The position numbers were made by a program, and so were the translations under genes. Shown here in pieces: positions 1-64,000 of a DNA stretch of 64,000 nucleotides. A model generated the notes under the pieces. The model ran no database searches. It was not told the DNA's origin and worked only from the letters and a program-made list of their open reading frames with translations. Numbering within the stretch: position 1 is the stretch's first letter; each line of letters starts with the position of its first letter. Source of the stretch: Phytoseiulus persimilis (lineage: Eukaryota; Arthropoda; Arachnida; Mesostigmata; Phytoseiidae); the NCBI GenBank assembly GCA_037576195.1, contig CM075104.1:812775-876774 (forward strand). The letters are read 5' to 3'.

Positions 1-1247
1 ATTCTCGGAGTTGAATCCTATTGCAGCGCAGTGAATAGAACTCCAATAATTTTCGGGATCTTTATTCCGAAGATTCTCGGAGTTGGATCCTATTGCAGCG
101 CAGTGAATAGAACTCCGATGATTCTCGGGATCTTTATCCCGAAGATTCTCGGAGTTGAGTCCTATTGCAGCGCAGTGAATAGAACTCCGATGATTCTCGA
201 ACTCCCTATCCTGAAGATTCTCGGAGTTGGATCCTATGGCAGCGCAGTGAATAGAACTCCAATAATCCTCGCGATCTTTATTCCGAAGATTCTCGGAGTC
301 GAATCCTATTGCAGCGCAGTGAATAGAACTCCAATAATTTTCGGGATCTTTATTCCGAAGATTCTCGGAGTTGAATCCTATTGCAGCGCAGTGAAAAGAA
401 TTACTATAATTTTCGGGATCTTTATTCCGAAGATTCTCGGAGTTGAACCCCATTGCAGCGCAGTGAATAGAACTCCGATAATTCTCGAGATCTTTATTCC
501 GAAGATTCTCGGAGTTGAATCCTATTGCAGCGCAGTGAAAAGAATCACTATAATTTTCGGGATCTTCATTCCGAAGATTCTCGGAGTTGAATCATATTGC
601 AGCGCAGTGAATAGAACTCCGATGATTCTCGAACTCCTTATTCTGAAGATTCTCGGGGTTGGATCCTATGGCAGCGCAGTGAATAGAACTCCAATAATCC
701 TCGGGATCTTTATTCCGAAGATTCTCGGAGTTGAATCCTATTGCAGCGCAGTGAATAGAACTCCAATAATTTTCGGAATCTTTATTCCGAAGATTCTCGG
801 AGTTGAATCCTATTGCAGCGCAGTGAAAAGAATGACTATAATTTTCGGGATCTTTATTCCGAAGATTCTCGGAGTTGAACCCCATTGCAGCGCAGTGAAT
901 AGAACTCCGATAATTCTCGAGATCTTTATTCCGAAGATTCTCGGAGTTGAATCCCATTGCAGCGCAGTGAATAGAACTCCGATGATCCTCGAACTCCTTA
1001 TTCTGAATATTCTCGGAGTTGAATCCCATTGCAGCGCAGTGAATAGAACTCAGATAATTCTCGAGATCTTTATTCCGAAGATTCTCGGAGTTGAATCCTA
1101 TTGCAGCGCAGTGAATAGAACTCCGATGATTCTCGAACTCCTTATTCCGAAGATTCTCGGAGTTGAATCCTATTGCAGCGCAGTGAATAGAACTCCAATA
1201 ATTTTCGGGATCTTTATTCCGAAGATTCTCGGAGTTGGATCCTATTG
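1..1247 (+). repeat. 72-bp satellite array
   Basis: Head-to-tail repeat with a 72-base period, about 17 copies, recognised by the recurring ATTCTCGGAGTTGAATCC and GCAGCGCAGTGAATAGAA blocks. Because 72 is a multiple of 3 the array is open in several frames and gives a 24-residue peptide repeat. I treat that as a by-product, not a gene. The array starts before base 1 and runs into the N gap. Related single units occur in the large palindrome at 30530-30640, 43437-43500 and 46345-46460. Confidence 0.95.
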
Positions 1248-1437
1248 NNNNNNNNNNNNNNNNNNNNNNNNNNNNNNNNNNNNNNNNNNNNNNNNNNNNN
1301 NNNNNNNNNNNNNNNNNNNNNNNNNNNNNNNNNNNNNNNNNNNNNNNNNNNNNNNNNNNNNNNNNNNNNNNNNNNNNNNNNNNNNNNNNNNNNNNNNNNN
1401 NNNNNNNNNNNNNNNNNNNNNNNNNNNNNNNNNNNNN
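1248..1437. other. assembly gap (190 N)
   Basis: A run of N separates the 72-bp satellite from the Helitron coding region. The helicase part of the Helitron would be expected in or beyond this gap on the minus strand. What follows on the far side is satellite, so the element is either truncated here or the gap is underestimated. Confidence 0.99.
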
Positions 1438-4400
1438 GGTCCACGAACATTGACTAACAGCAAACGCAAGAAAAAGCATTCTTGGTTATTTGGGTGTACC
1501 GTGTACAGGCGACCCAAGGCGTCGGAAGAATATAGATTCGGAACCCCAACCACGGGTACACCTTTTCTGCGGCGTTGGAATTTCTTCGCTGATGGATTCC
1601 ATGTGAAGTATTTCGGCACTTCTGAATAGAGTAACGTCCTCGCGAAAGAATCATCGCCACACAATGAAAAAAATGCAGTCAAGGTGGTTTGCGGCGGTGA
1701 AGATGCTTGTGCTTGAAGATTTCGAGATGTGAAATACACACGCTGTCCATTTTCGAGGTGTACTGCCAAATGGACTACAGTCGGATGACGTTCATGGATC
1801 GGGAAAGCAAAAATTCGCCAGATAGCTTCCTGGCTGCATATGTAGCGTCCTAATTGGTATTGATTGAGTTCATCGATGGGTTCGGAGTCGCTTCTCAGTT
1901 CCAAGATCGCCATGTCGCTCCCCTTGTTAACGTACTTGCAGATGTACTTTATCGATTTGACTGAATTGCAATACTCAACATTAATGTGCGCTTTGAAAGT
2001 TTTCGAGAGCAATGGTGAATACGGTACGATCCAGCGATTGTCGATGCGAACCAATCTGTTGCGAATTCTCAGAACAGCGAGTCTGCCACCATCTTCAGGA
2101 GAGCGTCGACGGTAGAGTGGGTATCCATCGTTTCCAGTTATTGTTTCGGCATGAAGGTTCCGTGGGTAACGTTTGGTACACTTCCCATCCTTCATGCACG
2201 GACAGTTTCTATTTTCTGCACCGCAGGGACCATGGATCATGTTTTTAGTGACTATTTCAAACAAATCCGGATCGGTGTTGACATCTGGGATTTCAGCCGA
2301 GATAATTTCGTCGATTTGGTCTGTTGTAATTTTGTTCATCAACCAGATCAATATATGTGCATGTGGCAAACCTCGTTTCTGCCACTCGATGGAATACATC
2401 CAACAACGTGTTTCTCCAAAAACATGATATTTGACGATAAAATCCATCAGAGATTTCAATTTCCGCTTGAACACGCGGGAGACGATGTCAGGGCGATCAG
2501 CGGAAGATTGTCCAGGCAACAGAAGTTCTTTAATTTCGGTCCAAGTAGGATTGCAGGTAAAAGTGATGAATAAATCCGGACGACCGTATGCTCTTACATA
2601 CGTCATTGCGTCCTGTGCATACTCATGCATATGGCGTGGACTTCCTGTGAAAGTCGAGGGCAAGATGACCATTCTTCCCAAGCTGGCGGCGTTCACGTTA
2701 CCATCGGAAGCAACGGCATCACGCAGATGGATATACTGTTCGGAACGTAACTTGGTCTGATTGCAGCGGATGAAGAGGAGTCGCTCAGATTCAATTTTCA
2801 CGTACATATCGACAGCATATTGATGGAACAATTGTCGACACTTCAAAATATGGTTCTCGACGTTGTCTCGAACCATCAATCGATACGCATAGTAATTCAT
2901 AGCGCTAACTTTTTTCCCCTCGATTTCCTCTCCAGTCAATGGGTTCCTCATTTTTATACCAAAATGGTATCCGTCTTCGCCTTCCCAAAAGAGAATCGGA
3001 TACTGTAGAGCGTCATAGGAGCGATGCGTTTCGGAGACTCGGTTGAGATTACCATCATCTCGGCGTCGAATGATTATATCACGGCGGTCGATTTCTTGTT
3101 GACCAATCACGACAATCGCTACTTCATCCATCGTTGGAGCGTTATACCTTCTTTCATGTTCGCCAGCTGGAGTTTTGTCAGCTCGAATAACAACAGCATA
3201 ATTATCAGCAGGCATTCGCTCGAGTGCGGTTCCGAATAGTCGAACTAACCGGTTGTGAGTGTGGAATAAATCTTGTAGGGCAGTGATGATTTCTCGTCTT
3301 GCATCCGCATTCAGTTGACACCGTTGATCGAGTTCTTGATCTGTAGCTCCCATGAAATAAATTTGGAGGAACTTGTGCCCCGAAGATGGCAAAGGCAGAA
3401 GTGATCCGGCGCGATGATAAACTTGACCTTGCACTCTGAACGTTGGCATGTAGCCATCTCGCACGACTCTCGTTGCCCCAAATGAGGTCATTTGGAAACA
3501 GGAATTATATTTTCTGATATTGGTCAAAAAATGTTTGGAGACAGTCCCTGAGCCGGATACGAACGTTGACAACGGTTCTGGGGGTGCATGCAGATCGGGC
3601 AGACTTACTTTTCCACTGGCACAGCACAGTCCAGGTAATTCATTTTCGAATTTCAATGCACGGCAAAATCTGCACAGCTTGTTCATGTTCCCAATTTTGA
3701 CGCTCGGATGCGAACTGTAATCATTCCCGGGCGAATAATCGAAAGCAGCCAACCTCAATTGAATGCTTCGCGCTTCTCTGGACCGAACATTGCGACTTCT
3801 GTCAGCCTCCGTTCGCCTCCTCCTACGTTCAACACATTCAGAGGAACGGATTCGCGTAGTGCGTTCTCGTTGGGTGCCCAATCTCGATGCCCGCTGTCCG
3901 GTATCTTCCAGGGTACGGGCTTGCGTGGTGCGTTCTCGTTGAGTGCCCAATCTCGATGCTCGCTGTTGGGTATCTTCTTCGGCACGGGCTTGCGCGTTGC
4001 GTTCTCGTAGAGTACCCAATCTCGATGCTCGCTGTTGGGTATCTTCTTCGGCACGGGCTTGCGCGTTGCGTTCTCGTAGAGTACCCAATCTCGATGCTCG
4101 CTGTTGGGTATCTTCTTCGGCACGGGCTTGCGCGTTGCGTTCTCGTAGAGTACCCGATCTCGATGCTCGCTGTTGGGTATCTTCTTCGGCACGGGCTTGC
4201 GCGTTGCGTTCTCGTAGAGTACCCAATCTCGATGCTCGCTGTTGGGTATCTTCTTCGGCACGGGCTTGCGCGTTGCGTTCTCGGAGAGTACCCAATCTCA
4301 ATGCGCGTTGTTGGGTATCTTCTTCAGCACGGGCTTGCGCGTTGCGTCCTCGTAGAGTACCCAATCTCAATGCGCGTTGTTGGGTATCTTCTTCGGCACG

Positions 4401-4808
4401 GGCTTGCGCACTTCGTTCTCGTAGAGTACCCAATCTCAATGCGCGTTGTTGGGTATCTTCTTCGGCACGGGCTTGCGCGTTGCGTTCTCGTAGAGTACCC
4501 AATCTCAATGCGCGTTGTTGGGTATCTTCTTCGGCACGGGCTTGCGCGTTGCGTTCTCGTAGAGTACCCAATCTCGATGCTCGCTGTTGGGTATCTTCTT
4601 CGGCACGGGCTTGCGCACTTCGTTCTCGTTGAGTGCTCAATCTCGATGCGCGTTGTTCGTCACTTTCATTCTCGCGAACTTCCGTGGTTTGAGTCCTCGA
4701 AGTTGCCAATCTCACCTCACATTCCTCGTCAGTTTCAGAAGCCCTTCGAGCTCTTTTCCTTCGAGCATCCGATGTGCTCCGGGATAAGTTTCGACGCTTC
4801 GGAGGCAT
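1438..4808 (-). CDS. Helitron A Rep protein, C-terminally truncated
   Basis: Rolling-circle replication initiator of a Helitron. The open frame runs from the first real ATG (4808; upstream in-frame codons begin at a TTG) into the N gap, about 1120 codons. Order: basic N-terminus, twelve 23-residue charged repeats (residues about 55-335), a Cys-rich putative zinc finger (CRFCRALKF, then CC), the Helitron N-terminal domain, the HUH motif region with GLPHAHILIW (near 2360), and the catalytic Tyr region YICKYVNKG (near 1935). Family knowledge: HUH binds metal and the Tyr nicks DNA. A SF1/Pif1 helicase domain normally follows but is absent here, cut by the gap. The open frame has no internal stops, so this part may be recent. 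Both Rep motifs look intact. Confidence 0.9.
3840..4665 (-). repeat. 69-bp in-frame tandem repeat inside Helitron Rep
   Basis: Twelve near-identical 69-base units within the Helitron A coding region encode 23-residue repeats of the type RASRLGTLRERNAQARAEED. They are highly charged, rich in Arg, Glu and Gln, and probably helical. Units differ by single substitutions such as ASR/ALR and ERN/ERS. The homogeneity suggests recent expansion or gene conversion. Confidence 0.9.
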
Positions 4809-5082
4809 TTCAAACTCAAATAGATCCAACTGTTCCGATATTCACTTCACTTCGTCAATTATGCTCGGCGTGCTCACGGCCACCAAGCTATCTGCCTCAT
4901 GGGAAGTTCAGGTTCGCATGCGGCTCTCTTTAACTCCAAGACGACGCTGGATGAGAGAGCGGCGCGCTCCATTTGGGCTCACTTTCTGCAGCTCCATGTA
5001 GAGGGCGCTTCGGTGCTCTTTTAAGAATGAGCGGGTCTGTATCATAAGACTTCCGGCCAAGATGGCGGCCGGAGGTCGCCCC
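4809..5082. other. unassigned spacer
   Basis: Region between the Helitron start codon and the 45-bp array. I see no coding or structural feature apart from a short GC-rich inverted motif near 5055-5075 (CCGGCCAAGATGGCGGCCGG) just before the first monomer. Confidence 0.6.
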
Positions 5083-8000
5083 TCCAGAGTTGGAAAGTAA
5101 TGCTCAGATTGGCCCCGGAATCACCCCTCCAGAGTTGGAAAGTAATGCTCAGATTGGTCCCGGGATCACCTCTCCAGAGTTGGAAAGTAATGGCCAGATC
5201 GGTTCCGGAATCACCCCTCCAGAGTTGGAAAGTAATGGCCAGATTGGTCTCGGAATCACCCCTCCAGAGTTGGAAAGTAATGGCCAGATTGGTCTCGTAA
5301 TCACCCCTCCAGAGTTGGAAACTAATGGCCAGATTGGTCTCAGAATCACCCCTCCAGAGTTGGAAAGTAATGGCCAGATTGGTCTTGGAATCACCCCTCC
5401 AGAGTTGCAAAGTAATGGCCAGATTGGTCTCGGAATCACCCCTCCAGAGTTGGAAAGTAATGGCCAGATTGGTCTCGGAATCACCCCTCCAGAGTTGGGA
5501 AGTAGTGGCCTTATTGGTCTCGGAATCATCCCTCCAGAGTTGGAAACTAATGGCCAGATTGGTCTCAGAATCACCCCTCCAGAGTTGGAAAGTAATGGCC
5601 AGATTTGTCTTGGAATCACCCCTCCAGAGTTGCAAAGTAATGGCCAGATTGGTCTCGGAATCACCCCTCCAGAGTTGGAAAGTAATGGCCAGATTGGTCT
5701 CGGAATCACCCCTCCAGAGTTGGGAAGTAGTGGCCTTATTGGTCTCGGAATCACCCCTCCAGAGTTGGAAACTAATGGCCAGATTGGTCTCGTAATCACC
5801 CCTCCAGAGTTGGAAACTAATGGCCAGATTGGTCACAGAATCACCCCTCCAGAGTTGGAAACTAATGGCCAGATTGGTCTTGGAATCACCCCTCCAGAGT
5901 TGGAAAGTAATGGCCAGATTGGTCTCGGAATCACCCCTCCAGAGTTGGAAAGTAATGGCCAGATTGGTCTCGGAATCACCCCTCCCGAGTTGGGAGGTAA
6001 TGCTCAGATTGGTCTCAGAATCAACCCTCCAGAGATGGAAAGTTATGGCCAGATTGGTCTCGGAATCACCCCTCCAGAGTTGGAAATTAATGGTCAGATT
6101 GGTCCCGGAATCACCCCTCCAGAGTTGGAAAGTAATGCTCAGATTGGCCCCGGAATCACCCCTCCAGAGTTGGAAAGTAATGCTCAGATTGGTCCCGGGA
6201 TCACCCCTCCAGAGTTGGAAAGTAATGGCCAGATCGGTTCCGGAATCACCCCTCCAGAGTTGGAAAGTAATGGCCAGATTGGTCTCGGAATCACCCCTCC
6301 AGAGTTGGAAAGTAATGACCAGATTGGCCTCGGAATCACCTCTCTAAAGTTGGAAAGTAATGGCCAGATTGGTACCGGAATCACCCCTCCAGAGTTGGAA
6401 ACTAATGGCCAGATTGGTCTCGGAATCACCCCTCCAGAGTTGGAAAGTGATGGCCAGATTGGTCACAGAATCACCCCTCCAGAGTTGGAAAGTAATGGCC
6501 AGATTGGTCTTGGAATCACCCCTCCAGAGTTGGAAAGTAATGGCCAGATTGGTCTCGGAATCACCCCTCCAGAGTTGGAAACTAATGGCCAGATTGGTCT
6601 CAGAATCACCTCTCCAGAGTTGGAAAGTAATGCTCAGATTGGCCCCGGAATCACCCCTCCAGAGTTGGAAAGTAATGCTCAGATTGGTCCCGGGATCACC
6701 TCTCCAGAGTTGGAAAGTAATGGCCAGATCGGTTCCGGAATCACCCCTCCAGAGTTGGAAAGTAATGGCCAGATTGGTCTCGGAATCACCCCTCCAGAGT
6801 TGGAAAGTAATGGCCAGATTGGTCTCGTAATCACCCCTCCAGAGTTGGAAACTAATGGCCAGATTGGTCTCAGAATCACCCCTCCAGAGTTGGAAAGTAA
6901 TGGCCAGATTGGTCTTGGAATCACCCCTCCAGAGTTGCAAAGTAATGGCCAGATTGGTCTCGGAATCACCCCTCCAGAGTTGGAAAGTAATGGCCAGATT
7001 GGTCTCGGAATCACCCCTCCAGAGTTGGGAAGTAGTGGCCTTATTGGTCTCGGAATCATCCCTCCAGAGTTGGAAACTAATGGCCAGATTGGTCTCAGAA
7101 TCACCCCTCCAGAGTTGGAAAGTAATGGCCAGATTTGTCTTGGAATCACCCCTCCAGAGTTGCAAAGTAATGGCCAGATTGGTCTCGGAATCACCCCTCC
7201 AGAGTTGGAAAGTAATGGCCAGATTGGTCTCGGAATCACCCCTCCAGAGTTGGGAAGTAGTGGCCTTATTGGTCTCGGAATCACCCCTCCAGAGTTGGAA
7301 ACTAATGGCCAGATTGGTCTCGTAATCACCCCTCCAGAGTTGGAAACTAATGGCCAGATTGGTCACAGAATCACCCCTCCAGAGTTGGAAACTAATGGCC
7401 AGATTGGTCTTGGAATCACCCCTCCAGAGTTGGAAAGTAATGGCCAGATTGGTCTCGGAATCACCCCTCCAGAGTTGGAAAGTAATGGCCAGATTGGTCT
7501 CGGAATCACCCCTCCCGAGTTGGGAGGTAATGCTCAGATTGGTCTCAGAATCAACCCTCCAGAGATGGAAAGTTATGGCCAGATTGGTCTCGGAATCACC
7601 CCTCCAGAGTTGGAAATTAATGGTCAGATTGGTCCCGGAATCACCCCTCCAGAGTTGGAAAGTAATGCTCAGATTGGCCCCGGAATCACCCCTCCAGAGT
7701 TGGAAAGTAATGCTCAGATTGGTCCCGGGATCACCCCTCCAGAGTTGGAAAGTAATGGCCAGATCGGTTCCGGAATCACCCCTCCAGAGTTGGAAAGTAA
7801 TGGCCAGATTGGTCTCGGAATCACCCCTCCAGAGTTGGAAAGTAATGACCAGATTGGCCTCGGAATCACCTCTCTAAAGTTGGAAAGTAATGGCCAGATT
7901 GGTACCGGAATCACCCCTCCAGAGTTGGAAACTAATGGCCAGATTGGTCTCGGAATCACCCCTCCAGAGTTGGAAAGTAATGGCCAGATTGGTCACAGAA

Positions 8001-8835
8001 TCACCCCTCCAGAGTTGGAAAGTAATGGCCAGATTGGTCTTGGAATCACCCCTCCAGAGTTGGAAAGTAATGGCCAGATTGGTCTCGGAATCACCCCTCC
8101 AGAGTTGGAAACTAATGGCCAGATTGGTCTCAGAATCACCTCTCCAGAGTTGGAAAGTAATGGCCAGATTGGTCTTGGAATCACCCCTCCAGAGTTGCAA
8201 AGTTATGGCCAGATTGGTCTCGGAATCACCCCTCCAGAGTTGGAAATTAATGCTCAGATTGGTCTCAGAATCAACCCTCCAGAGATGGAAAGTTATGGCC
8301 AGATTGGTCTCGGAATCACCCCTCCAGAGTTGGAAATTAATGCTCAGATTGGTCCCGGAATCACCCCTCCAGAGTTGGAAAGTAATGCTCAGATTGGCCC
8401 CGGAATCACCCCTCCAGAGTTGGAAAGTAATGCTCAGATTGGTCCCGGGATCACCCCTCCAGAGTTGGAAAGTAATGGCCAGATCGGTTCCGGAATCACC
8501 CCTCCAGAGTTGGAAAGTAATGGCCAGATTGGTCTCGGAATCACCCCTCCAGAGTTGGAAAGTAATGACCAGATTGGCCTCGGAATCACCTCTCTAAAGT
8601 TGGAAAGTAATGGCCAGATTGGTACCGGAATCACCCCTCCAGAGTTGGAAACTAATGGCCAGATTGGTCTCGGAATCACCCCTCCAGAGTTGGAAAGTAA
8701 TGGCCAGATTGGTCACAGAATCACCCCTCCAGAGTTGGAAAGTAATGGCCAGATTGGTCTTGGAATCACCCCTCCAGAGTTGGAAAGTAATGGCCAGATT
8801 GGTCTCGGAATCACCCCTCCAGAGTTGGAAACTAA
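5083..8835 (+). repeat. 45-bp minisatellite array with higher-order repeats
   Basis: About 83 tandem copies of a 45-base monomer containing CCCCTCCAGAGTTGGAAAGT and CAGATTGGTCTCGGAATCAC. Variants mark a higher-order unit: the block starting at 5101 recurs at 6631, a 1530-base (34-monomer) spacing. A later 720-base (16-monomer) step recurs at 7665 to 8385. The period is a multiple of 3 and the monomer lacks stops in several frames, producing long open frames on both strands (one of 1249 codons). They have no start context or domain and I do not call them genes. Confidence 0.95.
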
Positions 8836-8848
8836 CTAACAACTAAAC

Positions 8849-9000
8849 TTGGTGTGGGTGGCCTATGTCCTTCCCGGAGAGCCGCCCTACATTATGCAGT
8901 TTGTTCCAAGTCGATCCGATCAATACCGGAGGAGCCTATTGAGGACAAACAAACATACATACATACATACATACAAACAAACAGACCCTGGATTTTTATA
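8849..9000 (+). repeat. LINE-type 3' tail repeat, copy 1 (interrupted by Tigger)
   Basis: Contains GTGGCCTATGTCCTTCCCGG, TTTGTTCCAAGTCGATCCGA and a tail of AAAC/ATAC microsatellite, then GACCCTGGATTTTTATA. The same block recurs at 11484-11625. The tail style (AAAC repeats then TTTTATATATATAGA) resembles 3' ends of RTE-like LINEs; that assignment is inference. The Tigger element sits in its TATATA end, and the remainder continues at 11290. Confidence 0.7.
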
Positions 9001-11289
9001 CAGTCGACCACGCTTATAAGAGACAGGTCGGGAAATCGAATGAAGTCTCTTATACGCGGTTTCTCTCTTATAACCGAGGTGAGCTCGTTTTTCATGAATC
9101 TGACGGTTTGCACAGCCTGTGAATGTGATAACTGGCGTCCAGAAGATGAAACATTTCGTGTCGATAACAATATGCTGGTTTATTTTATTATAGTAACTCT
9201 CATATCCTCGGTTCTGTTATTTGTATTATATCTCGAGATCGAGTTCCGGAACTCTACCGGAAGAAGTGCGTTATTCTACTCTGAACACGCATCTTGAGAA
9301 TTCTGGTCTGAATTATGTTCTCAACGGCGTAAAACTCCTCGAAGCTCTCCACGTTCTCTTCCATGAATCTCCTGACAACGGACAACGCTTGCAGAACATC
9401 TGTTGTCGCAACAGGCGGCACGAAGGGTTCTTCCTCGGCTTCCGTTGCCCGGAGTTCTCCACCCTCGCATTGGCCCGCACTCGACTGCGTGACCGCTTCA
9501 CAGATCTCCGAATCACTCAGCATTCCGAAACATTCAGCGTCATCATCAATGTCGACGAAGGCTGCGAAGTGCTCGTCGGTCATGCCCTGCGGGGCGGGTA
9601 CTTCTATTTGGACTTCATCCTCGTTTTCTTCATTCTCGGAATCCTCACTTTTGCTGAACTTGGCCTTCCGGAAGCAGTTTCGAATTGTTGTCGCCGTGAC
9701 CAAACACCATGAGCGCTTCAGCAGATGGAGAGCCTGCAGAACGTCGATCGACTTGACCGATGACTCCATGTTCTTTCCTGCTGCCAAATCACTGAGGATC
9801 ATTCGCATGATCTGGGTGCGGTAGTGTGCTTTCGCGGATCGAATGATGCCTTGGTCTAGAGGCTGAATCAACGACGTTGTATTCGGCGGCATGAAAACAA
9901 TCTGTATGTTTTTCAGAAGTGCTGATGGATCAAGCTTGTGGCAAGTTGCATTGTCGCAGAAGAGGAGAATTTTGCGGTCGCCAAGCTGCCGATCCCATTT
10001 TCGGAGTATCTCCGACCAGATCCAGTTCGTCATCCATGCGTTCGCGCTACTATAGTAGCGAACGGGTGGAGTGCCTCGAGAAAAGCAACGTGGATTCTTG
10101 AATTTTCCGATTGCGAACATTTTCTTATCGGATCCGGTCGAGTTCGTTATGAACAGAACTGTCAGTCGATCTTTCGAAATCTTTACACCGGTTGGCTTCG
10201 ACCCTGACATTGCCAATGTGCCAGAGGGAGTCGCTTTGTAGAACAGCCCACTTTCATCGGCGTTGTAAATTTCCTCGGGATCGATCCCTGCCACGATCGA
10301 AGGGTACACTTTCCGGATCCACTCTGTCGCAGCTCCATGGTCTGCTCCTGAGCGTTCTCCAGAGGCTTTGATGAACTTGATGCCGTGCCTTTTCTTGAAT
10401 CGATGCAACCAGCCCTCGTTGGCATCGAAGTCTGAAATACCCAGCTGCGAAGCCAACTGCGCAGCTTTCTCTTTCAGCAACACGCCTGAGATAGGAACAT
10501 TTTGCACACGCATTTGCTGGAACCAGGTCAAAACAGCTTCGTGAACATCTTCATTCTTACTCATGCGTTTTCTTTTGCGGTTTAACTCGTTGTCTTCTGA
10601 TGAGAGTCTCCTGAGAGTTGTTTCGGCTTGCTTGCACTTGAATACCGATGACCTTCCAACTCCAAACTTCTTGACCGCTTCATCAGGAGTATGTGTTTTG
10701 AGGTAGTCCAGCAACTCTATCTTCTCCATGAGGTTGAGAGTCTTTCGCGAGGACATCTTGGCTTAACCGTTGCGGAGCGATTCTGCTTTACCGTTGTGGA
10801 TTGGTTCGAACTTGCCGGTGCTATCAGCCACCAATAACAATCGCGGATTTGGCGCGTAAATGTGCGCTCTCGAAGAGGTAGTGACGCACGATCATGGACC
10901 CATATTTGGAAGCTTTGGAGCTGCACCTCGAATCAGATCGGGTTCTCTGGTTCTCCTGAACCCCTCGTGATGCCCCCACCCCTCACCCCATTTTCATCCT
11001 AAGAGAACAGATACGTTTCCAGAAGGTGAGCTTCTCGGATTTGTCTCTGTGAGCCCGTTGAGCCACCCAATGACGTCGTTCTCTTTTACGCGGGGTTTTT
11101 GGCACGACCATGCTCGGGGATGGGAGTTCGGGAAATGTCCCTTATAACCGAGTTTCTCTTACACACGAGTCTCTTATAAGCGGGTTTTCCTAGCATGAAG
11201 ACCTATGAGAGCTGAAATGAGGAAATCTGAAGGGTCTCTTATAGGCGGTTTTCTCTTATAAGCGTGTCTCTTATAAGCGTGGTCGACTG
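9001..11289 (-). mobile_element. complete Tigger (pogo-like) DNA transposon
   Basis: Bounded by terminal inverted repeats: CAGTCGACCACGCTTATAAG at the left and its reverse complement at the right end, with TA on both sides (8999-9000 and 11290-11291). The TA duplication and CAGT ends fit the Tc1/mariner superfamily, Tigger/pogo group. The element is 2289 bp and holds one intact minus-strand transposase gene. Further TCTTATAAG-type motifs lie in the subterminal regions (9040-9080, 11160-11260) and may be transposase-binding subrepeats. Confidence 0.93.
9254..10756 (-). CDS. Tigger-like transposase (CENP-B HTH plus DDE_1)
   Basis: Intact 500-codon gene. Residues about 1-60 form a psq/pogo-type helix-turn-helix (LMEKIELLDYL...GVGRSSVFKC). 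Residues about 75-145 form a CENP-B type HTH (ISDFDANEGWLHRFKKRHGI). A DDE_1 catalytic domain follows, with acidic residues visible in YNADESGLFY, LLFCDNATCH and LIQPLDQGIIR. The C-terminus is acidic. Length agrees with Tigger/pogo transposases. The start ATG at 10756 lies about 530 bases inside the element. No frameshift or stop is seen, so the enzyme may be functional; activity is inference. Confidence 0.93.
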   Translation of the reverse strand: MSSRKTLNLMEKIELLDYLKTHTPDEAVKKFGVGRSSVFKCKQAETTLRRLSSEDNELNRKRKRMSKNEDVHEAVLTWFQQMRVQNVPISGVLLKEKAAQLASQLGISDFDANEGWLHRFKKRHGIKFIKASGERSGADHGAATEWIRKVYPSIVAGIDPEEIYNADESGLFYKATPSGTLAMSGSKPTGVKISKDRLTVLFITNSTGSDKKMFAIGKFKNPRCFSRGTPPVRYYSSANAWMTNWIWSEILRKWDRQLGDRKILLFCDNATCHKLDPSALLKNIQIVFMPPNTTSLIQPLDQGIIRSAKAHYRTQIMRMILSDLAAGKNMESSVKSIDVLQALHLLKRSWCLVTATTIRNCFRKAKFSKSEDSENEENEDEVQIEVPAPQGMTDEHFAAFVDIDDDAECFGMLSDSEICEAVTQSSAGQCEGGELRATEAEEEPFVPPVATTDVLQALSVVRRFMEENVESFEEFYAVENIIQTRILKMRVQSRITHFFR

Positions 11290-11305
11290 TATATATAGAT
11301 GTATA

Positions 11306-11483
11306 GGATAGGTAGTGGGGAAGGATATCCGATGACGATGGGATGAGGCCCAAGAGTCTGGCTGGCGTCATAACGGGGCGGTGCACCTTATCGTCAGAAT
11401 TTGGATGCGGGTGAGAGTATGGAGGGGGTCAAACTTTGGGTAAATCGCGAGGGGGGGAGGAGGGGAGGGGGAGGGGGGAAGGG
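11306..11483 (+). other. unassigned spacer with G-rich tract
   Basis: Between the Tigger right end and the second LINE tail. No gene is seen. Bases about 11450-11484 are a run of G blocks separated by A (GGGGGGGAGGAGGGGAGGGG), a potential G-quadruplex on the plus strand. Confidence 0.6.
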
Positions 11484-11625
11484 GTGGGTGGCCTATGTCC
11501 TTCCCGGAGAGCCGTCCTACATTATGCAGTTTGTTCCAAGTCGATCCGATCAATACCAGAGGAGCCTATTGAGGACAAACAAACAAACAAACAAACAGAC
11601 CCTGGATTTTTATATATATAGACAA
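11484..11625 (+). repeat. LINE-type 3' tail repeat, copy 2
   Basis: Second copy of the 8849-9000 block, nearly identical through the AAAC microsatellite and the TTTTTATATATATAGAC end. This copy is uninterrupted and shows what the first looked like before Tigger inserted. Confidence 0.75.
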
Positions 11626-12235
11626 GTCATCATTTGACCTGGCCGGGTCCGTCTCATAAGAATCTCAAAGATGTCTGATAAGAAGTAAATTGTTGGGATC
11701 AGGTTTCATAGCGACTTCCACCCAACATGAGGGAATCCTTCCTCATGTTTGATGGAGAAAAGTTCGACGGAATTCCGCATTGAATCGCTCCATCTCGTGT
11801 TCTGGGAGCTCTACATGGCATTTGCGCTTCGGATTCTCGAAAAGACTCCCGATCGTCTCTTCGGCCGTTTCTGGGGCCCTTTTTCGAGGATTGCGAATCA
11901 GTTCTTGGATCCAATGCTGACCCATCAAAACTGGAAATGGTACTTTCTGAATCTTCCTGTACCAATTAACTGCGGGGCACAGAAATTTCGAGCGCGAAAT
12001 TAGGGCCTGAGATGATCAAATGCGGAAATCGTGAACGGAATATATATATACTTGCGTACCCCGTCGCGCTTCGCTGCGACGTTCGAGGGTGCTCGTCTGC
12101 GACAGAGGTCGGCCAACTTTTCCTGTTCAAGGCTATAATTAGGTCCCACATCTTGCCCCGGGATCCGACGCATGGAGATTCCTCAAGATTTTCGAATCCC
12201 TACCCATCGCAGAGTTTCTGAAGACTATTCCACCC
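11626..12235. other. unassigned region with possible Helitron 3' hairpin
   Basis: No recognised gene. Minus-strand open frames of 61-88 codons exist near 11700-11965 but show no domain I recognise. At 12058-12080 a GC-rich hairpin (CGTCGC ... GCGACG stem, plus-strand text CCGTCGCGCTTCGCTGCGAC) sits next to a TATATATA run. On the minus strand this looks like the hairpin found near Helitron 3' ends and would be downstream of Helitron B, but a CTRR end is not obvious. Confidence 0.35.
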
Positions 12236-12420
12236 CTGTCTGATCATACTTTTCGGGCTCCATGGAGATGATTCCGACGTCGATTTGACCATGCTTCATG
12301 AAGTCTTGTGGGGGTGATTCCGAGCTTGATCTGATCATACTTTTCGGAGTCCATGGAGACGATCTCGACTTGCATATGATCATACTTTTTAGGGGTCCAT
12401 GGAGGTTCTTGTAGGTACAG
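12236..12420 (+). repeat. diverged relatives of the 45-bp monomer
   Basis: Three irregular units share CTGATCATACTTTTCGG and CCATGGAGA blocks. They include GGGGGTGATTCCGAG, which matches the reverse complement of the 45-bp monomer. Spacing is irregular, so this looks like an old, decayed piece of the same repeat family downstream of the Helitron B genes. Confidence 0.55.
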
Positions 12421-12605
12421 AAGAACTGCCGTTTCTCCTCAACAGTGCTCCGCCGGTTACTTTCTGCGGCATCGTGGGAATTCTTCTAAACTATCATGTA
12501 TTGGATGTCCGAGTTGAACAATTAGAATAATGGCGAAGGAACTCTCAGATGGGGATGACGGCTTTTTACTTAGGTCTTCACAGTTGAGAAGCCTTCTCCT
12601 CACGG

Positions 12606-13500
12606 TCAAAGCTCTTCATAATTATGATTGGCGCTGTCTTCCTCAAACCAGCGATTGAGGTATCGCACAGTCTCATTGTCACTGTCGACAGTGATAATTG
12701 TATATGTCGTCGTCGACAGCATCATTTTACTATTGTACTCTCGCACTTGGAGGTTTTGGAACAGAACTGCCCGTCCTTCACAATTTTCGAGTACGTCCGT
12801 GAAATCTGGCCAGAGGCCGAGAGTGACTATTTCACAGGTGTCGTCGATGAGAAGGAGGTTGCGTTTCTTCCTCGGGCGTCCGTCTTGACAGTTGATAAGC
12901 TGTACTGGGCCAATTTCGAAAACGACTGCGATGAGGTCCACGATGCTGTTGACATCTCTCCCTCGTAGCTGTATGATGGTGAGAATATCAGTTTTCAACG
13001 GTGGAAGAGTGCTGTCGGGCAGCACGGTGTTTTTTTTGTCCACCGAACGAAATTGAGTTTTTTTTATCTTTGTTGTCGCGGAGTCGAAAGTTATCGTGCG
13101 GAATAAGTCTCCTACTTTGTAGCTGACGTACCTTTGTCAATGTCATTTCATTGGGATGACCGGTGATATTATGCGTTGGATTGGCTTTCTTGATGCGAAA
13201 CATCGTGAATTCGTAGCACTGTCCGACACGAACCTGCTCGAAGCTTCGTCTTGCAACATTGTCCCACGCCGTCACGTTGATTTTTCCGCTCTTGTCTTGG
13301 ATTACAAAACTGAAGACGTGTTCGTCTTCTCTCGAACGTTGCCTCAGCGAGGTCTTCGAGATCACTCTGCCCACAATGTTGGCACCCAGCGTGTTTGGCT
13401 GTAGGTCAGTGATTCGTGGTAGGGTTGCGGTGAGATCACTTTCTTCGACGTTCTCCGTAGAGCCTTCTTATGGAATGAATTATCACGCTGTTGGGGTTAT
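12606..13500 (-). pseudogene. Helitron-borne RPA-like (replication protein A) gene, frameshifted
   Basis: Two minus-strand open frames together resemble the DNA-binding OB folds of RPA70. The upstream part (about 13500-12988) contains SGKINVTAWDN and GQCYEFTMFRIKKAN, typical of the first OB fold. The downstream part (13043-12606) contains DLIAVVFEIGPV and NLLLIDDTCEIVTLGLWP, typical of the second. They are in different frames, so there is a frameshift between about 13090 and 13160. The C-terminal zinc-ribbon domain is not seen. RPA-like accessory genes are known in some Helitrons. Here it lies just downstream of the Rep fragment on the same strand, consistent with one element. Confidence 0.75.
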
Positions 13501-14361
13501 ACTGATGGAGGGCCGCGGGGGAGCGGTACGTGTTTTGTGACTGAATATCGGCTAAAAAATCATGAATCGCGTCGTAGGCTTTTGTTTTTAGTGAAATGCG
13601 CGCCTTAGCTACTTTGTTCTTGAGAAGATCCCGCCGTTGGTGCTGTTTATGCAAAGGCATCAGTACTCTTGTTTGAAACATGGGCCAATAGGGGATATTG
13701 GAGCGGCAGTGCTTTTCGCCCCGTTTTGTACAAGTAAATGTGTGAAGATGAGTTTGATTTCGTATCATACTTTGTTCCGATAGATCATCTTTATCTACGC
13801 TGCACAAATCAGTGATCATCTGTATTGTGCGTGGCATATTTTCCGACAAATCTTCTCCCGGATCATTCTCTGATCAGAGTAATATATGAGCGTGTGGGCT
13901 GCCTCTCTGCTGGAACTCTATGCGTAAGAAATAATCTATGACGCGATATTGCCCAAAAGGGTTATATTGTTTGGTTGCGCTTAGTATAGCCATGATAGTA
14001 TGTACCAACTTGTGGAAATAGATGGAACACGCGACTGGGTCCTCTGCCACCAAGGAAGAACGTTCGTACCGACCAAGCTCTTCAAAGTTTCTAGATTTGT
14101 ACTCGTCAGACAGCCTGCGCAGAATACGAAGTAAATTCGGCCAATTCATCTCGCTCGCGCTCATGGTCAAGAACGCAGTTGGCTTACCGAGTTGACGGAT
14201 CATGGCAAAGAGATCTTTCTCCCGAGTAGACCAGTATTGAACAGAGTTTGGAATTGTTCTCAAGAATGCTTGATTGGTGTCGATGAGTCGTTCCACGAAG
14301 TCGCGATCTTCAATCCTTTCGCGAGTTATATTTTTCGTTGAGCGTAGGGATCTATACATGT
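13436..14361 (-). pseudogene. Helitron B Rep, segment 3 (HUH region)
   Basis: Continuation of the Helitron B Rep reading frame after the hAT insertion. Motifs include FLTMSASEMNWPNLLRIL and the HUH motif GSPHAHILL (near 13890). Directly after it a TGA (near 13883-13885) stands where Trp is expected. The frame then resumes with a Cys/His stretch (HLHTFTCTKRGEKHC) and ends at 13436. The Tyr-containing C-terminal Rep region and the helicase are missing, replaced by the RPA-like gene. Nonfunctional as it stands. Confidence 0.85.
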
Positions 14362-14956
14362 CAGAGTTGGGCAGATTCGAATCATTTTGATTCGAATCTC
14401 TTCTGATTCGAATCATTGGATTCGAATCAGATCGGATCAGATGTGATTCGAATCATCCTGATTCGAATCATTTCTGGCTCGAATCAAGTGATTCGATGAT
14501 GCTGATTCGAATCACGTGACTCGAATCAAATTTTGATTCGAGTCATTTTCTGATTCGAATCATTTTCTGATTCGAATCCCTACTGTATATGATCGGCTTA
14601 GTTTGTCAGTTTGTCCGCACATTACTTTCCAACTCTGGAGGGGAGATTCCGAGACCAATCTGAGCATTACTTTCCAACTCTGAAGGATCACCCCCTCCAG
14701 AGTATGGAAGTAATGCTCAGATTGGTCTCGGAATCACCCCTCCAGCTTTTGAAAAGTATGGTCAGACTGGTCCCCGACTAAGCCGATTATATGTAGTAAG
14801 GATTCGAACCGGAAAATTATTCGAATCAAATTTTGATTCGAATCAGATGATCGATCCTGATTCGATTGATCAGCCTGATTCGACGGTTTTTTGATTCGAA
14901 TCACTTTTGATTCGATGTTTCTTGATTCGAATCAAAAGTGAATCTGCCCAACTCTG
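14362..14956. mobile_element. hAT-type MITE with internal TTCGAATC repeats
   Basis: A 595-bp non-autonomous element. Its first and last 17 bases are exact inverted repeats beginning CAGAGTTGGGCAGATT, matching the CAGNGNTGGGCA-type ends of hAT elements. It is flanked by a perfect 8-bp duplication ATACATGT (14354-14361 and 14957-14964), the hAT hallmark. The interior is dense with the palindromic motif TGATTCGAATCA. Removing one TSD copy and the element leaves the Helitron B Rep frame continuous, confirming the boundaries. Confidence 0.95.
14583..14796. mobile_element. nested TA-flanked MITE containing inverted 45-bp monomers
   Basis: Inside the hAT MITE. Ends are imperfect inverted repeats (CTGTATATGATCGGCTTAGT versus CTACATATAATCGGCTTAGT) flanked by TA. 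The interior is two 45-bp satellite monomers facing two in opposite orientation. It is one of the few places in the window where the monomer occurs as part of a discrete element and not a tandem array. Confidence 0.75.
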
Positions 14957-15110
14957 ATACATGTTTTGTATCGCGTCTCGGACCCTGATTCGAATATTCT
15001 TCATGGCCATGTAGAGCACGTGTCGAGGTGTCACTCCGCGGCGATCACTCCTCCGAATCTCCGACATACTCATGGTGTAGGCAGTAGAACGCACATTTTC
15101 TCCACCGTTC
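14957..15110 (-). pseudogene. Helitron B Rep, segment 2
   Basis: Short stretch of the same Rep frame lying between the hAT MITE and the gypsy element, including STAYTMSMSEIRRSDRRGV and PRHVLYMAMKN. Its two edges carry the duplications of the two insertions (ATACATGT at 14957-14964; GTTC at 15107-15110). The frame is continuous with segments 1 and 3. Confidence 0.85.
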
Positions 15111-15281
15111 TGTAAGGGAAGTGGTTTCGGATGCGCAAGAGCGCGAGAGAGAGACTTAGACGAAATGTGCACATGTCGTGAACGCGTCTGTAAGAAGAGA
15201 ATACAGCCAGTGCGAGTTGAGTTACGGTCGCAGCGAGTCATTACTTCCGTACCCTAGTTGCCATAGTGGCTAGCCCTCACA
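15111..15281 (+). repeat. 5' LTR of gypsy A
   Basis: 171 bp, TG...CA ended, matching 20523-20693 except for CCCTAG versus CCGTAG near base 15253. No obvious primer binding site starting with TGG directly follows it; the next bases are ATTCAGAAGTGGGGTACAGG. Confidence 0.95.
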
Positions 15282-15489
15282 ATTCAGAAGTGGGGTACAG
15301 GAAGGTTTCGCGGATCGTAACTTGTTGAGTCGAGACACAAGTGTGCTCGATTGCCGCAAAGTGCCAGGAGAAAAAAAAAAGTTGAGCGCGAAGCAGCTGA
15401 GTTGACATCACGTGGACGAGTCAGGAGACTTGTTTTGAGCGAGAGACAGCGGTTCTGAGATACCAGGAAGGCCGAAAACGACAGAAATC

Positions 15490-16266
15490 ATGGATCCATC
15501 GATACTCAAGAGCTTTGCAGAAATGATCTCGAAGGCAATACTGGAAAACACCGAGAAGGTAGCCGAGAAGATGGCGGACTCGAAAGAAAGTCTCAGGTTA
15601 GTGGAGCGGTCCGTTGACACTTCCGTATCGATTGAGCGCTTTTTCGGTGAGTCTGGGCTCGTGGCTGATGAGTGGCTGAAACAAGTCAAGCTAGCGAAGC
15701 AGATAGGACGGTGGTCAGAAGATTTCGCCAAAGGTGTGCTGCTGAATAAGATTGCGGGCCCCGCGAAGAGCTGGTACCGGAACCACGCTGCAGACTCGAC
15801 ATTCGAAGATTTCGAGAGGAAATTTCGCGAGGCATATATCCCGAGGAGGACACAGGCTATTGTGATGGATCAGCTTTACAGGAGCCGTCAGGGTCGGCAG
15901 GAAAGCCTCGAGGTTTTCGCAAGAAGAGTGGAAGATCTCGCTCTTGAGCTGAACATGCCACCAGAGGCCATCAAGGATCATATCCTCCGCGGACTATCAC
16001 CGCAATATTCTTTTCTGATTCATGGAGTTCGAGGTCGAGTCCACGCTGATGTGTCCGCGTTGGTACGTGACATTTCTGATACCATGGATTTCAACCGCAT
16101 GTGCAGTACGTCTCGGTCAGTGCCATTCGGATTCGAGAGCCGAGAACGCATGAGTCGAGAGCGGGTTGTTTGCTTCCGCTGTAATGGCGAAGGACACAGA
16201 TCCTTCGAATGCGAGTCAGACCGTCGAGGAAACACTCCGAGTCAGAGAGGGACCGTCTTCGCTTGA
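15490..16266 (+). CDS. gag of gypsy A
   Basis: 258-residue Gag. ATG at 15490 is the first good start after the leader. The N-terminal half is helical; the middle carries the retrotransposon gag core (WLKQVKLAKQIGRWSEDF; AYIPRRTQAIVMDQLYRS). A CCHC zinc knuckle (CFRCNGEGHRSFEC) lies at residues about 230-243. It would form the virus-like particle that packages element RNA. The stop at 16264-16266 is followed by pol in a different frame. Confidence 0.9.
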   Translation: MDPSILKSFAEMISKAILENTEKVAEKMADSKESLRLVERSVDTSVSIERFFGESGLVADEWLKQVKLAKQIGRWSEDFAKGVLLNKIAGPAKSWYRNHAADSTFEDFERKFREAYIPRRTQAIVMDQLYRSRQGRQESLEVFARRVEDLALELNMPPEAIKDHILRGLSPQYSFLIHGVRGRVHADVSALVRDISDTMDFNRMCSTSRSVPFGFESRERMSRERVVCFRCNGEGHRSFECESDRRGNTPSQRGTVFA

Positions 16267-16525
16267 AGATACGTCCCTAGGAGTCCGGAGGACGCGTCCA
16301 GGACAGACGACGTGCGAGCAAGCGGAATGGCCAGAACTTTCACTCCGGGAGCTGCAGGCAATCCGACCGACGCAGGAGCATCGGGTATTGCGTACAGCGA
16401 GCAGCGTACAATAGGTTCGGCGTTCCGAACACCCCCACAGCGCGACCGCTCGGAGCAGACATGCTTCCGTTCAAGGTGCACGGGGCCATATCGCTCCTGA
16501 ATGTCGGTCTCGAGAAGTCAATCGG
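16267..16525 (+). other. gag-pol junction of gypsy A, frames broken
   Basis: The pol frame is open from 16166 to a stop at about 16414 and opens again upstream of the ATG at 16526. Gag-pol expression would therefore need more than a single shift. Either this is decay or a start at 16526 is used. No other gene is seen here. Confidence 0.6.
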
Positions 16526-19500
16526 ATGGAGATCGAGTCAGAGTCGGAGCGCAACGAACCGGCCTCAGTGAAAGGAGTGAAGCATGTCCTGGTCAATGGG
16601 ACACCGTGGACGGCACGAGTGGATACTGAAGCAGAGGTGAGCGTAGTTGAAGAAACCGTAGCGAAAGAGTTGAAACTGGAACTCCGGGAGAGCCCGGTGA
16701 GAAATATCACCGGGGTTGGGAGAGGAACCTGTTCTCCGTTGGGTCAAGCTGTCATCACCATGGAAGCGGACGAACTGAAACATCGTGAGGTTACGTTGAC
16801 TGTGTTGCCAGATGGCAGCATCGGAAGCAGAGACATTCTTCTTGGGAAGGATCTGCTTGATCGTGGTCTCGTGACAATTTACTGTGGAGGCGATTCGTGG
16901 ATACTGAAGCCTGAGATGTTGGCCGACTTCGTATCGGATTGGAAGGACATGGAGCGACCGCGATCAAGTGGAGAAGAAGTGAAGCTTCTTGCGAAAGAAA
17001 ATGTAACCATCCCAGCGCAATCGATTCGGTTCGTGGAAACACAGTTGGTCGGCCAGCACGCTGACGCAGTGCTCTTGAACGAATCCAACCAGTCGGGACT
17101 ACTCTGTCGTGTAGAGCAAGGCGAAGTGTTCGTTCCGTTCTCGAACAGCGAACGGATTGAGAGGAAATTCAAGAAAGGAGCAGTGGTGGCTCGGGCGAGT
17201 GTAATTGTACACGATGATGTTTTCACACTTGAGCCGATGGCTCAGGCGGAAGGTTCTCGAATTATCAACCAAGTGCAGGTCTCTCTGAGAGTCGAAGCGA
17301 AAGATGTGGATTTTGGTGCCGTAATTCCACAGCGAATTCGAGACGGCTTGCTAGAAATACTAAATGAGAACCCCGAGGTAGTAGCGACTGGATTGCGGGA
17401 CTTGGGACGGACAGATCTCGCAAAGTGCACAATCGAGGAGACGGCTGCGAGTGGCCCAATTTGGCCAAGACCGTTCCGATTGTCGTTAGTAGAGCGCGAC
17501 GCGCTGAAGAGAATCATCGAGCAAATGTTGGAGACGGGCATCATCAGAGAATCAGCATCGCCATACGCGAGTCCAGTGATGCTGGTTCGCAAGAAAGATT
17601 CGTCGTGGCGTATGGTAATTGATTACCGGAAGTTGAACGAGCAAACAATCAGAAAAAATTTCCCGATACCCCTCGTGGATGACATTCTCGATGCAGTTGG
17701 GGGGAAGAATATCCACAGTACACTGGACCTTGCTTATGGGTACTTCCAAATACCGATGGAGACAGGTTCCGAGCGTAAAGCAGCTTTCATCACTCCAGAT
17801 GGACATTACGAACCAGTGGTGATGATGATGGGTTTGGCGAATGGACCAGCAGTTTTCCAAGAACTCATGACGAAGCTCCAGAGGGTGATTGGCGATAAGA
17901 CTGTGTTTCCATTTATCGACGACATGATATGTGCGGCTGATAAGTACGACGAACATTTGGAGCAGCTGAGAAAAATTATCATGGTCTTGAAAGAGGCAGG
18001 ATTAAAGATTCGTTTGAAGAAGTGCAAATTCTTCGGGGATACCGTCGAATTCCTTGGCTTCAGGATATCCGCCGATGGTGTACGCCCCGGGAAAGATAAC
18101 CTGAAGGCAATTGAGGAATTTCCAAGACCATCAAGCACTCAAGATGTTCGAAAGTTCGTGGGCCTTGCAAGCTTCTTTCGTCGTTTTATAAAAGGTTTCG
18201 CCTCAAATGCAAGTCCAATGATTGCGCTGATGAAGAAAGATGTGGAGTTCCAATGGAGTGAAGATTGTGAGAGATCGTTCGAGGACCTAAAGAAAAAGCT
18301 AGTCGCGGAGCCGGTGTTGGCGAAGTTCACGAAAGGATGTCCGATTCAAGTTCACACCGATGCATCCGGATCAGGACTCGGAGCTGCGTTAATGCAGAAA
18401 ATCGATGGTCATTGGAAATTGATTTATGCAGTGAGTCGTCGATTATCCGCGACAGAGAAAAACTACCATTCAACGAAGCTCGAACAGTTGGCTGTCACTT
18501 GGGCGTGTGAACGTTTTCGACACTATCTTTACGGCGAGAAGTTCGAAGTCGTAACGGATTGCGTGGCGGTTCAGGCTTTACGAAGCAAAACGTCGACCAG
18601 CCCCCAGATAGTTCGATGGTTGAACAAGTTGGCAGAGTTCACTTTTGACATCGTTCACCGAGCCGGTACAAGAATGCCGCACGTAGATGCGTTCAGTCGG
18701 TACCCGACCGAGGAAGCTGACGAAGAAAACCAAACAAGCGGTGGCGGAGAACAACCGAGCGCCCAGTCGGAACCAACAGTGAAGAAAGTGCGGCAGATCA
18801 GGTCGTTCGAGCACTCAATAGGAATGATTCAACAGCAGGATGAGTCCTTACAAGAAAAAATTCAGCATATACTGAAAAACCCGACGAGATTCGACGACTT
18901 TACGGTGAAGGATGGTGTTTTGTACAGAAACGAGGAGTCAGACGGTCAGGTGAAGCTCCTGTTTGTGGTCCCAGATTCCATGAGGAAGTATCTATGCGTC
19001 ATCATGCACGAGAAGTCAGGACACTTCGGGAAAGACAAAACTCTATCTCTGATAAAAGAGCGATTCTGGTTTCCCGGCATGAGGAAGTATGTCCATCAGC
19101 ATATTCGAGTGTGCATTCCGTGTCTGTTCAAGAAAGAGGTGGCAGGGAAGCAGGAAGGCCTTTGCAACTCATCATTGCCGCCGAAGCGACCGTTCTACAA
19201 GGTTCACATCGACCACGTCGGCCCGTTTCCAAAGTCGAGCGGACGCGAACACATTATAGTTCTTGTGGATAGTTTGACGAAATTCGTGGTGCTGGAAGCA
19301 GTGAAGTCCACGGAGTCAAAGTACGTGATTGGATTCCTGGAGAAATTGATTCTGAATTACGGAGCGCCAAAGGTGATCGTGTCGGACCGAGGTACTGCAT
19401 TCACATCGAGAAACTTCAGCAAATTCGTCGCAGAAAGAGGAATCACACATGTGAAAACGTCGACTCAGCGGCCGCAGGCGAATGGCTCAGCGGAACGGAT

Positions 19501-20437
19501 GGTGAAGAACGTAGTTTCTGTTTTGCGGAGCCTCTGCTTTCATCCTGAGAAGAAGGAGTGGGCCGCGAAGGTTCCGATTGCTGCTCATCATATAAACAGA
19601 GCACCTGCGAAGTCAACGGGTAAATCGCCGTTTGAGGCCCTATATGGATATTTGCCGCCGATGGAAGGTTTCTCGATGTTCGTGGACGAACAGCAGCCAC
19701 CGGGGGGATGGCGACCACCGCGAGCTATCCAGGAAGAAGTTCGAGCAGCTACCTTGAGAGCTCAGCAGGAGTACGCGGCGCAGTATGACAAGCATCGCAG
19801 GCCACACCGAATCCTTTATTCAGTGGGGGATATCGTAGTAGTAAGGAGACTCCCAGTGGCAACGGGAGAACCCACCAAGCTGCAGCCGAAGTATCGGGGG
19901 CCGTACACCGTCAGTATGGTGTTGCCAAAAGATACCTATCAGATCACGCAGTTAGCCAGCCGACCCTATATCACCACGGCCCATTGTTCGCAGTTGAAGT
20001 TGTTCAAAGTCGCATGCGGGAGTGGAGATGAGATCGTTTCAGATGAGACTGAGACAGACGAGAGCGAAGGACAACCTGTGTCGACCACCTACCGCGAGCA
20101 GGCATCACCGCGAGGCGAGTCATCGGAGGATAGTCGAATGGAAACCAGTGGAACCTCCACAGAGTCGCCGCAGACTGGAGGCCCGGAGGTCGATCAGCAA
20201 ACGCTAGAAACGGACGCTCAATTGGCAAGCCTCATGGAGAACACGCTCCACACCGTCGAGGACGAAGGAGCCGCGATTGGCCTGGATGAGGCGTTCATGG
20301 TTCCGCCTGATACTCCGCGAACCGATGGAGCCGAAGGAGGGACTCAAGACACTCCGGAGCAGGAAGAGGTCTCAGCCCAAGTAATTCCTTCCCGGCGATA
20401 TCCGCAAAGACGCCGTCGTCGGCCACAGTGGTATTGA
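16526..20437 (+). CDS. pol of gypsy A (PR-RT-RNase H-IN)
   Basis: 1303-residue polyprotein without internal stop. Protease is near residue 30, where ARVDTEAEVSVV shows DTE in place of the usual DTG, probably inactivating. Reverse transcriptase runs about 290-490 with IDYRKLNEQ and FPFIDDMI (the YxDD box as FIDD). RNase H is at about 605-730 (VHTDASGSGLGAAL). The integrase zinc domain is at about 825-870 (HEKSGHFG...CIPC). The integrase core is at about 890-1000 with D, D, E in HIDHVGPF, IVSDRGTAF and GSAERMVKN. The C-terminus is a long acidic Ser/Thr/Glu-rich tail ending in a basic RRYPQRRRRR patch. Confidence 0.93.
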   Translation: MEIESESERNEPASVKGVKHVLVNGTPWTARVDTEAEVSVVEETVAKELKLELRESPVRNITGVGRGTCSPLGQAVITMEADELKHREVTLTVLPDGSIGSRDILLGKDLLDRGLVTIYCGGDSWILKPEMLADFVSDWKDMERPRSSGEEVKLLAKENVTIPAQSIRFVETQLVGQHADAVLLNESNQSGLLCRVEQGEVFVPFSNSERIERKFKKGAVVARASVIVHDDVFTLEPMAQAEGSRIINQVQVSLRVEAKDVDFGAVIPQRIRDGLLEILNENPEVVATGLRDLGRTDLAKCTIEETAASGPIWPRPFRLSLVERDALKRIIEQMLETGIIRESASPYASPVMLVRKKDSSWRMVIDYRKLNEQTIRKNFPIPLVDDILDAVGGKNIHSTLDLAYGYFQIPMETGSERKAAFITPDGHYEPVVMMMGLANGPAVFQELMTKLQRVIGDKTVFPFIDDMICAADKYDEHLEQLRKIIMVLKEAGLKIRLKKCKFFGDTVEFLGFRISADGVRPGKDNLKAIEEFPRPSSTQDVRKFVGLASFFRRFIKGFASNASPMIALMKKDVEFQWSEDCERSFEDLKKKLVAEPVLAKFTKGCPIQVHTDASGSGLGAALMQKIDGHWKLIYAVSRRLSATEKNYHSTKLEQLAVTWACERFRHYLYGEKFEVVTDCVAVQALRSKTSTSPQIVRWLNKLAEFTFDIVHRAGTRMPHVDAFSRYPTEEADEENQTSGGGEQPSAQSEPTVKKVRQIRSFEHSIGMIQQQDESLQEKIQHILKNPTRFDDFTVKDGVLYRNEESDGQVKLLFVVPDSMRKYLCVIMHEKSGHFGKDKTLSLIKERFWFPGMRKYVHQHIRVCIPCLFKKEVAGKQEGLCNSSLPPKRPFYKVHIDHVGPFPKSSGREHIIVLVDSLTKFVVLEAVKSTESKYVIGFLEKLILNYGAPKVIVSDRGTAFTSRNFSKFVAERGITHVKTSTQRPQANGSAERMVKNVVSVLRSLCFHPEKKEWAAKVPIAAHHINRAPAKSTGKSPFEALYGYLPPMEGFSMFVDEQQPPGGWRPPRAIQEEVRAATLRAQQEYAAQYDKHRRPHRILYSVGDIVVVRRLPVATGEPTKLQPKYRGPYTVSMVLPKDTYQITQLASRPYITTAHCSQLKLFKVACGSGDEIVSDETETDESEGQPVSTTYREQASPRGESSEDSRMETSGTSTESPQTGGPEVDQQTLETDAQLASLMENTLHTVEDEGAAIGLDEAFMVPPDTPRTDGAEGGTQDTPEQEEVSAQVIPSRRYPQRRRRRPQWY

Positions 20438-20522
20438 TGTATATTTTCAGTCAGGTAGCTTCGATCAACCGCAACCAAATGTTCTATTCAGCTGAGGACA
20501 GCTAGGGAGTCGAATGACCGAA

Positions 20523-20693
20523 TGTAAGGGAAGTGGTTTCGGATGCGCAAGAGCGCGAGAGAGAGACTTAGACGAAATGTGCACATGTCGTGAACGCGTC
20601 TGTAAGAAGAGAATACAGCCAGTGCGAGTTGAGTTACGGTCGCAGCGAGTCATTACTTCCGTACCGTAGTTGCCATAGTGGCTAGCCCTCACA
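20523..20693 (+). repeat. 3' LTR of gypsy A
   Basis: Matches the 5' LTR except one base. It is preceded by a purine-rich stretch (GAGGACAGCTAGGGAG, 20495-20510) that may act as the polypurine tract, and followed by the GTTC target duplication. Confidence 0.95.
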
Positions 20694-21240
20694 GTTCGAA
20701 ACTATTTCACGAGGGACTCCGAAATATATGGACGGGAATGAGAGCTCCTCCGCGTATTTGTCGAAAATGAGGCTCTCCGGTGTACGGTACTGCCCGGGGG
20801 CGATGTCCAAACACTGATCCTCATTCCACATCATAGTTTGCTGCCTAGTGTGGATTAACTCGGAATTCGGCGCTTCGAATTCATTCAAAATCTCGATGCT
20901 CTCATCAGAAGGCTCTGGAACATCCTCGTCGGGTACTGAGTTGCTGAATACAGACCAGTCGATAGCAATATTATAATGTTTGTAGAGCGGCTGCTCGACT
21001 AAAAATCGAAGCCAAGTGGCGATTGTCGATTTTTTGACGAACCCACTGAGATACGAGGATTTATGAATTATGTTCTTCTTCAAACTCACATTAAATGCAT
21101 GATAATCATCCAAGGATCTCGGCAAGCTCGTGACCATTGTGTTAACATCTACAGGGACGTTAATGATTTGACCAACGATCCCGTAACAGCCTCCATGGCG
21201 CAAGCGACGGATTTGCATGAAAGGAATCGGAGCGGTGAAA
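20694..21240 (-). pseudogene. Helitron B Rep, segment 1 (N-terminal part)
   Basis: Minus-strand coding with motifs typical of arthropod Helitron Rep proteins: IVGQIINVPVDVNTMV, KKNIIHKSSYLSGFVKKST, FLVEQPLYKHYNI, and CLDIAPGQYRTPESLIFD. The frame runs into the gypsy A insertion at the GTTC duplication and continues in frame at 15110. Upstream of about 21240 an in-frame stop appears and LINE sequence follows, so the N-terminus is truncated. Confidence 0.87.
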
Positions 21241-21249
21241 TCAAACGCT

Positions 21250-22055
21250 CAGTCAACGGGTCCAACTTCGGTAAATTCGACGGACTAGCTGTATCAGTCC
21301 CTTACATCTGCTGTCGGGGTTGGAACCCCGGTTTCGTTGTATTTCCCAGACGTTGTGACCTGGGAATACTGTGAGTCATCTGAATGTGTCATGCTCTCAG
21401 ACGCGTGCGAGATCTGAGCCCGACAGGCTTCGGATTCTGATCTCCAACAGTTCTTGATCTCGATAAACTTCCTGAACTCGGCCGTCTCCTCGAGAGCGAA
21501 TTGCGACTTGATTTCTTCGACGAAGAAGGGTGTGTCGGCGAGAAGGTAGACCATTCGGTTCGGAGCATTGATGTGTAGGCCGAGTACTCTCTTCAAGAAA
21601 GTCGATTTCACTCTATCCAGTTGCTCGAGGCTTCGGTGATTGAGGTCTTTCCAGATGATCTGGACACCGTAGCTCGCGGTTATAGCGACTTTCATGTCAA
21701 AGAGTCTCAGGGCGGTGACGAGGGAGAGTTTCTGAGGATCTCTCATCGTGTATGCCGAAATGATTGCTCGCTCACTTCGATTTTCTATGTGTGTGGCGAA
21801 GCACGAGCCGGTTGTAGAGAGATGTATCCCGAGATAGGTGAACCCCGATGAGTACTGGATGGGGGTTCCATCCAGTCTTAGGGTATCGTCGGCAGCGAAC
21901 CCTCCTCCGTTTCGGAGCTTGACTGCTTCTGTCTTCAACGTGTTGATGGTCAGTCCGACCTCTCTGACGTAGACTGCGAGTTTCGCCAGCGATTGATGCA
22001 GATGGAACCTACTTCCACTGAACACGACGGTGTCGTGTTTTGTTTGTTGTGGGTC
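21250..22055 (-). pseudogene. 5'-truncated non-LTR (LINE) reverse transcriptase fragment
   Basis: Minus-strand frame of about 250 codons starting within the catalytic region (HDTVVFSGS, where DDTVVFS is expected). It continues through the RT palm/thumb (GLTINTLKTEAVKL, FTYLGIHLSTTGS, FLKRVLGLHINAPN). It begins abruptly at the gypsy B integrase and ends next to Helitron B. The 5' truncation is what target-primed reverse transcription usually leaves. I do not assign a clade. Confidence 0.8.
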
Positions 22056-22059
22056 TTGT

Positions 22060-22696
22060 TTCCAGCACACGGAATGGTCCGTCGTACTGGCGAGACAGTG
22101 GTGGTTTTACTCCGCCCACCCCAACAAACACGTATTCAGCGTTCCGTAGGAGGCTTGGAATCGCTGAAGGATCTCGCGAACCGCCCTTCTGCTGCCATCG
22201 TGGGGGAACCGGCATGAGCGTTGTGAGTTTGTGTTGCAATTGTTGGAGCCGCTCCGCCGGGAGCTCGTAGGCTGATTCTTCTACGAATTCCCCCGGTAGT
22301 CGCAGTGCCGAGCCGTACACCATTTCCGCGGTCGAGCACCCGAAGTCCTCCTTGGGCACCGTTCGGAGTCCCAACAGCACCCACGGGAGCTCTTCCACCC
22401 ACGTCGACGTTGTGAGCTTCGCGGTCAACGCGGATTTCAGCTGTCTGTGCAATCTCTCGACCGTGCCGTTTGCCTGTGCGTGGAACGCCGTCGTGCGATG
22501 CACAGTGACTCCGAGGGACTCTGCGAGACTGGTCCAAAGACTTGACACGAATTGACCGCCGCGATCCGATGCTATGTGTGAGGGTACACCAAAACCGGCC
22601 ACCCATGAGTTCAGGAAATCGCGAGCGCAGCTCTCTGCGGATACGTCCCGGAGGGAGATGGCTTCCGGCCACCTGGTATGCCTATCGTTCGCGGTT
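22060..22696 (-). pseudogene. gypsy B integrase core and C-terminal part
   Basis: Minus-strand coding shows IASDRGGQFVSSLWTSLAES and HAQANGTVERLHRQLKSAL, the second Asp and the Glu region of a retroviral-type integrase core, followed by the C-terminal DGPFRVLETRP region. Other parts of the same decayed polyprotein lie upstream at 22910-25360, separated by a SINE and a foldback element. The lineage resembles Osvaldo/Ulysses-type gypsy elements (inference). Confidence 0.85.
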
Positions 22697-22709
22697 AGCA
22701 GGTACTGGT

Positions 22710-22896
22710 AATTTCTTATGTGGTAAAAAGAGGATTTAATTCATATCAGAATTAAATCTGAACCATCTTAAGACCCAAGCCCACCGCCCGCAACGGGATT
22801 CGCGAGGCGATAGGGAGTGTTACTGAAGCAATATCGAAAAGGTGATCCCGGGACACTTCTGAGGGCTGGCTTAGAGGTTCAGCCGAAAACAGACAG
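22710..22896 (+). mobile_element. SINE body without tRNA head
   Basis: A 187-bp insert starting ATTTCTTATGTGGTAAAAAG and ending in GGTTCAGCCGAAAACAGACAG. It is flanked by an exact 13-bp duplication AGCAGGTACTGGT (22697-22709 and 22897-22909). It matches the 3' part of the full SINE at 30763-31020 but lacks the tRNA-derived first 90 bases, so it looks like a 5'-truncated copy. It splits the gypsy B integrase. Confidence 0.9.
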
Positions 22897-22909
22897 AGCA
22901 GGTACTGGT

Positions 22910-23380
22910 TACCGGAACAGTTCGGCAGTGGTCCCACCAGGTCGACGTGAACGTGGGAGAAGCGGTTTGAAGGAAGCCTAAACTGGGAGAGATCGCTTTT
23001 CACGTGGCGGTGTATTTTTGATCTCTGGCAGTCGACGCGAATCCTCGCCCACTGACGGACTTCTTTGGGGAGACTTTGCCAGATGAACCGTTTGGAGATC
23101 GCCTTCACCGTCGTATTCATGCCTGGAAGCGAAATCTTGTGAAAAAGATCGAACAAACGCCGACGCCAGGGCTTGGGGAGCCACGGTCTTGGAGTGCCTG
23201 TGGAGACGTCGCAGAGCAGTATCGGTCCCTCTGGTGTTAATTTCACCTCCTCCCACTAGAGACTCGTGCTCATCTCGCGGACGGTTTTGAACTCGGAATC
23301 TCCCCTTTGGTCCATGGCCAACTGGGCATAGTCGATGCCCAGCGAGACATTGTTGACTTCCGAGGGGCGAGAAAGGGCAT
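22910..23380 (-). pseudogene. gypsy B integrase N-terminal part
   Basis: Minus-strand coding contains RFIWQSLPKEVRQWARIRVD and HVHVDLVGPLPNCSGNQYLL, the zinc-binding region and first Asp region of integrase. In the zinc domain one His (SLPGMN where SHPGMN is usual) and one Cys (RVDC where C..C is usual) are lost. An in-frame TAG at 23256-23258 breaks the frame. Upstream it continues into DALSRPSEVN, the RNase H/integrase linker, which the foldback element cuts. Confidence 0.85.
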
Positions 23381-23389
23381 CTGCCACAG

Positions 23390-23968
23390 GTGCTACTCGA
23401 TTTGAGCGCGGTTTGATTTGAGCGCAGGACCGATTTGAGCGCGGTTGATTTGACCGCAGTTGATTTGAGCGAGGTCGATTTGAGCGCAACGGATTCACTC
23501 GCGCTGCTGTGAGTGTGGAGTGTGAGATAGAGGAAGAGGAAAATCCCCCACCTACTCGCCGATTGCAGACTACTCGACCAAAGAAAGTACGGTTGCTCGG
23601 TGGAATATGGAGAGGAGAAACCTAACCTAACCTAACCTCATCAAAAACATTTTTCCTTCTCGAGCTCAGCCATGTTCCTTCGTCTGATTCATCGAGGGAA
23701 TGTCGATATCGAGGTATCTCATGCCGTCGTCCGCTTTCTACTCTCCATATTGCCCCGAGCAACCGTACTTTCTTTGTTCATCGAGTACTCTGCAATCGGC
23801 GGATAGGTGTGGGATTTTCCTCTTCCTCTATCTCAAACTCCACAAACACAGCAGCGCGAGTGAATTCGTTGCGCTCAAATCAACCGCGCCCAAATCAACT
23901 GCGCTCAAATCGACCTCGCTCAAATCAACTGCGCTCAAATCGATCCTGCGCTCAAATCGACTGACACG
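23390..23968. mobile_element. foldback element with long terminal inverted repeats (MULE-like)
   Basis: A 579-bp insert whose two halves are long imperfect inverted repeats (about 23397-23625 versus 23710-23965). Each starts with several subrepeats of TTTGAGCGCGGTTGA type. It is flanked by an exact 9-bp duplication CTGCCACAG (23381-23389, 23969-23977), and removing it restores the gypsy B frame. Nine-base duplications with long TIRs are typical of Mutator-like elements; that assignment is inference, since no transposase is present. Confidence 0.8.
23622..23639 (-). repeat. short CCTAA (TTAGG) run
   Basis: CCTAACCTAACCTAACCT near the centre of the foldback element. TTAGG is the common arthropod telomere repeat; this is only 3.6 units and need not be telomeric. 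Confidence 0.8.
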
Positions 23969-23977
23969 CTGCCACAG

Positions 23978-25360
23978 CGTTCTTCTGGCCTGAGAGATGC
24001 TGTATTACTGAGTTGAGTTCCGAGATGAATGAAAGGTGCCGTTGCTGTCTCGCCAACAACGGTGTACCCTTCTTCGCGATGCTGAACGTCGACGGCTTGT
24101 GATCCGTGAAAATTGTGAACGGGCGGCCCTCGACGTGGTGGAGAAAATGCCCGGTCGCCAAACAGATTGCGAGGAGCTCACGGTCAAAGGTGCTGTATAT
24201 CGTCTCTGGGTCTCTCAGTTTCCTGCTGAAGAAACCGAGAGGCTGCCAAACCCCGTTCCTGAGCCGCTGCTGAAGCACTGCGCCCACCGCAACGTCCGAC
24301 GCGTCGGTGATGATGGCGAGATGACCTCCTTCAACCGGGTGCGCGAGGAGGCTCGCCTGCGCCAGGAGTTCTTTCGTAGCCTTGAAAGCCTCTAGTGTCA
24401 CGTCGTTCCAGGGGACGGGTTTTCGCCTCGATCTTGGTGTCGCATTCAAGGCTTTGATCAGAGGTGCCATAACTTTGGCCGCTTGTGGAAGGAAACGGTG
24501 ATAGTAGTTCAGCATGCCAATGAAGCGTTGGAGCTCGATCATGGTTTCCGGTAGCGGGAATGCGCGGATACCGTCCACCTCGTGCGGCAATGGGCCAATC
24601 CCTGCGCTAGAGAGTTGGTGTCCCAAAAAGTCGATTGTCGGAAGGCCGAATCTGCACTTCTCTGCGTTGACTACTAGCCCATGCTTGCTGAGTCGTTCGA
24701 GTAGGAGCCTGAGATGCTCGAGATGCTGCTTCTTAGTTTCAGAGGCCACCAAGACGTCAAGGTACACGAAGATGAAAGGAAGGCCGCTGAGGACCGAGTC
24801 CATGAGTCGCTGAAACGTCTGCGCACTGTTCCTCAGCCCGAACGGCATCCTGGTATATTCCCAGAGCCCGAAGGGTGTGATGATGGTAGTCTTCGGAATG
24901 TCGCCAGGTCGATCTTCGAGAACACAGTGCAACCATGTAGATTGCCAGCACAGTCGTGTATATGCGGCAATGGGTATCTGTCGGGTTCGGTACTGTCGTT
25001 CACCTGACGAAAATCGCCGCAGGGCCGCTTAGTGCCATCTGCTTTCGGCACGACGCGTAGCGGGCTCGACCAAGGGCTGCACGATTTTCTTATGATCCCG
25101 AGCTCCTCTAACGCCCGGAATTCCTTTTTTACAACTCGTAACACATCGGGGGCGAGCCGGCGTGCCCTGGCATGCCGCGGCGGCCATATGGTGTTCAACT
25201 CCATGTTTTACTTCCGCGTTGAAACGGGGCGTAAGGACGGTGGGGAATTCAGAGAGAAGAGCCTCGAACTCGTTGCTAGGTTTGACAGGAACACTGACGG
25301 CATCTCTAGCTCGTGCTTCTTGCAGAAGAATGGAAACCAGCGAGCTACTGACGAGTAATG
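23978..25360 (-). pseudogene. gypsy B reverse transcriptase and RNase H
   Basis: Minus-strand pol. RT N-terminal motifs are LEELGIIRKSCSPWSSPLRV and RPCGDFRQVN. A deletion of about 30 bases with a frame change follows near 24910, within the motif beginning KIDL. The catalytic box reads FVYLDVLVAS, with Val replacing the second Asp of YxDD. RNase H is present (LAIITDASDVAVGAVL, FSRKLRDPETIYSTFDREL). Upstream, to about 25360, the frame carries the RT leader (EFPTVLTPRFNAEVKHGVEH). Protease and gag are not found. The element is dead. Confidence 0.88.
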
Positions 25361-25536
25361 GGGGGGGGGCAAGGGGGCCATGCCTCGTCCCCCAAAACTC
25401 TCCGATAATATTGGGAGGGGTGGATTATATTCTACTTTGATGGACGAAAAAGTTCCACAAATATTCAGTCTTATGAGGAAAATTCTCACAGGTTTGGAAA
25501 CCATGTTGATTGCGTCATGAAAATCTCGCGACGATG

Positions 25537-25566
25537 ATCATCATCATCATCGGCATCATCATCACA
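25537..25566 (+). repeat. ATC microsatellite
   Basis: Short run of ATC/ATG trinucleotides (GATCATCATCATCATCGGCA) in the region where gypsy B gag would be expected. No gag coding is seen between 25365 and 25585. Confidence 0.8.
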
Positions 25567-25584
25567 TCCTTGTCATTCATTGCT

Positions 25585-25700
25585 GATCACGTCCGGGTCA
25601 CCAATTGTAGCGTATGCTACTACCTGAATGAGGACACGCGGCTTGGCGTCCAGAGCCAGGAAGAGGCTCTAATGAAAGACCTTCATCTTCATCCTTCACG
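25585..25700 (-). repeat. gypsy B primer-binding site and part of the 5' LTR
   Basis: On the minus strand TTGGTGACCCGGACGTGATC (25585-25604) is the leader and primer-site sequence common downstream of arthropod gypsy 5' LTRs. The sequence on its other side (from 25606, TGTAGCGTATGCTAC) would be the LTR edge. The LTR is cut off by the Tigger-like fragment at about 25728. No matching 3' LTR was seen. Confidence 0.6.
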
Positions 25701-25727
25701 TTGATGCGGTCGTACTCTTCCTCTGGT

Positions 25728-26663
25728 TCAACTCCTTCCTGAATTGAACTTTCGACAGCGAAGCTTTTTCCAGCTTGCAGGCACAGTCTCAGCTTTCATG
25801 GATTTCAAAGCGATTCCGATAGCCTCCAAACAGGACGCTATCGTGAACTTCCACCAGTATTCGGTGACTGAAAACTCTTCCTCGCAATCCATGGAGTCAG
25901 CAAGATGCCGAACGTAGTTGCGAACGTAGATAGCCTTGAACGCGCGGATCACTCCCTGATCCATGGGTTGGATAAGCGTGGTGGTATTCGGATGGAGAAA
26001 TTTGATAATCACTCCTACATGAGTCATGTCTTGCGGATGACCGCCTGCATTATCCATAAGGAGCAGCATTTTAAATTGTAAACCTTTTTCGGCGAGATAC
26101 TCTTTCACTTGAGGGATGAAACTTTCGTTAAACCATTCCACTGTCAACTGTTTAGTGATCCAGCCTTTATTATTGTGCATCCAGTGCACCGGGAGGAGAT
26201 TCTTGTTCTTGAGAGCTCCTGGGTTCTTTGATTTGTGAATGAGCGTGGGCTCGAGAAGGAACCCGGCAGCATTCCCACACATGATGATAGTCACACGATC
26301 CTTGGAGGTCTTGAAGCCTCTGACCTTCCATTCGTTTCCGAAAATGTAGGTCCGAGAGGGCATCCTCTTCCAAAACAGACCCGTCTCGTCCATATTGAAA
26401 ACTCGTTCCGAGCGGTACTCGCCTCCCTTCATCATTGTCGGAAATGTGTTGGCGACAACCTCATTTGCCGCGAGCTCATCCGCGGAGGCTCCTTCTCCGT
26501 GTAACTTGAGATTTTTCAAATGGTCTCTCTTTTGGAATTTGCCGAACCAGCCTTTGCTCGCAGAAAACTCCGAGCGTCGGGACGGACCTGGATCTCCGTC
26601 CTGTTCCTCCAAGCCGCAGGAAGATGAGGGTTCTCTTGGAGAGATACGTCCGAAAAGGGTCTA
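25728..26663 (-). pseudogene. Tigger/jerky-like transposase fragment (DDE_1)
   Basis: About 295-310 minus-strand codons. The start of the fragment resembles the end of a CENP-B HTH domain (SASKGWFGKFQKRDHLKNLK). The DDE core shows acidic residues in FNMDETGLFWK, MLLLMDNAGGH and LIQPMDQGVIRAFKAIY. Both ends are missing: the N-terminal HTH upstream of 26663 and the C-terminus past VPASWKKL. It is a different family from the intact Tigger at 9254-10756. No terminal repeats are seen. Confidence 0.85.
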
Positions 26664-26999
26664 GCCGGATAAGGTAGGGTTAGGTGCCCCACCTCGACGG
26701 ATCGTCTTAAAAACGACAGGATCGTGTTCTCTATGTGGAAGAACGTATTCCTGAAGTTTTCAGCCTTTTCCCTTACCTAGATCCAAATCTATTAACATTA
26801 TTTGAAAACAATTCATTTAAATCCGCATGATCGGGAGCAAACTTAAAATCGTTATATCTCGAGAACCGCCAGGCGTACAGCGTTGAACGACATTTTTTTG
26901 AAAGCTCCCATCGAGGGAAAGCTCTATCTTCTCATACAGCCAGTGATTAGATCGCATGATTTCAAAGGCATTAAAAATCGAGGGTTTCTCCATTCAGAC
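26664..26999. other. unassigned spacer
   Basis: No gene or element ends recognised. Contains an AT-rich stretch and the phrase CGTTATATCTCGAGAACCGC followed by TTTTTTTGAAAGCTCCC, which reads like repeat DNA but is not repeated elsewhere in the window. Confidence 0.5.
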
Positions 27000-27640
27000 G
27001 GTTGATGCCCTTCCCGTGGCCGGCCAAGAATCGGCGAAAACCAGAATGTAGCCCCAAGTAGGATAGGAATGGATCCCTCCCGAACGCCGCGGGAGCTCGC
27101 GAGCGGTTGCCATGGAGGTAAATTTCAGAGGTCGGACGCACGGAACTTGGTGCAGGGCGATCCCGGTCGTTGGCCATTCCGAGAGTGGGGGAATCAACGA
27201 AGGCCAACGCCGTTCCAAACGTACCGGGCGGACGGTTCAGGTGACGCCAGAAACACGGTCCCCCCCCCCCCCCCCCCCCCCCCCCCGCGGCGGAATCGGC
27301 GCCAACCGGGTACCAGAACCCTGTAACGAATCGACGGCTCCCTGCACGGAGACCGCTCGCGTTGACCAAAGGTCGTCCGGTCGGCGCCGATCGTCAAGGC
27401 GGTATGACTCCTGCTTGCTGGGGGTGCGAGCAGACGGGACACTTCATCCGAGACTGCCCACGTCGATCCGCCAACGGTCCCGAACGCCGCGAAAATTACA
27501 CCACTCAGGTCATAAATTTCGCCTCAGGCGCAAATACATCGAGGAGTGTACCGTAAACAACCTGTTCAAGGTGAGTGTGTGGCGGGCCAGCGCCGCCTGT
27601 CTCTGATGACATACAAGAACCAGTCTGTCCCTACTCCGTA
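27000..27640 (+). pseudogene. gypsy C gag remnant with zinc knuckle
   Basis: Plus-strand fragments in shifting frames. The clearest part is a CCHC knuckle, CWGCEQTGHFIRDC (27414-27455), followed by basic residues, as at a retrotransposon Gag C-terminus. Upstream, 27069-27250 is Arg/Pro-rich and reaches a run of 27 C (27260-27286) that shifts frame. The N-terminal Gag core is not recognised. Confidence 0.65.
27260..27286 (+). repeat. poly-C tract (27 C)
   Basis: Uninterrupted run of C inside the gag remnant. Its length is unreliable in most sequencing chemistries. Confidence 0.9.
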
Positions 27641-27691
27641 AGCCAGCGACACGAGTACTTTTCTAGGTAGGGCTGAAACCCTACAAGTGGA

Positions 27692-28582
27692 TTAATGGAT
27701 ACCGGCTGCTCCGCCGGCCTGATCAGGGCGAACAAAGCGATCGAGATGGATTTGGAAAAAAGACGGGAGTCCGTGCCGATATACGGAGCCGTCCATGTCT
27801 CTACGCCCGCAATGCACACCTTGGGAAGCGTTGTCTTGAATTCATTGCAGGTGGAGGAGGATTTGGAGGCGATGGTGGTGCCAGATTGCGCCATTCCGGA
27901 AGACATGTGCGTTGGCCGCACGTTCCTTGACTTTCCCGACCTCACGCTTTTGCGATTCGAGGACGATGTCTTCGTCGGACCACCAGAATCGACGTTCGAA
28001 AAAATTCGCAGAGCACAGACGGCTCGCCCCCGCGTGATGGACGATGTGGAGGTCCGGCCTGGTTCAGTCGCCATGGTTCGCGCGACCACAGAGCCCTCTT
28101 CAGCGATCGTCGTTCGCGCGACCAATCGCGACTACGTTTATCACAGCGACACAAACGGAGTCATTGAGTCTCACGTCGAAAACCGAGGGGTCCAGAGTTT
28201 GAATATAAGCGCAGGCGAACGCCTGGGAAAGTGTAAGGTGTTGGCCGAGGAGGATGGTCCGAGGGCCCGGTTGCTCGATCATTCCTCGTCGGTCGGTGCT
28301 GAGGCGAAACCCGGAATCGTAGGTCCAGTCATTGGCAGGGTAGGTTGTCGACGAAATATAGGAGAGGAGGAGATGGAGTCGGGTCCTACATTATCCAAAA
28401 CACAAAGGTCTCAAGTGGTACAGCTGATAAACGAGTTCAAAGATGTTTTCTCATTCTCACTTCAAGAGCTCGGCTGCACGGACGTGCTGGAGGCGGAGAT
28501 TCGGCTCAAACCCGGTGCGCTCCCAGCTAGATCGAAACCCTATCGCCTAGCTCCGGAAGACCGGAGATTCGTGGAAAATTAA
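27692..28582 (+). pseudogene. gypsy C protease and RT leader
   Basis: Plus-strand frame opening with LMDTGCSAGLI, an intact aspartic protease DTG. The retropepsin-like domain continues through CVGRTFLDFPDLTLL. The RT leader follows (RLKPGALPARSKPYRLAPED) and ends in a TAA at 28580-28582, where the frame would otherwise continue directly into the RT. The nonsense codon separates protease from RT. Confidence 0.85.
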
Positions 28583-29380
28583 GTGCAAGAGTGGAAGTCG
28601 GCCGGCATCGTCACCGACGCCAAAAGTCCATTCGCGGGCCCAGCATTCGTGGTTACCCGTCTGTCCCCGGGTAAGTCCCCGAAAAAACGTGTTGTCATTG
28701 ACGTCCGAAAATTGAACGATGCTGCAGTCTATCTCCACTGGCCCATACCCAACATCGAGGACGAACTAATGGACCTGTCGGACGCGAGTTGGTTCGCCCA
28801 GCTTGACTTCAACAAAGGCGTCATGCAGGTTACCCTGTCTCAAGATTCGCGACAGTACACAGCTTTTATCACCCCCGATTCGAGTGGGGAGTTCAGGAGA
28901 ATGATGTTCGGATCCGAAAACGGCCTAGCGATCCTCAATCATCTCGTCTCGCTTGTCCTCGGCTCACTAAGAAGGGAGAGATTGTGTTTTCACGACGTGC
29001 TCGTGAGCGCCAAGTCCTGTGAGCATATGATTCAAACACTACGTAGTGTATTCCGCAGACTAAGGGAGGCGAAGTTGACGCTGAACCCGGAAAAATGCCG
29101 CTCCGGATTCCGAGAGGTTACGTTTATGGGCCTAATTATCCGAGAGGGGAAGATCGAGCCAACCCAGGACAAGATGAGGGCGATTGTGGATTTCAGAACG
29201 CCACAAAATGCCACGCAGGTCAGACAGTTTCTGGGTTTGTGTGGGTTCTTCTGCCGGTTGGTGCCTGGCTTCGCAGAGAAGGCGGCTCCTCTCAATACGC
29301 TCACCTCCACGAAGACCAAATTCGCCTGGGGCGACGCGCAATCTGCTGCCTTCGATGACCTGAAGAAAACGATTAGACGA
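28583..29380 (+). pseudogene. gypsy C reverse transcriptase
   Basis: RT frame continuing after the TAA: WKSAGIVTDAKSPFAGPAFV, VVIDVRKLNDAAVY, FAQLDFNKGVMQV, FITPDSSGEFRRMMFG. The catalytic box reads LCFHDVLVSAK, so YxDD is lost. The thumb region follows (LIIREGKIEPTQDKMRAIVD, QFLGLCGFFCRLVPGFAEKA). From 28730 on, this is also the outer end of the left palindrome arm; the same segment lies inverted at 47134-48248. Confidence 0.88.
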
Positions 29381-29388
29381 TGGCACGA

Positions 29389-29844
29389 CCGCCCGTATTG
29401 GCATTGTTCAACCTCTCACTGCCGGTTGAACTCCATACTGACGCCTCCGCCGTTGAACTCGCTGCCATGATGTTCCAGCCGGGGAGCGACATTAACCTCG
29501 GCCTCGTTCGATGCGTGTCCCGAAGATGCAGTGCCACGGAAGCGTCTTACAATTCCTCCAGTCTGGAGCTTCTGGCCATCACGTTTGCCTTCGAGAAGCT
29601 CCGTACCTTCCTGGTGGGCCGCCATTCCAAGCTGGTGACGGATTGCCAGGCTCTCCTCAGTATTAACGCTCAGACAACGAGGAATCCACAGTTCGCACGG
29701 TGGTGCGCATTAATTCAGGAGTTCCAATTCACGGTAGAGCATAGAGCGGGAGCTCGTATGGCTCATGTCGACTCGCTATCAAGAAACCCCGTCGAGGAAC
29801 CAACCGCAGCCACCGAAATAATACGTTCGATCACTTTTTCTTAG
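29389..29844 (+). pseudogene. gypsy C RNase H
   Basis: In another frame from the RT: VELHTDASAVELAAMMFQ, SYNSSSLELLAITFAFEKLR, LVTDCQALLSINAQ, VEHRAGARMAHVDSLSRNPV. This is a typical gypsy RNase H with its downstream tether. Integrase and the 3' LTR are absent; unrelated sequence follows at 29845. Confidence 0.87.
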
Positions 29845-30529
29845 TCAGTGTGTGGCTACCATAATTTCTTGTGCGATTGGCTGCGTTGCTTCGGAGACTC
29901 CGAATCAAAACAAGTATATTGAAATTTCCGGCAGGGTTCCAGCGACCTGGTTCATCCATCTGGACTATGTGTCGCGATTTTCGAATGAGCGAGGTCGCGA
30001 ATAACGAAGCGCGAATAAGTAAGGGAAGACTGTAGCTCTTACGTGAGTCTTCCGCCAACGGTCAAACCTCGGAGTTCGGCTACTCGGGGGAACGGGAGAG
30101 GGGCAGTACATTTCATAAAGCGGGTCAACATCACTGCCGTGAAATCACGGACTGGAAATGGAGTTTCCCCACTACGGTTGTATAGCGACGAATCCAGTTC
30201 GATTGAAAGCCCCTCCCCTCCATGATTTTTCCTTCACGAAACGGATTCCGAGGGAATGACCTGGAACCATGGTGAACGGCCGAGAAGTCTATCGTTCTCC
30301 TCATCTGATTTCCTTGTTTCAACCTGCTATGATGGAACCCCAAGTTCTATTTCCCTCCACACTCTGATGGGGGGTGTGAGGGCACTGGGCTCGGAGGGCT
30401 CCAAAAATACGCCTCACCGTACATTCAACGCAACTTAATTCCTTCGGAAGATTGGAACGAGTGTCGTATTATACCAGGAACGTTCCTCAAGCGGGTCTTA
30501 GAGATCTCTCTCGGAACGCAGCGATCTTC
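29845..30529. other. unassigned palindrome segment with a Tigger-like terminus
   Basis: No gene recognised; matched inverted at about 46460-47130. At 29990-30032 the sequence CGCGAATAACGAAGCGCGAA ... GGGAAGACTG followed by TA resembles the end of a pogo/Tigger-type element (CAGTCTTCCCTTACTTATTC on the other strand), but the opposite end was not found, so this may be a half element. Confidence 0.4.
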
Positions 30530-30640
30530 GGAATAAGGAACCCGAGAACTATCGGAGTTCTATTCACTGTGCTGCCATAGGACTCGACCCCGAAGATCAT
30601 CGGAATAAGGAACCCGAGAATTCTTTCAGTTCTGTTCGCG
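30530..30640 (-). repeat. isolated copies of the 72-bp satellite unit
   Basis: About one and a half units on the minus strand with TTCTATTCACTGTGCTGCCA and CCGAAGATCATCGGAATAAG. They match the 1-1247 satellite in order and spacing. The mirror copy is at 46345-46460 and a partial one at 43437-43500. Confidence 0.8.
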
Positions 30641-30762
30641 ACGGCGAAGCTTCGTCCTCGAGATGGCCGCTCCGGAGACGTGGCGAGAAATGCATGCATC
30701 CATTTGCGCGTGCAGAGCGGAAACGTGCGATAAACAAGCAGCGCTGTTAGCTTATAGAGTCC

Positions 30763-31020
30763 AGCTCGGCTCGTTGGCCGTGTGGCATAAACCAACGCCT
30801 TAGGTGCCACGCTAAGCTAGCAATCGCGGGTTCGATCCCCGGCCGACAACAAAGATTTCTTATGTGGTAAAAAGAGGATTTAATTTGTATCAGAATTAAA
30901 TCTGAACCATCTTAAGACCCAAGCCCACCGCCCGCAACGGGATTTGCGAGGCGAAGCAATACCGAAAGGTGATCCCAGGACACTTCTGAGGGCTGGCTGA
31001 GAGGTTCAGCCGGAAAACAA
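30763..31020 (+). mobile_element. tRNA-derived SINE (full length)
   Basis: 258 bp flanked by an exact 14-bp duplication AGCTTATAGAGTCC (30749-30762, 31021-31034). The head (30778-30848) is tRNA-like with a B box GGTTCGATCCC and a GTTGGCC...GGCCGAC acceptor-like pairing. The body begins at TTTCTTATGTGGTAAAAAG and ends CAGCCGGAAAACAA. It sits about 50 bases upstream of the PLA2-like first exon. Confidence 0.9.
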
Positions 31021-31067
31021 AGCTTATAGAGTCCACCCTCCTTCTTCGCGCTCGTGCCTTTGAGAGA

Positions 31068-32745
31068 ATGGACGTGACACGAATTATCCGAGTCCTCTTT
31101 TTGATTGGGTTGGCGGCAGTCCCCAGCTCCACACCGGACGGGGGCGACGGGTGAGTCTTGCGTATGTCTCTGAATCGAGACTGAAAGTTTAGAGTAATCT
31201 TCGAAAGTAGAGAATTTTCTTTCCCTTCGTTCGTTTGCTCTTAACCCGTTGAAAACTGTCGGTCCGATTCTGGAAAACTTTCTTGTGATCGATAGCTGAG
31301 AGGATGACGCACCCTTCCTCGTTTTATTCGCGTGAATCGGTCAAGCGTTGGTCCAGAGAGTCTCGAAAATCGCTTTTTTCCTTCGAACTTTTTCAAAAAA
31401 CTTCCCTCGAAAGGTCTTAACAACTTCACTGCCATCCATGCTTGAGAAAAATTGGCCGCCCAGTGCCACCCATAGTAATCGGACTGAGGGACGCCGTTGC
31501 CCCGCGTGGCAGTAAGGAAACTCAGATATACGGAGGGCCAGAAATTCAATGAGAAAACGAGGGAAAAAATATTAGAGAGAGCGGTTTCACTTTTCCTCAG
31601 ATGAGGCCCAGGCAGTGCTACGATTATCACAGGTTCTTATGAATTTTGGTGAAACATGATATACAAAGCCATAGAACGCATTTTTCGCACCTAGGGTTCA
31701 CTTCAATCGTCTTACTCATGGCCGCAGACCGCGGAACGACTCAAAGAAGCTTAAAGCCGTGCATAGCAACCTTGAAATTTGCCCCCAAATCTTCCTATAC
31801 CTGGTGACCGAGGGTCGCCCTCATGCTCATGCTCATAGTGAATGGCATCGATCCGCTTATACAGAACTATCCTCCACAGGCGGCCCCAACTTGTATGCCC
31901 GCCGGGGTTAACTCTGATTCAAAACCCACGATACGCGGTAGGTGTCAGAATTTACTACTAATCGGAGAAGCTTAACAACTAACTGAGCCTTCTTTCACAC
32001 TGAGCGCGCTCAAGTGTTTCGTCGAGGGACCTTGTTTAGAGATAGAGCTACAACGACGGCTTGAAGGTGATGGATCTCACCTGTCACGGTTGTTCATCTG
32101 TTGCACTCGAGCCACTTTTCAGGACCATCACGTCAGTGGTGTTTGCGCATACCTCAACGACACCTCGATACGCGGAAGCCGGGCGATTCACGGTACAACC
32201 TAGCGTTTAGTTTCCCCGAACTTCTAAAACCGACTTCCTTTTACCAGAATGTACCTAACGGGTGTGGATCTGGGGGGCTCCAGACCACCCTGGTCCCTGC
32301 CCTGGTCCCTCCAGAGACCGCCTGGACATACTAGCGTGCTGCGACTCGCACGACATTTGCTATGGTACATGTCATGGTACGAGGCTGCAGGATACATGCG
32401 ACAACGACTTCCAGTGAGTTCGTTGCTTAACAATCATCTCCCTACATGGGAAAACCCCCATTATCCGCCAGATCTTGATTTCGGCCTTCTTAGGCGATTA
32501 TAGAATCGAGGATCACAACCTTTGTGACTCGTTTACGATTCGTTGGCGGAATTCAAGCTTCGCCTTCTCTTTCATATTCCAGATCGTGTCTGCAGCCTCA
32601 TTTACGACGCTTGCCCGTAATTAGGAACTGGGATACCAGGTTCCGCCTGGGGAGGCACATCATGGCACCATTCTACGATAAAGCTCAGCGGGAGGCGTTG
32701 CCTCTGCGTCAGGCTCTACCCCCCTTCCAGGGGTGTGTACACATC
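31068..32745 (+). pseudogene. group XII-like secreted phospholipase A2, four exons, left-arm copy
   Basis: Four exons with GT-AG borders. Exon 1 (31068-31150) encodes a signal peptide (MDVTRIIRVLFLIGLAAV), donor GTGAGT. Exon 2 (31880-31937) encodes LVCPPGLTLIQNPRYA, donor GTAGGT. Exon 3 (32248-32413) holds NGCGSGG and the calcium/active-site motif CCDSHDICYGTC, donor GTGAGT. Exon 4 (32583 to about 32745) ends in PFYDKAQREA then CLC, matching the Cys-rich C-terminus of group XII PLA2. Phases agree between exons 1-2 and 2-3. Exon 3 is 166 bases with a frameshift between NGCGS and CCDSHD, and exon 4 has an extra T near 32698, so this copy is broken. Known role of the family: secreted, calcium-dependent phospholipid binding or hydrolysis. 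The 3' end abuts the Helitron-type terminus. Confidence 0.8.
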
Positions 32746-32769
32746 TTCTATATATATATTATATATATA

Positions 32770-35700
32770 CTAGCCGGCCTTCGGCCGACCACGCTGGCTG
32801 ACCCGTCCCTTGCTTCGGGAGTCTACTGCTGAAAGACACACATTGCCTTACATGTAGTGTCATCGGGACACTTTCGGGAGAGGCCACCGATCCTCGATAG
32901 GATTCTGACCCCTTTTCTTAGGCACTTTTCTCTCCTTACACTGGGCCAGCATCATGGTTTTTGAGAAGTATGGTCAGATTGGTCTCGGACCACCCCTCCA
33001 GAGTTGGAAAAAAAATAATGGCTAGATTGGTCTCAGAATCACCCCTCCAGAGTTGGAAAGTAATGGCCAGATTTCGTCTCGGAATCACCCCTCCAGAGTT
33101 GAAAAGTAATGGCCAGATTGGTCTCGGAATCACCCCTCCAGAGTTGGAAAGTAATGGCTAGATTGGTCTCGGAATCACCCCTCCAGAGTTGGAAAGTAAT
33201 GGCTAGATTGGTCTCGGAATCACCCCTCCAGAGTTGGAAGGAATGGCTAGATTGGTCTCGGAATCATTCCTCCAGAGTTGGAAAGTAATGGCTAGATTGG
33301 TCTCGGAATCACCCCTCCAGAGTTGGAAAGTAATGGCTAGATTGGTCTCAGAGTCACCTCTCCAGAGTTGGAAAGGAATGGCTAGATTGGTCTCGGAATC
33401 ACCCCTCCAGAGTTGGAAAGTAATGGCTAGATTGGTCTCGGAATCACCCCTCCAGAGTTGGGAAGGAATGGCCAGATTGGTCTCGGAATCACCCCTCCAG
33501 ATTTTCATGATTGATTTTTATGATAGACTAGGTCGGCCTTCGGCCGACTACGCTGGCCGACCCGTCCCTTGCTTCGGGAGTCTACCTACTGCTGTCAGAC
33601 ACACATTGCCTTTCAGTAGTGTCATGAGACCTCGGGAGTGGCCACCGATTCTCGACAGGATTCTGACCTGGAATCGAGGCACTTTCCTCCTTCTTCACTT
33701 AGTCAGCATCATGGTTTCGAGAAGTATGGTCAGATTGGTCCCGGAATCACCCCTCCAGGTTTTGAAAAGTGTGTTTAGATGGTCTCGAGATCACCCCTCC
33801 AGACTTGGAAAGTGAAGTGCAGATTGCTCTCGGAATCACCTCTCCAGACTTGGAAAAGTATGGTCAGATTGGTCCCGAGATCACCTCCCAAGTTGGAAAG
33901 TAATGGTCAGATTGGTCTCGGAATCACCCCTCCAGAGTTGGAGAGTAATGGCCAGATTGGTCTCGGAATCACCCCTCCAGAGTTGGAAAGTAATGGCTGA
34001 TTGGTCTCGGAATCACCCCTCCAGAGTTGGAAAGGAATGGCCAGATTGGTCTCGTAATCACCTCTCCAGAGTTGGGAAGGAATGGCTAGATTGGTCTCGG
34101 AATCACCCCCCAGAGTTGGAAAGTAATGGCTAGATTGGTCTCGGAATCACCCCTCAGAGTTGGAAAGTAATGGCTAGATTGGTCTCGGAATCACCCCTCC
34201 AGAGTTGGAAAGTAATGGCTAGATTGGTCTCCGGAATCACCCCTCCAGAGTTGGAAAGTAATGGCCAGATTGGTCTCGGAATCACCCCTCCAGAGTTGGA
34301 AAGTAATGGCTAGATTGGTCTCGGAATCACCCCTCCAGAGTTGGGAAAGTAATGGCTAGATTGGTCTCGGAATCACCCCTCCAGAGTTGGAAAGTAATGG
34401 CTAGATTGGTCTCGGAATCACCCCTCCAGAGTTGGAAGTAATGGCTAGATTGGTCTCAGGAATCACCCCTCCAGAGTTGGGAAGGAATGGCTAGATTGGT
34501 CTCGGAATCACCCCTCCAGAGTTGGAAAGTAATGGCTAGATTGGTCTCGGAATCACCCCTCCAGAGTTGGGAAGGAATGGCCAGATTGGTCTCGGAATCA
34601 CCCCTCCAGATATTTTCATGATTGATTGGATTGATCTCGAATAGCCCCTTCGGCCGATACGCTGGCCGACCCGTCCCTTGCTCGGGAGTCTACTGCTGTC
34701 AGACACATTGCCTTTCATGTAGTGTCATGAGACCTTCGGGAGTGGCCACCGATTCTCGATTGGTCAGGATTCTGACCTGGAATCGAGGCACTTTCCTCTT
34801 TCTTCACTTAGGAATCAGCATCATGGTTTTCGAGAAGTATGGTCAGATTGGTCCCGGAATCACCCCTCCAGAGTTTGAAAAGTGTGGCCAGAGATGTCTC
34901 GAGAATCACCCCTCCAGAGTTGGAAAGTGATGGTCAGATTGGTCTCGGAATCACCCCTCCAGAGTTGGAAAGTATGGTCAGATTGGTCCCGAGATCACCC
35001 CTCCAGAGTTGGAAAGTAATGGTCAGATTGGTCTCGGAATCACCCCTCCAGAGTTGGGAAAGTAATGGCCAGATTGGTCTCGGAATCACCCCTCCAGAGT
35101 TGGAAAGTAATGGCTGGATTGGTCTCGGAATCACCCCTCCAGAGTTGGAAAGTAATGGCCAGATTGGTCTCGTAATCACCCCTCCAGAGTTGGAAAGTAA
35201 TGGCTAGATTGGTCTCGGAATCACCCCCCAGAGTTGGAAAGTAATGGCTAGATTGGTCTCGGAATCACCCCTCCAGAGTTGGAAAGTAATGGCTAGATTG
35301 GTCTCGGAATCACCCCTCCAGAGTTGGAAAGTAATGGCTAGATTGGTCTCGGAATCATCCCTCCAGAGTTGGAAAGTAATGGCCAGATTGGTCTCGGAAT
35401 CACCCCTCCAGAGTTGGAAAGTAATGGCTAGATTGGTCTCGGAATCACCCTCCAGAGTTGGAAAGTAATGGCTAGATTGGTCTCGGAATCACCCCTCCAG
35501 AGTTGGAAAGTAATGGCCAGATTGGTCTCGGAATCACCCCTCCAGAGTTGGAAAGTAATGGCCAGATTGGTCTCGGAATCACCCCTCCAGAGTTGGAAAG
35601 TAATGGCCAGATTGGTCTCGTAATCACCCCTCCGAGTTGGGAAGTAATGGCTCAGATTGGTCTCGGAATCACCCCCCCAGAGTTGGAAAGTAATGGTCAG

Positions 35701-35985
35701 ATTGGTCTCGGAATCACCCCTCCAGAGTTGGAAAGTAATGGCTAGATTGGTCTCGGAATCACCCCTCCAGAGTTGGAAAGTAATGGCCTAGATTGGTCTC
35801 GGAATCACCCCTCCAGAGTTGGGAAGTAATGGCCAGATTGGTCCCGAAACACCCTCCAGAGTTGGAAAGTAATGGCCAGATTGGTCTCGGAATCACCCCT
35901 CCAGAGTTGGGAAGTAATGGCCAGATTGGTCTCGGAATCACCCCTCCAGAGTTGGGAAGTAATGGCCAGATGGCCTATCCCTGGT
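32770..35985 (-). mobile_element. Helitron-like element with 45-bp arrays, left-arm copy
   Basis: On the minus strand the element ends in a GC hairpin (GGCCGAAGGCC) then GGCTAG followed by TATATA, i.e. the hairpin plus CTRR end of a Helitron inserted before T (CTAG at 32770-32773). Behind it are arrays of the 45-bp monomer (about 32960-33510, 33730-34615, 34830-35975) separated by two more tail copies of about 190 bp (near 33528-33725 and 34641-34820), each with the CTAG or a degenerate ATAG end. It has no coding capacity. The 5' end at about 35985 abuts CCTATCCCTGGTGACC, and no TC start is evident. Confidence 0.65.
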
Positions 35986-36858
35986 GACCGTGTGTTCACC
36001 CCGATCAAATTCATGAGTTGGACCATGCTGGGGATTCCTGCGCGAGGGGCCGGCAAGTCCGGCAAGGTACTCGACAAGAGCTTCCCGGAAATGCTTGATT
36101 GAGAGTGTCTTTCCCGTCAGCTTGTTGAGCGATTCTTGCATTCACGACGGCTGTATTGAGCACAAGTCCGAGAACAACCTTGTGATACCTTCTTATGGTC
36201 TTCTTCAAGGGAGAGTGCTGTCTAACGATCTGGCCCGACATATCGACCCCTTGTTTGGAGTTGTTGTACAGACCAGTCGAGCGCCAGTTGTCAGTGATAT
36301 CTGGGTAGACTACGAGGCCCATGTACATAACGAGTCCGAAAAATCTTCCGATCTCATCCTGATCAGTGTCTTTCCAACTTCTTGCTCTACTTCTCGGACC
36401 GATGCTCCCTGAGCTGTCGTACCGGCTCGCTCCTCGATTGGTCTCACAAACAATGAGCTCAGCCACTTCTCGGTCGAAATAGATCAAATTTTTGAGCAGG
36501 CTAGAGGTCATCGAAGTTTCGAAGGAAACGACTCGTTTGGTCGGACCATCTCTCGGCCATACGGAAACACCACTGAGTCTCTCCATTGCTGTGCCATTCG
36601 AATACTGCTTCCACGGCTGGCGAAATTGTCCTTTCGAAGCCGATAGATTTCGATAGATTGACAGGACTCACTCCATCACGGTCTGCTCCAGTTTGGGGGG
36701 AACTCTGAAAATCTGAATAGCTGTACATACCGCCTTCACTCTCACTTGAGGAGCCTAAATACTCGTAATTATCTTGGTCTCGGCGCGCCTTCGCCCTCCA
36801 TTGTCTTGAGGAGCGACGCAAACGACTCGGAGGCTTGCTCGAAGTTGAGTCTATCCAT
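35986..36858 (-). pseudogene. piggyBac-type transposase fragment, left-arm copy
   Basis: Minus-strand pieces in several frames. N-terminal acidic Ser-rich region: RRDQDNYEYLGSSSESEGG. DDE_Tnp_1_7 start: DEIGRFFGLVMYMGLVVYPD. It then jumps to the C-terminal part (KKTIRRYHKVVLGLVLNTAV). The central catalytic Asp segment is deleted. The mirror copy at 37565-38412 and the direct repeat at 44278-45172 show the same deletion, so it happened before the duplications. Confidence 0.82.
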
Positions 36859-37165
36859 GGTAGGAGAGAGACTTCGGATATTCTCGAGAGCTTCCAGGTG
36901 CCGACGCTAGAGTATTCTTCTACTTAAACTCCGTTTCTATCGTTGTGGAACGGCGTTGTTAGCGCCACAAATCTTATGAGCCCCATCCGTGACGCAAGAC
37001 CACGCATAGATCGAAATTGACCCCCCGAAATTAACTAGCACCGCGAATCACGCCTAATTCTACTCGCTTCTGAAGGTCCACCCGTGGGCCATCCACAGTG
37101 AAGCAAGCTCTAGTGAAGTCGAGGACTATTGGCCATATTCGAAAGCCGCGATGACAAAGAAGCCG

Positions 37166-37266
37166 GTCCAGTCTGGCTAACTTTCCAACGGAGGGTCCCT
37201 CATGTGTTTCTGAATTTGGGGGACGCCGGCGTCCCTCGGATGACCTCCCGTATGTTTAGCCCTGAG
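37166..37266. other. palindrome spacer (101 bp)
   Basis: Unpaired centre between the two arms, holding a small palindrome of its own (GGGACGCCGGCGTCCC). Most of it (from TCCCTCATGTGTTTCTGAAT) is repeated directly at about 43909-43965 beside the second piggyBac copy, so it belongs to the right-arm unit. Confidence 0.85.
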
Positions 37267-37564
37267 CGGCTTCTTTGTCATCGCGGCTTCGAATAGAATA
37301 GTTCCTCGACTTCACTAGAGCTTGCTTCACTGTGGATGGCCCACGGGTGGGACCTTCAGAAGCGAGTAGAATTGCGTGATTCCGCGGTGCTAGTTAATTT
37401 CGGGGGGTCAAGCTATCTATGCGTGGTCTTGCGTCACGGATGGGGCTCATAAGATTTGTGGCGCTAACAACGCCGTTCCACAACGATAGAAACGGAGTTT
37501 AAGTAGAAGAATACTCTAGCGTCGGCACCTGGAAGCTCTGAGAATATCCGAAGTCTCTCCTACC

Positions 37565-38412
37565 ATGCATAACTCAACTTCGAGCAAGCCTCCGAGTCGT
37601 TTGCGTCGCTCCTCAAGACAATGGAGGGCGAAGGCGCGCCGAGACCAAGATAATTACGAGTATTTAGGCTCCTCAAGTGAGAGTGAAGGCGGTATGTACA
37701 GCTATTCAGATTTTCAGAGTTCCCCCAAACTGGAGCAGACCGTGATGACAGTGAGTCCTGTCAATCTATCGAAATCTATCGGCTTCGAAAAGGACAATCT
37801 TTCGCCAGCAATGGAAGCAGTATTCGTATGGCACGATGTCCGCACGATGTCCGACCAAACGAGTCGTTTCCTTCGAACTTCGATGACCTCTAGCCTGCTC
37901 AAAAATTTGATCTATTCTTCGACCGAGAAGTGGCTGAGCTCATTGTTTGTGAGACCAATCGAGGAGCGAGCCGGTACGACAGCTCAGGGAGCATCGGTCC
38001 GAGAAGTAGAGCAAGAAGTTGGAAAGACACTGATCAGGATGAGATCGGAAGATTTTTCGGACTCGTTATGTACATGGGCCTCGTAGTCTACCCAGATATC
38101 ACTGACTACTGGCGCTCGACTGGTCTGTACAACAACTCCAAACAAGGGGTCGATATGTCGGGCCAGATCGTTAGACAGCACTCTCCCTTGAAGAAGACCA
38201 TAAGAAGGTATCACAAGGTTGTTCTCGGACTTGTGCTCAATACAGCCGTCGTGAATGCAAGAATCATGCTCAACAAGCTGACGGGAAAGACACTCTCAAT
38301 CAAGCATTTCCGGGAAGCTCTTGTCGAGTACCTTGCCGGACTTGCCGGCCCCTCGCGCAGGAATCCCCAGCATGGTCCAACTCATGAATTTGATCGGAGT
38401 GAACACACGGTC
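37565..38412 (+). pseudogene. piggyBac-type transposase fragment, right-arm copy 1
   Basis: ATG at 37565. Residues 1-60 are basic then acidic/Ser-rich; the frame shifts near 37860. The DDE_Tnp_1_7 start follows (DEIGRFFGLVMYMGLVVYPD), and after QGVDMSGQIVRQHSPL the C-terminal segment KKTIRRYHKVVLGLVLNTAV. At 38413 the sequence GGTCACCAGGGATAGG is cut by the 45-bp array; in the 44278 copy it continues uninterrupted, marking the array insertion point. Confidence 0.82.
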
Positions 38413-41400
38413 ACCAGGGATAGGCCATCTGGCCATTACTTCCCAACTCTGGAGGGGTGATTCCGAGACCAATCTGTCCATTACTTCCCAACTCTGGAGG
38501 GGTGATTCCGAGACCAATCTGGCCATTACTTTCCAACTCTGGAAGGGTGTTTTCTGGGACCAATCTGGCCATTACTTCCCAACTCTGGAGGGGTGATTCC
38601 GAGACCAATCTAGCCATTACTTTCCAGCTCTGGAGGGGTGATTCCGAGACCAATCTAGCCATTACTTTCCAACTCTGTAGGGGGGTGATTCCGAGACCAT
38701 CTAGCCATTACTTTCCAACTCTGGGGGGGTGATTCCGAGACCAATCTAGCCATTCCTTCCCAACTCTGGAGAGGTGATTACGAGACCAATCTGGCCATTC
38801 CTTTCCAACTCTGGAGGGGTGATTCCGAGACCAATCCAGCCATTACTTTCCAACTCTGGAGGGGTGATTCCGAGACCAATCTGGCCATTACTTTCCAACT
38901 CTGGAGGGGTGATTCCGAGACCAATCTAGCCATTACTTTCCAACTCTGAAGGGGTGATTTCCGAGACCAATCTAGCCATTACTTTCCAACTCTGGAGGGG
39001 TGATTCCGAGACCAATCTGGCCATTACTTTCCAACTCTGGAGGGATGATTCCGGTACCAATCTAGCCATTACTTTCCAACTCTGGAGGGGTGATTCCGAG
39101 ACCAATCTAGCCATTACTTTCCAACTCTGGAGGGGATTCCGGATTCCGGTACCAATCTAGGCCATTACTTCCTAACTCTGGGGGGGTGATTCCGAGACCA
39201 ATCTAGCCATTCCTTCCCAACTCTGGAGAGGTGATTACGAGACCAATCTGGCCATTCCTTTCCAACTCTGGAGGGGTGATTCCGAGACCAATCCAGCCAT
39301 TACTTTCCAACTCTGGAGGGGTGATTCCGAGACCAATCTGGCCATTACTTCCTACTCTGGAGGGGTGATTCCGAGACCAATCTGACCATTACTTTCCAAG
39401 TTTGGAGGGTGATCTCGGGACCAATCTGACCATACTTTTCCAAGTCTGGAGAGGTGATCCCGAGAGCAATCTGACTATCACTTTCCAAGTCTGGAGGGGT
39501 GATCTCGAGACATCTCTAAACACACTTTTCAAAACCTGGAGGGGTGATTCCGGGACCAATCTGACCATACTTCTCGAAACCATGATGCTGACTAAGTGAA
39601 GAAAGAGGAAAGTGCCTCGATTCCAGGTCAGAATCCTGTCGAGAATCGGTGGCCACTCCCGAAGGTCTCATGACACTACATGAAAGGCAATGTGTGTCTG
39701 ACAGCAGTAGACTCCCGAAGCAAGGGACGGGTCGGCCAGCGTAGTCGGCCGAAGGGGGCTAGTCTATCATAAAAATCAATCATGAAAATATCTGGAGGGG
39801 TGATTCCGAGACCAATCTGGCCATTCCTTCCAACTCTGGAGGGGTGATTCCGAGACCAATCTAGCCATTACTTTCCAACTCTGGAGGGGTGATTCCGAGA
39901 CCAATCTAGCCATTCCTTCCCAACTCTGGAGAGGTGACTCTGAGACCAATCTAGCCATTACTTTCCAACTCTGGAGGGGTGATTCCGAGACCAATCTAGC
40001 CATTACTTTCCAACTCTGGAGGAATGATTCCGAGACCAATCTAGCCATTCCTTCCAAACTCTGGAGGGGTGATTCCGAGACCAATCTAGCCATTACTTTC
40101 CAACTCTGGAGGGGTGATTCCGAGACCAATCTGGCCATTACTTTCCAACTCTGGAGGGGTGATTCCGAGACCAATCTAGCCATCACTTTCCAACTCTGGA
40201 GGGGTGATCCGAGACCAATCTAGCCATTACTTTCCAACTCTGTAGGGGTGATTCCGAGACCAATCTAGCCATTACTTTCCAACTCTGGGGGGGTGATTCC
40301 GAGACCAATCTAGCCATTCCTTCCCAACTCTGGAGGTGATTACGAGACCAATCTGGCCATTCCTTTCCAACTCTGGAGGGGTGATTCCGAGACCAATCCA
40401 GCCATTACTTTCCAACTCTGGAGGGGTGATTCCGAGACCAATCTGGCCATTACTCTCCTACTCTGGAGGGGTGATTCCGAGACCAATCTGACCATTACTT
40501 TCCAAGTTGGAGAAGTGATCTCGGGACCAATCTGACCATACTTTTCCAAGTCTGGAGAGGTGATCCCGAGAGCAATCTGACTATCACTTTCAAAGTCTGG
40601 AGGGGTGATCTCGAGACATCTCTAAACACACTTTTCAAAACCTGGAGGGGTGATTCCGGGACCAATCTGACCATACTTCTCGAAACCATGATGCTGACTA
40701 AGTGAAGAAAGAGGAAAGTGCCTCGATTCCAGGTCAGAATCCTGTCGAGAATCGGTGGCCACTCTGGACTCCCGAAGGTCTCATGACACTACATGAAAGG
40801 CAATGTGTGTCTGACAGCAGTAGACTCCCGAAGCAAGGGACGGGTCGGCCAGCGTAGTCGGCCGAAGGCCGGCTAGTCTATCATAAAAATCAATCATGAA
40901 AATATCTGGAGGGGTGATTCCGAGACCAATCTGGCCATTCCTTCCCAACTCTGGAGGGGTGATTCCGAGACCAATCTAGCCATTACTTTCCAACTCTGGA
41001 GGGGTGATTCCGAGACCAATCTAGCCATTCCTTCCCAACTCTGGAGAGGTGACTCTGAGACCAATCTAGCCATTACTTTCCAACTCTGGAGGGGTGATTC
41101 CGAGACCATCTAGCCATTACTTTCCAACTCTGGAGGAATGATTCCGAGACCAATCTAGCCATTCCTTCCAAACTCTGGAGGGGTGATTCCGAGACCAATC
41201 TAGCCATTACTTTCCAACTCTGGAGGGGTGATTCCGAGACCAATCTAGCCATTACTTTCCAACTCTGGAGGGGTGATTCCGAGACCAATCTGGCCATTAC
41301 TTTACTTTTCAACTCTGGAGGGGTGATTCCGAGACGAATCTGGCCATTACTTTCCAACTCTGGAGGGGTGATTCTGAGACCAATCTAGCCATTATTTTCC

Positions 41401-41637
41401 AACTCTGGAGGGGTGGTCACGAGACCAATCTGACCATACTTCTCAAAACCATGATGCTGGCCCAGTGTAAGGAGAGAAAAGTGCCTAAGAAAAGGGGTCA
41501 GAATCCTATCGAGGATCGGTGGCCTCTCCCGAAAGTGTCCCGATGACACTACATGTAAGGCAATGTGTGTCTTTCAGCAGTAGACTCCCGAAGCAAGGGA
41601 CGGGTCAGCCAGCGTGGTCGGGCCGAAGGCCGGCTAG
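38413..41637 (+). mobile_element. Helitron-like element with 45-bp arrays, right-arm copy
   Basis: Mirror of 32770-35985. Three arrays of the 45-bp monomer (38430-39580, 39790-40685, 40905-41440), each followed by a tail of about 190 bp. The tail ends in a GGCCGAAGGCC-type hairpin plus CTAG at 39759-39762, 40873-40876 and 41634-41637. The first two CTAGs are followed by TCTATCATAAAAATCAATC and more monomers, and the last by TATATATATA. This is a tandem higher-order unit of about 1.1 kb with a Helitron terminus in every repeat. Confidence 0.65.
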
Positions 41638-41654
41638 TATATATATATATATAT

Positions 41655-43325
41655 ATAGAAGATGTGGACACACCCGGGTAGAGCCTGACGCAGAGGCACG
41701 CCTCCCGCTGAGCTTTATCGTAGAATGGTGCCATGATGTGCCTCCCCAGGCGGAACCTGGTATCCCAGTTCCTAATTACGGGCAAGCGTCGTAAATGAGG
41801 CTGCAGACACGATCTGGAATATGAAAGAGAAGGCGAAGCTTGAATTCCGCCCAACGAATCGTAAACGAGTCACAAAGGTTGTGATCCTCGATTCTATAAT
41901 CGCCTAAGAAGGCCGAAATCAAGATCTGGCGGATAATGGGGGTTTTCCCATGTAGGGAGATGATTGTTAAGCAACGAACTCACTGGAAGTCGTTGTCGCA
42001 TGTATCCTGCAGCCTCGTACCATGACATGTACCATAGCAAATGTCGTGCGAGTCGCAGCACGCTAGTATGTCCAGGGCGGTCTGGAGGGACCAGGGCAGG
42101 GACCAGGGTGGTCTGGAGCCCCCCAGATCCACACCCGTTAGGTACATTCTGGAAAAGGAAGTCGGTTTTAGAAGTTCGGGGAAACTAAACGCTAGGTTGT
42201 ACCGTGAATCGCCCGGCTTCCGCGTATCGAGGTGTCGTTGAGGTATGCGCAAACACCACTGACGTGATGGTCCTGAAAAGTGGCTCTCGAGTGCAACAGA
42301 TGAACAACCGTGACAGGTGAGATCCATCACCTTCAAGCCGTCGTTGTAGCTCTATCATCTAAACAAGGTCCCTCGACGAATCACTTGAGCGCGCTCAGTG
42401 TGAAAGAAGGCTCAGTTAGTTGTTAAGCTTCTCCGATTAGTAGTAAATTCTGACACCTACCGCGTATCGTGGGTTTTGAATCAGAGTTAACCCCGGCGGG
42501 CATACAAGTTGGGGCCGCCTGTGGAGGATAGTTCTGTATAAGCGGATCGATGCCATTCACTATGAGCATGAGGGCGACCCTCGGTCACCAGGGATAGGAA
42601 GATTTGGGGGCAAATTTCAAGGTTGCTATGCACGGCTTTAAGCTCTTTGAGTCGTTCAGCGGTCTGCGGCCATGAGTAAGACGATTGAAGTGAACCCTAG
42701 GTGCGAAAAATGCGTTCTATGGCTTTGTATATCATGTTTCACCAAAATTCAAAAAAGAACCTGTGATTATCGTAGCACTGCCTGGGCCTTATCTGAGGAA
42801 AAGTGAAACCGCTCTCTCTAATATTTTTTCCCTCGTTTTCTCATTAAATTCTGGCCCTCCTTATATCTGAGTTTCCTTACTGCCACGCGGGGCAACGGCG
42901 TCCCTCAGTCCGATTACTATGGGTGGCACTTGGCGGCCGATTTTTCTCAAGCATGGGTGGCAGTGAAGTTGTTAAGACCTTTCGAGGGAAGTTTTTTGAG
43001 AAAAGTTCGAAGGAAAAAAGCGATTTCCGAGACTCTCTGGACCAACGCTTGACCGATTCACGCGAATAAAACGAGGAAGGGTGCGTCATCCTCTCAGCTA
43101 TCGATCACAAAAACGATTTCCGGAATCGGACCGACAGTTCTCACCGGGTTAAGAGCAAACGAACGAAGGGAAAGAAAATTCTCTACTTTCGTTGATCACT
43201 CTGTACTTTCAGTCTCGATTCAGAGACATACGCAAGACTCACCTGACGCCCCCGTCCGGTGTGGAGCTGGGGACTGCCGCCAGCCCAATAAAAAATAAGA
43301 CACGGATAATTCGTGTCACGTCCAT
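41655..43325 (-). pseudogene. group XII-like phospholipase A2, four exons, right-arm copy A
   Basis: Same gene as in the left arm, minus strand: exon 1 43325-43243, exon 2 42518-42461, exon 3 42148-41984, exon 4 41813 to about 41660. All donors (GTGAGT, GTAGGT, GTGAGT) and AG acceptors are kept, as are CCDSHDICYGTC and PFYDKAQREA then CLC. Exon 3 is 165 bases, one fewer than in the left arm, and still out of frame before CCDSHD. Exon 4 lacks the extra T of the left arm and reads through CLC into the TATATA/Helitron end without a clear stop. No SINE is present upstream of exon 1 (empty site near 43358-43375). Confidence 0.8.
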
Positions 43326-43500
43326 TCTCTCAAAGGCACGAGCGCGAAGAAGGAGGGTGGACTCTACATATAAGCTAACAGCGCTGCTTGTTTATCGCAC
43401 GTCTCCGAAGCGGCCATCTCGCCGTCGCGAACAGAACTGAAAGAATTCTCGGGTTCCTTATTCCGATGATCTTCGGGGTCGAGTCCTGTGGCAGCGCAGT

Positions 43501-43889
43501 GGTATCGTCGGCGATCATGACTCGGGACCCAATTCTTCCATGGGAAATAGACACAGAAGAGATGAGAGATATACATACGGGCCGAATCTATGATCGGAAG
43601 ACGATACTGATCAAGAAGCCTGATTTTTCAGGCTCATCCGCATCAAATCACGCGGTTATTTTCCAGAGATTTTGTGTGGGAGGGTCTCTGAGTCCGAGTA
43701 TTGCATGTACAGGGGTTTCTTACCCATCCTTATTCTGCCCATAACTCGGTGAAAAATCCGATTCTGGAAATCATTCTTGTGATAGGGTTCTCTTCTATCA
43801 TTCTCGTGATTCTCGTGGATGAAGGACATCTTTTACCGTCTTTAAGAAAATCATGACGAACTGGATCGGTTCACTTAGCAGTATAACTA
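43501..43889. other. right-arm-only sequence
   Basis: Segment between PLA2 copy A and the second piggyBac block with no mirror in the left arm. A 118-codon open frame (43388-43744) spans into it but shows no recognisable domain. Nothing else is seen. Confidence 0.5.
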
Positions 43890-44277
43890 CCATGAGGTAC
43901 GCCGGCGTCCCTCATGTGTTTCTGAATTTGGGGGACGCCGGCGTCCCTCGGATGACCTTCCGTATGTTTAGCCCTGAGCGGCTTCTTTGTCATCGCGGCT
44001 TCGAATAGAATAGTTCCTCGACTTCACTAGAGCTTGCTTCACTGTGGATGGCCCACGGGTGGGGACCTTCAGAAGCGAGTAGAATTGCGTGATTCCGCGG
44101 TGCTAGTTAATTTCGGGGGGTCAAGCTATCTATGCGTGGTCTTGCGTCACGGATGGGGCTCATAAGATTTGTGGCGCTAACAACGCCGTTCCACAACGAT
44201 AGAAACGGAGTTTAAGTAGAAGAATACTCTAGCGTCAGCACCTGGAAGCTCTGAGAATATCCGAAGTCTCTCCTACC

Positions 44278-45172
44278 ATGCATAACTCAACTTCGAGCAA
44301 GCCTCCGAGTCGTTTGCGTCGCTCCTCAAGACAATGGAGGGCGAAGGCGCGCCGAGACCAAGATAATTACGAGTATTTAGGCTCCTCAAGTGAGAGTGAA
44401 GGCGGTATGTACAGCTATTCAGATTTTCAGAGTTCCCCCAAACTGGAGCAGACCGTGATGACAGTGAGTCCTGTCAATCTATCGAAATCTATCGGCTTCG
44501 AAAAGGACAATCTTTCGCCAGCAATGGAAGCAGTATTCGTATGGCACGATGTCCGGGGACATTTCCTGACTCAAATCTGGTTTTCTGGCCGAGAGATGGT
44601 CCGACCAAACGAGTCGTTTCCTTCGAGCTTCGATGACCTCTAGCCTGCTCAAAAATTTGATCTATTCTTCGACCGAGAAGTGGCTGAGCTCATTGTTTGT
44701 GAGACCAATCGAGGAGCGAGCCGGTACGTCAGCTCAGGGAGCATCGGTCCGAGAAGTAGAGCAAGAAGTTGGAAAGACCCTGATCAGGATGAGATCAGAA
44801 GATTTTTCGGACTCGTTATGTACATGGGCCTCGTAGTCTACCCAGATATCACTGACTACTGGCGCTCGACTGGTCTGTACAACAACTCCAAACAAGGGGT
44901 CGATATGTCGGGCCAGATCGCTAGACAGCACTCTCCCTTGAAGAAGACCATAAGAAGGTATCACAAGGTTGTTCTCGGACTTGTGCTCAATACAGCCGTC
45001 GTGAATGCAAGAATCATGCTCAACAAGCTGACGGGAAAGACACTCTCAATCAAGCATTTCCGGGAAGCTCTTGTCGAGTACCTTGCCGGACTTGCCGGCC
45101 CCTCGCGCAGGAATCCCCAGCATGGTCCAACTCATGAATTTGATCGGAGTGAACACACGGTCCCCAGGGATA
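44278..45172 (+). pseudogene. piggyBac-type transposase fragment, right-arm copy 2
   Basis: Direct repeat of 37565-38412, nearly identical, with an extra stretch near 44560-44600 encoding HFLTQIWFSGREMVRPNESF that copy 1 has lost. A TAG near 44641 and a frame change precede DEIRRFFGLVMYMGLVVYPD. The C-terminal KKTIRRYHKVVLGLVLNTAV part runs to 45172, where PLA2 intron-type sequence (AAGATTCGGGGGCAAATTTC) follows. Confidence 0.82.
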
Positions 45173-45810
45173 GGAAGATTCGGGGGCAAATTTCAAGGTT
45201 GCCACGCACGGCTTCTTTGAGTCGTTCCGCGGTCTGCGGCCATGAGTAAGACGATTGAAGTGAACCCCAGGTGCGAAAAATGCGTTCTATGGCTTCGTAT
45301 ATCATGTTTCACCAAAATTCATAAGAACCTGTGATTATCGTAGCACTGCCTGGGCCTTATCTGAGGAAAAGTAAAACCGCTCTCTCTAATATTTTTTCCC
45401 TCGTTTTCTCATTGAATTTCTGGCCCTCCTTATATCTGAGTTTCCTTACTGCCACGCGGGGCACCAGCGTCCCTCAGTCCGATTACTATGGGTGGCACTG
45501 GGCGGTCAATTTTTCTCAAGCATAGGTGGCAGTGAAGTTGTTAAGACCTTTCAAGGGAAGTTTTTTGAAAAAGTTCGAAGGGAAAAAGCGATTCTCGAGA
45601 CTCTCTGGACCAACGCTTGACCGATTCAGGCGAATAAAACGAGGAAGGGTGCGTCATCCTCTCAGCTATCGATCACAAAAAAGATTTCCAGAATCGGACC
45701 GACAGTTTTCACCGGGTTATGAGCAAACGAACGAAGGGAAAGAAAATTCTCTACTTTCGTTGATCACTCTGTACTTTCAGTCTCGATTCAGAGACATACG
45801 CAAGACTCAC

Positions 45811-45893
45811 CCGTCGCCACCGTCCGGTGTGGAGCTGGGGACTGCCGCCAGCCCAATCAAAAAGAGGACTCGGATCATTCGTGTCACGTCCAT
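45811..45893 (-). pseudogene. PLA2-like exon 1, right-arm copy B
   Basis: Third copy of the signal-peptide exon, 83 bases, intact start codon, phase and GTGAGT donor. Only part of intron 1 follows; exons 2-4 are absent because the piggyBac block joins at about 45172. An orphan first exon created by the arm duplication. Confidence 0.8.
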
Positions 45894-45940
45894 TCTTTCG
45901 GAGGTACGAACGTGAAGTAGGAGGGTGGACTCTATAAGCT

Positions 45941-46212
45941 TTGTTTTCCGGCTGAACCTCTCAGCCAGCCCTCAGGAGTGTCCCGGAATCACCTTTCGGT
46001 ATTGCTTCAGTAACACTCCCTATCGCCTCGCAAATCCTATTGCGGGCGGTGGGCTTGGGTCTTAAGATGGTTCAGATTTAATTCTGATATAAATTAAATC
46101 TTCTTTTTACCACACAAGAAATTTTTGTTGTCGGCCGGGGATCGAACCCGCGATTGCTAGCTCAGCGTGGCACCCAAGGCGTTGGTTTATGCCACACGCC
46201 CAACGAGCCGAC
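45941..46212 (-). mobile_element. tRNA-derived SINE (full length), right-arm copy
   Basis: Minus-strand counterpart of 30763-31020, 272 bp, flanked by GGACTCTATAAGCT (45927-45940, 46213-46226). The B box appears as GGGATCGAACC in plus-strand text. It carries a 14-base stretch (TAACACTCCCTATC) missing from the left-arm copy but present in the headless copy at 22710-22896, so the left copy has a deletion. Confidence 0.9.
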
Positions 46213-47133
46213 GGACTCTATAAGCTATCAGCGCTGCTTGTTTATCGCACGTTTCCGCTCTGCACGCGCAAATGGATGCATGCGTTTCTCGCCACGTCTC
46301 CGGAGCGGCCATCTCGAGGACGAAGCTTCGCCGTCGCGAACAGAACTGAAAGAATTCTCGGGTTCCTTATTCCGATGATCTTCGGGGTCGAGTCCTATGG
46401 CAGCACAGTGAATAGAACTCCGATAGTTCTCGGATTCCTTATTCCGAAGATCGCTGCGTTCCGAGAGAGATCTCTCCCGCTCGAGGAACGTTCCTGGTAT
46501 AATACGACACTCGTTCCAATCTTCCGAAGGAATTAAGTTGCGTTGAATGTACGGTGAGGCGTACTTTTGGAGCCCTCTGAGCCCAGTGCCCTCACACCCC
46601 CCATCAGAGTGTGGAGGGAAATAGAACTTGGGGTTCCATCATAGCAGGTTGAAACAAGGAAATCAGATGAGGAGAACGATAGACTCGGCCGTTCACCATG
46701 GTGCCAGGTCATTCCCTCGGAATCCGTTTCGTGAAGGAAAAATCATGGAGGGGAGGGGCTTTCAATCGAACTGGATTCGTCGCTATACAACCGTAGTGGG
46801 GAAACTCCATTTCCAGTCCGTGATTTCACGGCAGTGATGTTGACCCGCTTTATGAAATGTTGATCTCGGTACTGCCCCTCTCTCGTTCCCCCGAGTAGCC
46901 GAACTCCGAGGTTTGACCGTTGGCGGAAGACTCACGTAAGAGCTACAGTCTTCCCTTACTTATTCGCGCTTCGTTATTCGCGACCTCCCTCATTCGAAAA
47001 TCGCGACACATAGTCCAGATGGATGAACCAGGTCGCTGGAACCCTGCCGGAAATTTCAGTATACTTGTTTTGATTCGGAGTCTCCGAAGCAACGCAGCCA
47101 ATCGCCCAAGAAATTATGGTAGCCACAAACTGA

Positions 47134-48248
47134 CTAAGAAAAAGTGATCGAACGTATTTTTTCGGTGGCTGCGGTTGGTTCCTCGACGGGGTTTCTTGAT
47201 AGCGAGTCGACATGAGCCATACGAGCTCCCGCTCTATGCTCTACCGTAAATTGGAACTCCTGAATTAATGCGCACCACCGTGCGAGCTGTGGATTCCTCG
47301 TTGTCTGAGCGTTAATACTGAGGAGAGCCTGGCAATCCGTCACCAGCTTAAACCGGCGGCCCACCAGGAAGGTACGGAGCTTCTCGAAGGCAAACGTGAT
47401 GGCCAGGAGCTCCAGACTGGATTAATTGTAAGACGCTTCCGTGGCACTGCATCTGCGGGACACGCATCGAACGAGGCCGGGGTTAATGTCGCCTCCCGGC
47501 TGGAACATCATGGCAGCGAGTTCAATGGCGGAGGCGTCAGTATGGAGTTCAACCGGCAGTGAGGGGTTGAACAATGCCAATACGGGCGGTCGTGCCATCG
47601 TCTTATCGTTTTCTTCAGGTCATCGAAGGCAGCAGATTGCGCGTCGCCCCAGGCGAATTTGGTCTTCGTGGAGGTGAGCGTACTGAGAGGAGCCGCCTTC
47701 TCTGCGAAGCCAGGCACCAACCGGCAGAAGAACCCACACGAACCCAGAAACTGTCTGACCTGCGTGGCATTTTGTGGCGTTCTGAAATCCACAATCGCCC
47801 TCATCTTGTCCTGGGTTGGCTCGATCTTCCCCTCTCGGATAATTAGGCCCATAAACGTAACCTCTCGGAATCCGGAGCGGCATTTTTCCGGGTTCAGCGT
47901 CAACTTCGCCTCCCTTAGTCTGCGGAATACACTACGTAGTGTTTGAATCATGTGCTCACAGGACTTGGCGCTCTCGAGCACGTCGTGAAAACACAATCTC
48001 TCCCTTCTTAGTGAGCCGAGGACAAGCGAGACGAGATGATTGAAGATCGCTGGGCCGTTTTTGGATCCGAACATCATTCTCCTGAATTCCCCACTCGAAT
48101 CGGGGGTTATGAAAGCTGTGTACTGTCGCGAATCTTGAGACAGGGTAACCTGCATGACGCCTTGTTTGAAGTCAAGCTGGGCGAACCAACTCGCGTCCGA
48201 CAGGTCCATTAGTTCGACCTCGATATTGGGTATGGGCCAGTGGAGATA
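47134..48248 (-). pseudogene. gypsy C RT/RNase H, inverted copy
   Basis: Mirror of 28730-29844 with the same defects (catalytic box reads LCFHDVLESAK; RNase H in another frame, about 47134-47590). A stop now falls within the RNase H region near 47420. The RT N-terminal part beyond 48248 is missing and is replaced by a Helitron-type tail. Confidence 0.87.
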
Positions 48249-48319
48249 CTGGAGGCTACCCGCCGCGGACTAGTAGGCGGTGGTCGGCCGAAGCCGACTA
48301 GCCGGCGAAGGCCGGCTAG
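48249..48319 (+). mobile_element. Helitron-type 3' terminus at the palindrome edge
   Basis: Short sequence ending in GCCGGCGAAGGCCGGCTAG (CTAG 48316-48319) followed by TATATCTATATATA. It is the same hairpin plus CTAG end and the same AT target as at 32770 and 41637, but here it is fused directly to gypsy C sequence instead of to 45-bp arrays. Confidence 0.6.
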
Positions 48320-48344
48320 TATATCTATATATATATATATAGAA

Positions 48345-48678
48345 GATGTGGTACACACCCGGGAAGAGCCTGACGCAGAGGCACGCCTCCCGCTGAGCTT
48401 TATCGTAAAATGGTGCCATAAAGTGCCTCCCCAGGCGGAACTTGGTATCCCAGTTCCCTTATCCGGGCAAGCGTCGTAAATGAGGTCGCAGACACGATCT
48501 GGAATATGAAAGAGAATGCGAAGCTTGAATTCCGCCCAACGAATCGTAAACGAGTCACAAAGGTTGTGATCCTCGATTCTATAATCGCCTGAGAAGGCCG
48601 AAATCAAGATCTGGCGGATAGTGGGGGTTTTCCCATGTAGGGAGATGATTGTTAAGCAACGAACTCACTGGAAGTCGT
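48345..48678 (-). pseudogene. PLA2-like exon 4 and end of exon 3, third copy
   Basis: Exon 4 on the minus strand from 48498, with its AG acceptor and the PFYDKAQREA/CLC-type C-terminus, and intron 3 up to the GTGAGT donor (48668-48663). Exon 3 is cut after about 10 bases by the copia LTR at 48681. Exon 4 has an in-frame TAA before WDTKFRLG. This copy is nearer the Helitron end than to any other exon and is nonfunctional. Confidence 0.75.
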
Positions 48679-48680
48679 GA

Positions 48681-48941
48681 TGAAATATAGCCATATTTCT
48701 GGGTAGCTGGAATTGGTCTGAACCAATGCGAGGTCCAGAAGACGAGGACATTCTGACCGGAACCCTTTTCTGTGAGATACTGACAATGCCATCCATGAAG
48801 GACCTTCCGGTCTTCATGGACTGGCTCTTCTTTCCACAGTGGTATATATAACCCCAATAAAGCAATGCTCAGGGAGCTACTCTATTCTAACACTGAATCC
48901 CTGTCTCTTTATTGTGTGCCGTGCTCTTCCCATACTCTACA
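48681..48941 (+). repeat. copia LTR 1
   Basis: Starts TGAAATATAGCCATATTTCT (itself an inverted repeat) and ends CATACTCTACA. TATA box TATATATAA at about 48842-48850 and AATAAA at about 48855. The right edge is set by comparison with the primer site that follows; an alternative edge is 48945. Confidence 0.85.
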
Positions 48942-48945
48942 GATA

Positions 48946-48980
48946 CTTTTAGGTGAGGTGTCACCAACTGAGCTACGTGG
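48946..48980 (+). promoter_or_regulatory. putative primer-binding site for a half-tRNA
   Basis: The reverse complement of these bases begins GTAGCTCAGTTGGTGA and ends CACCTAAAAG, which reads as the 5' half of a tRNA (D-arm TAGCTCAGTTGGT through the anticodon region). Copia elements are known to prime from a tRNA cleaved in the anticodon loop, so a match to the tRNA 5' half and not its CCA end fits the family. The same bases follow the LTR at 58176. Confidence 0.6.
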
Positions 48981-49113
48981 ACCTTATTCCAACATTCGTT
49001 ATTGCGCACGAGTAATAGCGGACACCTTCATCTGGACAGTGTACTGTGAAGTGCGTGACTCTCAGAGTGTACAAGTGATCGTTCGGTGCATCGAGTGAAA
49101 GAAGTCCTCGTGA

Positions 49114-52100
49114 ATGATGAATCCATCTGAGAGTCAACGTGGTCAGGAAGATTCCACCAGCTCCCACGGCTTTAGTGATATAGGCGACGACATGCTCGAG
49201 CAATCAGCTAGACGAGTAGGCGAACAGCTGGAACAAGGCAAGGACGATGGGACAGATGATGAAGACGGTCTCAACATGACTCCAAGGCATCGTCCCCGTG
49301 AACTGGTGCAGTTGAAGCTGGACGGCTCAAATTACACGGCTTGGAAAACACTGATTTCTGCCGCATTGGATGCAGATCCATATGCGCTCGATGTTGCTCT
49401 GGGAAATCTGGCTCCGCCTCCTAAAACGAAGAACGACAAACAATCCAAAATCCAGAGGCAGAAGTTCGACGCTGGGAACCGAGCCGCCCGATGCACTCTG
49501 TTTGCATCGCTCCAAACTGCCCTCGCTGTTTCTCTGTTCTCCGGAAGATCCGACACCGTGGAAGCCCCAGAAATGTGGCGTGAGATAACCGGCAAGTTCA
49601 CCCTTACAAATGGTGCTCTGAAACGGTTGGCTCTCACCAAGTTCAACAACTTCGTGTACCAGGCGAACAAGACAGCGGGGGACAACCTCTTCCGATTCAA
49701 GCAGATAGCGGCTCATGTTGCGTCTCTTGGCGTCCAACTTCCTGATGATTTGAAGATAACGGTTCTTCTCGATAGTCTTCCCTCATCCTGGGAGGCCTTC
49801 AAGCAGGGTTTCAACGCGAGGGAGGATGCTCCTCAATCTCTGACACATCTGATGGCAGCTATCGAACTTGAGGCGATCAGAACAGGACGTTTCGATGCTA
49901 ACGAGGTTACGGCCTTGTTCTCGAGACTCCGTACATCCCGTAACAAACAGCATCGTCAGAAGACCTTCAACAGAACAAGTGTTAACCACACCGTCACTCG
50001 AACAACAGATAGAACCTGCTACAAGTGCGGGCGGACTGGACATCTCATGGCCCAGTGTCGCGTCCCAGTGCAGGGTGGGCACTCTGGCCGAAATCAACGA
50101 CAGCACCATCATCGTCCTCACCAACAACATCAGAATCACCAGAGGCGCCCCGGAAGGCGACCTGGAAACCGGCAAAATCAACAACCCGCAACCGCCAACC
50201 ACAGCGAAGTCCGCGCCATCGAGTTCTACAATTGTGAGTTAGAGCAAGCAGAGACAAACAGCGTGACTCCAGACAATGAGTTCATCGTGGATAGTGGAAC
50301 GAATTTTCATATGATCAACTCCAAAGATCATTTGATAAACTACGTACCGTATCCTCAGGCACGACAGGTCAGACTTGGGGGGTCTAGGACTCTGAGCGCT
50401 CCTGGGTCCGGGACTGCCTGTGTGACTTTCGTGCAGAATGGACAGCCCAAAACTGTTCTTCTGAAGGATGTACTGTATGTTCCACGACTCCGTCGGAATC
50501 TCTTGTCAGTCTCGAAACTCACTGATGATAGCTTCGATATGCGGATCTGTCTGGATTCTATCCTCATGACAAAAGGGAAGATGACCATACGAGCGATTCG
50601 TAAAAATGGCCTCTACCTTATGTACTCCACTGATACGGCCGAAGGACTCGAAGCTGAGGGCAAAGAAGAGAAGAAGAAAAAGATCAGCCTAACAAAAGTG
50701 CACCGAACATTCGCCCACATAAACGAAGGATGGCTTCAGTCAATGTTGGAGAGACAAGGCTATGAGGTGCTCAAGGATTTTACCAGCTGCGAGAGCTGTG
50801 TAAAAGGAAAAATGCATAGAGCGAGCTATCGATCAGAGCCGATGAGCTCCCGCGCCCCTCGGATCGGATACATCAGCAGTGATGTCTGTTTTGTGAGCAC
50901 CATGTCCTACGGAGGACATCAAGCATTCCTCACATTGACTGACGACTACAGCCGCTTCCGTAAAACGTATTTCCTCCGGAACAAAGTGGAAGTCTACGAT
51001 CGAGTAAAGGACTCCCTCAAATGGTTCAGGCTCAGAACCGGACAACAAGTGTATCATTTCCACTCGGACGGCGGGAGTGAGTTTGTCAACAGGAGATTGC
51101 AGTCACTCCTTACCTCAACAGGATGTGACTACTCCTACTCCCCCCCCTACACACCGCAGCTCAACTCGATTAGTGAACGCCTGAATCGTACACTATTGAA
51201 CCTCGCAAGAACCATGATTATCGACAGCCAGTTAAAGAAGGGGGTTTGGGGGGAAGCAATTTCATTTTCAACTTTCTGCCTGAATGTCACGAAATTCCTC
51301 GACCCTCCTGGCAAGACCCCATTCGAAATCATCACTGGTCACAAGCCCTATCTGGGTAGAGTTCTGAGGTTCGGAACCCGCTGTTGGTTCTACAATATCA
51401 AGCCTGACAAAACCAAGCTGGATCAGAGAGCCATCGCTGGAGCAGTCGTTGGCATCGACGAAGACGGTCTCAGTTACCGTGTACTCGAACTTGGAACGAC
51501 CAGGATTCATCGTATCCGAGATATCCTAGTGAAGGAACCAGCACCCCTTTTCGAGGAAGAAAATCAACTTCCCGAAAAACCTTCACAGAATTCCCCATCA
51601 ACGGATAGCAACGAGCCTCCAGCGAATGATGAAGAACCCTCTCCCAGCGACGCCGGCGGCCGAGACAGCGCCGATGACGACAGCAACGACTGGAGTGGAG
51701 AGAGAAATGTGGATGTCGAATTGGGGATCGGCCCGGATGATGTGCCCGGCGGTCCGACACCGCCTGCCGTAAGTTCGCGCGAACAGAGGACACCAAGGAA
51801 AACTCCGGCAACGGCGAGTGAAAAATCCGAGGGACGCAAGTATGCCTTGAGAAGTAGAGAAACTCTCAAGAAGCCGGATAGGTACCAGGCAGGGTTAGCC
51901 TTCCTTGCCACTAGTAGCGCTACGAAGTCTAACAAGACAAGCGAAACATTAGGCAGTTCAGAACAAGAGGTAGACGTACCTTCATGCCTAGCTGATGTTA
52001 ATCGCTCTAAGTACAAAAAGGATTGGCTCGCCGCAATGGCTTCGGAGCTAGAATCATTCAAGAGTAATGAGGTTTATCAGCTCGTAGATCCCGAGCCAGG

Positions 52101-53568
52101 ACTGCATGTCCTTTCGAATCATTGGATCTTTTCCTTGAAGTTTAACAAGGATGGCCAGATAGTGAGAAGGAAAGCTCGACTTGTCCTTGGAGGGCACAGA
52201 CAGAGAGCCGGGCTTGACTATGATACCCTGTTCTCGCCGGTTGCAAAGTACGAGACCATACGTACTGTCTTGTCAATGTGCGCCAAGGAAAGATTGTGGA
52301 TTTGGCAAGCCGATGTATCCACTGCCTTCCTATCTGCCCCACTGGACCGTACTCTATACATGAAACAGCCATCGGGAATGGAAGATGGAACTGGAAGATT
52401 ATGTAAGCTACTCAAAGCGATGTACGGAGCGGTCCAAAGTCCCCTTTGCTTCAACAAGTAGCTGAATGACACATTGCTAAACTTGAAATCCGTGAAACTC
52501 ACGAGGAGCAACCTCGACCCATGCCTCTATTTCTCAAACAGACCAAACAGAGTTTTCATCTTGGTTTGTGTCGATGATTGCCTGATCGCATCTGACAAAG
52601 AACAAACCAATGATGAGTTGGTCAAGGAACTCCAAGAGACGTTTGAACTCACCGCGAAGCCACTGGAATTCTTCTTGGGAATGAGGATTGAAATCTCCCC
52701 GGACCGAAGAACTATCCAGGTCAACCAGGCTCAATACATAGCAGAATTGCTAGACCGTTTCAACATGAAGAACTGCAAAGCATCTCCTGTTCCAATCGAT
52801 GCCACTTCGAAATCTGCCTTTGAGGGGGAAGTCGATCTCAGTCTCCCATATCGAGAACTAGTGGGGGGTTTGATGTTCGCTTCCGTGGTAAGCCGAGCAG
52901 AAATTTCGTACAGCGTGAACATGTTGGCTCGACACCTGGAGAGGCCTACCAAACATCTCTGGAACGTTGGTCTCAAAGTATTGAGGTATCTGTCTGGAAC
53001 ACGCTATTTCGGTCCGAAATACACTGGTGATGTCTCTGATGGCATAATCGCATACAGTGATCCTGACTGGAGTGGGTGCAAGGCAACCAGAAGATCCACG
53101 AGCAGCGCATTCATCCTATTCGGAGGCGCGTGCGTAGTTTGGTCCTCAAAGAGACAAAACTGCATTTCGCTGAGCTCCATGGGAAGCGAGATCATAGCCT
53201 GTAGCGAAATGGGAAAGTCCGTGGTCTGGTTGACCCGCCTTCTGGGAGAGGTCGGATACCCAGTGGTACCAACTCTTCGGGTGGACAACACAGGTTGTTT
53301 GAATCTCTTCACCACCACACAGGTCTCCAGAAAAAGTAAGCATATCGAAATTCGCTACTTTTGGATGAGAGAAAAGATTGAGGCTGGGGAGTTTAAAATC
53401 GAGCATTGTGTAACTGATAAGAACATCGCAGACATAGGAACTAAAGCTCTGCCTGAAACTCACTTTGTGGCACTGCGGAATCTTGCAGGCATCAAAAACC
53501 ATGTGGAGTTTCAAAGCAATCTTGGTGCTTCAGCTCGTGGCAACGGTCACCAGCTTCTTCGAGTATAG
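49114..53568 (+). pseudogene. copia gag-pol, copy 1 (defective)
   Basis: Same 1484-codon layout as copy 2 (58349-62803) but with a TAG at 52459-52461 in place of AAG, just before the RT catalytic box. That box reads LVCVDDCL (Tyr to Cys in YVDD), and the RNase H motif reads SSMGSEIIA where copy 2 has SSMESEIIA (catalytic Glu lost). Gag, zinc knuckle (CYKCGRTGHLMAQC), protease (FIVDSGTNFHMI) and integrase are unbroken. It could still supply Gag, protease and integrase, but not RT. Confidence 0.92.
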
Positions 53569-54007
53569 TTCCTGCTATTTGCCCCTCTGCATACGGTCCA
53601 ACCAACCATGCATGATCTCAGAATTGAGTCCGGAACACTTCCCAGTGGATTGCATCCTCACGTTGGACGGCTGCAGAGAAAAAGCGTCACCAACGGTCGC
53701 ATGTTTGTTTCCCGACGGACAGGTGTTTGGAGGCCAAGACATCTGGGAAGCGTATTACAACTATACACATCCGAATCCACCAAATCCTGTTCCAAACCCA
53801 TCAACAAAGACGAACTTTCTCCTACTTTACGCGGTAATCCTCACAACGATCGTAGTGATCTATGGCGGTACTAGCTGTTCCCGATGCGTCATTCAAACAT
53901 GGCGTCGGCAGCAGTACCAGCGTCTCAGCAGAGAAGATCAGCCTTCTGCTGCTGGGGCTAACATGAACACCGGCTCGCCCTATGGCGCCACCACTCAAAA
54001 CATCTAG
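53501..54007 (+). CDS. sense-strand small type I membrane protein (env-like), copy 1
   Basis: 168 residues from ATG 53501; it overlaps the end of pol by 68 bases in another frame. Residues 1-20 form a signal peptide (MWSFKAILVLQLVATVTSFF). An ectodomain of about 85 residues has at least five Cys and one glycosylation site (NYTH). A hydrophobic segment follows (FLLLYAVILTTIVVIYGG, residues about 103-120), then a short Cys-containing, basic cytoplasmic tail. No match to a named family is recognised. It is conserved in copy 2 with only a few substitutions. AATAAA follows at 54035-54040. A role at membranes is inference from topology and from its env-like position. Confidence 0.75.
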   Translation: MWSFKAILVLQLVATVTSFFEYSSCYLPLCIRSNQPCMISELSPEHFPVDCILTLDGCREKASPTVACLFPDGQVFGGQDIWEAYYNYTHPNPPNPVPNPSTKTNFLLLYAVILTTIVVIYGGTSCSRCVIQTWRRQQYQRLSREDQPSAAGANMNTGSPYGATTQNI

Positions 54008-54034
54008 GATTCGCTCATTCACGGTGATCTCTCA

Positions 54035-54040
54035 AATAAA
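54035..54040 (+). terminator. AATAAA polyadenylation signal after the env-like ORF
   Basis: AATAAA 28 bases after the stop codon, between the convergent sense and antisense genes. If used it would end sense transcripts before the 3' LTR. Conserved in copy 2 at about 63270-63275. Confidence 0.5.
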
Positions 54041-54081
54041 CGGAAAGCAACTTCTAGCCAAATAAGAACACTCTCACTTCC

Positions 54082-55691
54082 TCATGAATAATACTTGACA
54101 AAATTTTTACATTGTTGGCCAAACTTGTCATGCTCATCATCAATGGCAAATTCTTCATGTCCAACATATAGACGTACTGTCATTGTGTTCCTGAGCGGAG
54201 TTGTTCTCCGGACGAAAATGCAGATCTTGTTAATCAGCGACTTACAAATTCGATTGTAACTCATGATCGTGCACTGGTACCGATTGACGGGTGTGTACAG
54301 AATCATTGGTGGCGGCTCGGTGATAACAACGCCCGGTGTTGTACTGTCAATATCAGTGACAGCCGGATCGGTTGAGGAAGAGGAGAGAAAGGACTTGGAT
54401 GTTTCATCGGTGGTTGATGACGGTCCTTCTGTAGTTGATGTTTCCAACTTGTCTTCAACGGTTGTTGATGTTGTAACGTCGGGAGCCTCTGAGGTAGTCG
54501 ATGATGAAGCTTTCTTGGCCTGACCAGTGGTTGTCGTTGAGCGAACCGTGGTGAGGTTTGTGACAACCGGCTTGCGAGAGGTGGTCGATGTTGTGGTACC
54601 GACCGGCCTCGGGGTGGTACGTTGAGTTGGGCGTGTCGTAGTCGTGATTCTAGTGGACACGTTCATACGCACCGGGTTTGCCTCGAGGACGACGAGATCA
54701 TCCGAGGTCTCAATCATGGCCTCTGGGCCAGACTTGCTCTTCTGTTCATTGACAGCCCGAGATTCTGCGATAGGCACAACCGATAGTGGTCTGGCGGAAA
54801 AAGAACGCACAGACGCTGAGAACAAATGGATGGTGGATGATGGAGAAATCAGACTTGTCCAGCTGGTCATTCTGAGGGAGGATTTAGAGTAGTGAACTCT
54901 GTCCCTCAATGATGGAGATGATGACCGGAACAACGCTGGAGTCTGAAGGACTCGTGTTGGCTGAATCAAGGTCGGCATTATGATACTCCGACGAGAAAGC
55001 CTTGGGAAAACTGAGGGCGTGACCACTCTGCGCTCAGAAGAAAGCTCAGCAAATCCCGAAGGTGAAACAGTGAAAGTGCTAGATCTATAAACAGGTTCAG
55101 GGAACGGAGATCTAGTAGACAGAAGATGCCTTGACTTTGATGAATCCATCTCACGACGGAGAGAAGCTCCGAGAAGATCTCTCTGGTAGGCTAACTTCTG
55201 CTCCGTTGTGAAAGTCGTCAAGCTTGCGGAAGTTTTGAGAGTACGCGTAGGCGAGATCATGGTTGAGATCACAGAAGGAACAACTGGTTCCGATGCAGAG
55301 TCAAATGATGTGAGTTCTGAAGGGACCGGAATCACATGCAGCAGAAAAAGAGCGGAAGATACCTCAAGCCACGTGGTCGATGGCTCAAGGGAAATTGAAG
55401 AACTGTCCATCGAGCGAGATGTAGACAACGAGAAAAACTCAGATGAGCAACACGCACTTTGATGATCCTCTGGGCAAAGTGTTTGGTAAAAGCACTCTCT
55501 TCATCCACTGATGAAAAGTCCGGATGTCTCACGGAAGGGAGCACATACGACACAAAGACTCCCCAAACGAAATAAAGACTGAGAGCTAAACTCAGCAGAA
55601 AGAGGATGACCCCGGCCACTCGGCTGGCCAGCGACTTGGATTGAGACATCGATTTCATCGCAAGTATATTGTGTAATGTGGAAATCCACAT
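54082..55691 (-). CDS. antisense gene 1: predicted type II membrane protein with mucin-like stalk, copy 1
   Basis: Two minus-strand frames. The upstream one (ATG 55691, or 55658) encodes a short N-terminus and a hydrophobic segment (GVILFLLSLALSLYFVWGVF). The downstream one (54082-55410) is 442 residues, dominated by Ser/Thr/Pro (TTTTRPTQRTTPRPVGTTTS) and ending in a Cys-containing domain (YQCTIMSYNRICKSLINKIC ... GQQCKNF). A GTATGT donor after 55549 and a CAG acceptor before 55402 (intron 55403-55548, 146 bases) join them in frame; this is a prediction. Topology would be N-terminus inside, mucin-like stalk and Cys-rich head outside. No family is recognised. The tail is conserved in copy 2. 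Confidence 0.6.
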
Positions 55692-55915
55692 CGAGTCAGG
55701 TCTTGTATACCTCCGAACTCGATGAGAAAGGGGTCCCCTCTTTCAACACTACTTGGAGTGTTGTGAGAGTTGTTGTTTAATCCGACACGGATAGAAAATA
55801 TGCATTCGTGGTCGTTGGATTACTCTGAGAAGCTGATCGGAGTATCGATAACTCTCGAAAAGCATAAACAAACTCCTGAGATTGAAAACAAATGGTTTCT
55901 GAGATGGTTCATGTC

Positions 55916-57453
55916 TCAAGCGCGGACGCACTTGGACGCCGTCCCAGAGGGACTGCATGCTGTGGACTTTACTGGAACACTGCATCTCAGAAAATGCGTC
56001 ACGGGCGCATTACCATCAACAACCAGGCAGGTTTCTTCGTACCGATGTTTACAGGCCCAACCATCGTCATAACGCTCGCACTGGAAATACAGCGTAGAGA
56101 CTCTTTTGCTGGATGGTGGCGCTGCATCGGGGATGGGACTGCGGTCGGTAACAGGTTCCGGATCGATCGGATTCTGCGATGGATTCGGATTGATTCTTGC
56201 TACTGAATCCAGAGAGTGGAACATGAGAATGTTTCCAGTTACAACTGTAACAAAGCAGCGAATTAGTCAGTGCCGGAGAAGATTGTTGGAACTACCATGG
56301 GTCTGTAAGACCGTCTCTGATCAAGAGAATTTGTGACTGACGTACCTGTGATCAGGAGGAGGAGGAATCCGATGATCCATTTGCGTTTCTTCACTATCGT
56401 TCGAGCATCCTGACGAATGGAGCTCCAGCGAGCAGTTGGTACATTCGTGCTCTCCACGTGTTCACACGGAACCCGAGTCGATTCTTCGGTTTGGGCCTCA
56501 GTTGACTGCAGGTTTTCGGCAATGGCGAGTCTCACGGAGTTGAGGGAGGACCGCTGAGATCTCACTGTAGTTGAGAGCCGGTCCACCTCGGCCTGTTGAG
56601 AACGCACGCTGGTCGCAAGGCATGAAACAGTCGAGCCTAGTGTGGTGACTGCAGACGTGAGATTCTTAACCTCCGTGTTCAGGATACACTGCGTCGAAAC
56701 GACGTCGGTAGTATCTTTTCCAAACTTCGTGACCGTGGCAGATTGCTGATCCTGACGAGTTCGGATGTCCTTGTCTGCTTGCTCCAGGCTTCGATGTCGT
56801 TGATTGGTACGGTCAGCGAAATCTCGAAAGGCTGAATCCATCCGAATGAGACGAACTTCGAAGTCTTGTTGACTATCTTGAACATCCTTGATTTGTTTCT
56901 TCACGAATTCAGAAATCATCTTGGAGTTCTCTTCGGCTTGACTCATGGAACGGCTCAGTTTCAATAACTCGGCCTGAATCTCGGGGGACGCGCTCGGTTG
57001 AGATGAACCGACAGACTGCAGATCAATCGAAAGCTTGCCCAGGTCGTCATTAAGAGTGGTTAGCTCTTTTCTGAGACTGGCTGTAACTTCATGCAAGTAA
57101 CTGATCTGTTCAGTCGTGGCCATGCTGTTTGCAAAGGCGTCCTGCCGTTCGATCAAAGCCTCTTGAGCTGCTGCGCTCTGGACACTGACTCGGAGCTGTT
57201 TTTGCGATTCCACTTGGAGCTCTTCTATCGAATGAAGAATTGGCTTAATTTGCTCGGTGGATGCTACAGACTTCGCGAAGAGATCAAGCTGTACCAGGAG
57301 TCGCGAGAAGTTGTCAGCGTTCTGATTCGTCCGGCTCACCAGCTCGCGAATTACTGTTTGCATGTCGCGGGTCGACGAAAGCTGGTTCACGCGGGAAATC
57401 ATGTCGTTCCGATACAGTTCAATGTTGGTTTCCATGCGAGCGACACGATCCAT
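55916..57453 (-). CDS. antisense gene 2: coiled-coil type II membrane protein with Cys-rich head, copy 1
   Basis: Exon 57453-56346 encodes about 370 residues with long heptad-like helices (Leu/Ile/Val spaced among Gln, Ser, Glu). It ends in KKRKWIIGFLLLLIT, the start of a membrane segment after a basic stop-transfer-like patch. Donor GTACGT follows at 56345; acceptor TTTGTTACAG ends at 56245; the intron is 101 bases. Exon 56244-55916 continues in frame, completes the hydrophobic segment, then gives a Pro-rich stalk (PNPSQNPIDPEPV) and a domain with six Cys (FQCERYDDGWACKHRYEETC and beyond). The first ATG is at 57453; a 54-codon ORF upstream (57634-57473) could be a leader exon. Topology is type II. 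No family is recognised. Confidence 0.65.
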
Positions 57454-57634
57454 GACTAAACGACTTTGGCTTTCAACCCGTGAAATCCCAACGACATTGG
57501 AGACGACAAACGAGCTTTCTCGTATCAAAGGTCCCTACCGGTTGGCCAGCGGACTCTGGGGATGGGGCTGCCTCTGTCGATGTCATTGGATGGTCTTCGG
57601 ACACGTTCACCATAGAGAGCTGTTCTTCGGACAT

Positions 57635-57915
57635 GATCACAAGCTGAATCTTCGGAACGTAGGACGAAGGTACCTCTCAGTTCGTAGACTGAGGAGGGAA
57701 TGAACAGCACCGACTATGCAACGGGTTGGAGACGATCTCAGTCTCTAGCCGCGTTCTCAAATGTCGTGCTTGAAGTTTCAAATGTAGTGCACGTCCGCCT
57801 CATGGAGCGGGGTAGGTATTGAGTTTCTCGTTCACTTCTTGAGGAAGAAAAATACTCTGCATCGAGAAATTGGCCCAGTGATGCCAAGTGACGAATAATA
57901 CTCAAAAGCAAATCC
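57635..57915. other. copia internal region before the 3' LTR
   Basis: Short region between the antisense genes and the 3' LTR. No open frame of note is seen. It probably contains the antisense promoter and the element's polypurine tract (GAGGAAGAAAAA at 57840-57851 is a candidate, although it lies about 65 bases from the LTR). Confidence 0.4.
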
Positions 57916-58176
57916 TGAAATATAGCCATATTTCTGGGTAGCTGGAATTGGTCTGAACCAATGCGAGGTCCAGAATACGAGGTCATTCTGACCGGAACAC
58001 TTTTCTGTGAGATACTGACAATGCCATCCATGAAGGACCTTCCGGTCTTCAGGGACTGGCTCTTCTTTCCACAGTGGTATATATAACCCCAATAAAGCAA
58101 TGCTCAGCGAGCTACTCTATTCTAACACTGAATCTCTGTCTCTTTATTGTGTGCCGTGCTCTTCCCATACTCTACA
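57916..58176 (+). repeat. copia LTR 2 (shared between the two copies)
   Basis: 261 bp, colinear with LTR 1 without indels and with about six substitutions. It serves as 3' LTR of copy 1 and 5' LTR of copy 2. The TATA box and AATAAA are kept. Confidence 0.88.
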
Positions 58177-58348
58177 GATACTTCTAGGTGAGGTGTCACC
58201 AACTGAGCTACGTGGACCTTATTCCAACATTCGTTATTGCGCACGAGTAATAGCGGACACCTTCATCTGGACAGTGTACTGTGAAGTGCGTGACTCTCAG
58301 AGTGTACAAGTGATCGTTCGGTGCATCGAGTGAAAGAAGTCCTCGTGA

Positions 58349-61300
58349 ATGATGAATCCATCTGAGAGTCAACGTGGTCAGGAAGATTCCACCAGCTCCC
58401 ACGGCTTTAGTGATATAGGCGACGACATGCCCGAGCAATCAGCTAGACGAGTAGGCGAACAGCTGGAACAAGGCAAGGACGATGGGACAGATGATGAAGA
58501 CGGTCTCAACATGACTCCAAGGCATCGTCCCCGTGAACTGGTGCAGTTGAAGCTGGACGGCTCAAATTACACGGCTTGGAAAACACTGATTTCTGCCGCA
58601 TTGGATGCAGATCCATATGCGCTCGATGTTGCTCTGGGAAATCTGGCACCGCCTCCTAAAACGAAGAACGACAAACAATCCAAAATCCAGAGGCAGAAGT
58701 TCGACGCTGGGAACCGTGCCGCCCGATGCACTCTCTTTGCATCGCTCCAAACTGCCCTCGCTGTTTCTCTGTTCTCCGGAAGATCCGACACCGTGGAAGC
58801 CCCAGAAATGTGGCGTGAGATAACCGGCAAGTTCACCCTTACAAATGGTGCTCTGAAACGGTTGGCTCTCACCAAGTTCCACAACTTCGTGTACCAGGCG
58901 AACAAGACAGCGGGGGACAACCTCTTCCGATTCAAGCAGATAGCGGCTCATGTTGCGTCTCTTGGCGTCCAACTTCCTGATGATTTGAAGATAACGGTTC
59001 TTCTCGATAGTCTTCCCTCATCCTGGGAGGCCTTCAAGCAGGGTTTCAACGCGAGGGAGGATGCGTCTCAATCTCTGACACATCTGATGGCAGCTATCGA
59101 ACTTGAGGCGATCAGAACGGGACGTTTCGATGCTAACGAGGTCACGGCCTTGTTCTCGAGACTCCGTACATCCCGTAACAAACAGCATCGTCAGAAGACC
59201 TTCAACAGAACAAGTGTTAACCACACCGTCACTCGAACAACAGAGAGAACCTGCTACAAGTGCGGGCGGACTGGACATCTCATGGCCCAGTGTCGCGTCC
59301 CAGTGCAGGGTGGGCACTCTGGCCGAAATCAACGACAGCACCATCATCGTCCTCAGCAACAACATCAGAATCACCAGAGGCGCCCCGGAAGGCGACCTGG
59401 AAACCGGCAAAATCAACAACCCGCAACCGCCAACCACAGCGAAGTCCGCGCCATCAAGTTCTACAATTGTGAGTTAGAGCAAGCAGAGACAAACAGCGTG
59501 ACTCCAGACAATGAGTTCATCGTGGATAGTGGAACGAATTTTCATATGATCAACTCCAAAGATCATTTGATAAACTACGTACCATATCCTCAGGCACGAC
59601 AGGTCAGACTTGGGGGGTCTAGGACTCTGAGCGCTCCTGGGTCCGGGACTGCCTGTGTGACTTTCGTGCAGAATGGACAGCCCAAAACTGTTCTTCTGAA
59701 GGATGTACTGTATGTTCCACGACTCCGTCGGAATCTCTTGTCAGTCTCGAAACTCACTGATGATAGCTTCGATATGCGGATCTGTCTGGATTCTATCCTC
59801 ATGACAAAAGGGAAGATGACCATACGAGCGATTCGTAAAAATGGCCTCTACCTTATGTACTCCACTGATACGGCCGAAGGACTCGAAGCTGAGGGCAAAG
59901 AAGAGAAGAAGAAAGAGATCAGCCTAACAAAAGTGCACCGAACATTCGCCCACATAAACGAAGGATGGCTTCAGTCAATGTTGGAGAGACAAGGCTATGA
60001 GGTGCTCAAGGATTTTCCCAGCTGCGAGAGCTGTGTAAAAGGAAAAATGCATAGAGCGAGCTATCGATCAGAGCCGATGAGCTCCCGCGCCCCTCGGATC
60101 GGATACATCAGCAGTGATGTCTGTTTTGTGAGCACCATGTCCTACGGAGGACATCAAGCATTCCTCACATTGACTGACGACTACAGCCGCTTCCGTAAAA
60201 CGTATTTCCTCCGGAACAAAGTGGAAGTCTACGATCGAGTAAAGGACTCCCTCAAATGGTTCAGGCTCAGAACCGGACAACAAGTGTATCATTTCCACTC
60301 GGACGGCGGGAGTGAGTTTGTCAACAGGAGATTGCAGTCACTCCTTACCTCAACAGGATGTGACTACTCCTACTCCCCCCCATACACACCGCAGCTCAAC
60401 TCGATTAGTGAACGCCTGAATCGTACACTATTGAACCTCGCAAGAACCATGATTATCGACAGCCAGTTGAAGAAGGGGGTTTGGGGGGAAGCAATTTCAT
60501 TTTCAACTTTCTGCCTGAATGTCACGAAATTCCTCGACCCTCCTGGCAAGACCCCATTCGAAATCATCACTGGTCACAAGCCCTATCTGGGTAGAGTTCT
60601 GAGGTTCGGAACCCGCTGTTGGTTCTACAATATCAAGCCTGACAAAACCAAGCTGGATCAGAGAGCCATCGCTGGAGCAGTCGTTGGCATCGACGAAGAC
60701 GGTCTCAGTTACCGTGTACTCGAACTTGGAACGACCAGGATTCATCGTATCCGAGATATCCTAGTGAAGGAACCAGCACCCCTTTTCGAGGAAGAAAATC
60801 AACTTCCCGAAAAACCTTCACAGAATTCCCCATCAACGGATAGCAACGAGCCTCCAGCGAATGATGAAGAACCCTCTCCCAGCGACGCCGGCGGCCGAGA
60901 CAGCGCCGATGACGACAGCAACGACTGGAGTGGAGAGAGAAATGTGGATGTCGAATTGGGGATCGGCCCGGATGATGTGCCCGGCGGTCCGACACCGCCT
61001 ACCGTAAGTTCGCGCGAACAGAGGACACCAAGGAAAACTCCGGCAACGGCGAATGAAAAATCCGAGGGACGCAAGTATGCCTTGAGAAGTAGAGAAACTC
61101 TCAAGAAGCCGGATAGGTACCAGGCAGGGTTAGCCTTCCTTGCCACTAGTAGCGCTACGAAGTCTAACAAGACAAGCGAAACATTAGGCAGTTCAGAACA
61201 AGATATAGACGTACCTTCATGCCTAGCTGATGTTAATCGCTCTAAGTATAAAAAGGATTGGCTCGCCGCAATGGCTTCGGAGCCAGAATCATTCAAGAGT

Positions 61301-62803
61301 AATGAGGTTTATCAGCTCGTAGATCCCGAGCCAGGACTGCATGTCCTTTCGAATCATTGGATCTTTTCCTTGAAGTTTAACAAGGATGGCCAGATAGTGA
61401 GAAGGAAAGCTCGACTTGTCCTTGGAGGGCACAGACAGAGAGCCGGGCTTGACTATGATACCCTGTTCTCGCCGGTTGCAAAGTACGAGACCATTCGTAC
61501 TGTCCTGTCAATGTGCGCCAAGGAAAGATTGTGGATTTGGCAAGCCGATGTATCCACTGCCTTCCTATCTGCCCCACTGGACCGTACTCTTTACATGAAA
61601 CAGCCATCGGGAATGGAAGATGGAACTGGAAGAGTATGCAAGCTACTCAAAGCGATGTACGGAGCGGTCCAAAGTCCCCTTTGCTTCAACAAGAAGCTGA
61701 ATGACACATTGCTAAACTTGAAATCCGTGAAACTCACGAGGAGCAACCTTGACCCATGCCTCTATTCCTCAAACAGACCAAACAGAGTTTTCATCTTGGT
61801 TTATGTCGATGATTGCCTGATCGCATCTGACAAAGAACAAACCAATGATGAGTTGGTCAAGGAACTCCAAGAGACGTTTGAACTCACCGCGAAGCCACTG
61901 GAATTCTTCTTGGGAATGAGGATTGAAATCTCCCCAGACCGAGGAACTATCCAGGTCAACCAGGCTCAATACATAGCAGAATTGCTAGACCGTTTCAACA
62001 TGAAGAACTGCAAAGCATCTCCTGTTCCAATCGATGCCACTTCGAAATCTGCCTTTGAGGGGGAAGTCGATCTCAGTCTCCCATATCGAGAACTAGTGGG
62101 GGGTTTGATGTTCGCTTCCGTGGTAAGCCGAGCAGAAATTTCGTACAGCGTGAACATGTTGGCTCGACACCTGGAGAGGCCTACCAAACATCTCTGGAAC
62201 CTTGGTCTCAAAGTATTGAGGTATCTGTCTGGAACACGCTATTTCGGTCCGAAATACACTGGTGATGTCTCTGATGGCATAATCGCATACAGTGATTCTG
62301 ACTGGAGTGGGTGCAAGGCAACCAGAGGATCCACGAGCAGCGCATTCATCCTATTCGGAGGCGCGTGCGTAGTTTGGTCCTCAAAGAGACAAAACTGCAT
62401 TTCGCTGAGCTCCATGGAAAGCGAGATCATAGCCTGTAGCGAAATGGGAAAGTCCGTGGTCTGGTTGACCCGCCTTCTGGGAGAGGTCGGATACCCAGTG
62501 GTACCAACTCTTCGGGTGGACAACACAGGTTGTTTGAATCTCTTCACCACCACACAGGTCTCCAGAAAAAGTAAGCATATCGAAATTCGCTACTTTTGGA
62601 TGAGAGAAAAGATTGAGGCTGGGGAGTTTAAAATCGAGCATTGTGTAACTGATAAGAACATCGCAGACATAGGAACTAAAGCTCTGCCTGAAACTCACTT
62701 TGTGGCACTGCGGAATCTTGCAGGCATCAAAAACCATGTGGAGTTTCAAAGCAATCTTGGTGCTTCAGCTCGTGGCAACGGTCACCAGCTTCTTCGAGTA
62801 TAG
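58349..62803 (+). CDS. copia gag-pol polyprotein, copy 2 (intact, 1484 aa)
   Basis: Single open frame, as in copia. Gag N-terminal domain at residues about 60-300 (LKLDGSNYTAWKTLISAALD), followed by the zinc knuckle CYKCGRTGHLMAQC (about 306-319). Protease FIVDSGTNFHMI. Integrase with pre-integrase zinc region (HRTFAHINEGW ... CESCVKGK) and core residues in SSDVCF, HFHSDGGSEF and SISERLNRT. RT with WIFSLKFNKDGQIVRRKARL, ADVSTAFLSAPLD and the catalytic YVDD. RNase H with SDSDWSG, SSMESEIIA and DNTGC. All catalytic motifs look intact. ATG 58349 lies about 170 bases after the LTR. Likely a source copy; activity is not proven. Confidence 0.95.
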   Translation: MMNPSESQRGQEDSTSSHGFSDIGDDMPEQSARRVGEQLEQGKDDGTDDEDGLNMTPRHRPRELVQLKLDGSNYTAWKTLISAALDADPYALDVALGNLAPPPKTKNDKQSKIQRQKFDAGNRAARCTLFASLQTALAVSLFSGRSDTVEAPEMWREITGKFTLTNGALKRLALTKFHNFVYQANKTAGDNLFRFKQIAAHVASLGVQLPDDLKITVLLDSLPSSWEAFKQGFNAREDASQSLTHLMAAIELEAIRTGRFDANEVTALFSRLRTSRNKQHRQKTFNRTSVNHTVTRTTERTCYKCGRTGHLMAQCRVPVQGGHSGRNQRQHHHRPQQQHQNHQRRPGRRPGNRQNQQPATANHSEVRAIKFYNCELEQAETNSVTPDNEFIVDSGTNFHMINSKDHLINYVPYPQARQVRLGGSRTLSAPGSGTACVTFVQNGQPKTVLLKDVLYVPRLRRNLLSVSKLTDDSFDMRICLDSILMTKGKMTIRAIRKNGLYLMYSTDTAEGLEAEGKEEKKKEISLTKVHRTFAHINEGWLQSMLERQGYEVLKDFPSCESCVKGKMHRASYRSEPMSSRAPRIGYISSDVCFVSTMSYGGHQAFLTLTDDYSRFRKTYFLRNKVEVYDRVKDSLKWFRLRTGQQVYHFHSDGGSEFVNRRLQSLLTSTGCDYSYSPPYTPQLNSISERLNRTLLNLARTMIIDSQLKKGVWGEAISFSTFCLNVTKFLDPPGKTPFEIITGHKPYLGRVLRFGTRCWFYNIKPDKTKLDQRAIAGAVVGIDEDGLSYRVLELGTTRIHRIRDILVKEPAPLFEEENQLPEKPSQNSPSTDSNEPPANDEEPSPSDAGGRDSADDDSNDWSGERNVDVELGIGPDDVPGGPTPPTVSSREQRTPRKTPATANEKSEGRKYALRSRETLKKPDRYQAGLAFLATSSATKSNKTSETLGSSEQDIDVPSCLADVNRSKYKKDWLAAMASEPESFKSNEVYQLVDPEPGLHVLSNHWIFSLKFNKDGQIVRRKARLVLGGHRQRAGLDYDTLFSPVAKYETIRTVLSMCAKERLWIWQADVSTAFLSAPLDRTLYMKQPSGMEDGTGRVCKLLKAMYGAVQSPLCFNKKLNDTLLNLKSVKLTRSNLDPCLYSSNRPNRVFILVYVDDCLIASDKEQTNDELVKELQETFELTAKPLEFFLGMRIEISPDRGTIQVNQAQYIAELLDRFNMKNCKASPVPIDATSKSAFEGEVDLSLPYRELVGGLMFASVVSRAEISYSVNMLARHLERPTKHLWNLGLKVLRYLSGTRYFGPKYTGDVSDGIIAYSDSDWSGCKATRGSTSSAFILFGGACVVWSSKRQNCISLSSMESEIIACSEMGKSVVWLTRLLGEVGYPVVPTLRVDNTGCLNLFTTTQVSRKSKHIEIRYFWMREKIEAGEFKIEHCVTDKNIADIGTKALPETHFVALRNLAGIKNHVEFQSNLGASARGNGHQLLRV

Positions 62804-63242
62804 TTCCTGCTGTTTGCCCCTCTGCATACGGTCCAACCAACCATGCATGATCTCAGAATTGAGTCCAGAACACTTCCCAGTTGATTGCATCCTCACGTTG
62901 GACGGCTGCAGAGAAAAAGCGTCACCAACGGTCGCATGTTTGTTTCCCGACGGACAGGTGTTTGGAGGCCAAGACATCTGGGAAGCGTATTACAACTATA
63001 CACATCCGAATCCACAAAATCCTGTTCCAAACCCATCAACAAAGACGAACTTTCTCCTACTTTACGCGGTAATCCTCACGACGATCGTAGTGATCTATGG
63101 CGGTACTAGCTGTTCCCGATGCGTCATTCAAACATGGCGTCGGCTGCAGTACCAGCGTCTCAGCACAGAAGATCAGCCTTCTGCTGCTGGGGCTAACATG
63201 AACACCGGCTCGCCCTATGGCGCCACCACTCAAAACATCTAG
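62736..63242 (+). CDS. sense-strand small type I membrane protein (env-like), copy 2
   Basis: 168 residues, same signal peptide, Cys pattern, NYTH site, membrane segment and tail as 53501-54007. Differences are few (for example CCLPL for CYLPL, NPQNP for NPPNP, STEDQ for SREDQ) and none breaks the frame. It overlaps pol by 68 bases. An open, similar reading frame in both copies supports a real gene. Confidence 0.75.
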   Translation: MWSFKAILVLQLVATVTSFFEYSSCCLPLCIRSNQPCMISELSPEHFPVDCILTLDGCREKASPTVACLFPDGQVFGGQDIWEAYYNYTHPNPQNPVPNPSTKTNFLLLYAVILTTIVVIYGGTSCSRCVIQTWRRLQYQRLSTEDQPSAAGANMNTGSPYGATTQNI

Positions 63243-63316
63243 GATTCGCTCATTCACGGTGATCTCTCAAATAAACGGAAAGCAACTTCTAGCCAAATAA
63301 GAACACTCTCACTTCC

Positions 63317-64000
63317 TCATGAATAATACTTGACAAAATTTTTACATTGTTGGCCAAACTTGTCATGCTCATCATCAATGGCAAATTCTACATGTCCAAC
63401 ATATAGACGTACTGTCATTGTGTTCCTGAGCGGAGTTGTTCTCCGGACGAAAATGCAGATCTTGTTAATCAGCGACTTACAAATTCGATTGTAACTCATG
63501 ATCGTGCACTGGTACCGATTGACGGGTGTGTACAGAATCATTGGTGGCGGCTCGGTGATAACAACGCCCGGTGTTGTACTGTCAACATCAGTGACAGCCG
63601 GATCGGTTGAGGAAGTGGAGAGAAAGGACTTGGAAGTTTCATCGGTGGTTGATGACGGTCCTTCTGTAGTTGATGTTTCCAACTTGTCTTCAACGGTTGT
63701 TGATGTTGTAACGTCGGGAGCCTCTGAGGTAGTCGATGATGAAGCTTTCTTGGCCTGACCAGTGGTTGTCGTTGAGCGAACCGTTGTGAGGTTTGTGACA
63801 ACCGGCTTGCGAGGGGTGGTCGATGTTGTGGTTCCGACCGGCCTCAGGGTGGTACGTTGAGTCGGACGTGTCGTAGTCGTGATTCTAGTGGACACGTTCA
63901 TACGCACCGGGTTTGCCTCGAGGACGACGAGATCATCCGAGGTCTCAATCATGGCCTCTGGGCCAGATTTGCTCTTCTGTTCATTGACAGCCCGAGATTC
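63317..64000 (-). CDS. antisense gene 1, copy 2 (partial at window end)
   Basis: C-terminal 220-odd codons of the mucin-like antisense protein, open to the window edge. It is nearly identical to copy 1, including the Thr-rich stalk and the Cys-containing C-terminus. A few substitutions (for example STPRK for STSRK and GHVEF for GHEEF) leave the frame intact. Confidence 0.65.
   Translation of the reverse strand, partial: ESRAVNEQKSKSGPEAMIETSDDLVVLEANPVRMNVSTRITTTTRPTQRTTLRPVGTTTSTTPRKPVVTNLTTVRSTTTTGQAKKASSSTTSEAPDVTTSTTVEDKLETSTTEGPSSTTDETSKSFLSTSSTDPAVTDVDSTTPGVVITEPPPMILYTPVNRYQCTIMSYNRICKSLINKICIFVRRTTPLRNTMTVRLYVGHVEFAIDDEHDKFGQQCKNFVKYYS

What the first reader, a model, noticed from the sequence alone, without database searches (positions are those of the whole stretch)
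53501..57634. Copia retrotransposon with a bidirectional membrane-protein module
Between pol and the 3' LTR lie a sense type I membrane protein and two convergent antisense genes predicted to be type II membrane proteins: one with a coiled coil and Cys-rich head, the other with a mucin-like stalk and Cys-containing head. Canonical copia elements end after RNase H. Three membrane proteins, two of them antisense, suggest an envelope-like or cell-surface system built from separate subunits. I know of env-like ORFs in some copia elements and of antisense ORFs in some LTR elements, but not of this combination.
Basis: partly seen in the sequence, partly recalled or inferred. Interest (0 to 1): 0.92.

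Follow-up and report, generated by a model that had tools for sequence, protein, structure and literature searches.

The report
Jumping gene with two-way membrane genes
A family of animal jumping genes of the copia type carries, after its copying machinery, three extra genes for membrane proteins, two of them read from the opposite strand, and related elements have kept this set, which hints at an unrecognised way for such elements to act at, or pass through, the cell surface.

Summary
The window has two tandem copies of a Ty1/copia element (LTR 314 bp). Between pol and the 3' LTR lie a sense membrane protein (A, 53501-54007) and two antisense ones (B, 55691-54082; C, 57634-55916). In copy 1, pol, B and C are broken; open versions exist elsewhere in the genome. 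Order and strands recur in relatives whose pol end is 46-68% identical (A and a C-like gene also at 35-37%): 60 of 74 C-head matches lie antisense behind an A match, none on the same strand only. A and the B head evolve under purifying selection between families, and the C head keeps six cysteines. C has a candidate antisense intron straight after its membrane segment in all six families read. No family or fold match was found. Best reading: an ancient, selected two-strand membrane cassette, probably for cell-surface or cell-to-cell passage of capsids. Recurrence, selection on A and B head, and splice-site conservation are shown; expression and function are inferred. Antisense ORFs and env-like ORFs are each known in LTR elements; my paper searches listed no case of this combination.

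The parts
48681..48994 (+). 5' LTR of copy 1 (314 bp, TG...CA)
   Evidence: aligns with the stretch from 57916; right end from the 3' LTRs of other copies
49114..53568 (+). gag-pol of copy 1, interrupted by an in-frame TAG at 52459-52461
   Evidence: Pfam on the open copy 2: Retrotran_gag_2, zf-CCHC, rve, then RVT_2
53501..54007 (+). ORF A: 168 aa, predicted type I membrane protein, Cys-rich ectodomain, one TM, cytosolic tail with PY..T near its end
   Evidence: its start overlaps the pol end
54035..54040 (+). sense AATAAA in the A/B gap
   Evidence: AATAAA in 6 of 8 other tails read, CATAAA or TATAAA in the other 2
54082..55691 (-). ORF B: antisense, predicted type II; N-terminal TM, Ser/Thr/Pro-rich stalk, C-terminal Cys head (54085-54336). 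Frameshifted in this copy
   Evidence: one open frame in 5 of 12 family tails examined
55916..56244 (-). ORF C exon 2: head with six cysteines invariant in 9 aligned rows
56245..56345 (-). predicted antisense intron of ORF C, GTACGT...TTTGTTACAG
   Evidence: comparable sites after the membrane segment in F1, F2, F2b, F3, F5 and F7
56346..57634 (-). ORF C exon 1: long coiled-coil-like part and start of the TM; frameshifted near its start in this copy
   Evidence: open for 469-470 codons in 3 of 12 family tails examined
57916..58229 (+). 3' LTR of copy 1, also 5' LTR of copy 2
58349..62803 (+). copy 2 gag-pol, open
62736..63242 (+). copy 2 ORF A
   Evidence: 97% identical
63317..64000 (-). copy 2 ORF B, cut by the window end; it goes on in L039, where one stop codon interrupts it

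Best explanation
This is a Ty1/copia lineage whose 3' region is a conserved two-strand cassette of three membrane-protein genes. A would be made from the sense strand, from an mRNA that can end at the AATAAA just after A. B and C would be made from antisense transcripts that start near the 3' LTR, with C (and B in family F2) spliced. Because only the sense RNA is reverse transcribed, antisense introns survive each round. All three proteins would sit in the membrane with small Cys-rich heads outside. B's mucin-like stalk would hold a binding head away from the surface, and C's cytosolic coiled coil, or A's conserved tail motif, would hook the complex to Gag capsids inside. The likely use is cell-surface or cell-to-cell passage of capsids, for example soma to germ line. 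Shown: anatomy, recurrence, selection on A and the B head between families, conserved antisense splice-site sequences. Inferred: expression, topology, complex formation and function.
For: Recurrence: 80 of 150 A matches follow a scored RVT_2 match on the same strand, 72 of the 80 at 656-903 nt; 60 of 74 C-head matches are antisense behind an A match, 56 of the 60 at 1.4-2.0 kb, none same-strand only. A, B head and C head read in F1, F2, F2b, F3 and F5 (in F5 the B and C heads are recognised by place, strand and Cys pattern, not by a significant score). Selection between families: A, F1 against F2, dN/dS 0.16-0.30 (6 of 6 pairs); B head 0.17 for F1 against F2 (2 of 3 pairs computable), 0.27 for F2 against F2b; most other between-family pairs have saturated silent sites. 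Invariant Cys: six in the C head (9 rows), C31, C39 and C76 in the B head (8 rows), C31, C38, C52 and C59 in A (11 rows). Antisense splice sites: donor after the TM of C in 6 of 6 families, 5 by script and F3 by eye; antisense intron GTGAGT...CAG in B of F2, 2 of 2 junctions read. A relatives: 5 unnamed proteins, E 5e-32 to 3e-13. Analogy: envelope-less Drosophila MDG1 elements use a small TM protein for capsid transfer (PMC11952523; abstract and two sections read), and Drosophila Copia capsid moves between cells (PMC11835246; passages read).
Against: No homology to Env, fusogens or any Pfam or PDB entry, and no fold match for A. No transcript or protein data. Within family F1, pooled pN/pS is weak (A 0.62, B 0.65, C exon 1 0.77, C exon 2 0.48; dead copies included), and a six-frame control did not single out the coding frame for B or C exon 1. 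C head dN/dS between families, where computable, is 0.27-0.78. The TM of C does not pass the hydropathy threshold at the end of exon 1 in F2 and F3. The coiled coil is not universal: F5's C lacks it, and in F7 a coiled-coil-like ORF lies on the sense strand and no B head was seen. 71 of 150 scored RVT_2 matches have no A match behind them and 14 of 74 C-head matches have no A partner. The internal AATAAA would have to be bypassed by genomic RNA.
Confidence: 0.5

Rival explanations
1. The three proteins are membrane accessory factors that shield the element or its host cell (receptor decoys, superinfection exclusion, counter-defence) and play no part in transmission.
For: No Env or fusogen homology; small Cys-rich heads and a mucin-like stalk also fit decoys; variable cytosolic parts among families.
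Against: A stays directly behind pol in the five pol lineages compared, with a conserved cytosolic tail motif, more like a partner of the element's own particle.
Confidence: 0.25
2. The antisense transcripts mainly regulate the element (dsRNA, promoter interference, feedback), and the antisense ORFs matter little.
For: Precedents HBZ, APH proteins and non-coding antisense RNAs of micropia (PMC10186651, PMC7264820; passages read). Weak within-family selection on B and C.
Against: B head and C head keep cysteines and reading frame between families, mostly at saturated silent sites; the C frame is split just after the TM in six families.
Confidence: 0.1
3. A single retrovirus-type Env split or misread into pieces.
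For: Position between pol and 3' LTR; A has a TM, and in F5 and F7 a hydrophobic start.
Against: Two of three genes are antisense; no Env domain.
Confidence: 0.04
4. Captured host genes or chance ORFs in one copy.
For: Copy 1 carries broken frames.
Against: Recurrence in many elements with fixed order and strand and selection between families.
Confidence: 0.03

Closest known systems
sORF2 of Drosophila MDG1-group (Ty3/gypsy) retrotransposons (PMC11952523; abstract and two sections read)
   Same: small single-TM protein with N-terminal ectodomain and basic juxtamembrane patch, in LTR elements without Env
   Different: sORF2-like proteins are 63-107 aa, the 105 listed ones were selected for an N-myristoylation motif, ectodomain about 30 aa, all in forward orientation, gypsy; A is 168 aa with a Cys-rich ectodomain of about 80 aa, in copia, and comes with two antisense partners
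HIV-1 ASP (PMC10186651, passages read)
   Same: antisense-encoded membrane protein of a retroelement; a cited title places it in the viral envelope
   Different: two TMs and a single protein; it overlaps env (recalled); here two separate type II antisense genes that overlap no sense gene of note
HTLV HBZ / APH antisense genes (PMC10186651, passages read)
   Same: spliced antisense genes driven from the 3' LTR
   Different: regulators, nuclear for HBZ and APH-2, not membrane proteins
Plant antisense aORFs: Grande, RIRE2, Retand (PMC7264820, PMC11963269; passages read)
   Same: conserved antisense ORFs between pol and 3' LTR
   Different: Retand is gypsy (Grande and RIRE2 too, recalled); products nuclear or with TRP28; here copia, membrane proteins, introns
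Plant Sirevirus env-like copia elements (search listings only)
   Same: copia with an extra, env-like ORF
   Different: plant-specific; no antisense membrane genes named in the listings
Bdelloid rotifer Juno/Vesta ORF3 (PMC5408684, passages read)
   Same: animal LTR elements with extra ORFs, some with TM
   Different: the passages read describe no antisense ORF

Membership tests
Ty1/copia (Pseudoviridae) | integrase core upstream of RVT_2 reverse transcriptase, copia-type gag | tested here: met
   rve 586-681, RVT_2 985-1228, Retrotran_gag_2 in copy 2
Ty1/copia (Pseudoviridae) | LTRs with TG...CA ends | tested here: met
   314-bp LTR
Retroviral/errantiviral Env | one sense-strand precursor glycoprotein | tested here: not met
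   two of three proteins antisense
Retroviral/errantiviral Env | recognisable Env domain | tested here: not met
   no significant Pfam match; best E 0.011 (DUF4328) in 11 A rows, 0.35 in 9 C-head rows, 0.069 in 8 B-head rows
Retroviral/errantiviral Env | Env fold | tested here: inconclusive
   A model mean pLDDT 69, no match; C head model 46, unusable; B not modelled
sORF2/FAST-like | single TM, N-terminal ectodomain, basic patch after TM | tested here: met
   (A, by hydropathy and charge)
sORF2/FAST-like | short ectodomain (about 30 aa) and N-myristoylation motif | tested here: not met
   ectodomain about 80 aa; no A row begins MG. The paper reports the motif in 4 of 6 MDG1 proteins, so it is not strict
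sORF2/FAST-like | membrane fusion activity | not testable with these tools
   needs bench work
Antisense retroelement genes (HBZ, ASP, plant aORF-3R) | conserved antisense ORF between pol and 3' LTR | tested here: met
Antisense retroelement genes (HBZ, ASP, plant aORF-3R) | antisense transcript | not testable with these tools
   only splice-site sequences seen

The most novel reading that the evidence does not exclude
An animal copia lineage with a multi-subunit surface apparatus encoded on both strands: a sense type I protein and two spliced antisense type II proteins that together carry copia capsids through or between cells. It would be the first animal copia (Pseudoviridae) lineage that I know of with an envelope-like or cell-transfer stage built on its own genes, independent of any known Env.
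Probability: 0.35. Interest if true: 0.92.

Novelty: new variant of a known kind. Interest (0 to 1): 0.78.

Why it matters
Animal copia elements are usually thought to lack a surface protein (general knowledge), yet Drosophila Copia capsid has been reported to pass between cells (PMC11835246, passages). A conserved set of membrane genes gives a concrete, testable candidate for how some of these elements might do so. It also suggests how a retroelement can keep introns, by placing the gene on the strand that is not reverse transcribed, and it gives a case of antisense coding genes in an LTR element that does not rest on a frame inside another gene.
Full report
SETTING. The window is part of a 181-Mb genome in 127 contigs; contigs C1-C4 are 54.7, 52.0, 38.9 and 28.1 Mb. 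The window holds two copia copies in tandem sharing an LTR: LTR 48681-48994, copy 1, LTR 57916-58229, copy 2 running past the window end. Pfam on the open gag-pol of copy 2 gives copia gag, zinc knuckle, integrase and RVT_2 in copia order.

THE CASSETTE. After pol comes ORF A on the sense strand (53501-54007, 168 aa), whose start overlaps the pol end. Next, convergent with A, is antisense ORF B (55691-54082), and upstream of B on the same antisense strand is ORF C (57634-55916). By Kyte-Doolittle windows and flanking charges, A has one TM with a basic tail behind it (type I), B a TM at residues 28-46 of 536 (type II, read in an open family copy), and C a segment at 419-437 of 456 in its first exon with KKRK before it (type II; score 1.61 against a threshold of 1.6). 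The C segment also passes in F2b and F5; at the end of exon 1 in F2 and F3 no window passes, since the segment runs into the intron. The start of A passes as a hydrophobic segment in F5 and F7 but not in F1, F2 or F3, so its signal peptide is a guess there. B is Ser/Thr/Pro-rich between TM and head (up to 55% in one 60-residue stretch). C exon 1 has 10 Pro or Gly in residues 41-400 and many charged residues; I call it coiled-coil-like, no coiled-coil program was run.

COPY 1 IS DEGRADED, THE FAMILY IS NOT. Copy 1 has a TAG in pol and frameshifts in B and C. Of 12 tails of this family examined (copy 1 and L039-L049), B is a single open antisense frame of 552-555 codons stop to stop in 5, C exon 1 is open for 469-470 codons in 3, and A is full length in 8. 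Some of the others seem to carry nested insertions or deletions.

RECURRENCE. I name families by similarity to the window copy. F1 is the window family. Pol end identity to it: F2 61-65%, F3 65-68%, F5 46-47%, F7 35-37%. F2b (L051, L055) is a branch near F2 (62%). ORF A searched against the genome gave 150 matches, all that were scored of 214 candidates; 80 of 150 lie on the same strand within 2.5 kb after one of the 150 scored RVT_2 matches, 72 of the 80 at 656-903 nt, and none lies beside an opposite-strand RVT_2 match alone. RVT_2 had 443 candidates of which 150 were scored, so 80 is a lower bound; 79 of 150 RVT_2 matches have an A match behind them, so 71 copia matches have no detected A. 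The C head exon gave 74 matches at E <= 10; 60 lie on the strand opposite to an A match and behind it, 56 of the 60 at 1.4-2.0 kb; none is near an A match on the same strand only; 14 have no A partner, two of these being strong matches (99% and 85%). A few of the 60 are pieces of one locus, and many have E-values that mean nothing alone; the fixed strand and distance is what speaks. B could not be counted genome-wide because the search did not complete. Reading the tails directly, B heads are significant in F2, F2b and F3; in F5 no B match passed E 0.01 and I recognise the B head by place, strand, stalk and Cys/Tyr pattern (18% identity to the window). The same holds for the F5 C head (E 0.8; six Cys aligned). 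Trees of 13 loci: pol separates F1, F2, F3 and F7 with starred support; A separates F1, F3 and F7, while the three F2 rows sit at an unresolved fork; F5 is one long branch, so the deep order cannot be compared.

SELECTION. Between families (Nei-Gojobori): A, F1 against F2, pN 0.31-0.32, pS 0.63-0.72, dN/dS 0.16-0.30 over 6 pairs; F2 against F3 0.18 for the one of 4 pairs computable; F3 against F7 0.48-0.49; the other between-family pairs have saturated pS. B head: F1 against F2 0.17 for 2 of 3 pairs, F2 against F2b 0.27, F3 against F5 0.48-0.49; other between-family pairs saturated. C head: computable between-family values 0.27-0.78. C exon 1: 21-29% identity, silent sites saturated. Within F1, pooled pN/pS is 0.62 (A), 0.65 (B), 0.77 (C exon 1) and 0.48 (C exon 2) over pairs that include dead copies. 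A six-frame control within F1 did not single out the coding frame for B or C exon 1. So selection is well shown for A and the B head between families, supported by invariant cysteines for the C head, and not shown separately for the coiled coil or the mucin-like stalk.

ANTISENSE INTRONS. In C the first exon ends just after the TM at a GT[AG]NGT donor, and a pyrimidine-rich AG follows 68-156 nt after the TM anchor: GTACGT in F1, GTGAGT in F2, F2b and F5, GTATGT in F3, GTAAGT in F7. By the strand-wide rate a 45-nt window holds 0.05-0.13 such donors. The script lists no donor for the two F3 loci because the donor begins inside the string I used as anchor; I read it. In F2 the B gene is also split by an antisense intron, GTGAGT...CAG, in the two loci read. 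In open copies of F1, and in F2b (one locus), B is open without it; in F3 the B frame changes near the same place and I did not resolve it. That introns on the strand that is not packaged escape removal by reverse transcription follows from how LTR elements replicate and is not an observation here.

CONVERGENT GAP. A stop and B stop are 51-79 bp apart in the seven F1, F2, F2b and F3 tails listed (95 bp in F5 by coordinates). Of those eight, six have a sense AATAAA and two a near form; F2 (2 of 2), F2b and F5 also have an antisense AATAAA or ATTAAA (read by eye). This looks like two mRNAs ending tail to tail; genomic RNA would have to read through.

RELATIVES ELSEWHERE AND STRUCTURE. The A profile finds five unnamed proteins (E 5e-32 to 3e-13; contigs of 1.3-6.5 kb). 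With the window rows they share four cysteines in all 7 rows, and the tail Y..T in all 7 (PY..T in 6, VY..T in P0004); P0005 lacks the N-terminal part. No significant Pfam or PDB match and no viral-fold match for A; residues 21-90 of A were modelled at pLDDT about 77-90, the whole at 69, pTM 0.45, from seven sequences. The C head model is unusable.

VARIATION. F5's C has only a short part before its TM; F7 has a sense 328-codon frame with coiled-coil-like sequence, then an antisense TM, donor, acceptor and a Cys-containing stretch that I take for C by position, splice sites and a loose Cys pattern (it gave no match), and no B head was seen. So the cytosolic part is the most changeable and the outer heads the most conserved.

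PRECEDENT. Antisense ORFs behind pol are known in plant elements such as Grande, RIRE2 and Retand, with nuclear or TRP28 products (PMC7264820, PMC11963269; passages). HTLV HBZ is a spliced antisense gene and HIV-1 ASP an antisense TM protein (PMC10186651; passages). sORF2 is a sense small TM protein tied to capsid transfer in envelope-less MDG1 elements (PMC11952523; abstract, two sections). Drosophila Copia capsid moves between cells (PMC11835246; passages). My ten answered searches listed no report of the present combination.

VERDICT. The finding is real, shared by divergent families of the same genome, and selected. The functional reading as a surface or transfer system is plausible and untested.

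Noticed in passing
window 48681-64000 and L039: Tandem LTR-internal-LTR-internal-LTR arrangement; AGTCGT stands near both outer ends, offset by 2 nt from an exact target-site duplication.
   Followed up: partly
L061:325-1308 (+): F7 copia elements carry a sense coiled-coil-like ORF behind ORF A, as if the cytosolic part of C had become its own gene (one locus).
   Followed up: partly
window 53950-54004; P0001-P0005: The cytosolic tail of A ends in a conserved Y..T motif, PY..T in most rows, kept in the unnamed relatives; may be a sorting or Gag-contact signal.
   Followed up: no
window 5042-8839; L060:1807-2799: Long satellite-like array open in several frames (ITPPELESNGQIGLG repeats), also found behind an F5 element.
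   Followed up: no
window 1242-4829 (-), 9254-10756 (-), 16526-20437 (+), 25728-26612 (-): Helitron-like ORF, two pogo/Tigger-like transposases and a Gypsy pol by eye (not tested); the window is a transposon-rich region.
   Followed up: no
ORF B: L050 and L053 (F2) against open F1 copies and L051 (F2b): The B intron of F2 is missing from open B frames of F1 and F2b: antisense intron gain or loss within a retroelement.
   Followed up: partly
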